In this document: piece by piece, positions 1 through 44,111 of the stretch
How the letters are laid out: the number at the start of each line of letters is the position of its first letter
How positions within the stretch are numbered: position 1 is the first letter of the stretch
IMG/VR virus record: IMGVR_UViG_3300041809_000550
Coordinates: 1 to 44,111 of that record
From: a virus
Reading direction: 5' to 3' (one strand)
Length of the DNA: 44,111 bases
Translations under genes and position numbers: made by a program
The notes under the pieces: model-generated
What the model was told of the DNA's origin: nothing
Seen by the model: the letters and a program-made list of their open reading frames with translations, nothing else
The model's database searches: none

Positions 1-31
1 ACGTTTAAATTTCCACTCACCGACTGAAGTT
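1..31. repeat. Left copy of 31-bp terminal direct repeat
   Basis: Bases 1-31 are identical to 44081-44111. The repeat lies inside the divergent control region rather than at a gene boundary, which is what an assembler leaves when it closes a circular or circularly permuted genome. It could instead be a true short terminal repeat, but 31 bp is the size of an assembly k-mer overlap. Confidence 0.9.
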
Positions 32-41
32 AAGTCTTAAC
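12..41. promoter_or_regulatory. Right-hand operator half and palindrome upstream of the XRE gene
   Basis: Bases 12-28, read on the minus strand, are TTCAGTCGGTGAGTGGA and nearly match TTCAGTCAGTGAGGTGGA at 43997-44014 on the plus strand, forming a large inverted repeat across the joined contig ends. Bases 29-41 form a 13-base odd palindrome with arms GTTAAG/CTTAAC. Both sit just before the XRE start, so they are likely binding sites for that repressor. The binding is inferred. Confidence 0.5.
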
Positions 42-58
42 ATGTGTGGGGAAATTCA

Positions 59-331
59 ATGAAAACACTAGGCGAAGTCTTGCGCGAAGCAAGGCTTCAA
101 AAAGGTTTGTCGCTGCGCGATATCGAAAAGCTCAGTGACAACACCATTAGCAATATGCACGTTCACAACGTTGAAGAGCGTGGCTTCACGCCATCACCGA
201 AGAAACTGAGAGTGCTCGCGAAAGTTCTCAAGCTCAACTTTCTTGAGCTGATGATCTTAGCTGGCCACGTTCAGAGAACTGATCTCGTGAAGGACATTCA
301 ACAAAAAAAACAAGTGGAGACTAGACAATGA
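59..331 (+). CDS. XRE-family helix-turn-helix transcriptional regulator
   Basis: This 90-residue protein is probably a small DNA-binding repressor. An HTH_3 pattern covers about residues 4-60: LGEVLREARLQKGLSLRDIE begins the domain, followed by a recognition-helix region and a PSPKKLRVLAKVL segment typical of Cro/CI-like folds. I chose the ATG at 59 because GGGGA lies six bases upstream; an in-frame ATG at 44 has no ribosome site. The gene overlaps the primase gene by 4 bp (ATGA). It faces a divergent helicase gene across a region with inverted operator-like sites, so it plausibly controls the early switch. There is no C-terminal peptidase domain, so this is not a LexA/CI-type cleavable repressor. 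Confidence 0.85.
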   Translation: MKTLGEVLREARLQKGLSLRDIEKLSDNTISNMHVHNVEERGFTPSPKKLRVLAKVLKLNFLELMILAGHVQRTDLVKDIQQKKQVETRQ

Positions 332-2475
332 ATCTCAAGCTTTCGGAGTTGAAGCAGCTTCACGATTTAGGTTTCTCGCTCATCTATCTTCATCCGCGTG
401 AAAAGCGCCCGATCGGAAGGGCGTGGACATCAGGGCCACGTAAGACGTGGAAGGAACTCAAAGCGGAATTTGATCCGTCATACAATGTAGGCGTAAGGCT
501 TGGGGAAACTTCCAAGGTGAATGACGGCTATCTTTGCTGCATCGATGTGGATGTAAAAGATCCGGCTTACAAGAAACAAGCATTAGCAAAATTGAAAGAG
601 GTGATTGGTGATGAAGCATATCCCGCTGTTTTATCTGGTAGCGGGAACGGTTCTAGGCATCTGTATGGTGTTAGTGACGAGCCGTTTCGCATGGTCGAAA
701 TTGAAAAGCACAAAGGCAGGTGGGAAATCTGTGCGTACTCAACAGGAAGACAAATGGTCTTGCCCCCCTCCACACATCCATCAGGGGAACTTTACAAGTG
801 GCGGGATGGTTTCAACCTCTCATCGTTGCCGAGTTTTCTACCCCGACGATTCATGGCTCAGCGAAGAGGAAGCGAGAAGGCTCAAAGCGATGCTGGGAAT
901 TTCCGCGCGGTAGATGTTGATCTTTATAGTTCAAAGCTTGACGTTCCAACGATCAAGAAGATTGAAAACGGTGGAGGCGTTGAAGATCGTTCAGCTGAGT
1001 TACTTTCCATCGCAATGAAGATGTGTCGTGCTGGTTTCACTGACAATCAAATCTTGTCCGTGCTCAGTGACGAGAACAACTGGATTGCTGATGCAGCGTT
1101 TGAGCACACGCAGTCGCGTGACAGAGCACGAGCTGTCAAGTGGCTTGATCGTTACACGCTTCAGAAGGCTCGCTATGAAACTCACCCCATGCGGCTCTTT
1201 GATCAGGCAAAGGACTACACCAAATTGCCGCGTCTTGAAGTAGCCAAAACAAAAGAGATCGTGAAGGAAGAAAAGGAAATCAATTTTCCCGATATCGACG
1301 GCAACATGAAACCTAAGACGACACTTAGGAATGTGATGCACGCTCTTGAGCACAAAATGGATGGTTCTGGTGTGGTGGGCTTCAATGAGTTTACGTGCAG
1401 GCCCTACTTCTTAAAAGACACCGTTTACGGGGGGCACAAAGGGCGTGAGCTTGCTTCAACGGATGACTTGGCACTGAAGCACTACCTGGCTTGCCATCAC
1501 CGCTTTGAGCCAGCCAAAGAGACTTGTTATGAGGCGCACACGCTACTTGCCCAACAGTACAAGTTTCACCCCGTAAAAGCGTATCTCGAAAGCCTAGAGT
1601 GGGATGGAATGCCGAGACTTGATCATTGGCTCTTTGATGCATTCCGCGCTCAAGGCCCGGAAGAGTACATCATGGCAGTGGGTAGAAAGATCCTCTGTGC
1701 GGCAGTGGCCAGGATCTATGAGCCAGGCTGCAAGTTTGATTACATGACAGTGTTTGAAGGAAACCAAGGTGAGGGTAAGTCGATGGGTTTGAGAGAACTC
1801 ACGGGCGCTCAGTGGTTTGCAGACTCTCTCGGTGATATTCACAACAAAGACGTTGTTGATCAAATGATGGGCAAGTGGATCATTGAAGTGGGTGAGCTTG
1901 ATTCGATCCGGAGCAGAGAGGCGGAAGCAGTCAAAGCGTTCATCTCAAGGCAAGTAGACCGGGTGAGATTAAGCTATGAAAGGCGAGCGCAAGATTACCC
2001 CCGCCAGTGTATCTTCATCGGCTCAACGAATGATCAAGAGTATTTGACTGATGAGACGGGAAATCGAAGATATTGGCCAGTGCGTGTAGGTCTTGCTCGT
2101 CGTGAATGGCTGAAAGAGAATCGTGATCAACTTTGGGCTGAAGCGAAATATCGCTATGAGCTGGGTGAAAAGCTTTACTTGTCCAAAGAATTAGAACTCG
2201 TTGCACGGGGGGAACAGGAAAAGCGTTTTGAGGTGGATGTGTGGGAAACTCTCATCAAACAGATTATTGAAAAGACTGATGACGAGAACGCTCATTTTCA
2301 AACGGTTGAACTTTACCGAGCAATTACTATGTCGATCGCAACACCCACAATGGCTGAAGCGAAACGGATAGGTAAGATCATGCACCGGTTGAAATATCAA
2401 AAAGCAGTAAGACGCTTTGAAGGAGTAAGCGGTAAGTGTTGGGTGAAAAGGACACTCAAAGGCGTATTACTATGA
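328..2475 (+). CDS. PrimPol-type primase fused to VirE/VapE-like SF3 helicase domain
   Basis: This 715-residue protein is a likely primase-helicase for phage replication. The N-terminal part matches archaeo-eukaryotic primase (PrimPol) motifs: a DVD acidic motif at residues 73-75, SGSGNGSRHLY at about 103-113, and PPSTHPSG at about 146-153. The C-terminal half matches the VirE/VapE ATPase family: Walker A GNQGEGKS at 478-485, a Walker B-like WIIEVGELD at 517-525, a sensor-like GSTND at 566-570, and TGNRRYWPV at 577-585. It follows the XRE gene by a 4-bp overlap and precedes a repeat-rich region that may be the origin it acts on. The family assignment is strong. Its role as the initiator is inferred. 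Confidence 0.92.
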   Translation: MNLKLSELKQLHDLGFSLIYLHPREKRPIGRAWTSGPRKTWKELKAEFDPSYNVGVRLGETSKVNDGYLCCIDVDVKDPAYKKQALAKLKEVIGDEAYPAVLSGSGNGSRHLYGVSDEPFRMVEIEKHKGRWEICAYSTGRQMVLPPSTHPSGELYKWRDGFNLSSLPSFLPRRFMAQRRGSEKAQSDAGNFRAVDVDLYSSKLDVPTIKKIENGGGVEDRSAELLSIAMKMCRAGFTDNQILSVLSDENNWIADAAFEHTQSRDRARAVKWLDRYTLQKARYETHPMRLFDQAKDYTKLPRLEVAKTKEIVKEEKEINFPDIDGNMKPKTTLRNVMHALEHKMDGSGVVGFNEFTCRPYFLKDTVYGGHKGRELASTDDLALKHYLACHHRFEPAKETCYEAHTLLAQQYKFHPVKAYLESLEWDGMPRLDHWLFDAFRAQGPEEYIMAVGRKILCAAVARIYEPGCKFDYMTVFEGNQGEGKSMGLRELTGAQWFADSLGDIHNKDVVDQMMGKWIIEVGELDSIRSREAEAVKAFISRQVDRVRLSYERRAQDYPRQCIFIGSTNDQEYLTDETGNRRYWPVRVGLARREWLKENRDQLWAEAKYRYELGEKLYLSKELELVARGEQEKRFEVDVWETLIKQIIEKTDDENAHFQTVELYRAITMSIATPTMAEAKRIGKIMHRLKYQKAVRRFEGVSGKCWVKRTLKGVLL

Positions 2476-2780
2476 AATACACAAGCTGTGTAACCCCTAG
2501 TAACCTGTTGTTACCTGTGTTTTGCGTGTCTAGGGGTTACACCAAAAGTATCTATTTTTACGGTCTTTTGATGCTGCTATTGTATGTTGTAACCTTTGCT
2601 ACCCCTATATCTATTATATTTATTACTACCGCATATATAATGATGGCACGAGCGGGCGCGTATGCCCACGCGAAGGCGCGTAAGGAAAACGAGGTAGCGA
2701 CGGGTAGACAGGTAGCAGTTAGGTATTTTTCGAGAAAATCGACGGTTCGGCGCTACTGCACAGGTAGCTGCTACCGGTAG
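2472..2780 (+). CDS. Possible small membrane protein overlapping the repeat-rich region
   Basis: This 102-residue ORF starts with an ATGA overlap on the primase stop codon. It has one or two hydrophobic stretches at about residues 30-60 (from YGLLMLLLYVV through IIFITTAYIMM) and then a basic tail. I recognise no family. It lies entirely within a stretch full of GGTAGC/GTAACC repeats and a 13-bp inverted repeat, so DNA-level function may explain the sequence, and its Cys/Arg-rich C-terminus (RRYCTGSCYR) is partly a by-product of those repeats. The start overlap and the hydrophobic block favour a gene; the repeat content argues against. Confidence 0.35.
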   Translation: MKYTSCVTPSNLLLPVFCVSRGYTKSIYFYGLLMLLLYVVTFATPISIIFITTAYIMMARAGAYAHAKARKENEVATGRQVAVRYFSRKSTVRRYCTGSCYR

Positions 2781-2781
2781 C
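2488..2781. other. Candidate replication origin: iteron-like repeats and AT-rich stretch
   Basis: A 13-bp perfect inverted repeat (GTGTAACCCCTAG at 2488-2500, complement at 2530-2542) encloses a nested GTAAC/GTTAC pair. Related 6-mers recur on both strands: GTAACC at 2500 and 2589, GTTACC at 2510, GGTTAC at 2535, GCTACC at 2598 and 2770, and GGTAGC at 2693, 2711, 2763 and 2776. The last cluster contains the 12-bp palindrome GCTACCGGTAGC at 2770-2781. Between them lies an AT-rich block at about 2605-2641. Iterons, an AT-rich unwinding region and an adjacent replication protein gene are what a phage origin looks like. The function is inferred; a repressor-binding array is the alternative. Confidence 0.45.
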
Positions 2782-2794
2782 TAAGGGGTGAAAC

Positions 2795-3175
2795 ATGGCA
2801 AAAAGACAAAAAGCGGCACCGACTGATGGTTTTGGACCTAGAGAACGTAAGAAGATTGATTCAGCGATTCGGCAAGTATGGTATCGAAGTAAGGCCCGAC
2901 AGACATGCGTGAAGCGTTGTACTGACAAAGAGGGTTTCACTTGGTGTGAGAAGTGCGACACCAAGACGGCAAAGCTTAAGGTGGATCACATTATCCCATG
3001 CGGGCCTGTGGATAGTGATGGCTTCATTATAAGGCTCTTTTGCCCATCGAAGGGATTACAGGGGCTTTGTGGAGACTGCCATCAGCTCAAAACGAATATG
3101 GAGAATGAGGAAAAGCGTGTCACGACTGACACTGGTGGAAAGCGTAAACGAAAACCGCTATTTATGGATACTTGA
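2795..3175 (+). CDS. HNH-family endonuclease-like protein
   Basis: This 126-residue protein has a zinc-binding HNH arrangement: CEKC at residues 51-54, DHIIP at 64-68 (the catalytic His region), and LCGDCHQLKT at 91-100, which supplies the second Cys pair and the final His/Lys. The N-terminus is rich in Lys and Arg. Small HNH proteins in phages act in packaging beside the terminase or as free-standing nucleases. This one sits beside the replication gene and the candidate origin, not the terminase, so nicking or homing is possible. The start has a GGGG ribosome site. It is followed at once by a consensus-like promoter. Confidence 0.8.
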   Translation: MAKRQKAAPTDGFGPRERKKIDSAIRQVWYRSKARQTCVKRCTDKEGFTWCEKCDTKTAKLKVDHIIPCGPVDSDGFIIRLFCPSKGLQGLCGDCHQLKTNMENEEKRVTTDTGGKRKRKPLFMDT

Positions 3176-3200
3176 CTTATGTATTACATTGTAGTACTAT
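3172..3200 (+). promoter_or_regulatory. Near-consensus sigma70 promoter
   Basis: TTGACT at 3172-3177 and TACTAT at 3195-3200 are separated by exactly 17 bases, five of six matches to the -35 and four of six to the -10 consensus. Predicted transcription starts at about 3207, which is the first base of the next ORF. It overlaps the last codons of the HNH gene and would drive the 47-residue ORF, the 75-residue ORF and the GH43-like lipoprotein independently of upstream genes. Confidence 0.6.
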
Positions 3201-3206
3201 TTAAAC

Positions 3207-3350
3207 ATGATCACAGCAATCGTACTCTTAATGAATGTAAGTAATGCAAGCCCCGCTCTTCAAGCACTTGATGCTGATTGGAGTGACCAAGACCCAACGA
3301 GAGTTGAGCAGCCTACTGATTATCACGTGGATCAAACAGTAACGGAGTAA
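3207..3350 (+). CDS. 47-residue peptide with signal-peptide-like N-terminus
   Basis: This short ORF starts MITAIVLLMNVSNASPA, a hydrophobic N-terminus with a plausible signal-peptidase site after residues 12-16, followed by an acidic, polar tail. I recognise no family. The start codon coincides with the predicted transcription start and lacks a ribosome site, so translation would be leaderless; an internal ATG at 3231 is an alternative. The GGAG in its last codons serves as ribosome site for the next gene, three bases downstream. It may be a small exported peptide or only a leader. Confidence 0.35.
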   Translation: MITAIVLLMNVSNASPALQALDADWSDQDPTRVEQPTDYHVDQTVTE

Positions 3351-3353
3351 GAC

Positions 3354-3581
3354 ATGTCAGGCACACCGAAAACTTTAGTGGAAGCGATCATGAACGGGCT
3401 TGAAGAGTTTATGCCCGCTGGCAGAGCACGTGAAGAACTAGCTCTTCACATCGAGCCACACATCACAGATTTTGTGGCTCAGAAATTTGGCTGCGCGATG
3501 CTTGAAGCAAACGAGAGTGAAACCAAACAGAAAACTTTGGCTGACTTATTTGAAAAGATCACCGGAAGGAAAGTAAAATGA
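3354..3581 (+). CDS. Hypothetical protein, 75 residues
   Basis: This is a small, mostly helical, acidic protein with no family I recognise. It has a GGAG ribosome site six bases before the ATG and overlaps the GH43-like lipoprotein gene by 4 bp (ATGA), so the two are probably translated together. It has no membrane segment, cysteine pair or signal peptide. The context suggests an accessory operon controlled by the promoter at 3172-3200. Confidence 0.7.
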   Translation: MSGTPKTLVEAIMNGLEEFMPAGRAREELALHIEPHITDFVAQKFGCAMLEANESETKQKTLADLFEKITGRKVK

Positions 3582-4492
3582 AAATTCTAATTGCCCTCTC
3601 AGTTTTGATTCTCTCAGGTTGTGGCTCAAATCAAGCTGTCACCTCAAGTACGATGCCAGTCACGTTTTCAGGCATCGAAAAGCAAGCTGTCATTACTGGC
3701 TCAGCTGGCGAAACCTCACCGTTTGTTTTTGGTGGCGAGCTTTATTTTGTGAGCTACGGGCGCGGTTCAGTCGATCTCTCGCAAGGTTTTGTGAAAATTC
3801 AACACTATCCTGATCTTGATACTGTGAGCACTTTTCCTTTCCCTTATGGCTATGGCTCGGTACTCGTTGATAACGGTGTGATTCATCTCTTTGCATCCAG
3901 TGAATCAAACCCCGGCAATTCGATCGTTACTATCTCGTCATCCGACATGGTGACGTGGAGTGCCCCCCAGACTGTGTTTACTGCTCAGCCTGATCAAACG
4001 ATCTACAACACGAGTCCTGCCAAAACTGCCACGGGCTATGTGCTCACGTTTGAAACTCATCAAGATGGAAGTGATCACGGCTGGTTTTATGATCAGTTTC
4101 TCACCTCGCCTGATCTCGTGAGCTGGACTCAAACAGGTGGCTCTTACTTCAAAGTGGGCTATGACACCGAAACCGCGTGCCCTTTGATTAGATACGTTGA
4201 TGGCTACTATTATCTTTTCCAAACTCAAGACAATCATGCGGCAACTGGCCCACGCTACACGACGCAAGTCACGCGCTCAACGGATCTTGTGAATTTTGAA
4301 GACTCAAGCATTACGGTGCTTTCAAGCTATCCACGCACCGATGAAGGCAACAACAACTCAGACATCGACATGATCGAATATCAAGGCCAGCTTTTCATCA
4401 CTTATGGTGTTGGTGATCAAACCACTTGGGGTGCAATGAAGTGGGCGACTTACAACGGAACGCTTGAGCAGTTTGTGAAAGCTTTTTTCTAG
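3578..4492 (+). CDS. Lipoprotein with GH43-like five-bladed beta-propeller
   Basis: This 304-residue protein begins with a type II signal peptide ending in the lipobox LSGC (Cys15), so it should be lipid-anchored in the host envelope. The rest resembles glycoside hydrolase family 43/32-like propellers: repeated blade motifs such as SSSDMVTWS, TSPDLVSWT and RSTDLVNFE, a segment ETACPLIRYVDGYYYLF, and IDMIEYQGQLFITYG near the end. Catalytic acidic residues cannot be assigned by eye, so activity is uncertain. It is transcribed from its own likely promoter amid early genes, not with the virion genes. That suggests a surface-altering cargo gene (receptor or glycan modification, superinfection exclusion). 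This role is inferred. Confidence 0.75.
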   Translation: MKILIALSVLILSGCGSNQAVTSSTMPVTFSGIEKQAVITGSAGETSPFVFGGELYFVSYGRGSVDLSQGFVKIQHYPDLDTVSTFPFPYGYGSVLVDNGVIHLFASSESNPGNSIVTISSSDMVTWSAPQTVFTAQPDQTIYNTSPAKTATGYVLTFETHQDGSDHGWFYDQFLTSPDLVSWTQTGGSYFKVGYDTETACPLIRYVDGYYYLFQTQDNHAATGPRYTTQVTRSTDLVNFEDSSITVLSSYPRTDEGNNNSDIDMIEYQGQLFITYGVGDQTTWGAMKWATYNGTLEQFVKAFF

Positions 4493-4503
4493 GAGGATGA
4501 GTC

Positions 4504-4638
4504 ATGGGTTTTTATGTCGGGTTGTTTCTGTCATTGAGCTGCATCGTCTATGTTGGAATGTTTATCCTCACGTATCCATCGGCACGTGATTCAAGATTGG
4601 AGGAATCTTTTGAAAGGGAAGCTAAGAAAGAAGTGTAG
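4504..4638 (+). CDS. Small single-span membrane protein, 44 residues
   Basis: The ORF has an excellent ribosome site (AGGAGG) seven bases before ATG. Residues 2-24 are hydrophobic (from GFYVGLFLSL through VGMFILTY), followed by a charged tail ending EREAKKEV. It would be a one-pass inner-membrane protein with the tail in the cytoplasm. I recognise no family. It opens a run of short, overlapping or coupled genes that ends before the terminase. Confidence 0.6.
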   Translation: MGFYVGLFLSLSCIVYVGMFILTYPSARDSRLEESFEREAKKEV

Positions 4639-4741
4639 GGGGAAATTTAAGTACCATCGCTGGGGCTATCAGACTCTTGGACAGATGAACGTGATGAAAC
4701 GATCTTGGCTTGAGTGCCCTAAGTTTCCAGGGATAATGTGA
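4610..4741 (+). CDS. Possible small basic protein with TTG start
   Basis: An open frame overlaps the end of the membrane-protein gene. The best start is TTG at 4610, with GGAGG six bases upstream; no ATG is well placed. The product would have about 43 residues, strongly basic (KGKLRKKCRGKFKYHRWGYQ), with no family I recognise. Its TGA overlaps the GTG of the next ORF, a coupling arrangement seen repeatedly here. It may not be expressed. Confidence 0.3.
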   Translation: MKGKLRKKCRGKFKYHRWGYQTLGQMNVMKRSWLECPKFPGIM

Positions 4742-4884
4742 GGCGCGTCGTGAAAGGTAAGAAACGAAAAATAAAAAAGAAACCTGAATCAAAATGGTCT
4801 ATGACGTTTTCGGGCAACGTCACTGAGATCAACATCGACATGCCTGATAAAATTATCCAGACAAAGATTGTGAGGAAGAAATGA
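4738..4884 (+). CDS. Small basic protein, 48 residues, GTG start
   Basis: This ORF begins at GTG overlapping the preceding stop (GTGA) and ends with an ATGA overlap on the next gene, so it fills the gap exactly. The first 15 residues are almost all Lys/Arg, followed by a short beta-like segment (SMTFSGNVTEINIDMP). A second in-frame GTG at 4750 is a possible start. I recognise no family. Exact tiling with both neighbours supports it as a gene. Confidence 0.45.
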   Translation: MRRVVKGKKRKIKKKPESKWSMTFSGNVTEINIDMPDKIIQTKIVRKK

Positions 4885-5381
4885 AGATTCCACAGAAGAT
4901 TTTAGAGATCATAAACGCTGAAGCTATTAAGAACGCTCGGTTTAACTGGTATCAGGGCTGGGAAAGGTCTAGTGGGTACATCAATTCTGAGCTTTCTACG
5001 GATGTGCGTTGCGGCACTGCGAGAATCTATATTAAGTGGGAAAAGAAAAAACCGCCTACTCAGGCCCAGATTGAACAGAAGATAAAAGAGCATATTTTAG
5101 AGCTGTGTAATAATCAGCAACATCATTCTGAGCAGAGAGATTTCAGACACTACGTTACCGATAGGTTTTACACCGACGTTACTCGTCTTAAGTATGAGGC
5201 CATGCTTTCTATTTTAGATAAGCTTCCGAGACTGATTAAAATAATCGAAGACTCCGATGACTTTTTCGATAAGGGAATTCAAAATCTTCATAATGATTTG
5301 AAAAATCTTAAGTGCGGGATTGATGATGTAAACGCACTTGAGAAATTTTTGGATAGCGGAAAGAAACGGATAGGCGAATGA
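4881..5381 (+). CDS. Hypothetical protein, 166 residues
   Basis: This is a soluble, mixed-charge protein with no family I recognise. Residues 1-60 look like a mixed alpha/beta domain (an aromatic stretch FNWYQGWERSSGY); residues 65-165 are predicted helical with Lys/Glu-rich heptad-like segments. It overlaps both neighbours by 4 bp. Its use of GAT/AAA/ATT-rich codons makes it more AT-rich than the head genes, as is the next gene, which may mean these accessory genes were acquired separately. Confidence 0.7.
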   Translation: MKIPQKILEIINAEAIKNARFNWYQGWERSSGYINSELSTDVRCGTARIYIKWEKKKPPTQAQIEQKIKEHILELCNNQQHHSEQRDFRHYVTDRFYTDVTRLKYEAMLSILDKLPRLIKIIEDSDDFFDKGIQNLHNDLKNLKCGIDDVNALEKFLDSGKKRIGE

Positions 5382-5566
5382 AGTCAAACAAAGAGCAGAT
5401 GAAGGTGTTTAGTGTGCGAGCGGATCAGGACAAGATTGAGCTTGCTCACTTCTACAAGATTGATTTTGGTGAGCTATTCAGGCAGGCCCTGGCCCAAGCA
5501 ATCATGAAACGTGAGGGCAAGTGCCCAACATGCGGCACCAAGATCAAATGGGAGCGTGTGAAGTGA
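5378..5566 (+). CDS. Small protein with CxxC zinc-ribbon half
   Basis: The 62-residue product has an N-terminal segment (KVFSVRADQDKIEL, then ELFRQALAQAI) resembling a ribbon-helix-helix DNA-binding fold, and a C-terminal CPTCG motif at about residues 49-53. One CxxC pair alone cannot hold zinc as a monomer, so dimerisation is likely if metal is bound. It overlaps its upstream neighbour by 4 bp and the next gene by 4 bp (GTGA). A regulator is possible but unproved. Confidence 0.6.
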   Translation: MKSNKEQMKVFSVRADQDKIELAHFYKIDFGELFRQALAQAIMKREGKCPTCGTKIKWERVK

Positions 5567-5709
5567 GACTCTACTGCTGGATCTTCGGGCATGATCCAAA
5601 GAGTAGAATTATAGAGCAATACGTGGGCAATCTGACTGAAGTTGAAACATCTTGCAGGCGCTGCTCTTTTTCTTGCCGAATGATTTTTAGGCTATCTTTG
5701 TTTGAATAA
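5563..5709 (+). CDS. DUF1660-like small phage protein
   Basis: From the coupled GTG at 5563 the product has 48 residues. It begins RLYCWIFGHDP and later has the pair CRRC (SCRRCSFSC), the layout of the small DUF1660 prophage proteins (L-x-C-x-x-x-GH followed by a CxxC). Those are thought to be zinc-binding but have no known role. The longer frame starting at 5521 lies inside the previous gene and is not needed. Its stop lies about 65 bases before the terminase genes. Confidence 0.5.
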   Translation: MRLYCWIFGHDPKSRIIEQYVGNLTEVETSCRRCSFSCRMIFRLSLFE

Positions 5710-5773
5710 AGCTTGACAAAGTTGCTTGCTTCGATCTTTGCTCTTAGCATTAAACCTAGGAGCGATGGAACGA

Positions 5774-6328
5774 ATGCCCCCCAAGAAGAAAAAAGCGGGA
5801 AAGCTTACCGTTAAACAAAAGAAATTCGCGAAGTTATACGCGGCTACAGGCAATGGGGCTGCGGCAGCTAGAGCTGCGGGCTACTCTAAAAGATCAGACG
5901 ATGAGATCGCTGCTGAGAACTTAAGAAAACCACAGGTCCGTAAAGCAATTCACGAAGCTCTTGAAGAATCTCTCGCGAAAGCACAGCTCAAATCCGATCA
6001 CGTGATTGAGCAGTTGAGACGTATCGCATTCAGCGATATCTCTGAAATCTATCACGACAACGGATTGCTTAAGCATCCAGTTGAAATGAGCGATGAAGCT
6101 CGTGTTGCGATAGCGGGCGTTGAGACAACTGAAATCTTAGGCCCGTTCGGTGCAAAGCTCGGTGAGAAGAAAAAGCTCAAGATAGCCGATAAGACAAAAG
6201 CTCTTGAACTTCTCGGCAAGACCTTTGGCATTTTCAAAGACGTGGTTGAAACTAAGAACACTCACTCTATCCAAGCAACAGAAGCACAGGTTGATGAAGC
6301 CACTCAAAAATTCAAAGACAAGCTTTGA
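5774..6328 (+). CDS. terS: Terminase small subunit
   Basis: This 184-residue protein fits the Terminase_2 family: a basic N-terminus ([10 protein letters not shown]), then a helix-turn-helix-like region [20 protein letters not shown] with the characteristic ARAAGYS sequence, and a coiled C-terminal part. It would bind the packaging site and load the large subunit. AGGAG lies 11 bases before the ATG at 5774 and only 2 before an ATG at 5765, so 5774 is my choice though 5765 is possible. The gene overlaps the large subunit by about 35 bp, the usual terS-terL order. Confidence 0.88.
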
Positions 6329-7880
6329 GCTAGACCTTGACGCTCAGATTGCGAAGTCCTTTTGTGAGAAAGATCATCTCACGTTCACACGCTATTTTTT
6401 CAAGGCGAGACAATCCAACTCCTTCCGAGTGAATTGGCACCACAGGCTAATCGCGGATGAACTACAGAAAGTGATTGATGGGGAAACTGAAAATCTTATT
6501 ATCAACATTGCGCCAGGCGGAACGAAGACAGAGATGGTCATCGTTAATTTTATCGCGCGAGGGCTCGCTCTTAATCCTTGGTGTCGCTTTCTCCACTTGT
6601 CATACTCCGATGACTTGGCACTCTTAAACTCTCAGGCTGCTCGTGATCTCATTCAGCTCGATGAGTATCAGAGACTTTGGAGTAGACGCATCGTTGATGA
6701 CTCGAAAGCCAAAAAGCGTTGGAACGTTGAGGTGGATGGCAAGAGTGCTGGCGGCGTTTACGCGACATCAATCGGTGGCCAGATTACAGGTTTCAGAGCT
6801 GGCCACATGAAAGAGGGATTTCAGGGCGCAATTTTAATTGACGATCCACTGAAGCCCGAAGACGCCTTCTCAAAGTCCAAGCTTGAGAAAGCAAACCGTG
6901 CGCTCATCACCACCGTGAAGAGTCGCCGTGCAAACCCCAAGACACCAATCATTCTCATCATGCAACGGATCAGTGAAGAAGATCCAACAGGCTTCATCAT
7001 GGCTGGAAACTTAGGCGGCAACTGGAAGCATGTGGTGATACCGGCGATCATCGATGACGAGTACGTCTCGAAACTTAATCCAAAATATCAGAGCGAGGTT
7101 GTGAAAGATGCGGATGATAGATTTAGTTACTGGCCTTACAAGGAGCCGATTGCGGATCTACTCGCGATGGAAGCGGGCCAAACGGAAGATGCATCTGGTA
7201 GCCGTATTTCAAGGCATGTTTTCTCATCCCAGTATCAGCAAGCACCTCGTGCCATTGGTGGAAATATCCTACGAGGTGAATGGTTTCCCCGTTATTCCTC
7301 ACTCCCTAAAATTAAGTATCGACGGATCTACGCCGATACCGCGCAAAAGACTAAAGAGCGGAATGATTACTCTGTGTTTGGTTGTTACGGACTCGGGGAT
7401 GACGGCAAGCTCTATCTACTGGACCAGATTAGGGGCAAGTGGGAAGCACCTGAACTTGAGAAACGTGCGCTCGCTTTTTGGGCCAAACATTCCGAGACTG
7501 ATCCACATCTACCGTGGGTTGAGATTCATCCCAAAGAGGAACGCTGGCAGGGCCAGCTAAGAAAACTCTTGGTGGAAGATAAGGCTTCGGGCACTGGGCT
7601 CATCCAGAAAATTAAACTCCTAGGGCGCATACCCGTTGAAGCGATTGAACGCGACAAAGATAAATTGACGCGGGCAATGGACGCACAGGGTTATCTTGAA
7701 GCGGGAATGGTGTGCGTGCCAGAAAATGCGCCATTCACGAGTGATTTCATCGAAGAGGCGGAAGCTTTCACAGCTGATGATTCTCATGCGCATGATGACC
7801 AACTTGACCCTTTGTTTGATGCCGTGCAAGATATGCTAAGCAGCAAAAATAAACTTGAGCAATGGAAAAATCTAATCTAA
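6294..7880 (+). CDS. terL: Terminase large subunit
   Basis: The 528-residue protein is the packaging ATPase and nuclease. The Walker A-like APGGTKT is at residues 73-79 and Walker B LIDDP at 171-175. The C-terminal RNase H-like nuclease shows Asp348 in YADT and the late acidic motif HDDQ at 500-503. The Walker A lacks the usual GK[ST] order (GTKT), as in several phage terminases of this type. The start at 6294 removes a spurious N-terminal extension that lies inside terS in another frame. It is followed directly by the portal gene. Confidence 0.93.
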
Positions 7881-7892
7881 GGCGGAAGATAC

Positions 7893-9635
7893 ATGTCAAA
7901 AAAGAAAGCTGCACCCGTTTCTAACCCTGGCCAAAAAGTTTTTGAAAATTCCATCAAGCCCGTAGTCTCTCAGAAAACTTCCGATGGATTTAGAAACCTG
8001 GCCATGAAGTTGGGTGTTGCACCACTCGGTGATGAGCAGAGTGCAGACAATCAAATCTCTTTCGGTCGCTACCAGTTTAATCTTCTCACTCGCAATCGCA
8101 CGCAGCTCGAAGCCGCATACCGTAGCTCGTGGATTGTTGGGCGCGTGGTTGATTGCGTTGCTGAAGACATGACGAAAGCAGGAATACAAATCAACACCAA
8201 TGACGGTGCTGAGAAATTGCAGGATTTCAACGTGCAGATGTCACGCTTACAAATCTGGCAGCGTGTAAGAGACACAACAGCGTGGGGCAGATTATATGGC
8301 GGAGCAATCGGAGTCTTTCAAATCGACGGACAGGATCTTGAAAGTCCACTCGACCCTGACACTATCGACGTTGGGCAATTCCTCGGGATCGCGGTCTACG
8401 ATCGGTGGCAGCTCAACCCGGTGCTCTCTCAAGTTATCACCTCGGGCCCAGACATTGGTCTTCCAGCTTTCTATGATATCGTTCTTGGCAATAATCTTAA
8501 CGATCCAGCTCAAGTGCCTGGCGCTGGCTCGGAAACAGTCTCGCCGCAAGCGGGTGAGAACACGGTAAAACAACAGACATCACAAACCGCTGGCACGATG
8601 GTTTCGGCTCGCGTGCGTGTTCACCACAGTAGGTGTTTCAGAATGGGTGGCCACAAGCTTCCTTTCTTTCAAGCGATCACGGAAATGATGTGGGATGAAT
8701 CAGTGATTGAGCGGATGTGGGATAGGCTCGTTGAGTTTGAAACCGCAACGGCTTCCGCTGGTGGATTAATTGGCCGAGCACTTTTAAGAACGGTGAGCAT
8801 TGATGGGCTCAGAGAAATTTTGTCATCAGGTGGTGAAGCCAAATCTGGGCTCCTCGAAATGTTTGAGTACATGCGCCAGTTCCAGAATTCTGAGGGACTT
8901 ACCCTACTCGACAAAGAAGATGTGTTTTCAACCACTGCCTACAGCTTCGCCGGACTCTCAGACGTGCTTGAACAGTTTGGTGAGCAGCTTAGTGGAGCGA
9001 GTGAAACACCTCTCGTTAGATTATTTGGTCAGTCACCCTCGGGATTGGGTGGCAACGGTGACACCGACATCCGCAATTATTACGATTCCATTAACTCCAA
9101 ACAAGAGGCACATCTAAGAAATCCTGTTGAGAAGATTATCAAGATCATGTGGCGCTCAATCTTTGGTGAAGCCGCACCAACGGATTTGACTTTTAAGTTT
9201 ACGCCTCTCTGGCAGATGTCTGCTCTCGATAAGGCAACGATTGGCACGGCCAACACTGCATCGATCGTTCAAGCTGAGCAAGCTGGGCTTCTCACGATCC
9301 CAACAGCGATGAAAGAATTGAAACAGCAGGCTAGTGAGACTGGATTATTTAGTCACATCACGGATGAGGAAATCCAAGAGGCAGAGCTTGCACCACCGCC
9401 AATGCCTGATGAACCTAACGAGCCGGAAGAGGAAAGCACCAATACGGGTGATCCAGGCAACGGGCCAAACGAACCAAAGGAGATTGTTAAAAAAGTGGGC
9501 ATCAACAAAGACTCGAAATGGAAGAAATTTTTTAAGTTTTTCGGTGTGAAAGATAATGCCAAGAAGCCTACACCCAAACGACACAAGACGAAAGATCAGA
9601 AAGCGATCGAAGCATGGCTGATGAAAAAGCTCTAA
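7893..9635 (+). CDS. Portal protein, DUF1073 family
   Basis: This 580-residue protein should form the dodecameric ring through which DNA enters the head. It carries features of the DUF1073 family: LEAAYRSSWIVGRVVD with AEDMT nearby (about residues 70-95), RVHHSRCFRMGG near 245, a helical region DESVIERMWDRLVEFE, and TPLVRLFGQSPSGL with DIRNYYDSI near 370-395. The C-terminus is long, acidic and Pro-rich, then very basic (KKPTPKRHKTKDQK). It has a GGAAG ribosome site and lies directly after terL. Confidence 0.9.
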   Translation: MSKKKAAPVSNPGQKVFENSIKPVVSQKTSDGFRNLAMKLGVAPLGDEQSADNQISFGRYQFNLLTRNRTQLEAAYRSSWIVGRVVDCVAEDMTKAGIQINTNDGAEKLQDFNVQMSRLQIWQRVRDTTAWGRLYGGAIGVFQIDGQDLESPLDPDTIDVGQFLGIAVYDRWQLNPVLSQVITSGPDIGLPAFYDIVLGNNLNDPAQVPGAGSETVSPQAGENTVKQQTSQTAGTMVSARVRVHHSRCFRMGGHKLPFFQAITEMMWDESVIERMWDRLVEFETATASAGGLIGRALLRTVSIDGLREILSSGGEAKSGLLEMFEYMRQFQNSEGLTLLDKEDVFSTTAYSFAGLSDVLEQFGEQLSGASETPLVRLFGQSPSGLGGNGDTDIRNYYDSINSKQEAHLRNPVEKIIKIMWRSIFGEAAPTDLTFKFTPLWQMSALDKATIGTANTASIVQAEQAGLLTIPTAMKELKQQASETGLFSHITDEEIQEAELAPPPMPDEPNEPEEESTNTGDPGNGPNEPKEIVKKVGINKDSKWKKFFKFFGVKDNAKKPTPKRHKTKDQKAIEAWLMKKL

Positions 9636-9829
9636 TCACGATTAAGCTAAAAGACTTTGACGGCAAAGTGGTGAGAGAATTTAAAGCCCAATCGCCACTT
9701 GCCTTCCCCTATCTGTTTTGGGGAACAGCTCTTTTTGTGAGTAGCCGCGATGACAGCACAGTTTATCTTCAACGCAGTTATCACGCTCTGATGGAGCAAC
9801 ACACAAAAGAAGACGATGGAAAACACTAA
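9614..9829 (+). CDS. Hypothetical protein, 71 residues
   Basis: This short gene overlaps the portal end by 22 bp and the CsrA-like gene by 14 bp. The product begins ITIKLKDFDGKVVREF, a beta-rich stretch, and has an aromatic middle (FPYLFWGTALFVSS). I recognise no family. It opens a group of four small genes set between portal and head morphogenesis genes, a place where accessory genes are not usual. Confidence 0.6.
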   Translation: MADEKALITIKLKDFDGKVVREFKAQSPLAFPYLFWGTALFVSSRDDSTVYLQRSYHALMEQHTKEDDGKH

Positions 9830-10073
9830 GCCCTCACCTAACCGGATGCAGCAGTATGTGAATGAGAAGCGTGGCGATCGTGGAGCTGTGGTCACGACTT
9901 TAAAGCGTGGGAAATCAGTTGAGCTTTCCAACGGCATCTCAATAATTTTTAAAGAGTACAGAGGCACTGATCAAATCATGCTGGTACTTGTTGCACCCAA
10001 AGATGTTGTCATCTATCGTGAGAACACCAAGCACAAAACGGAAGAGGCTGATGAGCAAACTAATTCAAATTAA
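9816..10073 (+). CDS. CsrA/RsmE-like RNA-binding regulator with N-terminal extension
   Basis: Residues 25-70 of this 85-residue protein line up with CsrA: a first beta strand with Leu29 then RGKSVEL, a central ISIIFKEYRGTDQIMLVLV, and the signature APKDVVIYRE at 60-69, which corresponds to CsrA's NAPKEVxVHREE. In CsrA the Leu and Arg of these two segments touch RNA; here Leu29 and Arg68 occupy those positions. CsrA proteins bind GGA in hairpin loops and control translation and stability of mRNA. Unlike CsrA, it has about 24 extra N-terminal residues and an acidic tail. It may control phage late mRNAs or hijack host targets. Identification is by eye. Confidence 0.65.
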   Translation: MENTKPSPNRMQQYVNEKRGDRGAVVTTLKRGKSVELSNGISIIFKEYRGTDQIMLVLVAPKDVVIYRENTKHKTEEADEQTNSN

Positions 10074-10368
10074 AGATCGCCAAGGTGAGGCATACGTTTT
10101 CTATTGCCCCGGATGTGAGATGAATCACATTGTGCCTGTGAAGTATGAACAGCTTCACGCGAGCACAAAAGGAAAAGAAAAGCCTGTGTGGGCTTTCAAT
10201 GGAAATCTCGATAAGCCAAGTTTTAGGCCCAACTTTAAAATTGAGTGGTTTGGAGCTGAGCCACCACAGCGTTGCCACTCCATCATACGCGATGGAGAGA
10301 TTATCTTTCTGGTGGACAGCACGCACAAACTTTCTGGTGCTCGTGTGAAGATGAAGGATGAGCTATGA
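10051..10368 (+). CDS. DUF6527-like small phage protein
   Basis: From the ATG at 10051 the product has 105 residues. It shows the pattern of the phage DUF6527 proteins: CPGC at 19-22 with a nearby His, WAFNGNLDKPSF at 47-58, RCHSII at 74-79, and STHKLSGARV near the C-terminus. The conserved Cys and His residues suggest metal binding. The biochemical role is not known to me. It has a GAGG ribosome site within the end of the CsrA-like gene and overlaps the next ORF by ATGA. Confidence 0.7.
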   Translation: MSKLIQIKDRQGEAYVFYCPGCEMNHIVPVKYEQLHASTKGKEKPVWAFNGNLDKPSFRPNFKIEWFGAEPPQRCHSIIRDGEIIFLVDSTHKLSGARVKMKDEL

Positions 10369-10493
10369 AGTTTGAAACGTACTGCGCTGGATGTGGAAAA
10401 TATCTGTCACCTCATTTGGCTGTGCCCATGAAGCTTTCTTACCACACCGAAGTCTTTGGGACTCAAGCGCACAGCGATGGCCATGAGAATTAA
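10365..10493 (+). CDS. Small CxxC protein, 42 residues
   Basis: This ORF starts in an ATGA overlap with the DUF6527-like gene and ends 14 bases before the next gene. It begins MKFETYCAGCGKYLSPH, with one CxxC and several His residues. It might bind zinc as a dimer. I recognise no family; gene tiling is the main support. Confidence 0.55.
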   Translation: MKFETYCAGCGKYLSPHLAVPMKLSYHTEVFGTQAHSDGHEN

Positions 10494-10507
10494 GAAGTGG
10501 GGACTCA

Positions 10508-11278
10508 ATGCCGACACTCAAGAGCAAACAGTTCAAGCCTAACGCTTCCGCTGAAGCTCAGTTTGCAAAAGCACTTCGCAAGGTAGCAAGTAACGCTGCT
10601 CACGTGGTTGAAGTCCACGTCGATGGTGCCACCATTCAAGACGAAAAGAATATGGTGAAAGTGCTCAACGAATATTCTGAGCGCCTGACACCGTGGGCAG
10701 CACGCCAAGCTGCGAAGATGCTTGAGCGCGTGGCTAAGAAAAATAAAACCGCTTGGCGCAATCGATCGCAACAGATGCACGCAGCGATGCAGACTCACGT
10801 AGCGAAAGCGGCGGCAGGAAAAAGAGCAGCGGAACTTTTACAAGAGCAGATTGATTTAATTAAATCCATTCCACTTCGAGCCGCTGAGCGGGCACAGAAA
10901 TTAGCGCAAGAGGCTTTTTTCAACGGGACACGCGCCAGTGAAATTGCGGCTGAGCTTGCTCGCACAGGCAAAGTCAGTGAGAACGACGCTGAGCGGATTG
11001 CACGGACAGAGGTTGCAAGATCCAACAGCGTCATCACGATGGTGCGGGCTCAAGCGGCAGGCTCTCGTCAATATGTTTGGCGCAATTCAGGTGATGCCGC
11101 TGTCCGTGAATCGCATGAGGAATACCACGGGCCTGGTGGGAAAAAGAATCACAACAAGCTAGATGGTATGGTATTTAGTTGGGATTCTCCACCTAAGCTC
11201 GATGATGGAACAGTGGGACATCCGGGCACTTTTCCCAATTGCCGATGCTACCCCGAGCCTTTCTTTCCCGAAGAATAG
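10508..11278 (+). CDS. Head morphogenesis protein, Mu gpF / SPP1 gp7 family
   Basis: This 256-residue protein is a minor head component. The C-terminal third fits the Phage_Mu_F domain: NDAERIARTEVARSNS (about 158-173), WRNSGDAAVRESHEEYHG, a DGMVFSWDSPP segment, and the diagnostic HPGTFPNCRCYPEP near the end, with its paired Cys. The N-terminal part is helical and Ala-rich. Such proteins ride inside the capsid near the portal. It has a GGGGA ribosome site. Confidence 0.88.
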   Translation: MPTLKSKQFKPNASAEAQFAKALRKVASNAAHVVEVHVDGATIQDEKNMVKVLNEYSERLTPWAARQAAKMLERVAKKNKTAWRNRSQQMHAAMQTHVAKAAAGKRAAELLQEQIDLIKSIPLRAAERAQKLAQEAFFNGTRASEIAAELARTGKVSENDAERIARTEVARSNSVITMVRAQAAGSRQYVWRNSGDAAVRESHEEYHGPGGKKNHNKLDGMVFSWDSPPKLDDGTVGHPGTFPNCRCYPEPFFPEE

Positions 11279-11338
11279 TTGACTAGACTACTCTTGGCTG
11301 CTCGCTTCTTTATTGCGAAATGCAACCCTTGGCCTCAG

Positions 11339-11353
11339 CCTTGAGTCAAGGAG
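11339..11353 (+). promoter_or_regulatory. Possible hairpin over ribosome site with CARGGA motif
   Basis: CCTTG-AGT-CAAGG at 11339-11351 can form a 5-bp hairpin whose 3' arm contains the AAGGAG ribosome site of the next gene. CAAGGA also matches the core of CsrA-binding sites. This would let a CsrA-like protein from the same cluster control translation. The stem is short and the idea is speculative. Confidence 0.25.
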
Positions 11354-11363
11354 AAACTTTCAA

Positions 11364-12149
11364 ATGAAAAATTTTTTAGCGATTGCCGCGCTGGTCACAG
11401 CCCTGCTCGCACTGCCAACTCAAACTCTTGCTAATGGTGCTGCTTTTGAATCAACGGGATCGCAATATCCTTCACTCGTTTTAAAAAATCAATTCGGTGA
11501 AACCTCGATCAACTCGATCGTGGGTGGAACTTCAAATCAAATCGATTGCAATTTTATCGTAGACAGCACCAACGGAAATGGCTTCGGAGTCAGGTCGCTC
11601 AAAGGCCCTGGCTGCGCAAAAGTTTTCATGCACACGACTCAAACACCGGCAAGTGGAAGCCCCAACCCGGCAGCGGGTTACATCCTGGTTCAACTCGCAC
11701 AACAATATGCTGGTTACATCGGCGGTTATTCAGGCTTTGTTAGTCCAGTCAGTGGCACACCCATCAACATCTCAAGCGGGCTTACTGCTCACGCATCTTA
11801 CATTATCACGAGCGTTGGAACTTCTACCGCTGCAAACTGGCAAGCCATTGGCCTTCCACTCGGAGTCACACCAGCCGTGGGTGTTTCTTTCGTTGCAACA
11901 ACTGCATCGGCTGGAACAGGCACAGGGATTGTTGAAGCACCAGCGGCTGTTGGATCAGGCGTACTCTACACTGATGTGCTCGGTGATGCCAATCTCTCAG
12001 CATCCGCAACAACGGGTGCAAACATTTTGCTACGCGTGTTGGGCGCGACTAGCTCAAGCGTTACCACCTTGGTGGCAACAGCACCGGCTGATGGCACTGT
12101 GATTGGTTTACGTTTCGTCATGCTTCCACTTTCTTCCCAACTTAAATAA
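11364..12149 (+). CDS. Virion-like protein carrying a Sec signal peptide
   Basis: The 261-residue product begins MKNFLAIAALVTALLALPTQ, followed by TLA-NG, a clear Sec signal peptide with a signal peptidase I site at about residue 23. The remainder is beta-rich and close to a known phage structural repertoire: QAIGLPLGVTPAVGVSF, then ATTASAGTGTGIVEAP and ATAPADGTVIGLRF, a pattern I associate with head decoration or collar-adjacent proteins. A signal peptide on such a protein, placed between head genes, is strange. The AAGGAG site at 11348 supports the ATG at 11364 rather than the earlier one. It could decorate virions after periplasmic export or be a host-surface protein. Confidence 0.7.
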   Translation: MKNFLAIAALVTALLALPTQTLANGAAFESTGSQYPSLVLKNQFGETSINSIVGGTSNQIDCNFIVDSTNGNGFGVRSLKGPGCAKVFMHTTQTPASGSPNPAAGYILVQLAQQYAGYIGGYSGFVSPVSGTPINISSGLTAHASYIITSVGTSTAANWQAIGLPLGVTPAVGVSFVATTASAGTGTGIVEAPAAVGSGVLYTDVLGDANLSASATTGANILLRVLGATSSSVTTLVATAPADGTVIGLRFVMLPLSSQLK

Positions 12150-12155
12150 CGATCG

Positions 12156-13586
12156 ATGGCAAAGTTTTTCACTCCCAGTAAGCTTTCCGAGAACATCAAA
12201 GAAACACCTGAGGGTTTTCTTTTGTGTCTCAACGTGCCTGTTGCACGCACCGGATGGCAAGATTACGGACCTGGTGAAACTCCTCTCGAAGTTGGTGAAG
12301 ATGGGAAGGTCTGGATACATCGTGAGTCTGAGGAAGTTTTCAGACCACAAACGATTGCAAGCTTCAATGCGAAGTCGATCACCGTCAAGCATCCCGAAGA
12401 TTTTGTAGTTCCAGAAAATTGGAAAGAACTCACCGTAGGCATCGCACAAAATATCCGCAAGGGTACTGAAGTTGATGAAGACGGGGAAGAAATGCTTTTG
12501 GCTGATCTTCTTATCACTGATGAGCTTGCGATAGGTTTGGTCAACAACGGATTGCGTGAAGTCTCTTGCGGATACGACGCCGAATATGAAGAGACAGCGG
12601 AAGGCGAAGGAAGGCAGTTTAACATAGTTGGAAATCATATTGCTCTTGTCGAGCAAGGTCGCGCGGGATCAACCTACGCGATTAAAGATCACAAAACGAA
12701 AGGTGAGGAAGAAATGGGTGCTTTAAAAGAACTAGCAGAGAAGATCAAGAATCTCGGCAAGACTGTTGATGAAGCTGTTGCAGCGAAAGACAAAAAGGCC
12801 AAAGATTTGGCAGCTGAGAAAAAGAAGACTGGTGATGAAGGCACACCAGAGCAAGTCACCTATGATGACCTGATGAAAAAGATGGCCGACATGAACGGAA
12901 AGCTTGACGGTCTGATGGGCTCTAAGAAGTCGGATGACGACGGCGAAGAGGAAGAGATGGCAGGCGATGAAGGCGAAGAGTCTGATGAAGACAAAGAAGT
13001 CGGACAGAATGGTCGCCTTGAAAAATGCGAAGCTGCCATTGCAAAGATTCTGAAACTTCTCGGCAACAAAAAAGCCGATGATGAAGACAAAGAAGAATCT
13101 GATGAAGACATGTCGGGCGATGAAGACATGGAAGAATCAGAAGATGCAGATGAAGAGTCTGAATCTGAAGACGCCGATGAGTCTGAAGAAGCTGAAGACG
13201 AGGAAGCCAAAGAAGGCGAAGAGTCTCAGAAGAAATCGAAAAAGACTGGCGATGAAGCTAAGTTTGAAATCCTCACCCCTGGCAAAAAGTACAGCGGAAA
13301 AGATGCCCGCGTGAAATGCCTCAAAGCGTTTGCCAAAACAGAAGACGGCGCGAAAGTGCTGAAGCAGCTTGGAATGGCCAAGCCTGTGTTTGATGCGAAG
13401 ACCAACACCGATATGATTTTCATGGCTGCTCACGCACTCGTGAAAACCAAACGCGGCAACGGACTTGAGCGCACCAAAGACAGCACCAAATGGAAAGATG
13501 AAGATGTGGAAAACACTTCATCTGAAGGCAAAACCGCTGAAGAGTTGAACGAAATTAATGCCAAGCACTACGGCGTGGCGAAATAA
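12156..13586 (+). CDS. DUF2213 prohead protease with acidic scaffold region
   Basis: The first about 180 residues of this 476-residue protein match the DUF2213 family, related to prohead proteases: FNAKSITVKHPEDF, GLREVSCGYDAEY and HIALVEQGRAGS. A linker follows, then a very acidic region (about 260-360, repeats of EESDEDMSGDED type), then a basic C-terminal domain (TPGKKYSGKDARVKC onwards). Such fused proteins act as both protease and scaffold during capsid assembly. His61, Ser and Asp/Glu catalytic residues cannot be assigned with certainty by eye. It sits just before the cement and capsid genes, as expected. Confidence 0.8.
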   Translation: MAKFFTPSKLSENIKETPEGFLLCLNVPVARTGWQDYGPGETPLEVGEDGKVWIHRESEEVFRPQTIASFNAKSITVKHPEDFVVPENWKELTVGIAQNIRKGTEVDEDGEEMLLADLLITDELAIGLVNNGLREVSCGYDAEYEETAEGEGRQFNIVGNHIALVEQGRAGSTYAIKDHKTKGEEEMGALKELAEKIKNLGKTVDEAVAAKDKKAKDLAAEKKKTGDEGTPEQVTYDDLMKKMADMNGKLDGLMGSKKSDDDGEEEEMAGDEGEESDEDKEVGQNGRLEKCEAAIAKILKLLGNKKADDEDKEESDEDMSGDEDMEESEDADEESESEDADESEEAEDEEAKEGEESQKKSKKTGDEAKFEILTPGKKYSGKDARVKCLKAFAKTEDGAKVLKQLGMAKPVFDAKTNTDMIFMAAHALVKTKRGNGLERTKDSTKWKDEDVENTSSEGKTAEELNEINAKHYGVAK

Positions 13587-13619
13587 CCGGCCTGACAAGG
13601 CCAGAAAGCAGAGAAGAAA

Positions 13620-14138
13620 ATGGTAAGCTATCTTTACACGTCTCCGTCTGGTGTTCCGGGCGATGTTACTCGGGTTGATGACAGCAACATCGAGCCGGTC
13701 ACTTTGATCACGCCTTTCCCTACTAACTACGGACTTCCAATGAAGTACGTTCCCCAATCTGGTGGCCCAGAAGGTGTCACCCCAATGGTGGCAGGTGATA
13801 CAGCGTCTTTGTTTGCAGGTATCTTGACTCGTCAAGCGCCTTCGATCAGCGGCTCTAGCACCAACGAAGATTTTTTCACCAATGAACCAAACCCCGATCA
13901 GATTCAGGGCCTTTGCGTGCGCGGTTACGTAACCGTTCTCGTCAACGCTGGATCACCTGTGCGTGGTCAAGTTGTTGGATTGGTTGTTACCGCATCGTCT
14001 GGGCACCCTGCCGGATCGCTTGAAGTGGCAACGACTGGAAACAATGTTCCTCTCACTGGCACCATCGTTGGAAATGTAACGTGGGCTGCTGATGGCGTGG
14101 ACAGCAACGGGTTTGGCGAAGTTAGAATTGCTCAGTAA
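13620..14138 (+). CDS. Capsid cement/decoration protein
   Basis: This 172-residue beta-rich protein has the sequence style of the structural cement protein family found just before DUF2184-type capsid genes (for example GVPGDVTRVDDSNIEPV, then FAGILTRQAPSIS, then DQIQGLCVRGYVTVLVN and GFGEVRIAQ at the end). It would stabilise the capsid surface. Its place between the protease/scaffold and the capsid gene supports this. It has an AGAGAAG ribosome site. Confidence 0.72.
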   Translation: MVSYLYTSPSGVPGDVTRVDDSNIEPVTLITPFPTNYGLPMKYVPQSGGPEGVTPMVAGDTASLFAGILTRQAPSISGSSTNEDFFTNEPNPDQIQGLCVRGYVTVLVNAGSPVRGQVVGLVVTASSGHPAGSLEVATTGNNVPLTGTIVGNVTWAADGVDSNGFGEVRIAQ

Positions 14139-14161
14139 TAGAGCAGAAAGGTAAAAAGAAA

Positions 14162-15142
14162 ATGAAAAGATTTACTCGTGGATTTAAAACCAAAGACTCG
14201 GCGCTGGCGTTCTATGTTAACCAGCTCGAAAATTTAGATAAACGGCTCTACATGCCGCTCACCAGTGTGAGCTGGGGACGTGATATTAAGTTACGCCCTG
14301 GAATTACGATGAGTGATGAAAGCACGTCTTTCATTCAATCGGCTTTCGCAGCCGGTGGTACTCAGTCTAATTCCAGCGGATCTAACGGCGGTAACATGCC
14401 TTGGATCTCGGCTGAAACGACTGCAATCCCTGGTGTGTCGATCGATGGTCAAAAGACCGTGTTGCCACTCAGACTTTTGGGACGTGAAATCAGCTTCACT
14501 TCGGTGGAGTTGGATCGCTCTCAGCGTTTGGGCACCCCGATCGATTCTCAGAAGACCGATGCTCTCAACATCTTGTATCAAATGAACACCGATCAAATGG
14601 TGTACATCGGATCAACTGATGTGGGCGCTCAAGGGCTTTTGAATAACTCTGCAATCACCGTTGGTGGCGTTACCGCTGGCGTGAGCGGATCAACTCTTTG
14701 GGTGAACAAAACCCCAGACGAGATTCTTGCGGACGTGAACACCTTGATCGAATCAACTTGGAGTGCCGCTGCTTTCGCAGTTTGCCCTTCCAAGCTTCTG
14801 TTGCCACCTGCTCAATTCAGCTACCTTGCTTCACAAAAAGTAAGCTCGGCTGGAAACGTCTCGATCTTGAAATTCTTGGAAGACAATTCCATCTCTCTCA
14901 AGATCAACGGAAAGGCTCTCGACATTCAACCCGTCAAGTGGCTTACCGGACGCGGCGTGAACGGTGCAGACCGCATGTTGGCATACACCAACGAAGAAAA
15001 TCGCGTTCGTTATCCGATGGTCCCAATCCGTCGCGAGACGGCGTATTACATGGGCATCCGTTTCATCGCGCCTTACATCTGGGCATTCGGTGAGTTGGAG
15101 TTGCCTTACCCAGAAACCCTTCAATACTCTGACGGGATCTAA
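14162..15142 (+). CDS. Major capsid protein, DUF2184 family
   Basis: This 326-residue protein fits the DUF2184 HK97-fold major capsid family: SALAFYVNQLENLDKRLYMP near the N-terminus, a loop region rich in Ser/Gly/Asn, LLGREISFTSVELDRSQRLG, a middle IYQMNTDQMVYIGSTDVGAQ, and the C-terminal RETAYYMGIRFIAPYIWAFG. The protein builds the head shell. Codon use is rich in C-ending codons, as expected for a highly expressed gene. It is followed by a small paralog pair and a strong hairpin. Confidence 0.88.
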   Translation: MKRFTRGFKTKDSALAFYVNQLENLDKRLYMPLTSVSWGRDIKLRPGITMSDESTSFIQSAFAAGGTQSNSSGSNGGNMPWISAETTAIPGVSIDGQKTVLPLRLLGREISFTSVELDRSQRLGTPIDSQKTDALNILYQMNTDQMVYIGSTDVGAQGLLNNSAITVGGVTAGVSGSTLWVNKTPDEILADVNTLIESTWSAAAFAVCPSKLLLPPAQFSYLASQKVSSAGNVSILKFLEDNSISLKINGKALDIQPVKWLTGRGVNGADRMLAYTNEENRVRYPMVPIRRETAYYMGIRFIAPYIWAFGELELPYPETLQYSDGI

Positions 15143-15157
15143 GAAAGGAACGATCAC

Positions 15158-15343
15158 ATGAATGTTATTTTTAATAGGCCAGTGAGAATTGGCAAAGTGG
15201 TTTACCCAAAAAGTAAACGCTCGGTAGCGATCGATGACAAGTTGATGGAAGGAAACTTCATTCAACAGCTCATCAAAGACGGGGACATCATTGTCCCTGC
15301 CGTTGCAAAACCGGCACCTGCCGCTGCAAAAGTAAAAGAGTAA
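15158..15343 (+). CDS. Small protein, paralog of the next gene
   Basis: The 61-residue product begins MNVIFNRPVRIGKVVYPKSK, followed by a helical segment MEGNFIQQLIKDGDIIVPA, and ends in Ala/Pro/Lys. It is clearly related to residues 1-46 of the next gene product (MEVIFSKPTVLGNRSYKKGK, LAFKKLIQSGAVQVVP). The pair probably arose by tandem duplication. Function is unknown; the position after the capsid gene suggests a small virion or connector accessory protein. Confidence 0.7.
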   Translation: MNVIFNRPVRIGKVVYPKSKRSVAIDDKLMEGNFIQQLIKDGDIIVPAVAKPAPAAAKVKE

Positions 15344-15349
15344 GTCGTT

Positions 15350-15379
15350 GGTGGTGAGAGGTTTCGGCTTCTCACCACC
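15350..15379. terminator. Strong hairpin after the capsid and first paralog
   Basis: GGTGGTGAGA at 15350-15359 pairs perfectly with TCTCACCACC at 15370-15379 around a 10-base loop. The T-run that follows is weak (CTCTTTG), so it may be a partial terminator or an mRNA stabiliser that keeps capsid transcripts abundant. Confidence 0.5.
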
Positions 15380-15414
15380 CTCTTTGTCGACAAAATTTTA
15401 GAAAGGATCGAACG

Positions 15415-15795
15415 ATGGAAGTCATTTTCTCGAAGCCTACAGTGCTCGGAAATCGCAGCTACAAAAAAGGCAAGCAAGAGGTGCCAGATAGCTTGGCCCA
15501 CAACTTGGCTTTCAAAAAGCTGATTCAATCTGGTGCGGTTCAAGTCGTGCCTCGTGATGCTGCACGTCAAAAAATCCAGACCGCAAAAGACACGAAAGTG
15601 CTTCAGAAGGCAAAGGCCATGAGAAAGGCCCATAAAGCTCTTCAATCGGCACAAGGAGCATCGAGCGCACATCCCGCCTCCTCGAGTGCATCCGGGTCTG
15701 TTCAGGCCCTTCCTACGCCCGCCAAGCCGATTTTGGCGGGGGCTACCGTGAAGGCTTCCGAGCCAGTAGCCCCCGTAACTGCGCAAGAGGAATAA
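15415..15795 (+). CDS. Tandem paralog with Ala/Ser/Pro-rich tail
   Basis: The first 50 of 126 residues repeat the fold of the preceding gene (I-F-x-[RK]-P-x-x-x-G pattern, then a Lys-rich turn and a hydrophobic helix). After that comes a basic helix (KDTKVLQKAKAMRKAHKALQ) and a low-complexity Ser/Ala/Pro tail. The tail could tether or interact with DNA or the capsid. No family recognised. AAGGA ribosome site. The tail's region may be a mosaic addition. Confidence 0.65.
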   Translation: MEVIFSKPTVLGNRSYKKGKQEVPDSLAHNLAFKKLIQSGAVQVVPRDAARQKIQTAKDTKVLQKAKAMRKAHKALQSAQGASSAHPASSSASGSVQALPTPAKPILAGATVKASEPVAPVTAQEE

Positions 15796-15798
15796 CGG

Positions 15799-16188
15799 AT
15801 GAATTTTGTCGTGGCTGACTTCAGAAAGGCTTACCCGGAATTCACGGACACCGTGAAGTACCCGGATACCCTTATCCAAGGGTGGGCCACTCTCGCCACG
15901 GCAATGGTCAACCCATGCGCCTGGAAAAGCCAAACCTGTTTGGGCATCAACCTCTATGTGGCTCACGAGATCACGCTTGAAGCGCAATCGGTAGCGGCTG
16001 CCAACATTGGCGGCACACCTGGCGGACAAGCTGGCGTAGTGAACACCAAGACGGTGGGCTCAGTGACGGTGGGCTACGACACTCAGCAAACCCAAGAGAA
16101 AAACGCGGGCTGGTGGAATCTCACCACCTACGGAAAACAGTTTTATCGACTCGCTAGAATCTTTGGTGCGGGGGTGGTGCAGCTATGA
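15799..16188 (+). CDS. DUF4054 head-completion (adaptor) protein
   Basis: The 129-residue product matches DUF4054: VADFRKAYPEFTDTVKYPDT at the start, LINLYVAHEITLEA-type helices in the middle, and AGWWNLTTYGKQFYRLARIF at the end. Members plug onto the portal as head-tail adaptors. It overlaps the next gene by 4 bp (ATGA). Position between capsid and tail-completion genes agrees. Confidence 0.85.
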   Translation: MNFVVADFRKAYPEFTDTVKYPDTLIQGWATLATAMVNPCAWKSQTCLGINLYVAHEITLEAQSVAAANIGGTPGGQAGVVNTKTVGSVTVGYDTQQTQEKNAGWWNLTTYGKQFYRLARIFGAGVVQL

Positions 16189-16709
16189 AGGCCACTCTCA
16201 CTGTCACATCTGACTTCACTAAGACTTTCAATGAGACGATTTCTCGTTTCAAGAAAGACGCTGTGCTTGTTGGAATTCCACAAGAGGACAATGAGCGTGA
16301 AAAGAAAACAAAAGGCACAGAGTCTGAAACTATTGGGAATGCTGCAATTTTGGCCATTAATCATTTCGGCAGCGAGAAAGCTCATATTCCGCCTCGCCCG
16401 GTCCTTACAACAGGAATTCGGAACGCGCAAAAAGCTATTGCTGAAGAGTTTAGAAAGGCTGCAAAAGGAGCGCTCTCGAAGGGCTCAGCTGCTCTCGAAA
16501 CCTATTACGAGAGAGTGGGAACCATCGCTAGCAATTCCTGCAAAAAAGTCATCAACGATCAAGAGGGCCTTAAAGAGCCATCGGAAGCAACACTAAAGGC
16601 TCGCAAGTACATCACTCAGTCGGGCTTTAAAGGCGAGAAAGCTCTCTTGGTGACTGGCCAACTTAGAAACGCAATAACCTATGTGGTGCAAAGCATATGG
16701 GGTCGATAG
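16185..16709 (+). CDS. Tail completion / neck protein, HK97 gp10-like
   Basis: This 174-residue protein has the core features of the gp10-like virion morphogenesis proteins: residues near 55-75 read ILAINHFGSEKAHIPPRPVL, the typical turn before a long helix, and near the C-terminus LLVTGQLRNAITYVV. It should close the head-tail joint or tail end. It overlaps both neighbours by a few bases. Confidence 0.75.
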   Translation: MKATLTVTSDFTKTFNETISRFKKDAVLVGIPQEDNEREKKTKGTESETIGNAAILAINHFGSEKAHIPPRPVLTTGIRNAQKAIAEEFRKAAKGALSKGSAALETYYERVGTIASNSCKKVINDQEGLKEPSEATLKARKYITQSGFKGEKALLVTGQLRNAITYVVQSIWGR

Positions 16710-17065
16710 ACGTTTCTGAATTACTCGCCGATCCTGATTTGGTTCAGCCACTCACGCTGATCAAGCGCACCGCGTGCCGCGATAGCTTCGGGCAGAATCA
16801 ACTTCAAGAAACAGGTTATCCGATCGTTGGCAGCGTTCAGCCCGTGAGCGGAAAAACTCTTCAGCGCTTACCCGAAGCCATGCGAGTGGCTAACGTTCAA
16901 AGTTTTTGGGTGAAACATAAACTGGTGTCAGACAGTCGCGACAAGTACCCAGACATCATCGTCAAAAACGGCAAGCGCTTCACCGTGCAAGTTGTTTTTG
17001 ATTGGAGTGACTGGGGCTCTGGCTGGACCGAAGGAACTTGTGTTGCAGAAAGGCCAGCCGGATGA
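16697..17065 (+). CDS. Head-tail connector / neck protein
   Basis: The 122-residue product begins DVSELLADPDLVQPLTL and contains GKTLQRLPEAMRVANVQSFW, features of a family of small neck or stopper proteins that lies between gp10-like and neck-terminator genes in related myoviruses. The 3' part (GKRFTVQVVFDWSDWGSGW) is beta-rich. Function is inferred from position and pattern. It overlaps the next gene by ATGA. Confidence 0.65.
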   Translation: MGSIDVSELLADPDLVQPLTLIKRTACRDSFGQNQLQETGYPIVGSVQPVSGKTLQRLPEAMRVANVQSFWVKHKLVSDSRDKYPDIIVKNGKRFTVQVVFDWSDWGSGWTEGTCVAERPAG

Positions 17066-17664
17066 CGCAAAATAATAGCGCAAGCGGTGGCTACTTACTT
17101 CCGCAAACACAGCCCTCACCGTTTGGCACTCTCACTTTTGAGCAGTTTCTTCAGACGGTGCTTGTCGGCATTTCAGGGCTTCCTGGTGATCTTGTTGTCC
17201 CTCGTTGGCAGATAGATCCACCCACTTACCCTGACATCACGGTGAACTGGCTTTCATTCGGGCTCAGTGAAGACGATTCAGACACCAATGCTTACGTGGG
17301 CGTTGACGACAACGGCAACAATCAATTCATGCGGATGGAAGCTCTCACTCTTCAATGCACTTTCTACGGGCTACAAAGCCTTGAGTACGGGAAAGCTTTG
17401 CGTGATGGCCTTCAGATTAAGCAGAATCTCGAAGCTCTTCAGAAAGCCAACATGGGCTTTGTGAACACTTCGCGCATGACTCGCGTTCCTGATCTCGTCA
17501 ACGAGCGCTGGGTGGATCGCTGGGAAATGAGTGTTTATTTAAGACGCGAAATTTTGCGCGTTTATCCGATTCTTACTTTCTTAAGTGGATCGGGCTCACT
17601 GATTGCCAACGTGAGTAGCGGAACAAAAACAGTTGAAATTGCCGTCAATGGGCAGGAAGGTTAA
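17062..17664 (+). CDS. Neck terminator protein, LIC_12616-like
   Basis: I chose the ATG at 17062 because it overlaps the previous stop (ATGA). The 200-residue product has GDLVVPRWQIDPPTYPDIT followed by WLSFGLSEDDSD, a central LEYGKALRDGLQIKQNLEAL, and RWEMSVYLRREILRVYPIL, the pattern of the phage neck terminator family that precedes sheath genes in similar phages. It would form the ring where the tail joins the neck. Confidence 0.72.
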   Translation: MTQNNSASGGYLLPQTQPSPFGTLTFEQFLQTVLVGISGLPGDLVVPRWQIDPPTYPDITVNWLSFGLSEDDSDTNAYVGVDDNGNNQFMRMEALTLQCTFYGLQSLEYGKALRDGLQIKQNLEALQKANMGFVNTSRMTRVPDLVNERWVDRWEMSVYLRREILRVYPILTFLSGSGSLIANVSSGTKTVEIAVNGQEG

Positions 17665-17667
17665 TCC

Positions 17668-18069
17668 ATGAGAAAAATATTTTCACTACTTGCAATCGTT
17701 GCAGCTTTAATTTCGGCGCAAGCTTTTGCTAACGTCGTACCTGTTGGGCAGGTTGTTTTCCCAACGGCAACAATTCCGATCAGCACCACGACAAGCAATG
17801 CGATTTCCACCAACGGGATGTCTCTTGTCGGATGTCAGCTTCCTGCAACGATGACAGGAACGTCGATCAGCTTCACTGTGGCTACGACTTTAGCCGGAAC
17901 TTATCAAGAGCTTGATAATGCCAGCGGGAAAGTCACTTACACCATAGCTGGTGGAAAGTTTATTGCGATCAACCCCGTGGACTTTTACGGTGTTCAATTT
18001 TTCAAAATTGTATCCGGGTCTTCTGAAGCCGCCGCAAGAAGTCTTGCGTGCACAATGAAAGGAATCTAA
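17668..18069 (+). CDS. Small protein with Sec signal peptide in tail module
   Basis: The 133-residue product begins MRKIFSLLAIVAALISAQAF with an A-N junction at about 22-23, a textbook signal peptide. The mature part is Thr/Ser-rich and beta-like (TGTSISFTVATTLAGTYQEL, then KVTYTIAGGKFIAINPVDF), and two Cys may form a disulfide. It lies between neck and sheath genes with only a few bases on each side. Placement in the late operon suggests a virion-associated or surface-exposed protein. The signal peptide is hard to reconcile with cytoplasmic assembly. Confidence 0.65.
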   Translation: MRKIFSLLAIVAALISAQAFANVVPVGQVVFPTATIPISTTTSNAISTNGMSLVGCQLPATMTGTSISFTVATTLAGTYQELDNASGKVTYTIAGGKFIAINPVDFYGVQFFKIVSGSSEAAARSLACTMKGI

Positions 18070-18072
18070 GTC

Positions 18073-19878
18073 ATGCTAGATATTTCGAGATTAATTAGCG
18101 TTCAGACGGTTATCACACAAGGCGGCGCTCAAGGGCGACTGTTCAATCAAGCTCTCGCAATTGGTGACTCCAACGTCATCAGTGGGCTTCAGCGTATCCG
18201 AAACTATTCTAGCTTGCCGGAAGTGGCTGCCGATTTCGGAATTAATGTGCCAGAATATCTCGCCGCTGAAATTTATTTTGAACAGAAGCCAACCCCAACG
18301 AATTTTGCAGCAGGCAGATGGTTGAGAACAGCAACGGCTGGCATGTTACAAGGGGCAATTTTGAGCCTTTCTCAACAGGCTATCACTCTCTTCAATCAAA
18401 TCACGAGCGGTGGCTTTGATGTCACTGTTGATGGAGTAGCAAAAACTCTCACGGCTCTCAACTTCTCGGCAGCCACCACACTTAATGGTGTGGCTTCAGC
18501 GATCACCACGGCTCTTTCTGCATCAGCTGTTTGTACTTGGGATGGCTTTCAGTTTGTAATCACGAGCGCCACAACTGGCGCGGGTGTAGAAGCAACGGGA
18601 ACGATCACCCTTACCGGCACTGGAACTGCATCAGACACCGTTACTGTAAACGGCACGGTGGTGACATTGGTGTCATCAGCCCCTACCGGCAATCAAGTGT
18701 TGATCGGTGGAACGGCTGCAATCACGGCAGCAAACCTCTGGGCTTTCTTGCTCAACTCCACTGATGTGAATATCAGTAAAGGGACATACACCTTGAGTGG
18801 TGCTGTGATCACTTGCACCTTCTATGAAGTGGGAACGGTCGGAAACGCTTTTACGCTCGCAAAATCCAGCACTGCAATCACCATTTCGGGTGGGACTCTC
18901 GCGGGTGGCTTAAACCCATCCTCCGTGAGCTACGCCACTTCACCAGCATCAGGTCAAGACATCTCGTCTCTCTTGGGCTTGACAGCGGCTCTCGCACTTC
19001 CTTTGGTGCCAGGTTATGCGGCTGAGACTGCTCTTGCGGCAGTTGTCGCGTGTGATGTGGCTTCTAAAAACTGGTACGGCATGGGCTTCGCGGCTTCTGT
19101 CATGCCTTCTGATTCAGACTACCTTGCGATTGCGGCTTTCATTGAAGCTGATCCGATTACTCGCATGTTTGGTGTGACCACTCAAGAAACTGGTGTTCTC
19201 ACCACGCAAGTCAGTAATGACATTGCGAGCGAGATGATGGCTCTCAACTATGAGCAAAGTTTTGTGATGTATTCCAGCACAAATCTTTACGCCGCTTTCG
19301 CAGTTTTCGGAAACCTTTTGACCATCAACCTCTCTGGAAGCAACACTTTCAAAACGATGATGTATCAACAGGCCATTGGGATCGCGGCAGAATTGCTTGA
19401 TGATTCTGAAGCCGATGCACTCGAAGCAAAACGATGTAGCGTGTTTGTGGCTTACGATAACAACACCAGCATCCTTCAATATGGAACGATGGCAGGGCCA
19501 GTCTTTATTGATGAAACTTTTGGTACTGATGCACTGGCTGATGCTTCTCAAACCGCTTACTACAACGTGCTTTATACGGCTGGAACGAAGGTGCCTCAAA
19601 CCGATGCTGGCGATCAGCAATTCTCTGTGGCTCTTGCACAGGTACAGCAACAGTTTGTCACCAACGGGTTTCTCGCACCAGGTACGTGGAACGCACCAGG
19701 GTTTGGGCAGCTCTTAGAGGGGCAATATCTTAAACTCGGATACTACGTTTATATGCAGCCTTTGGCTCAGCAATCTGAAGCCGATCGTGCAGCGAGAAAA
19801 GGCCCTCCATTCCAAATCGCGTCTAAACTTGCTGGCGCAAACCAAACGGGCCAAGTGCTCATCACCATCAATCAATAA
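18073..19878 (+). CDS. Contractile tail sheath protein, DUF3383 family
   Basis: This 601-residue protein belongs to the DUF3383 sheath family: LISVQTVITQGGAQGRLFNQ at the start, YLAAEIYFEQKPTPTNFAAG, then VSYATSPASGQDISSLLGLT at about 284-303 followed by ALPLVPGYAAETALAAV. An extra module (about residues 174-279) is inserted between VITSATTGAG and the VSYATS segment where family members are usually contiguous. The same module occurs in the J-like protein gene. The C-terminal part (FVTNGFLAPGTWNAPGFG, LGYYVYMQPLAQQ) is typical sheath. It builds the contractile tail. Confidence 0.88.
   Translation: MLDISRLISVQTVITQGGAQGRLFNQALAIGDSNVISGLQRIRNYSSLPEVAADFGINVPEYLAAEIYFEQKPTPTNFAAGRWLRTATAGMLQGAILSLSQQAITLFNQITSGGFDVTVDGVAKTLTALNFSAATTLNGVASAITTALSASAVCTWDGFQFVITSATTGAGVEATGTITLTGTGTASDTVTVNGTVVTLVSSAPTGNQVLIGGTAAITAANLWAFLLNSTDVNISKGTYTLSGAVITCTFYEVGTVGNAFTLAKSSTAITISGGTLAGGLNPSSVSYATSPASGQDISSLLGLTAALALPLVPGYAAETALAAVVACDVASKNWYGMGFAASVMPSDSDYLAIAAFIEADPITRMFGVTTQETGVLTTQVSNDIASEMMALNYEQSFVMYSSTNLYAAFAVFGNLLTINLSGSNTFKTMMYQQAIGIAAELLDDSEADALEAKRCSVFVAYDNNTSILQYGTMAGPVFIDETFGTDALADASQTAYYNVLYTAGTKVPQTDAGDQQFSVALAQVQQQFVTNGFLAPGTWNAPGFGQLLEGQYLKLGYYVYMQPLAQQSEADRAARKGPPFQIASKLAGANQTGQVLITINQ
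18592..18909 (+). repeat. Inserted beta-rich module in the sheath gene (copy A)
   Basis: This segment encodes about 106 residues starting [11 protein letters not shown], with TVTVNG, PTGNQVLIGG, LWAFL and FTLAKSSTAITISGGTL. It shares about half its residues by eye with the copy in the J-like gene, and it is placed between otherwise adjoining sheath motifs. It is likely a decoration domain on the tail surface. Confidence 0.6.
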
Positions 19879-19890
19879 GGGGATTAGACA

Positions 19891-20331
19891 ATGACTTACT
19901 CATTTTTAGATATCAGTTGTTTGATGGCGGGTCCGGGGATCGCCGCAAACCTAGCAGCCGGTGCCAGTGCAGCGGAAGAGGGCATCACCATCGAGCCAAC
20001 CACAGACAAAAACGTGATGACCATTGGTGCGGATGGCACAGGTCAACACTCTTTGGTGGCAGATGATTCATGCAAAATCACGATCAGGCTTCTTAAGACT
20101 TCGCCACAAAACGCAATTTTGATGGCAGCCTACGACGCTCAAAGCTTGTCTTCAGCCGTGTGGGGCATCAACACCTTCACCTGCTCTGACAGTGCTCGTG
20201 GTGACTTCACCGTGATCCAACAGGCAGCGTTTAAGAAGCGCCCAACTCTCACCTACGCAAAAGAAGGCGGGATGATGGAGTGGGAGTTTGATGGCATCCA
20301 AGTCAACTCAATCTTGGGTGGCGGGATCTAA
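19891..20331 (+). CDS. Tail tube protein, DUF3277 family
   Basis: The 146-residue product fits DUF3277: it begins MTYSFLDISCLMAGPGIAAN, has EEGITIEPTTDKNVMTIGAD, SLVADDSCKITIRLLKTSPQ and ends KEGGMMEWEFDGIQVNSILG. It follows the sheath gene, as in other contractile tails. A strong hairpin lies just after. Highly expressed, with a GGGG ribosome site. Confidence 0.87.
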   Translation: MTYSFLDISCLMAGPGIAANLAAGASAAEEGITIEPTTDKNVMTIGADGTGQHSLVADDSCKITIRLLKTSPQNAILMAAYDAQSLSSAVWGINTFTCSDSARGDFTVIQQAAFKKRPTLTYAKEGGMMEWEFDGIQVNSILGGGI

Positions 20332-20337
20332 TGACTT

Positions 20338-20387
20338 ATTTCCGGGCTAGTCGAATTGAACGACAAGGGGACTAGCCCGGAAATTTT
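20338..20387. terminator. 15-bp hairpin after tail tube gene
   Basis: ATTTCCGGGCTAGTC at 20338-20352 pairs with GACTAGCCCGGAAAT at 20370-20384 around a 17-base loop; the next bases are T-rich (TTTT to 20387). It is a probable intrinsic or partial terminator that lowers downstream expression, protecting the high-copy sheath and tube transcripts. Confidence 0.65.
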
Positions 20388-20406
20388 ATGAAAGGAACGA
20401 ACGAAA

Positions 20407-20850
20407 ATGAGCGAAAGAGATTTCACAGCAGGCGGTAGAGAATTCAAGCTGAGCAAGATTGATCCCTTCAAGCAATTCCATATTGTGAGAAGACTCGGGC
20501 CAATTTTAGGCGATATCATCCCAGTGGCTCAGAAGATCAAGAGCACGCTTTCCGGCACAGAAACCGAAGATCAAAAGTTTGAAACGATCGCACAGATTGC
20601 TCAGCCTATTTTAAATGGGCTGTCTAAGCTTTCTGATGAAGACGCAAACAAGGTACTCTTAGGTCTTTTGTCGGCTGTGGAAGTGAAGCAAGCCCCTGCC
20701 GGTAACTGGGCTCGGATCGCACGCGATGAAAATTTAATGATCCAAGATGTGGACTTGCCAGTGCTGCTTCAAGCGGCAGGGAGGGCTTTCGCGTTTAACC
20801 TCGCCGGTTTTTTCGCTATTGCCCCCCAGATTTCCCACGGCGGGAAGTAG
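20407..20850 (+). CDS. Tail assembly chaperone (short, zero-frame product)
   Basis: This 147-residue product lies between tail tube and tape measure, where tail assembly chaperones always sit. It is helical, starting MSERDFTAGGREFKLSKIDP and then FKQFHIVRRLGPILGDIIPV. It carries a U UUU UUC heptamer near the end that would direct some ribosomes into the -1 frame, which is open to 21047. The two products would act like lambda G and GT on the tape measure protein. Good ribosome site (AAAGGA). Confidence 0.8.
   Translation: MSERDFTAGGREFKLSKIDPFKQFHIVRRLGPILGDIIPVAQKIKSTLSGTETEDQKFETIAQIAQPILNGLSKLSDEDANKVLLGLLSAVEVKQAPAGNWARIARDENLMIQDVDLPVLLQAAGRAFAFNLAGFFAIAPQISHGGK
20808..20846 (+). promoter_or_regulatory. 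Programmed -1 frameshift site (T TTT TTC) and stem-loop
   Basis: The zero-frame codons GGT TTT TTC place the slippery heptamer T-TTT-TTC at 20808-20814. Both tRNAs can re-pair after a -1 slip. A 5-bp hairpin TTCCC/GGGAA (20832-20836 with 20842-20846, loop ACGGC) follows 17 bases later, farther than ideal. The -1 frame stays open to the 21047 stop. A C6 run at 20822-20827 is a weaker second candidate. Confidence 0.65.
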
Positions 20851-21047
20851 AGACTAAACGCCCTGTGGTTTGGGTGGGCATGACAGACGGTGAAGAGTGG
20901 GTGATGCGGCCAGTGTTGAGGGGGATGTGTAAGTACGAAAGTCTGATTGATTGCAGTATAAGTTTGGAAGATATCTCTCGGATGAATGCAGCAATAGATG
21001 TTGAGAATGAAAACGAAACGAGACGGCAAAGGGCAAACGAGACATGA
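20814..21047 (+). CDS. C-terminal -1 extension of the tail assembly chaperone (GT-like)
   Basis: After a -1 slip at 20808-20814 translation continues in this frame for 77 codons to the stop at 21045-21047, giving a fusion of about 213 residues. The extension reads RYCPPDFPRREVETKRPVVW at first and continues with YESLIDCSISLEDISRMNAA. It has no start of its own with a ribosome site; an in-frame GTG at 20865 is not convincing. It overlaps the tape measure start by ATGA, as expected for GT-type products. Confidence 0.62.
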   Translation, partial: RYCPPDFPRREVETKRPVVWVGMTDGEEWVMRPVLRGMCKYESLIDCSISLEDISRMNAAIDVENENETRRQRANET

Positions 21048-22285
21048 CGGGTGAAGTGATTAAATCATTCTTGGTGGGCTTAGGGTTTGATGTGGATGAG
21101 AAATCTCTATCCGCATTCAATAAGGCCATCAATTCCGCAAGCGTGAGAATCTTGGCTCTCTATGGATCGATTCAGGCCGCAACAGCCGGTATTTTTGCAA
21201 GTATCGCAAGCGTTTCACAGGGCTTTGAAGACATGGGCTACCAGTTGAGATTGATCGCACCCGCGATGAATCGATGGCTCGTCATGAGGCAAGCGATGCT
21301 CGACGCCTACGCTCATGCTGGTGTGAATCTAACGCAAGTGGTGAGACAAGCCATTCTCTTCAATTATTCTCTTGCAAAAACAAAGTTTGCTCTCGAAGCC
21401 GTTTATAAATCGGTAGCTGCAAAATTCTTTCCTCTTCTCACTAAGCAGATGGATATTTTTAGGCAAAAGATTTTTCAAAACATGCCTAAGATCCAAGCCA
21501 CCCTAATGAGGTTTGTGGAATTCATTTTCAAAGCCTTCCGAGCAACAACAGAGCTAGGCACTCGTCTGTGGTCAATTCTTACTCGCGTGTGGGATTTTTT
21601 CACACGCCTTGATCACGCCACAAACGGCTGGTCTACCGCAATTTTAGGATTAGTCGCCGCGTGGAAGATTCTCAACTTAAGTTTTCTACTCACACCGTTT
21701 GGTGCAATTCTCGCTGGGCTCGCTGCCATTCTGGTGCTCTTTGATGATTTCAAAGTATGGCAAGAGGGTGGAAAATCCCTGTTTGATTGGAGTGCCGCCG
21801 TACCTGTGATCAAGGCTGTAGGCGATGCGCTCAGTGGCCTATACGACACGCTCAACTCAATGGTGGGTGTGCTCTTTGATGTCGCTCTGGCTTTCAGGCA
21901 GCTTTTCCACGGCGATTTCAGCGGTGCTTTAGATGCGCTCAAAGACGCAGGCAATGATGTGCTGGCCATCTTCACAAACCTTTGGGGTGTGATCAAAAAC
22001 ATCAGCTCTGCAATTGGTGGGGTAGGTGGGATCATCGGTGATCAGCTCGTGAAACTTTTCGGAAGTGGTGCCAATCCATTAGCGCCAGGCGCGGGGCCTG
22101 CCGGTGCCGCGAAGACTCAGCCACTCCTACCACCCGGTGCAAACTCTTCTCAAAGCGTGAATCAACAGACAAGCATCGTAGTGAATGGCAGTGCTGATGC
22201 TCATGCCGTTGGAAAGAACGTAGCAAGCCAGCAAGACCGTGTGAATTTCGACATGACTAGAAATCTGAAAGGGGCAATGCAATAA
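21044..22285 (+). CDS. Tape measure protein (short)
   Basis: This 413-residue protein is helical with hydrophobic segments at about 130-155 and 200-235, as in tape measures. It begins MTGEVIKSFLVGLGFDVDEK and ends with the conserved-looking TSIVVNGSADAHAVGKNVAS followed by RVNFDMTRNLKGAMQ. At about 0.15 nm per residue the tail would be about 60 nm, unusually short for a contractile tail. That estimate is inferred from a general relation. No murein hydrolase domain is evident. The gene starts inside the end of the chaperone extension. Confidence 0.85.
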   Translation: MTGEVIKSFLVGLGFDVDEKSLSAFNKAINSASVRILALYGSIQAATAGIFASIASVSQGFEDMGYQLRLIAPAMNRWLVMRQAMLDAYAHAGVNLTQVVRQAILFNYSLAKTKFALEAVYKSVAAKFFPLLTKQMDIFRQKIFQNMPKIQATLMRFVEFIFKAFRATTELGTRLWSILTRVWDFFTRLDHATNGWSTAILGLVAAWKILNLSFLLTPFGAILAGLAAILVLFDDFKVWQEGGKSLFDWSAAVPVIKAVGDALSGLYDTLNSMVGVLFDVALAFRQLFHGDFSGALDALKDAGNDVLAIFTNLWGVIKNISSAIGGVGGIIGDQLVKLFGSGANPLAPGAGPAGAAKTQPLLPPGANSSQSVNQQTSIVVNGSADAHAVGKNVASQQDRVNFDMTRNLKGAMQ

Positions 22286-22887
22286 TGGCCGGTTTTATTT
22301 TCCAGCCACAAACGCTTTTCTCAATCGGTCCTTCTCGCCAGTTTGGTGGTAACACCACTGCGCCCAACACCACCAACCCAGCATCGGGCAACGGCGGCCA
22401 GCCTATTTTTAAGGGCTATGTCACGATTACTGAAAATACCGTGGATGCAATTGAAATCACCCAACAGCCGGTGCAGCAAGGTGCCAACATCGCGGATCAC
22501 GCTTTTAAAAAGCCCACCAACTTATCCATTCAGATTTTGTTTCAAGCGAGTTTGACTCAATCTCTGTCCACCATTTATAAGAATCTGCTCGCTCTTCAAA
22601 ACTCGTTTCAGCCCTTTAACTGTACAACTCCTAAGCGCACGTATTACAACATGCTCTTTTCCGCGCTTGGTTTGACCACTGATAAGCAGAGTGAAAATAT
22701 TCTTTCGATTAATGCGAGCTTCCAACAAATCATCACGGTGCCGATTGGCATCACGACGGTTTCAAGATCCCAGCTCGCCAACCCTGGAAGTAACGGCGGC
22801 ACGGGCACCGCTGGTGTGAAGACTCTTCAGAGTGCTGCTTTCACGGGTTGGAATGCGATCACCGGACTTGTCTCGGGGGGTAACTGA
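22285..22887 (+). CDS. Dit-like baseplate/tail protein
   Basis: The 200-residue product has the core of the Dit-like N-terminal domain: KGYVTITENTVDAIEITQQP followed by IADHAFKKPTNLSIQILFQA. The C-terminal part is Asn/Gly/Ser-rich. It would form the ring below the tube that starts the baseplate. The start codon sits in a TAATG overlap with the tape measure stop, and the stop overlaps the next start by one base. Confidence 0.75.
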   Translation: MAGFIFQPQTLFSIGPSRQFGGNTTAPNTTNPASGNGGQPIFKGYVTITENTVDAIEITQQPVQQGANIADHAFKKPTNLSIQILFQASLTQSLSTIYKNLLALQNSFQPFNCTTPKRTYYNMLFSALGLTTDKQSENILSINASFQQIITVPIGITTVSRSQLANPGSNGGTGTAGVKTLQSAAFTGWNAITGLVSGGN

Positions 22888-23216
22888 TGCTCTCCTTCTT
22901 TTTGATCCCACTCACTAACGTGCCTCAACAGTTTCAGATTGTGCTCGCTGGTGTGACTTATCTTCTCACTTCTAAGTGGAACACTGCCGATGATTCAGGC
23001 TGGGTGCTCGACATTGCCGATCAAAACGACAATCCTCTTGCTGTAAACATCCCACTCATTACGGGTGCTGATTGCCTAGAGGGCCTTGATTATTTGGGCA
23101 TTGGGGGAAATCTTTACGTCAACACCTCTGGTGACACCCCAACAGCCGTGCCGACTTTGAATAACTTGGGCATTGACTCCAATCTTTATTTTGCAACGGC
23201 GGTGCCAAATGGCTAG
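22887..23216 (+). CDS. Baseplate plug protein, Pam3 gp18-like
   Basis: The 109-residue product has the signature of the Pam3-type plug domain: IPLTNVPQQFQIVLAGVTYL at the start, WNTADDSGWVLDIADQNDNP and a conserved LEGLDYLGIGGNLYVNT in the middle. The plug closes the tube lumen at the baseplate. It is tightly packed between Dit-like and hub genes. Confidence 0.75.
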   Translation: MLSFFLIPLTNVPQQFQIVLAGVTYLLTSKWNTADDSGWVLDIADQNDNPLAVNIPLITGADCLEGLDYLGIGGNLYVNTSGDTPTAVPTLNNLGIDSNLYFATAVPNG

Positions 23217-24183
23217 CCAACAACTCCCATCAGCCGGAAGTGCAGCCCAGAGCACCAATACTCAACAGTATGGGCGCGTTTGCACGCTTCTCGTGAGCAA
23301 TAAACAAGGCCAAGCACTTGACCTTTCAGCGCTCAGAATCAAGTTTAAAGTGAAGAAAACGGGCGTGATGACTCCTAACGCGGGTGACATCATCGTCTAT
23401 AATATTGAGGCGAAGACTCAAAAGCTCATCCAAAATGAATTCACTAACGTGCTTTTGCAAGCGGGGTATCTCGGAAATTACGGGCTCATCTTCAAAGGAA
23501 ACATCAAGCAATTTATCACCGGGCGTGAGAGTGCCACAGATACTTTCATCAATCTGAACTGTGGTGATGGGGATAAGGCTTACAACTTCGCCACGATCAA
23601 TCAAACAATCAAAGCGGGTGTCACCCCACAGGTACAACTCAATGCTGGTCTTGCTTCTATGTCTGGTATGGGAATTTCACCTGGATATAATGGCCAGCTT
23701 CCTCAGATTGCTCTGCCACGCGCGAAAGTTATTTATGGAAATTCTCGCGATCATCTGAAGAAACTTGCCGACACTTATGGCTTCACGTGGTCTATTCAAG
23801 ATGGAAATTTAGTTTTCCTTTCTCAAGGGACTTATCTGCCTAATCAGGCAATCGTGCTCACGAGCAAGACGGGCATGATCGGAACTCCGCAACAGACTAC
23901 TGAAGGGATTGATGTGAAGTCGTTACTCAATCCCAATCTTCGAGTGCACAACAGAGTGCAGCTTGACAATGCTTCTATTGCAAAAATGAAAATTGATTTC
24001 TGGACACCTGGAAGCCCTGCCAACACCCCTAGCCCTATCTCACACGATGGCATGTATTACGCTCTAGTCGTTGAACACTCAGGCGATACGCGCGGCCAAG
24101 AGTGGTACAGCAATATGAGACTACTCACGGTGGACGTTTCGAGCAATCCTTTAGACAGCGTGCAGGTGGGCTATGGATCGTAA
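23209..24183 (+). CDS. Baseplate hub protein
   Basis: From the ATG at 23209, which overlaps the plug end, the product has 324 residues. It shows hub-like features: TLLVSNKQGQALDLSALRIK (about 22-41), a middle repeat region and a late segment ITDFGLSYGFTW-like stretch reading KKLADTYGFTWSIQDGNLVF near 185-205. It should form the trimeric hub carrying the spike. The precise family could not be named by eye; identification rests on motifs and on its place between plug and spike genes. Confidence 0.7.
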   Translation: MASQQLPSAGSAAQSTNTQQYGRVCTLLVSNKQGQALDLSALRIKFKVKKTGVMTPNAGDIIVYNIEAKTQKLIQNEFTNVLLQAGYLGNYGLIFKGNIKQFITGRESATDTFINLNCGDGDKAYNFATINQTIKAGVTPQVQLNAGLASMSGMGISPGYNGQLPQIALPRAKVIYGNSRDHLKKLADTYGFTWSIQDGNLVFLSQGTYLPNQAIVLTSKTGMIGTPQQTTEGIDVKSLLNPNLRVHNRVQLDNASIAKMKIDFWTPGSPANTPSPISHDGMYYALVVEHSGDTRGQEWYSNMRLLTVDVSSNPLDSVQVGYGS

Positions 24184-24811
24184 TCAAGTTTTAAACGATC
24201 CAGAAACCGCGATGAGATACGCTCTTCAAGGGCTTCAATCCCAGATGTGGACAGCCTTTCCCGCCATCGTTCAGAGTGTCGATCTTGAAGCCATGACCAT
24301 CGAGTGCACACCAGCAATCAGAGGTGTGGCCACCAGTGAGAGTGGCGTGCAAAGTTTCGTCAACATGCCTGTGCTCGGTGATGTCCCCATCTGTTTTCCA
24401 TCGGCGGGTGGCTTTAGTCTCACCTTTCCAATTACGGTTGGTGATGAGGTTTTAGTTGTGATCGCTTCTCGATGCATCGATTCTTGGTGGCAGAGTGGTG
24501 GAATTCAACAGCCCATCGAACTGAGAATGCATGACCTTTCTGATGGCTTTGCTATTCCAGGCCCAAAATCACAGCCTAGAGTGATCAGCAATATCAGCTC
24601 AGAGAATGCCCAGCTTAGGAGTGATGATGGAACTGTGTATCTTGAAGTCACTCCGAGTGGCGGGATTAATTTAGTGGCACCCTCTGGTGTAAACATCACG
24701 GGTGATTTGGTTGTCACGGGTGAAGTGACAGCAAGTGGAATTCCTCTTTCTACTCACATCCATCCTGGCGTTACGCCGGGTAGTGGAGATACGGGGGCAC
24801 CAATCGTATGA
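24173..24811 (+). CDS. Baseplate spike protein, Gp138/gp45-like
   Basis: This 212-residue protein starts with the OB-fold-like domain of baseplate spikes: IVQSVDLEAMTIECTPAIRG, then VNMPVLGDVPICFPSAGGFS and VGDEVLVVIASRCIDSWWQS. A triple-stranded beta helix follows (INLVAPSGVNITGDLVVTGE). Near the end THIHPG gives the HxH pair that coordinates iron at spike tips in relatives. It would puncture the outer membrane. Confidence 0.82.
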   Translation: MDRNQVLNDPETAMRYALQGLQSQMWTAFPAIVQSVDLEAMTIECTPAIRGVATSESGVQSFVNMPVLGDVPICFPSAGGFSLTFPITVGDEVLVVIASRCIDSWWQSGGIQQPIELRMHDLSDGFAIPGPKSQPRVISNISSENAQLRSDDGTVYLEVTPSGGINLVAPSGVNITGDLVVTGEVTASGIPLSTHIHPGVTPGSGDTGAPIV

Positions 24812-25179
24812 GATACCGACAACTCTCACCCACGGGTGATTACATGTTTGGAAATGGGCAACAGAATTTTCTGATCAACTCGCCCGAAGCCGTTGGTCAA
24901 GCCGTAGAAACATCTCTGAGGTTGTGGCTGGGCGAGTGGTATTTGAACATCAATGATGGAACACCTTGGCTTGAAGGAGTTTTTGGATACAATTCACAGG
25001 ATGAAGCGGATCAAACTTTGATTCAAACCATCCTAGCTGTTCAAGGCGTTCAGAATTTAGAGAACTGGCAAAGCTCAGTTGATCCCATCACGCGAGCGTA
25101 TACGAGTATCAGCGCAACGCTCGACACGATCTATGGGCAGACTCAGCTACAAATGGAAAATATTGGAGCACTCAGCTAA
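24808..25179 (+). CDS. Baseplate wedge protein, gp25-like
   Basis: The 123-residue product begins [20 protein letters not shown], then [20 protein letters not shown], and has [16 protein letters not shown]; the pattern is typical of small wedge proteins before the J-like gene in related myoviruses. It overlaps the spike gene by ATGA and the J-like gene by one base. Confident in the role, not in the exact family. Confidence 0.7.
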
Positions 25180-26663
25180 TGGACGTTACAAGCTTAGTTT
25201 GGATCGATTCAGCCGGATATCATTACGCGGATTTCCCTTCATTTCTTGCGTATCTCACTACCTCTTATCAAAACATCTATGGTGCCGATGTGTACCTTGG
25301 AAGTGATTCACAAGATGGCCAGTGGCTCGGAGTTGTCTCACAAGCCCTTTACGATACGGCAGCTCTAGGTGCTTCTATTTATAACTCATTCTCACCAAGT
25401 ACCGCTCAGGGTGTTGGGCTCTCTCGCAATGTGAAAATTAACGGGCTGAGACGCCAGAGTGCGACTAACTCCACTGTTGAGCTTGTCATTGTTGGAACAG
25501 CAAACACTTCTCTCATCAACTGCTCGGCTATCGACACCCTCAATCAGATTTGGAACTTGCCCGCAAGCGTAACCATTCCAGACAGCGGCACCATTACGGT
25601 GACTGCAACATCAGCGGCACCTGGTGCCATTCAAGCTTTTGCAGACACAATCACCGGCATCAACACCCCAACTCAAGGTTGGCAGACTGTGAATAATCCA
25701 GGTGCCGCAATTGCGGGGCAGGCTTATGAATCTGATGCAGCTTTAAGAAATCGACAAGCTATTTCTACTTCCATCCCGGCTCAAACTATTTTTGATGCCA
25801 CGATCGGTGCAGTTGGAAATGTGGCGGGTGTTACGGCTCTTTCACCTTATGAGAATGACACTGGAACTACCGATGCAAACGGTCTTCCACCCCACGGTAT
25901 TTCTCTCGTTGTAGCGGGTGGAGATGACACCGATATTGCTCAAACGATTCTCGATTATAAAACGCCCGGCACCCAGACTTATGGCACAACGAGCGTGCCT
26001 CTCACTGATCCCAAAGGCGTGCCAATCACCATCAATTTCTTTAGACCAACTCTTGAGCCCATCGCGGTGCAAGTCACTCTCACCCCTCTTGCGGGTTGGG
26101 TTTCAAGCAATCAAGATATCATTGCTGCCGCCGTGGCCGCATACATCTCATCAGTGCCAATTGGTGGAACGATCGTGATCACTCAGGTGATTGTGGCGGC
26201 TTACGTTCCAACAAGTACAGCGGCAGGAACTTTCACCATCGAGAGTGTTGAACTTGCTGGATGCGCAACGGGTACGATCACGTTGACTTCCAACCCAGCT
26301 AATTTAGACACGGTTACAGTCAATGGATTACTCATCACGTTTGTCACCGGAACACCGAGCGGAAATCAAGTGGAGATCGGCACAACAAATCTGCTTACCG
26401 CTGCCGCACTTCAAGCGTTCCTCGCAGCCTCTTCGAGCGCGGATTTAACACCCGCAAACTATTCAGTGGCCACCGATGTGGTGACAGTGACTTACAACAC
26501 GCCTGGCCCAACGGGTGACACTTTCACGCTTGCAAAATCAAGCTCTGCAATCACCCTTTCAGGTGCAACACTTGGGGGTGGTGCGTTTGGAACGAGTGAC
26601 ATCGAATTGCTCTTTAATGTCCTAGCAACATGTCTAGCTGGAAACGTGAGTTTCATAACATGA
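25179..26663 (+). CDS. Baseplate J-like protein with inserted module
   Basis: This 494-residue protein belongs to the baseplate J group: it begins [20 protein letters not shown] and has [28 protein letters not shown]-like [20 protein letters not shown], then a late [10 protein letters not shown]. The usual C-terminus ([20 protein letters not shown]) is separated from VELAG by an extra module at residues 363-470, which closely matches the sheath insertion. J-like proteins link wedges in the baseplate. Confidence 0.85.
26265..26588 (+). repeat. Inserted beta-rich module in the J-like gene (copy B)
   Basis: This segment encodes [20 protein letters not shown], then [17 protein letters not shown] and [17 protein letters not shown]. 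Many of these match the sheath module at identical spacing, with insertion between family-conserved segments. It supports module exchange or duplication between two virion genes. Confidence 0.6.
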
Positions 26664-27328
26664 GCGTGAATACTACCCAGACTTATCTGGATTTAATCAC
26701 TTCTGAGTTTCAAGGCCAACCCAACTTTGAGGCTACAATCACAGCCGTGGTTCAAGTCTTGGTGCAAGTGCAAGTGCTTCTCGCATCCATGATTGAGATT
26801 TTCGATATCGATTTAAACCCAATCGGAAATCAGCTCGATATCATTGGGCAATGGGTAGGAGTTTCAAGAATTCTTAACACCCCCATTTCTGGTGTGTTTT
26901 TCACTTGGGATGACACCACTCTTGATGGGTGGGATTCTGGAACGTGGCAAGGCACTCAAACCTCTATTACCGTTTTGCCCGATGATGTGTACCTCACTTT
27001 GATCAAAGCAAGAATTGCAATCAACGCTTGGGATGGCACCACTAACGGCGCATATGAAATCTGGGAAACAGTTTTGCCTCAGTACAATCTGATCATCATC
27101 GATGGGCAAAACATGTCTTTCATCGCTGCGATCACCGGCTCTATTCCAGACGCACTTACGCAAGCTTTGATCACAGGCGGGTATTTTGTGCCAAGGCCCG
27201 AAGGTGTGCTGATCAGTGACTACGTTATTCCAGTTGACACTAATCCGCTTTTCGCGTGGGATTGCGACACAACCTCACTGAACGGGTGGGATGATGCCTC
27301 ATGGGGGAGTTTTATTGCACCAACTTAA
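26660..27328 (+). CDS. DUF2612 baseplate/tail-fibre attachment protein
   Basis: From the coupled ATG at 26660 the product has 222 residues. It shows DUF2612 features: [20 protein letters not shown], then [38 protein letters not shown], a conserved [20 protein letters not shown] followed by [12 protein letters not shown] and [15 protein letters not shown] second [19 protein letters not shown] copy near the end is a partial repeat of the DD-x-x-GWD element. It should connect fibres to the baseplate. Confidence 0.82.
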
Positions 27329-27372
27329 AAAGTTTCAAATGGCGAGCGCATGGAGGCGGATAGCTGTTTGAG

Positions 27373-27410
27373 CCGTAACAGGGCTTTTATCGTTCAAAGA
27401 GCTGTTACGG
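27373..27410. terminator. Extended hairpin between baseplate and fibre genes
   Basis: CCGTAACAG at 27373-27381 pairs with CTGTTACGG at 27402-27410, and the internal CTTT/AAAG pairing (27384-27387, 27396-27399) extends it across a small internal loop. AT-rich bases follow. It could be a partial terminator or a 5' mRNA structure for the collar fibre gene. The stretch 27329-27449 has no convincing gene. Confidence 0.45.
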
Positions 27411-27449
27411 ATTTAAATATAGGAAGTTTAAAAAAGGAGAGATAATAGT

Positions 27450-28178
27450 ATGCCAACTAATGATTTTGTACCGTTTGCAACAGCCGGTGGGGCCAATGTT
27501 TTAAGCCAAGCCAGTTACTTAGCTAGTCCACAACTCGGGCCAGGCCAACAGTCTGGGGTGGCTTCATCAGCCCTAAACAACAAAGCGTTGAGACAAGCGT
27601 GCTTTGTTGCATCTCAAGTCGCGCAATTCATGGCAAACACCTTGAATGCCAACGTGAATGACAATGGTGTAGCTGCCACTTTCTTGGCTCAGCTTCAGCA
27701 AGCGTTTCGCCCATCAGGTGAAATCACGATGTGGCCTGTGGCTACAGCTCCAAATGGCTGGCAGCTTTGCGATGGCTCAGCCATTTCGAGAACCACTTAC
27801 GCGACACTCTTCGCAGTGATCGGCACCACGTTTGGTATTGGTGACGGCAGCACGACTTTCAATGTGCCTAACCATTCCGGTATCTTTGTCAGAGGTGCTG
27901 GCTCTCAAACGATTGCGGGGATTACTTACTCTGGAACTCTAGCCGTAGTTCAAGGCGATCAATTCCAAGGCCATCATCATCATTTGACTGTGCCTACGTT
28001 AAATCTCACATCGGGAAGCAGTACGGGTACTTTTGATGCTGCGAGCGGCGTGAATGCGCTTCAACAAAGTAGCGATCTTGTAAACAATCCAAGCTCCGAT
28101 GGCATTAATGGAACACCGAGAACTGGCGCGGAAACTAGACCAGCCAACATCAGCCAATATTATATCATCAAACTTTAA
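27450..28178 (+). CDS. Tail collar domain fibre protein
   Basis: The 242-residue product has the phage tail collar domain: PSGEITMWPVATAPNGWQLC, then DGSAISRTTYATLFAVIGTT and FGIGDGSTTFNVPNHSGIFV (about residues 90-145). The His-rich GDQFQGHHHHLTVPTL and the end TRPANISQYYIIKL are like many short fibres and receptor-binding tips. It has a strong AAGGAG ribosome site after a hairpin. The N-terminal part would bind the baseplate. Confidence 0.85.
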   Translation: MPTNDFVPFATAGGANVLSQASYLASPQLGPGQQSGVASSALNNKALRQACFVASQVAQFMANTLNANVNDNGVAATFLAQLQQAFRPSGEITMWPVATAPNGWQLCDGSAISRTTYATLFAVIGTTFGIGDGSTTFNVPNHSGIFVRGAGSQTIAGITYSGTLAVVQGDQFQGHHHHLTVPTLNLTSGSSTGTFDAASGVNALQQSSDLVNNPSSDGINGTPRTGAETRPANISQYYIIKL

Positions 28179-28191
28179 GGCGGGATAAATC

Positions 28192-28875
28192 ATGAATTTA
28201 GGATGTGGTGAAAGTAGTGCTTGCTCTTCGGTTCAAATCATTCAGACGGCAGCGAAGACTTTTTTCACCCGTCTTTTTTTCGCGGTAACTGGTGAGCCTT
28301 TTGATTTAACAAATGTCAGTGAGATTGTGGGGATCTTTCCGGGCTTGAGTAACACTCAAGTCAGAAAGACCTTCACAAACTCGGGTGGTATCACGGTAGT
28401 GGGTGCACCAGGTGCCGGAAAGATTCAGTTTGATCTTACGACGGTGGACACTCAAAACATGTTACCAGCCCCACAGGTGAATCAAAACCTACAGGTGATT
28501 GTCACAATCTCAGGTGTCGCTCAAATCGACACGCTTGATTTTGAATCACCACCTGTGAGCGGGACGGTTTACTCAGTCACTTTAAATGGCCTGCAATTTA
28601 CTTACAAAGCTTTGTCTGGGGATACGGCTGAAGATGTTTTTGATGCTCTAGCTACCCAAATAGAAGCCGCTGATATGCCTATTGGCGCTGTTGTGAGTGG
28701 ATCAGATGACATGGCTATCTTAACTCTCACCTCAACGATCGCAGCCCTTGGCTTTTCTGATGTGGTGAGTGAGGGGATTACACTGACAGCAACGCTTGCC
28801 AATGGTGGAACTCGCACGATCTTCTTACTTCAACAGGTTTTGAATATTCAACCTCAAGACTATCTGGGGGATTAA
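28192..28875 (+). CDS. Hypothetical fibre-region protein, 227 residues
   Basis: This is a beta-rich protein with no named family. It begins MNLGCGESSACSSVQIIQTA and has a domain from about residue 120 (VYSVTLNGLQFTYKALSGDT followed by VFDALATQIEAADMPIGAVV) that resembles the first beta-alpha-beta element inside sheath-type phage modules. It sits between collar-fibre and lectin-like fibre genes, so it is probably a fibre or baseplate accessory. GGCGGGA ribosome region. Confidence 0.6.
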   Translation: MNLGCGESSACSSVQIIQTAAKTFFTRLFFAVTGEPFDLTNVSEIVGIFPGLSNTQVRKTFTNSGGITVVGAPGAGKIQFDLTTVDTQNMLPAPQVNQNLQVIVTISGVAQIDTLDFESPPVSGTVYSVTLNGLQFTYKALSGDTAEDVFDALATQIEAADMPIGAVVSGSDDMAILTLTSTIAALGFSDVVSEGITLTATLANGGTRTIFLLQQVLNIQPQDYLGD

Positions 28876-29249
28876 TGTACTCAAATATCACTGGGGTTGT
28901 TTTTGAAACGGATTGCGAAATAGGCAGGCCATCGGGCTCTGTTCAAGGCAATAACTTAAGCAGCATTTGTACTGAGCCGGGCTCACCAAATCTTCCCACG
29001 GGTGAGACGGTTTCAGTCAAAGCAGGTATTCTTTCCCCCAGTGATTTTTCAGGCACACCACGAGTGGCAACAGTTACTTTTGATGATGCCTATGCAGACA
29101 CCAACTATATTATTAGTTTGAGCGGTGAAGACGCTCGAATTTTCACTTATCAATCGAAAGCGGTTGATGGGTTTGTCGTCAACACCAATGCAAACGGCGC
29201 TCTCACGGGTGAAGTGAGTTGGTTTGTTACGCGAGTAGGAGAACTCTAA
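28875..29249 (+). CDS. Lectin-like fibre accessory protein, 124 residues
   Basis: The product has a beta-sandwich pattern common in phage fibres and H-type-lectin-like domains: VSVKAGILSPSDFSGTPRVA, TVTFDDAYADTNYIISLSGE, then IFTYQSKAVDGFVVNTNANG. Such domains bind glycans in other phages, but binding here is inferred. It begins at the last base of the preceding gene and its stop overlaps the next start (TAATG). Confidence 0.62.
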   Translation: MYSNITGVVFETDCEIGRPSGSVQGNNLSSICTEPGSPNLPTGETVSVKAGILSPSDFSGTPRVATVTFDDAYADTNYIISLSGEDARIFTYQSKAVDGFVVNTNANGALTGEVSWFVTRVGEL

Positions 29250-32200
29250 TGCTTTTATTTTTACTCTCTTTATTTTTGATTCAGCCCGCTTCAGCTTTCG
29301 AGGTGAATTCTTGCACAGTAGACACCGCGCTTAGCCTCTCTTACGGAACTCCCAACACTGTCATGGTGCTCAATGGGATTGGAAACGTCGTTTCTAGCCC
29401 AGTCACGACAACTGAGCTTGACTACATCCAAAATGTCACGAGTGATGTACAGGCCCAACTGAACGGCAAACAGAGCACTCTTTCTTTCATCGATTCACTC
29501 GTTCATACAGCGGGAAGTGTTTCACTCGTAGGTGATGCTTCCTCACCGGGTGACTCTGAATATTACGGCACAAATGGCTCTGGCACTAAAGGCTTTTACT
29601 CCTTTCCCCCTAGTGTCGGCTCTGTCACGGCATCTGCTCCGATTGTCAGCTCTGGTGGGCTCAATCCGAATATTACTTGTGATGTTGCATCGGGCTCGCA
29701 AGCGGGATGTCTCTCATCAACTGACTGGACAACTTTCAACGGAAAACAAAGCGCTCTCACTTTTGGAAGCCTCACCGATGCCGGAACGGATGGCATAACC
29801 GTCACTGGCGGTACTGGCTCTGTCATTGGATCAGGCACGTCTCTTTCTCAGCACGTAGCGGATACGACTCACAACGGATATCTTGCAAGCGCTGACTGGA
29901 ATACGTTTAACAGCAAACAAAGTTCTCTCACACCTGGATCTATCACCACATCCACAACGGGTGTATCGATCGGAAGTGGATCAAGCTCCACTGTTGGGCC
30001 TAACGTTACCGTCAACGTTCAAACCGCATCGGGCTCACAGCCGGGCCTTTTGGCAAGTGCTGACTGGACTACGTTCAACAACAAACAAGCCGCTCTTAGT
30101 TTCTCGTCTCCACTCGTGGACACGAGCAACACCGTCAGCTGTAACACGGCATCGGGCTCACAAGCTGGATGTCTCTCATCAACTGACTGGACAACTTTCA
30201 ACGGAAAACAAGCCGCTGGAAACTACATCACCGCATTGACGGGTGATGGCACGGCTTCCGGGCCTGGCTCTGCCGCTCTCACTCTCGCTACCGTCAATAG
30301 CAACACTGGATCTTTCACTAATGCATCGATCACCGTAAACGGCAAGGGACTCATCACGGCGGCGTCAAACGGCACAACTGGAAACCTCACCGATGCGGGC
30401 ACGGATGGAATTACTGTCACGGGTGGAACTGGTGCGGTGCTTGGTTCAGGAACTTCTTTTGCCCAACATGTGGCTGATACAACCCACAACGGTTATCTTG
30501 CCTCTAGCGACTGGAATACTTTCAATGGAAAACAAGCCGCTGGAAACTACATCACTGCACTCACTGGCGATGTGACAGCTTCCGGGCCTGGCTCTGCCGC
30601 CTCAACTCTCGCAACTGTCAATTCCAACGTTGGATCATTCAACATAGCCAACGTCACCGTAAACGCAAAAGGTCTTGTCACTGCGGCATCAGCGTCTTCA
30701 ACAACAGGCTCTGGCAATGTGGTTTTAGCGACTAGCCCCACTCTCGTCACACCAACTCTTGGTGTTGCGACCGGGACTAGCCTTGCTCTTTCAAACACCT
30801 CAAACCCCATTATTGAAGAAATCAACACGGGCGCTCAAAGCTCAGCTGGTGGAGCGGGATTATCTCTTTTTTCCGATCCTGGCGCTGCGATCAGCTCTGG
30901 CTCAAGACTTGGATTTTTAGGCTTAGGTGGATCGTTTGATACTTCTCACACGTTGAACAACACCACAGCTGTTCAAGCTTATGCTACTCAAAACTGGTCT
31001 TCTTCAGCTAAGGGCTCTGAGCTTGTCTTCTCAGTCACCAACAACAGCACGACGGGCCTTCAAACGGCACTTACGCTCAATCAAGATCAAAGCGCTACGT
31101 TTGCAAACACGGTGAACGCGACAACTTTCGTTGGTGCTCTCACCGGAAATGCGAGTACAGCAACGGCTCTTGCTTCAGTTCCTACTGGATGCTCTGCCGG
31201 ACAATACGCTGATTCGATTGCAGCGAGCGGAAATCTGACGTGTGCGCAAGTGAACTACAATCAACTTGCGGGTGTTCTTCCAAACCCAACAGCGACATCT
31301 TTAGGTGGTATTGAATCACTGGCCAGTACCTCTCATGAGTGGATCAACGCGATTTCCACAAGCGGCGTGCCTTCAGCAACTCAGCCAGCCTTCAGCGATA
31401 TTTCTGGCTCTGTGGCAGCAAGCCAACTTCCAAACCCCACTGCAACATCTCTTGGTGGGATTGAATCACTTGCAAGCACTTCTCACGAGTGGATCAATGC
31501 TATTTCGACAAGCGGTGTACCTTCAGCAACTCAGCCCGCCTTCAGTGATATCAGTGGATCGGCAACAGCAAGTCAGCTTCCAACGGCAACGACTTCAGCC
31601 ATTGGTGGTGTTGAGATCATCACTTCAGCAACATCTCACCAGTGGGTTTCGAGCTGGAATAGTTCAGGCGTTCCCCAAACCACCCAGCCCGCTTTTACTG
31701 ACATTAGTGGAAATCTTGCGCTCTCAAGCATTGCTTCAATCGCGACAAATACGATTCTGGGAAACAACACCGGGGGTGGTGCAGCGCCAACAGCATTGAC
31801 GGTTTCTCAAGTCAACACGATGCTTGGAACGCTCTCTAATCCGATGACCACGGCAGGTGACATGATTTATGGTGGATCTTCCGGCACGCCAACGCGCTTA
31901 GCTGCCGGGACATCAGGCCAAGTGCCTATCTCTGCCGGGACATCTGTTGCGATGGGCTCGCTACCTGGAAACTCAACAGCTCTTAAAGCACCTACCGGGA
32001 CAAACTTAACGAGCACCGGAACTCAGACCGGATGGCTCTTCACGATTTCAACAAGCACCACGTGTGCAGTGGGTGACACCTACACCAACAACGGGCACAC
32101 CTATACCGTTCAAGGCGCTCTTTCCGCTCAATCTGGCGCTGTTCTTTGGATGAGCGGCACTGGCGCTACTTCGGGCACTACTCTTTCACGCTCAACTGGA

Positions 32201-32866
32201 TCGGGCACATCTTCCGTCACTTTTTCTGCAACGACTGCAACAGCTACTTATACGACGCCAACAAGTCCTAGCCCGCTTTATTTAAGAATCAACATGATTG
32301 GTGGCGGTGGTGGTGGCTCTGGCTCTGGTAACTCATCCACGATGGGCCCGGGCGGAAACGGCGTAACGACTTATTTTGGCCCAAATATTCTTTCTGCCGG
32401 TGGTGGTGTAGGTGGGCCAGTTAACGGTAACGGCGGAAGCAACTCAAGCGGATCATGCGGGTCTGTCTCACCGTGTATTGCACTTCCTGGTGCTGGTGGC
32501 AGTGGAGCTGCCTTCACCAACTTATCATATACAGGTGCTCCATCTGGTGCCCCCGGTGCAAGTTCACCTCTTGGCGGTGGTGGCGGAACGGGACAAGCCA
32601 GCGCAATTTGGGCGGGACTTGCTGCCCCAGCCAATACTGGTGCCGGTGGTGGTGGCGCGGCTACTGGTAACGGAGCTCCGACCGGGTACGCGGGCTCTGG
32701 CGGTGGAGCTGGCGCATTTATTTTCAACGCTATAATTAGTTCACCAGCGGTAAGTTATCCCTATATCATTGGAAGTGGTGGCTCTGGTGGGAGTGCAGGA
32801 ACTAACGGAGCTGCGGGCGGTGCAGGCGGTTCGGGCTTCATCGGAATTGAAGAACACTATCAGTAA
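29249..32866 (+). CDS. 1205-residue repetitive fibre/adhesin with signal peptide
   Basis: I chose the ATG at 29249, in a TAATG overlap. The protein starts MLLFLLSLFLIQPASAF, a Sec signal peptide with cleavage at ASA-F, then VNSCTVDTALSLSYGT. The body is made of fibre repeats: SSTDWTTFNGKQ / ASADWNTFNSKQ units, DAGTDGITVTGGTG units and a 50-residue unit twice in tandem. The C-terminal about 200 residues are extremely Gly-rich (GGGGGSGSG, GAGGSGA, GSGGSGGSAGTNGAAGGAGG) and end FIGIEEHYQ, like poly-glycine adhesin tips. It is probably the long host-binding fibre. A signal peptide on a fibre is unusual; mosaic adhesins of predatory bacteria look similar. Confidence 0.82.
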   Translation: MLLFLLSLFLIQPASAFEVNSCTVDTALSLSYGTPNTVMVLNGIGNVVSSPVTTTELDYIQNVTSDVQAQLNGKQSTLSFIDSLVHTAGSVSLVGDASSPGDSEYYGTNGSGTKGFYSFPPSVGSVTASAPIVSSGGLNPNITCDVASGSQAGCLSSTDWTTFNGKQSALTFGSLTDAGTDGITVTGGTGSVIGSGTSLSQHVADTTHNGYLASADWNTFNSKQSSLTPGSITTSTTGVSIGSGSSSTVGPNVTVNVQTASGSQPGLLASADWTTFNNKQAALSFSSPLVDTSNTVSCNTASGSQAGCLSSTDWTTFNGKQAAGNYITALTGDGTASGPGSAALTLATVNSNTGSFTNASITVNGKGLITAASNGTTGNLTDAGTDGITVTGGTGAVLGSGTSFAQHVADTTHNGYLASSDWNTFNGKQAAGNYITALTGDVTASGPGSAASTLATVNSNVGSFNIANVTVNAKGLVTAASASSTTGSGNVVLATSPTLVTPTLGVATGTSLALSNTSNPIIEEINTGAQSSAGGAGLSLFSDPGAAISSGSRLGFLGLGGSFDTSHTLNNTTAVQAYATQNWSSSAKGSELVFSVTNNSTTGLQTALTLNQDQSATFANTVNATTFVGALTGNASTATALASVPTGCSAGQYADSIAASGNLTCAQVNYNQLAGVLPNPTATSLGGIESLASTSHEWINAISTSGVPSATQPAFSDISGSVAASQLPNPTATSLGGIESLASTSHEWINAISTSGVPSATQPAFSDISGSATASQLPTATTSAIGGVEIITSATSHQWVSSWNSSGVPQTTQPAFTDISGNLALSSIASIATNTILGNNTGGGAAPTALTVSQVNTMLGTLSNPMTTAGDMIYGGSSGTPTRLAAGTSGQVPISAGTSVAMGSLPGNSTALKAPTGTNLTSTGTQTGWLFTISTSTTCAVGDTYTNNGHTYTVQGALSAQSGAVLWMSGTGATSGTTLSRSTGSGTSSVTFSATTATATYTTPTSPSPLYLRINMIGGGGGGSGSGNSSTMGPGGNGVTTYFGPNILSAGGGVGGPVNGNGGSNSSGSCGSVSPCIALPGAGGSGAAFTNLSYTGAPSGAPGASSPLGGGGGTGQASAIWAGLAAPANTGAGGGGAATGNGAPTGYAGSGGGAGAFIFNAIISSPAVSYPYIIGSGGSGGSAGTNGAAGGAGGSGFIGIEEHYQ
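31283..31582 (+). repeat. Two tandem 50-residue units in the long fibre gene
   Basis: Units at 31283-31432 and 31433-31582 encode nearly the same 50 residues (NPTATSLGGIESLASTSHEW onwards; only two residues near the end differ), but the DNA differs at many third positions. A third, diverged unit follows to about 31710. The pattern indicates an old duplication kept by selection on protein. Confidence 0.75.
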
Positions 32867-32875
32867 AGGGACACC

Positions 32876-33112
32876 ATGAAAGCAAGTCTAGGAGATAAAG
32901 CGTTACTGTGGGGCACAATCGGAAGCTTTGTTTTAACTGGAATTGGTTTTACAGCGTGGCTTTCAAGTACTCACGATTCTGTTGTGAACACCGCACAAGC
33001 TCAAGAGCAATTGAAAGGCAGGGTGCTTAAAAAGCTTGATGACCTTTCAAACAAACTCGATGAGCAAAACACCAGGCTTTCACGCATGGAAGGAAAGCTA
33101 GACAGAAAATGA
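32876..33112 (+). CDS. Holin-like protein with one membrane span and coiled coil
   Basis: The 78-residue product has a hydrophobic segment at about residues 9-29 (LLWGTIGSFVLTGIGFTAWL) and a long Lys/Glu/Leu-rich helix to the end (LKGRVLKKLDDLSNKLDEQN). This layout matches small membrane proteins before lysis enzymes (XhlA-like hemolysins or holin antagonists). The gene overlaps the DUF5675 gene by 4 bp. Lysis role inferred from context. Confidence 0.6.
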   Translation: MKASLGDKALLWGTIGSFVLTGIGFTAWLSSTHDSVVNTAQAQEQLKGRVLKKLDDLSNKLDEQNTRLSRMEGKLDRK

Positions 33113-33510
33113 ATTTCACACTCACCACAAATCAATGCGGGCTTTACGGCGTTTTCGGTGAGATGAAATCCGAAGACGGAAAGTTTATTTTCGCAACGCT
33201 TGAGCACGCCTATCCTTGTGATTCGGGCTGGGCACCGAAAGTGGAGCGTGGAAAGACTTACGAGTGTGTCCGGTACGATTCACCTGATCACGGTTATCCG
33301 GTCTTTGTTTTGAAAAGCGTGCCGGATTTCCAAGGCCAGCCCGTCACCTACATTGAAATTCACATCGGCAACTACAACAAAGATTCTAAGGGCTGCATCC
33401 TACTTGGGCTTAAAAAAGGCACCGGAATGATTGAGGATAGCGGCGAAGCCTTCAAGCAATTTATGGAGCTTCAGAAAGATGTCAACTCTTTCACACTTAC
33501 TGTCGTCTAG
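33109..33510 (+). CDS. DUF5675 protein, candidate lysis enzyme
   Basis: The 133-residue product matches DUF5675: ATLEHAYPCDSGWAPKVERG with KTYECVRYDSP and a conserved IEIHIGNYNKDSKGCILLG (residues 82-100). The His85...Ser93-Lys-Gly-Cys96 arrangement looks like the catalytic His/Cys of YkuD L,D-transpeptidases, but the fold identity is unproven. It sits right after a holin-like gene and no classical endolysin (lysozyme, amidase, peptidase) occurs in the window, so it is the best candidate for the cell-wall enzyme. Inferred. Confidence 0.7.
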   Translation: MNFTLTTNQCGLYGVFGEMKSEDGKFIFATLEHAYPCDSGWAPKVERGKTYECVRYDSPDHGYPVFVLKSVPDFQGQPVTYIEIHIGNYNKDSKGCILLGLKKGTGMIEDSGEAFKQFMELQKDVNSFTLTVV

Positions 33511-33612
33511 TTTCCACTTGACCTTTCACCATCCTGTGTTGAAGTGGTGGTTCTTAAGAGAGATTGCAGGGATAACCTTGCATGTTTGCAAACGTAAAAA
33601 GGAGATAAAATC

Positions 33613-33888
33613 ATGAGTCCAGTTTCTAAGTCTTTTGGCCCTTTCACTCTTTCTGTTACCGACAAAGGCAACGGCGTTTTTGAAGGCGCGGTTTCCCTGA
33701 ACGCAAGCGTTGGCGGTGGCCAGGCCGCTGGTGTCGTTAAGGCAGGCGGAAGCCTGTATGCTGATCTCAGCGCTGAGCAAGTTGCTGAGCTTGGATTTGA
33801 AGAGTTTAACAAAATCCTTCCTGCATCGGTGGTGCCTCTCGCTGAAGCTGGCGAAGCTGCCGCTGAAGCTGAAATCGGAAAGCTCTAA
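33613..33888 (+). CDS. Hypothetical Ala/Gly-rich protein, 91 residues
   Basis: This is a beta-rich protein with a C-terminal Ala/Glu-rich helix (LAEAGEAAAEAEIGKL). It begins MSPVSKSFGPFTLSVTDKGN and contains VSLNASVGGGQAAGVVKAGG. I recognise no family. The ribosome site is strong (AAGGAG). The 100-bp gap before it holds a 10-bp palindrome GTTTGCAAAC at 33584-33593, perhaps an operator. A terminator directly follows. Confidence 0.65.
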   Translation: MSPVSKSFGPFTLSVTDKGNGVFEGAVSLNASVGGGQAAGVVKAGGSLYADLSAEQVAELGFEEFNKILPASVVPLAEAGEAAAEAEIGKL

Positions 33889-33894
33889 CAGGTT

Positions 33895-33924
33895 TGCGGG
33901 GGTTTAAAAGCCCCCGCACTTTTT
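33895..33924 (+). terminator. Intrinsic terminator
   Basis: TGCGGGGG at 33895-33902 pairs with CCCCCGCA at 33911-33918 around loop TTTAAAAG, followed by CTTTTT. This is a strong GC stem plus T-run, a classical intrinsic terminator. The next ORF starts in its T-run, so readthrough or another promoter would be needed. Confidence 0.85.
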
Positions 33925-34305
33925 ATGACCACATCAGCTTACAGGCCACTCACTGACGCCGAAAACGCTTTCAAAATTATCGTGTGGACTCCACTCATTA
34001 AAATGGGTGAAGTGGCTCTTGCGGGCGTTGAAGCGTCCATCCCGGTGCTTGATCTTCCGGTATTTCAAGATCTCGAAGACGATGCAATCAATGCCATTAC
34101 TGATGCGCTCTTCAATCAAATCGTTCTTTTTATCGACGTGACAGCAATCAAGCTCGTCAACGCTGAACTTCAAACCAAGTGGGCTACTGCAAGCGAAGCT
34201 CTGGCCCTCATCGCTCAAGAGCAAGGAGCAAACTCAAGTGCGTATCAAACTGCCCTTCAAGCCGCTGCAAGTGATTTTGCTGCTTTTGTTCACACTGGCC
34301 CTTAG
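33925..34305 (+). CDS. Hypothetical helical protein, 126 residues
   Basis: The product is mostly helical and acidic, with a moderately hydrophobic stretch near 56-78 (DDAINAITDALFNQIVLFID). No family recognised. The ATG lies in the T-run of the preceding terminator and has no ribosome site; ATG at 34003 is an alternative but no better. The gene overlaps the following lipoprotein by 68 bp. Its codon pattern looks coding. Position in the lysis-like region is the only functional hint. Confidence 0.6.
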   Translation: MTTSAYRPLTDAENAFKIIVWTPLIKMGEVALAGVEASIPVLDLPVFQDLEDDAINAITDALFNQIVLFIDVTAIKLVNAELQTKWATASEALALIAQEQGANSSAYQTALQAAASDFAAFVHTGP

Positions 34306-34642
34306 CGCCTGCCAAACGATCACGATCCAAAACCGCACAGCTTGCTTTGTGAATGGTGTGATTAGTCTTGGATCTACTTGCGCCAACACCGTGGGTACTT
34401 CCACAACGACTCAACTCACAACTGAGCAAACGCTTGACGTGCTTGAAGCGCGTCCTGCCGTAAGCCCGCTACCTGCTCACCCACCTGCCGTGTTTCAATC
34501 GGCAGCTGACTACGGTGAAGAAACGGTTAAGCTTGAAACCGCGTGCAGACTCCTAAAAAACGATTGCTCTTATGAGCTTCAATCCACGATCGCCAATCAC
34601 AAAAAGATTTTAGAGCAAGTCCAATCTCTCAAAGCGGAATGA
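34238..34642 (+). CDS. Lipoprotein, possible spanin-like protein
   Basis: From the GTG at 34238 (AAGGAG 10 bases upstream) the 134-residue product has a type II signal peptide: basic RIKLPFK, a hydrophobic LQVILLLLFTLALSAC with lipobox ending at Cys25 or so. The mature part has several more Cys (TACFVNG, STCANT, TACRLLKNDCS) and a C-terminal helix. It overlaps the preceding gene in another frame, as o-spanins often do, but the upstream protein lacks the i-spanin membrane span, so the role is uncertain. Bor-like surface lipoprotein is an alternative. Confidence 0.65.
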   Translation: MRIKLPFKPLQVILLLLFTLALSACQTITIQNRTACFVNGVISLGSTCANTVGTSTTTQLTTEQTLDVLEARPAVSPLPAHPPAVFQSAADYGEETVKLETACRLLKNDCSYELQSTIANHKKILEQVQSLKAE

Positions 34643-34710
34643 AATTTGATCCGTGGCTATTTCTTCTAGCCCTTCTCATGATTTACTTTTGGCTATCCCA
34701 ACACCAATGA
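34639..34710 (+). CDS. 23-residue membrane peptide
   Basis: An ATGA overlap with the lipoprotein stop begins the peptide MKFDPWLFLLALLMIYFWLS plus three residues, nearly all hydrophobic and Trp-rich. It could insert in the inner membrane as a lysis or regulatory peptide. I recognise no family. The stop lies 12 bases before the tRNA-like gene. Existence rests on coupling and composition. Confidence 0.4.
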   Translation: MKFDPWLFLLALLMIYFWLSQHQ

Positions 34711-34722
34711 GACAATGGGAGT

Positions 34723-34803
34723 GGCTGAATAGCTCAGGGGTAGAGCACTCCGTGAGGATGCATAGCACCGGAGGGGTCGGGTGTTCGAATCACTCTTCAG
34801 CCA
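34723..34803 (+). tRNA. tRNA-like gene with 16-nt anticodon loop
   Basis: Acceptor GGCTGAA/TTCAGCC (34723-34729, 34796-34802), D arm GCTC-AGGGGTA-GAGC, anticodon stem CTCCG/CGGAG (34748-34752, 34769-34773), 5-base variable loop and T arm GGGTG-TTCGAAT-CACTC are all well formed. The anticodon loop has 16 bases (34753-34768) instead of 7. A 7-base reading adjacent to the 3' stem (ATAGCAC) would give anticodon AGC, leaving nine extra bases. The acceptor pairing extends two more pairs outward (GT/AC, 34721-34805). No CCA is encoded (CCT follows). It may be a pseudo-tRNA, an interrupted tRNA or a tRNA mimic. Confidence 0.6.
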
Positions 34804-34805
34804 CC

Positions 34806-35195
34806 TTACCAGACAAAGTGCCCTTTACTATTATGCTTCGCCTTTCTCATAGCTTTAAGCCAAAGAGTTGAGCGTTTATTTCTAATGCCACCCCTACCTT
34901 TTCGTTCTCTATCAGCGGCGTTTTGCTTAGGTGTTCCCAGCCAAAAATGACGGGGGTTCATGCACCAGGGGTGATCACAAGAATGGCACACGTGAAGTTT
35001 TCCTGGTGACATCCCACATAGGTGGGCCATGACTCTAGGTGCTCTTATTTGTTTCCTATTTGCCAATCGAGTAACACCGCGACCGAATCTGTCGCGATAA
35101 CCGAGCCAAGGCCAACACTCGTTCAGGCCGCGTCTTTTGATTAAAGCTAAGAAATTCCTTCTTTGAGTCTCGGTTAAAACTATCTTGGTGTGCAT
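34806..35195 (-). CDS. HNH homing-type endonuclease
   Basis: The 129-residue product on the minus strand has an HNH_3-type core: LNECWPWLGYRDRFGRGVTR, then HVCHSCDHPWCMNPRHFWLG and TPKQNAADRERKGRGG, typical of phage free-standing homing nucleases. The ribosome site GGGGAAA precedes ATG at 35195. Its stop codon abuts the 3' end of the tRNA-like gene, three bases after the discriminator base, and it lies against the direction of its neighbours, suggesting a mobile insertion. Confidence 0.85.
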   Translation of the reverse strand: MHTKIVLTETQRRNFLALIKRRGLNECWPWLGYRDRFGRGVTRLANRKQIRAPRVMAHLCGMSPGKLHVCHSCDHPWCMNPRHFWLGTPKQNAADRERKGRGGIRNKRSTLWLKAMRKAKHNSKGHFVW

Positions 35196-35259
35196 TCGTT
35201 TCCCCTACCATACAAAAATAATTTGCCAAATCGGTAAGCGTCTGCATATTGTTTTCACC

Positions 35260-36348
35260 ATGCAAGGATGGCAAGTCACCGAACCAGGGCAGAGAAGTCC
35301 GTTGGCTCTTACTGAGTCACATAACCCACACCAAGAAATGCACCGCGTACCCGCAAACCTTGATGGTTTCTGGGTGATCACCGTGCTATCAAATCCGATC
35401 AGATACAAGCGAAGATACGAGCTTTACTGGCGTTTCAAAGAGATGTGCGAGCAGGCCGGTGCGAAACTCATCACCGTTGAGCAAGCCTTTGGTGATCGCC
35501 CGTTCATGGTGACAAAGCCCAACAATCCTTTTCACCTGCAAGTGCGTTCCGTTGAAGAGCTATGGCACAAGGAAAACATGATCAACATGGGTATCCGTCA
35601 CGCCTGTGCGATTGCCCCTGGCCTTGGGCTCAAGGTGAATGAAGTGGCTTGGGTGGATGCTGACTGTAGGCCGTCTCGCGCTTATTGCGATTGGTTTGAG
35701 GAAACCTGGCATCAGCTTCAGCATTATGAGTTTGTCCAGATGTGGGAAAACCTCATTGATCTTGACACCAATTTCAACCCGATCGGCGAAGCTCAACCTT
35801 CTTTCATGGCAAACTACGTGAAATACGGCACGCCTAACCCCGAAGAGTTTCGGAAGATCGAAACCGAGTATGGTGTCACTAAGACCGGCAAAGTCGTCTT
35901 CGGGCGTCCTGGCCTTGCTTGGGCTGCCAATCTTGATGCGATCAACAAGGTGGGTGGGCTCATTGACTACGCCATCCTTGGTGCCGGTGACTGGTACATG
36001 GCTCACGGCCTAGTTGGAACTTTGGTTTCAGCTCGCAGTGAATACGCTGCCGGGCCTTACATGAGTAAGATGCTTGAATGGCAAGCCCGTGCTCAACGCT
36101 GGATCAAGCGCGATGTGGGTTTTGTTTCTGGTGTCGTATATCACGATTTCCACGGCAGAAAAGCTTTACGCTTTTACGGAACGCGCGGCAAGATTTTATC
36201 CGGGTGCAAGTACAATCCTGAAACCGATATTAAGTATGATCAGCACGGGATGCTCATGCTTGAGACTTGGGATGAAAGACAGATTCAACTGCGTGATAAA
36301 ATCCGTGGATACTTCAGAGCACGTAACGAAGATTCGATTGATCTCTAA
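35260..36348 (+). CDS. GT-A-type glycosyltransferase-like protein
   Basis: From the ATG at 35260 the product has 362 residues. It has a GT-A-like start (FWVITVLSNPIRYKRRYELY at about 45) and a DxD motif WVDADC at 131-136, followed by a helix and a region GLAWAANLDAINKVGGLIDY and ILGAGDWYMA. Phages use such enzymes to modify DNA bases, host glycans or virion proteins; no base-modifying partner is evident. The start has no clear ribosome site; ATG at 35338 is an alternative. It is divergent from the HNH gene and convergent with the minus genes. Confidence 0.72.
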   Translation: MQGWQVTEPGQRSPLALTESHNPHQEMHRVPANLDGFWVITVLSNPIRYKRRYELYWRFKEMCEQAGAKLITVEQAFGDRPFMVTKPNNPFHLQVRSVEELWHKENMINMGIRHACAIAPGLGLKVNEVAWVDADCRPSRAYCDWFEETWHQLQHYEFVQMWENLIDLDTNFNPIGEAQPSFMANYVKYGTPNPEEFRKIETEYGVTKTGKVVFGRPGLAWAANLDAINKVGGLIDYAILGAGDWYMAHGLVGTLVSARSEYAAGPYMSKMLEWQARAQRWIKRDVGFVSGVVYHDFHGRKALRFYGTRGKILSGCKYNPETDIKYDQHGMLMLETWDERQIQLRDKIRGYFRARNEDSIDL

Positions 36349-36602
36349 ACGCCTACTTCTTCAGTCTTATGCCCACACGCTTTGCAATCTGTGTAGGTGG
36401 GTGAAAAACTTACTGAGCCACACGGATCACAGAAGAATCGTCTTAGTGGCTCTTTAGGTTTAGGCGCGGGGTGATTCTCTTCAAACTGTGTCTTCACATC
36501 GTGAAGACTCCACTTTCGATGCGCATAACAGAAGTGGTACTTCGGATCGATTACAACACGACAAGACTTCACCATGCAGCGATTCTTCTTTTGTCGGGCC
36601 AT
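36345..36602 (-). CDS. Small zinc-finger protein
   Basis: From ATG at 36602 the product has 85 residues with Cys pairs: C9 and C14 with a later CYAH, then CDPCGS and CKACGH near the end. The last two pairs form a typical zinc ribbon. It is the last gene of the minus block, four bases after the polymerase stop. Its stop overlaps the opposing glycosyltransferase stop by 4 bp. Function unknown, perhaps a polymerase accessory. Confidence 0.7.
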   Translation of the reverse strand: MARQKKNRCMVKSCRVVIDPKYHFCYAHRKWSLHDVKTQFEENHPAPKPKEPLRRFFCDPCGSVSFSPTYTDCKACGHKTEEVGV

Positions 36603-36606
36603 TCCG

Positions 36607-38613
36607 TTAGCCTTTCTTGTATCTAGGTCCGCACCATCCTTCAGCCGTGATAGGCGCACCTTTTGCCCAAGCGGGCAGCTTTGTCATGAGTTTGACATAT
36701 TCATTGACGCTGCCAAGCCCTTTCTTTTTCTCAGCTAGTCCTTCATCGTGAACGGACAAAAGAAACTTGTAGCCCGCGTTTTCAATGTTGATAATCCCAT
36801 TCACCATGAGATCACGCGAAATGCCCTGAACGATGTGATTGGTGAAGATGCCACCCCAAATCGTTGTCTCACGCCATTGGTGAAGCTCAATTGTCCAGTA
36901 ACGAATCTCAGGCACCATGCGTCCACCAGCGAGTTGCTTTTGAGTGATGCGCGGTTTGAAGTAGCGAAGACGGCGACCGCCGGGCAGTTTGATGTTGAGC
37001 CACTTATCAGATACGTAGGCCACAACTTTGGTGACTCTGTAGCGTTTGCCAGGATTGAGAATCGCTTGAATACAAGCGTCTTCAATCGCTTTCCAAAACG
37101 TTGGGATAGGATGGTGGAGCTTTCGATAAGTGTAGACTGCTTTTTTGGCCATGTCGGGCGTGACTTGCTTCACGCCTTTTTGATGACAGTTCTTTAGAAA
37201 TTTTGCCCAGCCAAGCCCATACTGACAGCCCAAGACCGATTCTTTCCCAACGAATCTCTCGAGAGAATTCTTGGTGACTTTGTGAAGTGGGATACCGAAA
37301 GCTTCCGAAGCCATCTCTTCATAAAGTTTTCTATTCTCTTCAAAGGCCCGAATGCCTTCAACGTGCTCAGCAATCCAAAACGCGATGCGAGCTTCAACTG
37401 CTGCAAAGTCAGCGCAATAAAGATCATGGCCAATGCTTGCGATGATCATTCCCCGGATGATGGACACCAGTACGTCCATCACTTTGGACTTACCGTAGCG
37501 TTTGGCCAGGCCCTTTCGCCCACGCTTGAGTGCAATCCTAATTGCTTTGTCAGAATCAAAGTAGTCTTGCCCTGGCTCTTTCACCGTTGGACGCGGAAAG
37601 TTTTGCGGCTGAACTCGCTTACCACTCCACCGAGCTGTTGGAATGGTGCCACAATAAAGTAAAAGCCCTCTTGCTCTGTGATCGCTGCCGGCTGCTGCAA
37701 GAATGGTGTGGTACTTCGCTACAGATGTCTTTGAGCCACCTTGACGATACTCAAGCATCCGTCTCACGTCATCGGTGAGATCATCACCAAGAAGTCTGTC
37801 GCGGATCGTGGGCGCTTGAAGGTTTGCCATCTTAGCGCCACGAGCATTGATCCAGTTTAAAACTCTTTCTCGCTGAGCGGGACTCTGGATCTTTCCTTGT
37901 GAGAGAATCTGAACGCGCTTGGTGATGTCTCTCATCTCTTCGTTGACGAGCACGAGAATCTTTTTCACCGTTGGGATGTCAAAGAGCACGCCGCGATCGT
38001 TGATCTTTTGATCCAGTTCCCAAACCGATTGCTCAAAGTCCGATAGATCAGGCAGAGCGTCGTGTAACTCGCGTTCAGCTTTCACGTCCGTCAGACAGTA
38101 GCGGTAGATGTCTCTCAAATCTTTCTTGTCACTCCACCAGGGTGATGGGTTGTGCTTTGAGGGCTTACGCGGCTTTGAATATTTCTTGATCAGTTTATGA
38201 CCATGCGCGTCTTTTTGAGTCTTAAGCTCAAGGGCCTTTGCAGCCCCTTCTAATTTCCTAGGTAGCGAGCACATGGCTGCCTTGGCAGCAAGGCAACGCC
38301 ACCGGCTTATGGGTAAGGTAGCAAGCCGCTCTTTCTGTTCAATGGTGAGGCAGCTATAGCGGGGTAAGGTGTATTTAGTGATGGCCCGCTCGAAGGCAGC
38401 GTTGTGAGCAATCAACGTTCCGCGCTTGAAACACTCCCAAAGATCATCAGGCATCGGAGCGCGTTCAGGTATCCAGATTTTTGGCTCTGCGTCATTGACT
38501 TGATAGCCTAAGCAAAAGATCGACGTAGTTGGATCTTTCGCGTATTCTATTGCGCCCGACAAATCCAAAGGCTTCGCACTTCGAGTTTCATAGTCAAGTA
38601 CCGCTTCAAGCAT
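36607..38613 (-). CDS. polA-like: Family A DNA polymerase with 3'-5' exonuclease
   Basis: From ATG at 38613 (GGA ribosome site) the 668-residue protein has a DnaQ-like exonuclease: DYE at residues 7-9, HNAAF at 70-74 and a later YCLTDVKAE. Polymerase motifs are motif A Asp402 in YCADFAAVEAR, motif B Lys457 to Tyr465 (KESVLGCQYG) and motif C His622-Asp623-Glu624. It lacks a 5'-3' exonuclease domain. It should copy the phage genome together with the PrimPol, SNF2-like helicase and ssDNA-binding protein. Family A assignment is firm. Confidence 0.95.
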   Translation of the reverse strand: MLEAVLDYETRSAKPLDLSGAIEYAKDPTTSIFCLGYQVNDAEPKIWIPERAPMPDDLWECFKRGTLIAHNAAFERAITKYTLPRYSCLTIEQKERLATLPISRWRCLAAKAAMCSLPRKLEGAAKALELKTQKDAHGHKLIKKYSKPRKPSKHNPSPWWSDKKDLRDIYRYCLTDVKAERELHDALPDLSDFEQSVWELDQKINDRGVLFDIPTVKKILVLVNEEMRDITKRVQILSQGKIQSPAQRERVLNWINARGAKMANLQAPTIRDRLLGDDLTDDVRRMLEYRQGGSKTSVAKYHTILAAAGSDHRARGLLLYCGTIPTARWSGKRVQPQNFPRPTVKEPGQDYFDSDKAIRIALKRGRKGLAKRYGKSKVMDVLVSIIRGMIIASIGHDLYCADFAAVEARIAFWIAEHVEGIRAFEENRKLYEEMASEAFGIPLHKVTKNSLERFVGKESVLGCQYGLGWAKFLKNCHQKGVKQVTPDMAKKAVYTYRKLHHPIPTFWKAIEDACIQAILNPGKRYRVTKVVAYVSDKWLNIKLPGGRRLRYFKPRITQKQLAGGRMVPEIRYWTIELHQWRETTIWGGIFTNHIVQGISRDLMVNGIINIENAGYKFLLSVHDEGLAEKKKGLGSVNEYVKLMTKLPAWAKGAPITAEGWCGPRYKKG

Positions 38614-38615
38614 GA

Positions 38616-39005
38616 TCAATCCTTGAAGTTTGGATCTCGCACAAACATGCGCCACACGTGATGAGTTTCTTTTCCGAGAACGTCTCGCGTGGTCATGGCT
38701 ATAAGCTGTTGCCTATAAACTCTTCTCTGAAGAGTACAGGTATCGTGCTCAACAAGATACTCAGCACCATCAGCAGGGACATCTTCTCTTAAGCAGAGAT
38801 GGCCATCAGCTTCCACTTGAATAGCTTGGTTATGAAAAATCTCAGTTATTTCTTTGCCTCTCACATTGATTTTTCTCTCAGTGAGTTTGGAAGGCATAAA
38901 CATCTGATCACGTGAAACACCTTTGCCGTGACAGAAATCGCCGTCATCAGTTATTAGATGATCGTTGAAAGGTTTTCTGCAAAGCCTGCACAAGTCCTTA
39001 CTCAT
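38616..39005 (-). CDS. Hypothetical protein with CxxC, 129 residues
   Basis: The product begins MSKDLCRLCRKPFNDHLITD, with a CxxC and a downstream CHGKG that could form a zinc site, then a mixed beta region. I recognise no family. It overlaps the next upstream gene by ATGA and its stop lies two bases before the polymerase start, so it is part of the polymerase operon. Confidence 0.65.
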   Translation of the reverse strand: MSKDLCRLCRKPFNDHLITDDGDFCHGKGVSRDQMFMPSKLTERKINVRGKEITEIFHNQAIQVEADGHLCLREDVPADGAEYLVEHDTCTLQRRVYRQQLIAMTTRDVLGKETHHVWRMFVRDPNFKD

Positions 39006-39193
39006 CTATCCCACTTCCGAATGTCGGCAATTTGTTTTGGTGAGAACGTCAGGCCATTGTCATACATCTTGAGAAGATTCTCAGGGAAAGCTTTGTTTTC
39101 CATCTTCTCGCACATCAGCTCAATGAGATAGCGCTGATCAGATTTTGTCAGCCCCACCCACCAATTCAGTAACTGTTGATCCGTGTACTCCAT
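39002..39193 (-). CDS. Hypothetical small protein, 63 residues
   Basis: The product is helical (MEYTDQQLLNWWVGLTKSDQ, then LIELMCEKMENKAFPENLLK) with no recognised family. It opens the short polymerase operon after a terminator on the same strand, so a promoter should lie at about 39194-39210 on the minus strand, though I could not see a convincing one. Coupled by ATGA to the next gene. Confidence 0.6.
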   Translation of the reverse strand: MEYTDQQLLNWWVGLTKSDQRYLIELMCEKMENKAFPENLLKMYDNGLTFSPKQIADIRKWDR

Positions 39194-39207
39194 AAAGTCC
39201 TCTCAAT

Positions 39208-39246
39208 AAAAAAGCCCAAGCCGGGGCCATAAGTTCCAGCTTGGGC
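39208..39246 (-). terminator. Intrinsic terminator on minus strand
   Basis: On the minus strand GCCCAAGC (39239-39246 read reversed) pairs with GCTTGGGC (39214-39221) and is followed by TTTTTT (39208-39213). It would end transcription of the ssDNA-binding protein gene before the 63-residue gene. Confidence 0.8.
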
Positions 39247-39283
39247 CAAGGCCAGCTAACACGGGCGGAAAGCTGGCGCTATC

Positions 39284-40036
39284 TTAGTAGTCTTCATCCT
39301 CGTCGTCTTCATCAGCGGGTGGACGCTTTTTGCCTTTCTTCTTAGGAGCTGGCTCATCGTCTTCATCCTCGTCATCAGACTCATCTTCATCCGAATCGTC
39401 ATCCTCGTCTTCATCGACTGGCGGGCGTTTCTTTTTCTTCGAGCGCGGAAGATCCTCGTCTTCATCTTCTTGCTCTTCGCCGTCAGACTCATCCGCATCT
39501 TCATCACTGTCTTCGAGTCCAAAGAGTTGTTTAGCACTCTTTCCGCCACCGAAGCCCGCAAGTTTTTCCTTACTGGTGTCGATCATCACGCCTTGAAGAT
39601 AAATCGACATGCCTTCTTCGCCTTCATTATCCCAAGGTGAAATGCAAACTGCGACTTTGGCAAACATGCCACCCTTAACGAGTGCGGCTGAGAACGCTTT
39701 GCCTTTCGGATCAATCACGGGCACAGGCTGTTGAGTGGAGACAGAGACATACATCTTGTCTTCATACGTCTTCTGATCTTCACGCTCATTGCCGTCTTGG
39801 ATGAAGCGTTTCTTAGCGCCATCAGGCCACTCAGTCTTATCATCACCCCACGTCTTCACACGCACGGTGTTGATCTTCTTCTTAAGCACCGCAAGTTGCG
39901 GATCATCGTTGTCAAACAAGATGTCCGTGCGATAGTACGTCTTTCCTTTGAAGGGCTTCGGTTGATGAAGATCGGGATAGCTCAGCACTCCATAGAGCAC
40001 CATCTCGATTCGGTGAAACTTCTTTTTCTTAGCCAT
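39284..40036 (-). CDS. DUF2815 ssDNA-binding protein with long acidic tail
   Basis: The first about 165 residues of this 250-residue protein follow the DUF2815 single-strand-binding pattern: VLYGVLSYPDLHQPKPFKGK, then YYRTDILFDNDDPQL and SAALVKGGMFAKVAVCISPW. The last about 75 residues are nearly all Asp/Glu with Lys/Pro patches (DEDEDDDSDEDESDDEDEDD), a much longer acidic tail than usual SSBs. Such tails recruit replication partners. GGAAA ribosome site. A weak minus terminator lies upstream. Confidence 0.83.
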   Translation of the reverse strand: MAKKKKFHRIEMVLYGVLSYPDLHQPKPFKGKTYYRTDILFDNDDPQLAVLKKKINTVRVKTWGDDKTEWPDGAKKRFIQDGNEREDQKTYEDKMYVSVSTQQPVPVIDPKGKAFSAALVKGGMFAKVAVCISPWDNEGEEGMSIYLQGVMIDTSKEKLAGFGGGKSAKQLFGLEDSDEDADESDGEEQEDEDEDLPRSKKKKRPPVDEDEDDDSDEDESDDEDEDDEPAPKKKGKKRPPADEDDEDEDY

Positions 40037-40071
40037 GATTTTCCTTTCGTTCGTTTGGTTGACTGTCGTTC

Positions 40072-40093
40072 AAAAATCTCTTTCAATAAGAGA
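40072..40093 (-). terminator. Weak hairpin with T-run on minus strand
   Basis: On the minus strand TCTCTT (40088-40093) pairs with AAGAGA (40077-40082), followed by TTTTT (40072-40076). A short AU-rich stem makes it a weak intrinsic terminator or attenuator between the DUF2800 nuclease gene and the SSB-like gene. Confidence 0.3.
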
Positions 40094-40127
40094 AATTGAT
40101 TCTCAGTAAAAGTAACGGTGTAAGTTC

Positions 40128-40925
40128 TTATGATTCAAACCTCGCAAGTAGCTTTTGCTCTTTGACTTCCATCTGAAGCGGGCACTTTGATCTTGCTGGG
40201 CAAAACCAACACCAGCTGTCGTTTTTCACAAGCGGTGCATCTTTCTTCTTGGTGGCCTTTGCTCCACTCCTTAACATCCTGCCTGCACGCTCAAGATCTT
40301 CATGAGTAGCTTTCCAAGTTCTTACATGCCCACGACTGTGGGGGGCATTCGGCTGGATGATAGAAATTTTAGGCCGCGAAAATTCCCACTCAAACTCATC
40401 AGCTGCGGCAACAGCGTAGTAAAGCCCTTGCGTGTTCCCTTCGGGTTCAACGCTTTTGGTGCCGTTCTTATAGTCCATCACGTGAAGCACACCATAGGGC
40501 TGATGCAAAATGATGTCTGATGTCCCGAAACCAACGCCTGTTAACTCAACCTTTTTTTCAGTGTAAAGATCAACGGGCCTGCCGCTTTTCCACTCAATCT
40601 CGGCTTTCTCTTTCCATACTGTCTTGGCAGCAAAGAGTGCGTTGCCCAACATTGCCTTGTCGTATTCAATAGTAGCTAGAAACTTTTCACCTTCATCCGC
40701 TCCAAGAAGAGCATGCCATCTCGAATTTTCTAAGATGAATTGCAAAAGCGTGTGAGTGTTGGTGCCCCGGACCGATGCATCACTTTCAACTGAAGCAATA
40801 CCTTCGCTCAGTCTTATAGATCCGGGGCAGCCAAGCCAGCGCTCTGAGCCACTTGCTGATAGTACAGCGTGGTCATCAGCTCGCTTTTCTTTAACGTATT
40901 TTTTGAAGAGCTTTTTGAGATTCAT
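40128..40925 (-). CDS. DUF2800 PD-(D/E)XK nuclease (Cas4/AddB-like)
   Basis: The 265-residue product has ASGSERWLGCPGSIRLSEGI at the start, a nuclease core GFGTSDIILHQ followed by LHVMDYKNGTKSVEPEGNTQ, and the C-terminal Cys cluster WCWFCPARSKCPLQMEV, which with an N-terminal Cys would hold an Fe-S cluster as in Cas4/AddB-like nucleases. It should act in recombination or degradation of host DNA. ATGA overlap with the upstream gene. Confidence 0.82.
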   Translation of the reverse strand: MNLKKLFKKYVKEKRADDHAVLSASGSERWLGCPGSIRLSEGIASVESDASVRGTNTHTLLQFILENSRWHALLGADEGEKFLATIEYDKAMLGNALFAAKTVWKEKAEIEWKSGRPVDLYTEKKVELTGVGFGTSDIILHQPYGVLHVMDYKNGTKSVEPEGNTQGLYYAVAAADEFEWEFSRPKISIIQPNAPHSRGHVRTWKATHEDLERAGRMLRSGAKATKKKDAPLVKNDSWCWFCPARSKCPLQMEVKEQKLLARFES

Positions 40926-41293
40926 AATTGATCAGGTGGCGGAGTAGATCCATCGATCACGGACATTGTTGGGGCTTTCGACTCATCAAGCTCAAGTGCC
41001 GTATCAGTCGGAAGTGGTGTTGCATCGGCTGCCGGTGGCCCTTGCTTTTTCATCTCAGCAATAATGGCTTGTTGAGCGCGTTTGAAGCGCTCTGGAAAGC
41101 CAGGATTGTTTCGCAAGATCACACCCGCTTTCATGAAAGCGTTGGCCACCATGTTTTTGTTTTTGATGAGCGTTCCGGTTTGAACTTCCATCATGAGAAC
41201 AGCAAGAGAGAACACGGTTTGATCGTCTCTCATGATTTGAATCTGCTCGTCAGTTAAAGTCAGTCTGTCTTTTGGTGTAATCGGTCTAATCAT
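40922..41293 (-). CDS. Hypothetical protein, 123 residues
   Basis: The product begins MIRPITPKDRLTLTDEQIQI and has FSLAVLMMEVQTGTLIKNKN; it ends with Pro/Ala/Thr-rich, disordered residues. I recognise no family. It is coupled by ATGA at both ends, between zinc protein and DUF2800 genes. Confidence 0.65.
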   Translation of the reverse strand: MIRPITPKDRLTLTDEQIQIMRDDQTVFSLAVLMMEVQTGTLIKNKNMVANAFMKAGVILRNNPGFPERFKRAQQAIIAEMKKQGPPAADATPLPTDTALELDESKAPTMSVIDGSTPPPDQL

Positions 41294-41553
41294 GCTCGTC
41301 CTCTTTCTTGTCTTGGTTCAGCGGGTAGGGCTCGTGCGGGCCTGTGCGGACCTTCTCGCCCATGAAGATAATCTAAGAAGTTGTCTCCGTGCTCTGGGCA
41401 AAGGTCCGTCACTTGCGCTTGCTCTTTTTCAGTCGGCATCATTTGGCGAGCTGCAAACTGTTTCCATCCTGGTGGGTAACTTCCGCTCACCGGAACGTCC
41501 ACGCTCTTTGAGCAGTAGTTGCAATGAAATCTAACCATCTCAGTGCGTGCCAT
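41290..41553 (-). CDS. Small zinc-binding protein
   Basis: From ATG at 41553 the product has about 87 residues. It contains FHCNYCSKSVDVPV near the start and LCPEHGDNFLDYLHGREG later, giving Cys/His zinc ligands. The C-terminus is Arg/Pro-rich. It overlaps the preceding 59-residue ORF by 14 bp, supporting this start rather than an upstream one. No family recognised. Confidence 0.62.
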   Translation of the reverse strand: MARTEMVRFHCNYCSKSVDVPVSGSYPPGWKQFAARQMMPTEKEQAQVTDLCPEHGDNFLDYLHGREGPHRPARALPAEPRQERGRA

Positions 41554-41719
41554 CGTCTTCATCCTCTTCAACGTATGGGCCTATTGTCACTGCTATCTGC
41601 TTAGGGCCTTTCTCAGTTGTGCAATCAAACACATAAGTAACGCGTTTGTTTTCGCTTGCGGCAAGCCCGACACCTTCAAATATCGCTTTCAAAATTACTT
41701 CTGTATCTGATGCTTCCAT
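41540..41719 (-). CDS. Small acidic protein, 59 residues
   Basis: On the minus strand AGGA precedes ATG at 41719 and the ORF ends at 41540. It begins MEASDTEVILKAIFEGVGLA, has RVTYVFDCTTEKGP, and ends YVEEDEDDGTH. It fills the gap between a hairpin and the zinc protein gene, overlapping its start. I recognise no family. Confidence 0.6.
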   Translation of the reverse strand: MEASDTEVILKAIFEGVGLAASENKRVTYVFDCTTEKGPKQIAVTIGPYVEEDEDDGTH

Positions 41720-41734
41720 AGTTTTCCTTTAAAG

Positions 41735-41765
41735 AAGGGGCTGAGATTCCCCCGCTCAGCCCCTT
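41735..41765 (-). terminator. Hairpin with T-rich flank on minus strand
   Basis: AAGGGGCTGAG at 41735-41745 pairs with CTCAGCCCCTT at 41755-41765 (11 bp, loop ATTCCCCCG). On the minus strand the stem is followed by CTTTAAAGG, a modest U-tract; it likely ends or attenuates the SNF2-like operon 30 bases after the acidic protein gene. Confidence 0.6.
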
Positions 41766-41794
41766 TCGGTTTTTCCCTCAACGGGCACCGAACT

Positions 41795-42346
41795 TTATTT
41801 CTTTTTCTTCGCTGCCTTAATCTTGGCCATGACTTTGCGGTAGACGGGTTCCCAGTACTTTTCGTTGTGCTTGGCTGCAAGCTCCTTGGGCGACTTGATG
41901 TTGAACGTGCTCAAAATTGCACGGGCCTGGTCAGGATGCTTTTCACCGTACTTGTTGAGCGCCGCTCTCACGTCTTGAAACGAGACTGATGGCTCATCAT
42001 CTTCATCAGATTCATCTTCGCTCTCGTCAGAGTCAGTGTCTTCATCCTCGTCTTCGGACTCATCAGCGTCAGTATCTTTGGTTGATTTCTTAGACTTTGT
42101 TTTCTTTGCTGGCGCTTCATCTTCTTCCTCGTCATCAAGATCGTCTTCGCTCAGCTCGCTTGATCCGAAGTCCTCGTCTTCATCAGCGTCAACTGTTTTA
42201 AGGGGTTTCTTCTTTCCCTTTTTGCCGAGAGTTGACACGTCGATTGCGTCAGTCTCTTCACCTGATTCAAAAAGAGCCAGGTGAGCTTTCAGACCTTTCG
42301 CAAGGTCCGCTTTTGTTTTTCCTTCTAAATGCACCGTAAGTTTCAT
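41795..42346 (-). CDS. Acidic Lys/Asp-rich protein, 183 residues
   Basis: The first about 35 residues are MKLTVHLEGKTKADLAKGLK followed by AHLALFESGEETDAI, a small domain. Residues about 45-120 are an extreme Asp/Glu/Lys/Ser stretch. The C-terminal part is a basic helical domain (QDVRAALNKYGEKHPDQARA, then ELAAKHNEKYWEPVYRKVMA). Function unknown; may bind the helicase or DNA. GAGGGAA ribosome site; it follows the helicase gene by 7 bases. Confidence 0.62.
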   Translation of the reverse strand: MKLTVHLEGKTKADLAKGLKAHLALFESGEETDAIDVSTLGKKGKKKPLKTVDADEDEDFGSSELSEDDLDDEEEDEAPAKKTKSKKSTKDTDADESEDEDEDTDSDESEDESDEDDEPSVSFQDVRAALNKYGEKHPDQARAILSTFNIKSPKELAAKHNEKYWEPVYRKVMAKIKAAKKKK

Positions 42347-42353
42347 CGTTCCC

Positions 42354-43976
42354 TCAGTTCATTACTGTTTGGATGTTTTCTTCTTTGCCTAAAGCCCGAT
42401 GCAACATCCTCTCATCGAGACTATTTCTTAAAACCAAATAGATGCAGTAAACGTGTTTCTCTTGTGAGATGCGGTGGATGCGATCTTCCATCTGCTCATT
42501 GGTGCCAGGTGTCCACTCAGGCTCAACACTGATAAAGATCGGTGCCTTTGTGAGAGTGTTGCCCAAGCCCATCGCAAGAGTGTTTCCCACCATGACACGG
42601 CGAGATTCTTTCGTTTGAAAGAGCCTTACCGCTTCCGCTTTGTCAGCGGCACTCATTCCACCTTGGATCTTAAGAGCGCCATAGTCTTTCAAAAGATGCT
42701 TGTGAAGAAAGTTCACCGTTTCGATGTGGTAGGCCGCCACCACAATCTTCTCGCCAGTCTCATCTAACTTGTCTTTGATGAAGCGCAAAGCCGGAAGCTG
42801 TTTCACTTCACCCACTTCACGGCGATAGCGAGCAATGTCGCCTAAATTATAATTCTCACCAATCAAGTCTTCCAATTCATGATTGGTGAGAATTTCCTTC
42901 TCAAGCGCTTTGATACCTATGCCCGGTTCGTTCAAGAATATAATCTGACGGGTCTTTGGCCCAAGCTCTTTGAGACAGTTTTTCTTTAGATGCCTAACCG
43001 TAAACTTTCTTCGCAGCTCTTTTCGGAGTTGCTTGAGATTTGAAGTTCCTTGAAGGTTGCGGTTAACAATGGCTCGTTGTCCCTCATAACGAGTGATTGA
43101 CTTACCACCACAAAAATCTTTCCAGTATTCCTCAAGACTCCGGTGAAGGATTGATTCAGGTGCGAGACGAGAGAGCACTGGGTACAACTCGATTGGCCTA
43201 CCGTTCGGGATAGGTGTACCGGACAACAAAACCGTTCTTTCCGCAAGGGCTGTGATGCCATCTTCTTTCTCGTCTCCTACTAAAGCTTTAGTTCTCTGAG
43301 CGTCGTCAGTTTTAAATCGGTGGGCTTCATCAACAATGAGCCATTTGAAGGGTGCATGTCTCTTCAGTAAAGATCGAATAGCGGGGCTAGTGAGAAGAGA
43401 ATCAGGCAAAATAAGAATATCAGCGCTTGCATCACTGTCACCGCTTTCAACGATAGAAAAAGTTGGGCTCGTAAGCTGTATCCACTGATGGGGCTTTGAG
43501 CGACCGTGATTGATGTGAGCCGCGCCGAGAACTTTGATGTTGAGCCACGTCTTCAGTTCACTGAGCCAGTTATATCGAAGATAAGGAGGGCACGTGATGA
43601 GCGTCTTGCCCGGTGATGAGTTGACAGCGATGATAGCCGTAGCAGTTTTGCCAAGGCCAGCTTCATCCGCAACATAACTTGGTGTCCGCGTCAACACGTG
43701 CCACGCGCTTTCGACCTGCCATGATCTAGGCGCAAGATGATCAGGATAAATTAAAAACTCAGGCGGCGTGAGATCGGTGATGAAGTAATTTTTCAATTTT
43801 CGTTCAGCACTGCCATCAGCATACCGCCTGAGAAGCCGGGCCTTTGCATGGCTTCGAGTGACCCAGCGAAGGGTATCACTCTCGAAACTCAGCCCGGCTT
43901 TCATCGCTTCATCACGCTCCACACCGCAAGACGCCGCGAAATAATATTTTGAGTTGAGATAACTCAACGTGCCCAT
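42354..43976 (-). CDS. SNF2-type superfamily 2 helicase
   Basis: From ATG at 43976 (GGGG site) the 540-residue protein has motif I AGLGKT at 106-111, DEAH at 216-219 and SGTP at 252-255, plus a C-terminal QMEDRIHRISQ motif VI-like region. It fits the phage SNF2/SSL2-like helicase group (SMARCAL1-like). It is the first gene of the leftward early block and faces the XRE gene across the divergent control region, so it is probably expressed early and repressible. It may remodel forks or assist recombination. Confidence 0.88.
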   Translation of the reverse strand: MGTLSYLNSKYYFAASCGVERDEAMKAGLSFESDTLRWVTRSHAKARLLRRYADGSAERKLKNYFITDLTPPEFLIYPDHLAPRSWQVESAWHVLTRTPSYVADEAGLGKTATAIIAVNSSPGKTLITCPPYLRYNWLSELKTWLNIKVLGAAHINHGRSKPHQWIQLTSPTFSIVESGDSDASADILILPDSLLTSPAIRSLLKRHAPFKWLIVDEAHRFKTDDAQRTKALVGDEKEDGITALAERTVLLSGTPIPNGRPIELYPVLSRLAPESILHRSLEEYWKDFCGGKSITRYEGQRAIVNRNLQGTSNLKQLRKELRRKFTVRHLKKNCLKELGPKTRQIIFLNEPGIGIKALEKEILTNHELEDLIGENYNLGDIARYRREVGEVKQLPALRFIKDKLDETGEKIVVAAYHIETVNFLHKHLLKDYGALKIQGGMSAADKAEAVRLFQTKESRRVMVGNTLAMGLGNTLTKAPIFISVEPEWTPGTNEQMEDRIHRISQEKHVYCIYLVLRNSLDERMLHRALGKEENIQTVMN

Positions 43977-44080
43977 GTTTGCCCCACACACTTAGATTCA
44001 GTCAGTGAGGTGGAGGCTAGATCGAGTCGTTTCGCTTTGCAATATTTTTTTGCAATGTGATCTATCTTTTTTTCTGACTG
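43977..44080. promoter_or_regulatory. Divergent control region (left half)
   Basis: This non-coding stretch joins 1-58 across the contig ends. It has the operator-like TTCAGTCAGTGAGGTGGA at 43997-44014, a repeat of TTTGCAAT at 44036-44043 and 44049-44056, and a T-run. CCCCACACA at 43982-43990 mirrors TGTGTGGGG at 43-51; both are the ribosome sites of the divergent genes. The inverted arrangement suggests a two-way repressor switch. I see no strong promoter match on either strand. Confidence 0.5.
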
Positions 44081-44111
44081 ACGTTTAAATTTCCACTCAC
44101 CGACTGAAGTT
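44081..44111. repeat. Right copy of 31-bp terminal direct repeat
   Basis: Identical to 1-31. See the left copy for interpretation. Confidence 0.9.

Follow-up and report, generated by a model that had tools for sequence, protein, structure and literature searches.

We identify an open reading frame at positions 9,816 to 10,073 (+) of a 44,111-base virus record, the whole of which is called the window here, that by sequence comparison is a genuine gene coding for a divergent relative of CsrA. The gene starts with ATG and encodes an 85-aa product whose similarity to CsrA exceeds chance and spans approximately residues 24 to 74. On balance, the product is probably a late-made, dimeric, GGA-RNA-binding accessory protein that would tune translation of the host and/or the phage.

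Used as the sole query against viral and genome contigs, the window protein recovered no relatives; the neighboring portal and Mu-F genes led to them, with portal searches supplying 41 loci (L numbers below). These relatives settle the CsrA identity, rather than the score of the window protein itself, which matches the Pfam CsrA family (PF02599) at 22.5 bits, with E=1.1e-4 in a library search and E=4.4e-6 in a search confined to the record. As this falls under the curated Pfam cut-off of 27 bits, we use the label CsrA-like. The protein also scores far under the family cut-off of NCBIfam csrA, and among PDB chains its top sequence match is RsmE (E=0.04). In L009, the syntenic homologue reaches 37.7 bits (E=2e-9) and exceeds the curated cut-off, as does a related protein in L078; the L005 homologue by itself scores poorly and has no Pfam match. 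Among 14,545 ORFs, an HMM of canonical CsrA only gave E=4.3e-7 for the window ORF and 1.3e-8 for the L009 ORF, and hhalign against CsrA returned probabilities of 96.6% with three sequences and 97.7% with six. The preliminary description had named the product CsrA-like from its sequence alone; that identity is right, and the relatives make a stronger case for it than the single-sequence match. Three other leads were discarded: KARI_N and Rho matches of the window protein are weak and inconsistent, a Klebsiella SegesCirculi match (E=0.8) is due to chance, and the best tblastn phage match, the 'Bacteriophage sp.' record MT836129 (MT836129.1, L003), proved to be a flagellar cluster of bacterial origin that includes fliW-csrA. 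This last record carries flagellin-hook genes, fliW and csrA, and is apparently misassigned as phage.

Structure prediction agrees with this assignment. The AlphaFold model of the window protein has a core pLDDT of 83-86 (residues 31-70) and an overall pTM of only 0.44. VIA-align Z-scores for this low-depth model are modest, at up to 4.7, and the best seven rows are all CsrA, RsmA or RsmE (Z 3.6-4.7), with the first unrelated row, HU, at 2.3; HU-like rows (Z 2.0-2.3) are background and were rejected as fold relatives. Foldseek returned CsrA as the top two PDB matches (probabilities 1.00 and 0.99, E-values 0.14 and 0.38) and a phage CsrA as the top BFVD match. The protein is thus predicted to adopt the CsrA monomer fold, and in the structural comparison suggested earlier the only above-background PDB matches of the model are CsrA, RsmA and RsmE. 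Shared with these PF02599 proteins are the core beta fold, a G-[ES] turn, the motif APK-x-V-x-[IV]-[HY]-R-E and Arg44. The window protein differs from them in its score under the family cut-off, in a Thr replacing Leu4, in lacking a predicted C-terminal helix and in an N-terminal helical extension of about 23 aa, which had been noted from the sequence and is present.

All alignments place CsrA Met1 at window residue 24 and equate Thr27 with Leu4, Leu29 with Arg6 and Arg69 with Arg44. Both the Leu and the Arg that touch RNA had been described as retained. The Arg is, as Arg69, but the Leu is not, with Thr27 occupying the Leu4 position in sequence and structure alignments alike; the L005 homologue has Ile there and the L009 homologue Leu. 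When six diverse relatives are aligned, the Arg44 equivalent is the sole invariant column. RNA binding by CsrA depends critically on R44 and is partly lost in L4A (PMC7652899), and the retention of Arg69 at the critical position makes RNA binding by the window protein plausible. This residue pattern, Arg44 kept and Leu4 lost, marks positions of interest for function.

The CsrA-like gene is embedded among packaging and head genes (see table). As first described, it sits beside three other small genes, and all of them lie within the portal-to-Mu-F interval; a terminase large subunit and a DUF2213 protease-like family are also found nearby (Pfam/PHROG). The gene overlaps the 71-aa ORF by 14 nt at its 5′ end and the DUF6527 gene by 23 nt at its 3′ end. 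Because the genes from portal through DUF6527 overlap one another, they are probably read as a single late unit. A promoter scan yielded only 9-of-12 matches, 10 in number against 5.7 +/- 2.1 in shuffles. Overlapping the 42-aa Zn-ribbon ORF, out of frame with it, and the start of the Mu-F gene is a Fis-like helix-turn-helix gene remnant (10432-10539, +) that matches an HTH ORF of L005 (5566-5799) with 58% identity over 36 aa (E=1.5e-11); by comparison with L005, the last part of the Zn-ribbon gene and the first part of the HTH gene seem to have been lost from the window.

Table. Coordinates of the CsrA-like gene, its neighbors, proposed RNA sites and more distant CsrA-like ORFs; positions refer to the window unless a locus is named.
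Feature	Position	Strand	Basis or remark
Portal protein (Phage_portal_3 / phrog_146)	7893..9635	+	Upstream neighbor; Pfam/PHROG family match
71-aa protein of unknown function	9614..9829	+	Overlaps portal and CsrA-like gene; conserved in L004-L009
CsrA-like protein, 85 aa	9816..10073	+	Pfam, canonical-only HMM, hhalign, AlphaFold model, VIA-align
CsrA-like protein, layout	residues ~1-23, 24-72, 73-85		N-terminal helical extension, CsrA-like core, disordered tail
CsrA-like core, residues 24-72	9885..10031	+	Thr27 at Leu4 position, Arg69 at Arg44 position
DUF6527 protein (phrog_3362)	10051..10368	+	Overlaps 3′ end of CsrA-like gene
Truncated Zn-ribbon ORF, 42 aa	10365..10493	+	Comparison with relatives
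Mu-F-like head morphogenesis protein (PF04233 / phrog_324)	10508..11278	+	Family match
CCTTG-AGT-CAAGGAG, Shine-Dalgarno site with small hairpin	11339..11353	+	Unsupported as CsrA site
CAAGGAG Shine-Dalgarno and GTG start of lipoprotein gene	34222..34240	+	Unsupported as CsrA site
CsrA-like ORFs at RusA-terS junction	L012:2501-2713; L078:202-420; L105 about 1501-1626

The slot is conserved among relatives of the phage. L004-L008 carry in the same place a homologue 41% identical to the window protein, the five being identical to each other over the gene, and L009 carries one 29% identical in the corresponding slot; identity to the window protein among syntenic and related homologues is 29-41%; the L009 protein has HRE as well as Leu at the Leu4 position. 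Portal, small ORF, CsrA-like gene, DUF6527, Zn ribbon and Mu-F head protein follow in the same order in the window, L004-L008 and L009, and L080 also has a CsrA-like gene between portal and Mu-F. The RusA-terS junction is a second recurrent site in the packaging module, with CsrA-like ORFs of more distant relatives in L012, L078 and L082/L105 (RusA and terS were called by reading the sequence rather than by family search). Among 50 contigs carrying relatives of the portal or Mu-F gene, at least 7 contain a Pfam CsrA match at E<=0.01; this is a minimum, because the contigs are fragmentary and the model passed over the L006 homologue. Found in few of these relatives, the gene is, judged by its distribution, accessory. 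It diverges faster than its neighbors: identity to L005 is 41% for the CsrA-like protein, 55% for the small upstream ORF, 71% for DUF6527, 79% for the portal and 82% for Mu-F. A host search by way of portal relatives returned only one Nitrospirota MAG contig, at 49% identity.

The preliminary description held that no regulator is expected in a head gene cluster. This does not stand: phage head clusters that contain a CsrA gene were already known, with CsrA-like genes in the head modules of Bcep22-like and F116-like podoviruses (PMC9144972, PMC10269572) and csrA alleles of 30 phages catalogued by Sobrero and Valverde (PMC7366521). In the Bcep22-like phage JC1, gp47 lies between portal and major capsid, likewise in Skulduggery, Parlo and Itty13. 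The head-module proteins of phrog_8397 (JC1 gp47, CSP3 orf23, Skulduggery gp12, Parlo gp62, Itty13 gp22, F116p47) share with the window a small CsrA-like gene near portal and capsid genes in a late transcription unit; they differ in belonging to another subfamily and an unrelated phage type, and their genes stand just before the major capsid gene rather than in the portal-Mu-F interval. Against phrog_8397 the window protein scores E=0.17, which does not place it in that cluster, compared with E=0.0015-0.0018 against phrog_5527/9500. That it is nearer the latter suggests that the head-module placements of CsrA-like genes arose separately, although sequences of this length do not support a firm tree. 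In the window group, a conserved and fast-evolving set of CsrA-like genes occupies the packaging/head module of a further phage type unrelated to the first, which adds to the case for recurrent placement of CsrA-like genes in this module in unrelated phages.

Canonical phage CsrA proteins are likewise phage-encoded, but none lies within a head module: those of F116 (F116p24), AUS531phi (Bci) and Vibrio phages, 60-69% identical to E. coli CsrA, belong to early or regulatory modules, and the gene for PTXU04 gp28 lies next to the lysis genes. F116 (L047, L095) has two CsrA-like genes, the canonical F116p24 near repressor genes and the divergent F116p47 among structural genes. Phage CsrA homologues are known and little tested, with effects on infection reported for two of them. 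Knockdown of PTXU04 gp28 leads to smaller plaques, in a 2025 screen that describes the role of CsrA in the phage life cycle as previously untested (PMC11879866), although an earlier study had characterized the prophage CsrA Bci and its part in QS, motility, biofilm and phage infection (PMC7546807).

CARGGA-type CsrA sites had been proposed at 11339-11353 and 34222. CAAGGAG is located at 11347-11353 and at 34222-34228, where it does form the ribosome site of a lipoprotein gene as described, but both are ordinary Shine-Dalgarno sequences, unsupported as CsrA sites, and CARGGA occurs at ribosome sites no more often than by chance. CARGGA is present in the leaders of 2 of 53 genes against about 2.5 expected, a value derived from 11 leaders with ARGGA (by inspection) and the 23 of 99 ARGGA words in the window that are CARGGA; these leader counts are approximate, as the gene list was hand-assembled from the ORF list and two starts are off a start codon. 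The upstream hairpin is an exact inverted repeat, CCTTG-AGT-CAAGG, but its GGA (11350-11352) lies mostly within the stem of the repeat (11339-11351), with the GG paired in the 3′ arm outside the loop; CsrA favors GGA in loops, and pairing of the GGA reduces affinity (PMC7652899). L005, L009 and L010 keep the Shine-Dalgarno core AAGGAGA and not the 5′ arm of the hairpin, which varies as CCTTG, CTTAG and TTTCA without compensation, the pattern that a strong ribosome site would be expected to show. Folding energies of the leaders are unremarkable (z -1.5, -0.9, 0.0), and GGA in stable loops is rarer in the window than in shuffles of dinucleotide blocks (50 versus 72, sd 11). No described CsrB/RsmZ-like decoy RNA was found, and no Rfam family reached threshold in the window. 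Neither enrichment of CARGGA, nor GGA in loops, nor conservation of the hairpin, nor folding of the leaders pointed to a credible RNA target in the window.

In the reading we prefer, the CsrA beta core would form with an added N-terminal helix and dimerize by strand swapping in the manner of CsrA. The protein would be produced late, within the overlapping portal-to-head operon, as the gene overlaps at both ends imply; Arg69 would contact GGA-containing RNA, and the protein would act as an accessory factor tuning translation of host and/or phage mRNAs in the late phase. Several observations count against this reading: the sub-cut-off family score, the poor score of the L005 homologue by itself, the change of Leu4 to Thr and of the first-strand Arg6 to Leu, and the failure to find a credible RNA target in the window. 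In one rival reading the CsrA fold no longer binds RNA and has been repurposed to act as a structural component or chaperone when the portal or head is assembled. The adjoining portal gene, the missing Leu4 side chain and a divergence from L005 faster than that of DUF6527, portal and Mu-F (41% identity versus 71-82%) fit such reuse, which we nonetheless consider rather improbable: the one invariant residue of six relatives is at the Arg44 position, a constraint with no easy explanation other than RNA binding, and the gene is missing from the majority of relatives that share this portal and Mu-F and is therefore not essential for assembly. Autoregulation, in which the protein would bind GGA at ribosome sites of the late operon (11347-11353, for example), follows the preliminary description and would account for the overlap of CAAGGAG with that site and the conservation of the Shine-Dalgarno stretch in L005 and L009. 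We find it very doubtful, and judged from the sequence it is the least supported of the three rival readings, since the GGA is in a stem and not a loop, the 5′ arm changes without compensation, L010 keeps AAGGAGAAA in a contig with no CsrA match, and neither CARGGA leaders nor loop GGA rise above chance.

A third rival has the protein incorporated into virions together with the head or portal and carried into the next host, where it would act at once on host translation. Its gene lies beside portal and head genes both here and in Bcep22-like phages, and JC1 gp47 was detected in purified virions (PMC9144972); the detection is one peptide from a single unrelated phage with a CsrA of another subfamily (phrog_8397), and small late proteins contaminate virion preparations, leaving this reading unlikely. 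There is a slim chance that such loading would also explain the recurrent placement, with CsrA-like genes entering the packaging/head module repeatedly and independently (at the portal-Mu-F interval, the RusA-terS junction and the portal-to-capsid interval of Bcep22-like phages) because the position permits virion loading, so that the regulator would be injected with the genome and act before phage gene expression.

The genes behind the two proposed RNA sites have features of their own. Directly after the Mu-F head gene, 11364-12149 encodes a protein with a signal-peptide-like N-terminus and no Pfam or PHROG match; the gene is conserved in L005, L009 and L010, including the Shine-Dalgarno stretch AGTCAAGGAGAAA, and a gene in the tail region (17668-18069) has a signal-like N-terminus resembling it. 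The lipoprotein gene (34238-34642) begins at a GTG and shares 68 nt, in a different frame, with the preceding ORF (33925-34305); it lies downstream of the late genes and possibly encodes a lysis-region outer spanin.

Follow-up and report, generated by a model that had tools for sequence, protein, structure and literature searches.

What purpose can a tRNA-shaped gene serve in a phage when its anticodon loop holds 16 nt instead of 7? This question is raised by a locus in a 44,111-base IMG/VR virus record that encodes a terminase, a portal protein, a family A DNA polymerase, helicases and an exonuclease; the whole of this stretch is referred to here as the window. An earlier note on this DNA had pointed to a tRNA-like gene next to an HNH endonuclease gene and had offered three ideas: an interrupted tRNA, a decoy for host anticodon nucleases, or the scar of a homing target. 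It is considered here to be quite likely that the gene produces a tRNA-like RNA that is under selection for something other than decoding.

The tRNA-like gene and its surroundings

A full tRNA cloverleaf with a 16-nt anticodon loop is present in the window, far beyond what can be expected by chance. The earlier note had claimed this structure from the letters, and the Infernal check that it had asked for bears it out, with a score of 51.9 bits against RF00005 (gathering threshold 29; E 1.4e-10 in 301 bases). The acceptor stem is paired at all seven positions (34723-34729 GGCTGAA with 34796-34802 TTCAGCC). It is followed by TA, the D arm GCTC-AGGGGTA-GAGC, with GG in its loop, and A26; the variable loop is GGGTC, and the T arm GGGTG-TTCGAAT-CACTC precedes the discriminator A34803. 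The gene thus has the cloverleaf of a canonical tRNA, with a 7-bp acceptor, D arm and T arm, but not its 7-nt loop with U33 and a purine at 37, as the loop is 16 nt in the window and 18 nt in a sister phage (L011). CCA is not encoded, as had also been claimed, and the letters are ACC and then T. The start of the gene is at 34723, not at 34715. The HNH stop codon, which does lie beside the discriminator, occupies 34806-34808 and is separated from it by two bases. The coordinates of the locus are collected in Table 1.

Table 1. Features at and around the tRNA-like gene (positions in the window)
Feature	Position	Strand	Basis or remark
Lipoprotein-like gene	34238..34642	+	Rz1-like by appearance, no family match; marks the syntenic site in three lineages
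23-codon hydrophobic ORF, conserved	34639..34710	+	Window MKFDPWLFLLALLMIYFWLSQHQ, L011 MKFDLWWLILATLMICFWLSQHQ
tRNA-like gene, acceptor to discriminator, 81 nt	34723..34803	+	RF00005 51.9 bits, ARAGORN, letters read
Anticodon arm, stem CTCCG/CGGAG (5/5 pairs)	34748..34773	+	Letters read
Enlarged 16-nt anticodon loop TGAGGATGCATAGCAC	34753..34768	within + strand tRNA-like gene	Infernal and letters read
Stretch present in the window, missing from L011 (HNH insertion, about 410 nt)	34804..35213		Left edge known to within a few bases
Free-standing HNH endonuclease gene, 129 aa	34806..35195	-	PHROG 1872 E 3.9e-17, 826 E 2e-13
Downstream gene, no assigned function	35260..36348	+	Synteny anchor; 92% identical in L011

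Such genes are easily missed. A fast whole-window Rfam scan at gathering thresholds with default filters did not list the 51.9-bit tRNA that a scan of a short stretch recovered, which suggests that enlarged tRNAs may be under-annotated. ARAGORN without introns misnames the gene as a strained tRNA-His, and with introns it is called tRNA-Ala(AGC) with a 9-nt insert. The family reported for the gene was not tRNA-Sec (RF01852, gathering 47 bits), and no second tRNA was found by ARAGORN in the 44,111-base record. A class II reading with a long variable arm was tried and rejected, as an anticodon arm of normal length pairs at 2/5 positions in the window and 3/5 in L011, against 5/5 for the enlarged arm. 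No inner hairpin was detected in the loop, which folds no better than its shuffles in the window (z +0.45), and the same holds for L011 (row L008; z -1.1). As a single strand, the window gene prefers other structures by folding energy (cloverleaf -26.1 kcal/mol against a minimum of -32.4 kcal/mol), and comparable values were obtained for L011 (-26.0 against -34.0 kcal/mol). Unmodified tRNAs often fail to prefer the cloverleaf by energy alone, but the energies lend no support to it here.

Upstream, the 23-codon ORF overlaps the stop of the lipoprotein-like gene and ends just before the tRNA-like gene; it is perhaps a small membrane peptide of the lysis cassette. The downstream ORF comprises 387 codons, with coding from about 35260. 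Scans for promoters and terminators near the tRNA-like gene gave 3 and 1 matches, respectively, where 1.1 and 1.2 are expected by chance. For positions 30000-44111, the rightmost third of the window, no near match was found in 50,697 phage records, and direct patterns for the window tRNA gave no match in IMG/VR or in genome contigs.

Relatives at the same site and selection on the fold

In two IMG/VR contigs (L008/L011 and L009/L012), the downstream gene is present with 92% identity to that of the window. Both carry a tRNA-like gene in the same place, with letters that are identical between them. In this sister phage, the 18-nt loop is closed by the stem CCACA/TGTGG, the score against RF00005 is 51.6 bits, and the HNH gene is absent. 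The third lineage, L010, is more distant (its polymerase is 62-63% identical to that of the window) and also has no HNH gene at the site. Its tRNA-like gene directly follows the same lipoprotein-like gene. It can be folded into a cloverleaf in which GCCCGTG/CACGGGC forms the acceptor, the D and T stems have 5 bp each and an anticodon-like arm carries a loop of about 16 nt; these stems were placed by eye, and the anticodon stem, chosen for best pairing, has a G-A mismatch. ARAGORN called no tRNA at the L010 site, and the scores are low (18.6 bits as tRNA and 19.3 bits as tRNA-Sec). CCA is unencoded in all three lineages, and their loops share only TGA near the start.

The evidence from orthologues comes from these three lineages, and in it the fold has been kept while the letters have changed. 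Between the window and L011, 19 of the 42 stem bases differ and 20 of the 21 pairs are kept; for L010, the corresponding counts are 20/42 and 20/21. In a neutral simulation, in which the same number of changes was placed randomly and the stem sites were taken as independent and equally mutable, the mean number of pairs kept was 9.9 for L011 and 9.6 for L010, and the observed value was reached in 0 of 20,000 runs in each case. Nine pairs have changed on both sides between the window and L011 and are still paired; the acceptor holds four of these, the anticodon stem three and the T stem two. The broken pairs are one T-stem pair in L011 and the anticodon-stem mismatch in L010, and the D arm and the T loop are maintained across the comparison. 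The letters of the tRNA also change faster than the neighbouring genes: between the window and L011, 52/81 positions are identical in the tRNA, compared with 384/500 in the 500 bases upstream and 890/1089 in the downstream gene.

Since nearly all stem pairs are kept although almost half of the stem bases differ, the gene is not a decaying pseudogene. The low fold score of L010 and the HNH gene that adjoins the window gene might suggest a decaying tRNA or a homing scar, but this reading is strongly disfavoured and quite improbable, given the outcome of the simulation and the enlarged loops of relatives that have no HNH gene. According to the earlier note, relatives without the HNH gene and with a normal 7-nt loop would point to a gene damaged by insertion. 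The opposite is seen in L011 and L010, and the idea of a homing-target scar is not borne out. Because the enlarged loop occurs without the HNH gene, the arrival of this gene and the size of the loop are separate events.

The HNH protein matches HNH family profiles, and its gene is absent from the otherwise homologous site of L011, where similarity to the window resumes at AAAAATAATTTGCC after a gap of about 34804 to 35213. Against Pfam PF05551 the protein scores 21 bits, under the cut-off of 27, and its nearest IMG/VR relatives are 51% identical or less. From this comparison, the most fitting reading is that a mobile, free-standing endonuclease gene arrived separately beside the tRNA-like gene; its loss from L011 is another possibility. 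ARAGORN found no tRNA beside the relatives of the HNH gene (L002-L007), and there is thus no sign of a preference for tRNA genes in this family. A second HNH gene is located at 2795-3175, close to where the record begins on the left and upstream of the small terminase gene.

Decoding and the wider class of enlarged phage tRNAs

Archaeal tRNA introns, too, add letters to the anticodon loop of a cloverleaf that is normal in other respects. A decoding tRNA with a short intron, cut out by some enzyme, could be proposed, as ARAGORN accepts an insert of 9 or 11 nt that leaves U33. However, the implied amino acid differs between the orthologues (Ala-AGC in the window and Gly-UCC in L011), and no anticodon is shared, and hence conserved, among the window, L011 and L010. 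If the insert is taken out, the window loop alone can be read as ATAGCAC; in L010, the final seven bases of the loop, AACAACC, have no U33. In addition, the archaeal splicing endonuclease is not known from bacteria.

The same question was put to a wider set of elements, obtained by searching IMG/VR with patterns in which the gap between the consensus D and T arms is longer than a normal anticodon arm. These scans fix the consensus D and T letters, and the counts are minimum numbers that cannot be read as frequencies. At least 109 distinct enlarged-arm sequences were found, and 105 were sorted after four nested matches had been dropped. Among these 105 listed, the outer anticodon stem is paired at 5/5 positions in 42, at 4/5 in 33 and not at all in 22, while a normal arm is possible in 5 and clear in 3; the 3 clear cases, with a normal arm and a long variable region, and the 5 possible ones were left out. 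At least 61 of the 75 stemmed elements form a core with at least 6 acceptor pairs, 4 T-stem pairs and 4 outer anticodon-stem pairs, whereas 44 of the 105 do not have all of these. Of the 61 core elements listed, 49 have a fully paired acceptor (7/7), and the loops range from 9 to 40 nt. An inner hairpin was considered as a common motif and rejected, as the loop folds better than mononucleotide shuffles (z below -2) in only 20 of the 61 listed, for example in the long hairpins of L333, L218 and L298, and the loops of the window and L011 are not significant.

As a control for introns, the same pattern was applied to bacterial and archaeal genome contigs, where the matches listed are mostly archaeal by title, with some bacterial ones. 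In these archaeal-dominated matches, U33 and R37 are present together in 58 of the 66 listed with a 5/5 stem, compared with 6 of the 42 listed viral enlarged tRNAs with a 5/5 stem. In tRNAs of normal length, both bases are found in 18/18 viral and 5/5 genome cases. When an insert was allowed at any loop position, 12 of the 38 viral loops listed could be restored to U33/R37, against 10.8 in shuffles. Removal of an insert thus does not restore N-U33-NNN-R37-N beyond the shuffled level in the class, and the phage elements, taken together, are no ordinary tRNAs with introns. The suggestion of an interrupted tRNA in the earlier note finds no backing here, as no shared anticodon is restored in the three relatives either, and an intron-bearing decoding tRNA is rated improbable. 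Enlarged anticodon loops of 8-9 nt can shift the reading frame, so that decoding with an unusually large loop, by frameshifting or by reading multi-base codons, could also be imagined. This is the least probable of the explanations considered, since loops of 16-18 nt are far larger and have only the TGA near their start in common, and the class loops of 9-40 nt include some that are closed by long hairpins. The window gene probably does not decode.

The class members occur in varied surroundings. No other tRNA was found in 33 of the 60 class loci listed, and other members lie in tRNA arrays. No shared partner was detected among 104 flanking ORFs (the 112 nearest less 13 left out, plus 5 second-nearest). 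HNH endonucleases are the most frequent flanking kind, with at most three members per family among the best 25 of 108 families, and the same 25 families contain no integrase. A repeated defence family was not found either in the best 25 of 30, except for an HNH-type ZorE with two members.

In a similarity search against cultured phages, one of four class queries was matched, and the Streptomyces phage AbbeyMikolon (NC_047904.1) carries an enlarged tRNA, annotated as tRNA-OTHER (the L356 element). Like the window gene, it has an enlarged anticodon arm (22-nt loop, outer stem 4/5), which its annotation leaves unexplained; unlike the window gene, it belongs to a phage of an actinobacterial host, lies in a cluster of four tRNAs and has a dissimilar anticodon arm. 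Integrases often use tRNA genes, and one is encoded close to the enlarged tRNA of AbbeyMikolon, so that a remnant of an attachment site, or another DNA-level element that copies a tRNA by chance, was also considered. An attachment site would keep part of a tRNA sequence, whereas the window gene is a complete cloverleaf that diverges through compensatory changes, and no integrase was found among 20 window proteins scanned against PHROGs; this explanation is highly improbable.

Two further groups were observed. L275 and L296 form a subfamily of enlarged phage tRNAs with the common loop letters AAACGG...TCGAAA...CTACCTAA, in which the outer and inner stems have changed and yet remain paired. In five Chryseobacterium genomes (L427, L441, L445, L457 and L460), a tRNA-like gene has an enlarged anticodon arm with a nearly identical insert, CACTTTCCGC...ACAAAGTTCCTAT, and a similar insert is present in Epilithonimonas (L479). 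This gene is possibly a conserved cellular counterpart.

Possible roles of the tRNA-shaped RNA

A tRNA body that is kept while the target loop is altered is what is found in the window gene. Judged from its sequence, conservation of the acceptor, elbow and anticodon stem together with a freed loop is the look that would be expected of a decoy for a tRNA-gripping enzyme, or of a tRNA that survives anticodon nucleases. The decoy idea of the earlier note thus agrees with the anatomy. Titration of a host tRNA-acting enzyme, for which the selected, non-decoding RNA would serve as decoy or sponge, is the leading candidate role and is put forward tentatively. The tRNA-like gene would be transcribed together with the late + strand genes, and the RNA would be excised by RNase P and 3' trimming and receive its CCA from the host. 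A stable tRNA-like RNA, barred from decoding, would then accumulate and titrate a host enzyme that grips the acceptor, elbow and anticodon stem. A candidate target would be a tRNA-cleaving or tRNA-modifying defence effector, to which the RNA would offer a grip without the normal target loop. The adjoining HNH gene would be a separate mobile endonuclease gene.

The main rival to a decoy, which fits the same facts, is an RNA-processing signal: the gene could punctuate the transcript by folding into a structure that RNase P and RNase Z cut, after the lysis cassette and ahead of the following gene, and in this way set the mRNA ends. RNase P requires mainly the acceptor and T arm, and a free loop sequence would be predicted, as the anticodon arm would drift because it is irrelevant to cutting. 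The position of the gene is consistent with such a signal, since it directly follows the lipoprotein-like gene in three lineages and, in L011, lies where two + strand genes leave little space between them. On the other hand, the D arm and the anticodon stem are also kept, the latter with three double changes in five pairs, and many class members lie in tRNA arrays or at other sites. RNA punctuation is considered unlikely but well worth keeping in mind.

The decoy role can be compared with known systems. Escape from anticodon nucleases has been proposed as the reason why phage tRNAs alter their anticodon loops (van den Berg et al. 2023, PMC10264068). The window gene resembles these tRNAs, as far as the available part of that paper describes them, in being a phage tRNA gene with changes in the anticodon loop and a proposed tie to tRNA-cleaving defence. 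In that part, the changes are loop mutations in tRNAs that are meant to stay useful, with no mention of insertion or loop size, whereas the window loop is more than doubled and the gene probably cannot decode. In phage T6, the free-standing homing endonuclease SegB lies beside a phage tRNA-Tyr and amplifies that tRNA against Septu, and a decoy or supplement role was suggested for the tRNA (Chihara et al. 2026, PMC13096335). A free-standing, putative homing endonuclease gene also adjoins the tRNA-like gene in the window. In the accessible portion of that report, the T6 tRNA is a normal tRNA-Tyr, unlike the window gene, and a kinship between SegB and the window HNH protein is not established.

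While it is well known that phages carry tRNA genes, a selected, non-decoding variant with an enlarged anticodon arm is apparently undescribed as a class; no description was found in a search that covered open-licence literature. It is conceivable, if doubtful, that anticodon-less tRNA mimics, carried by many unrelated phages, form a widespread and so far overlooked class of RNAs for counter-defence (or host takeover) that titrate tRNA-acting enzymes, with the window gene as one of its solitary members. The purpose of phage tRNAs is an old question that is usually argued from anticodons and codon usage. Where the tRNA body is under selection and the anticodon is discarded, codon supply cannot explain the gene. 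The enlarged-arm genes therefore offer a clean set for testing whether phages put the shape of a tRNA itself to use, for example against tRNA-targeting defence.
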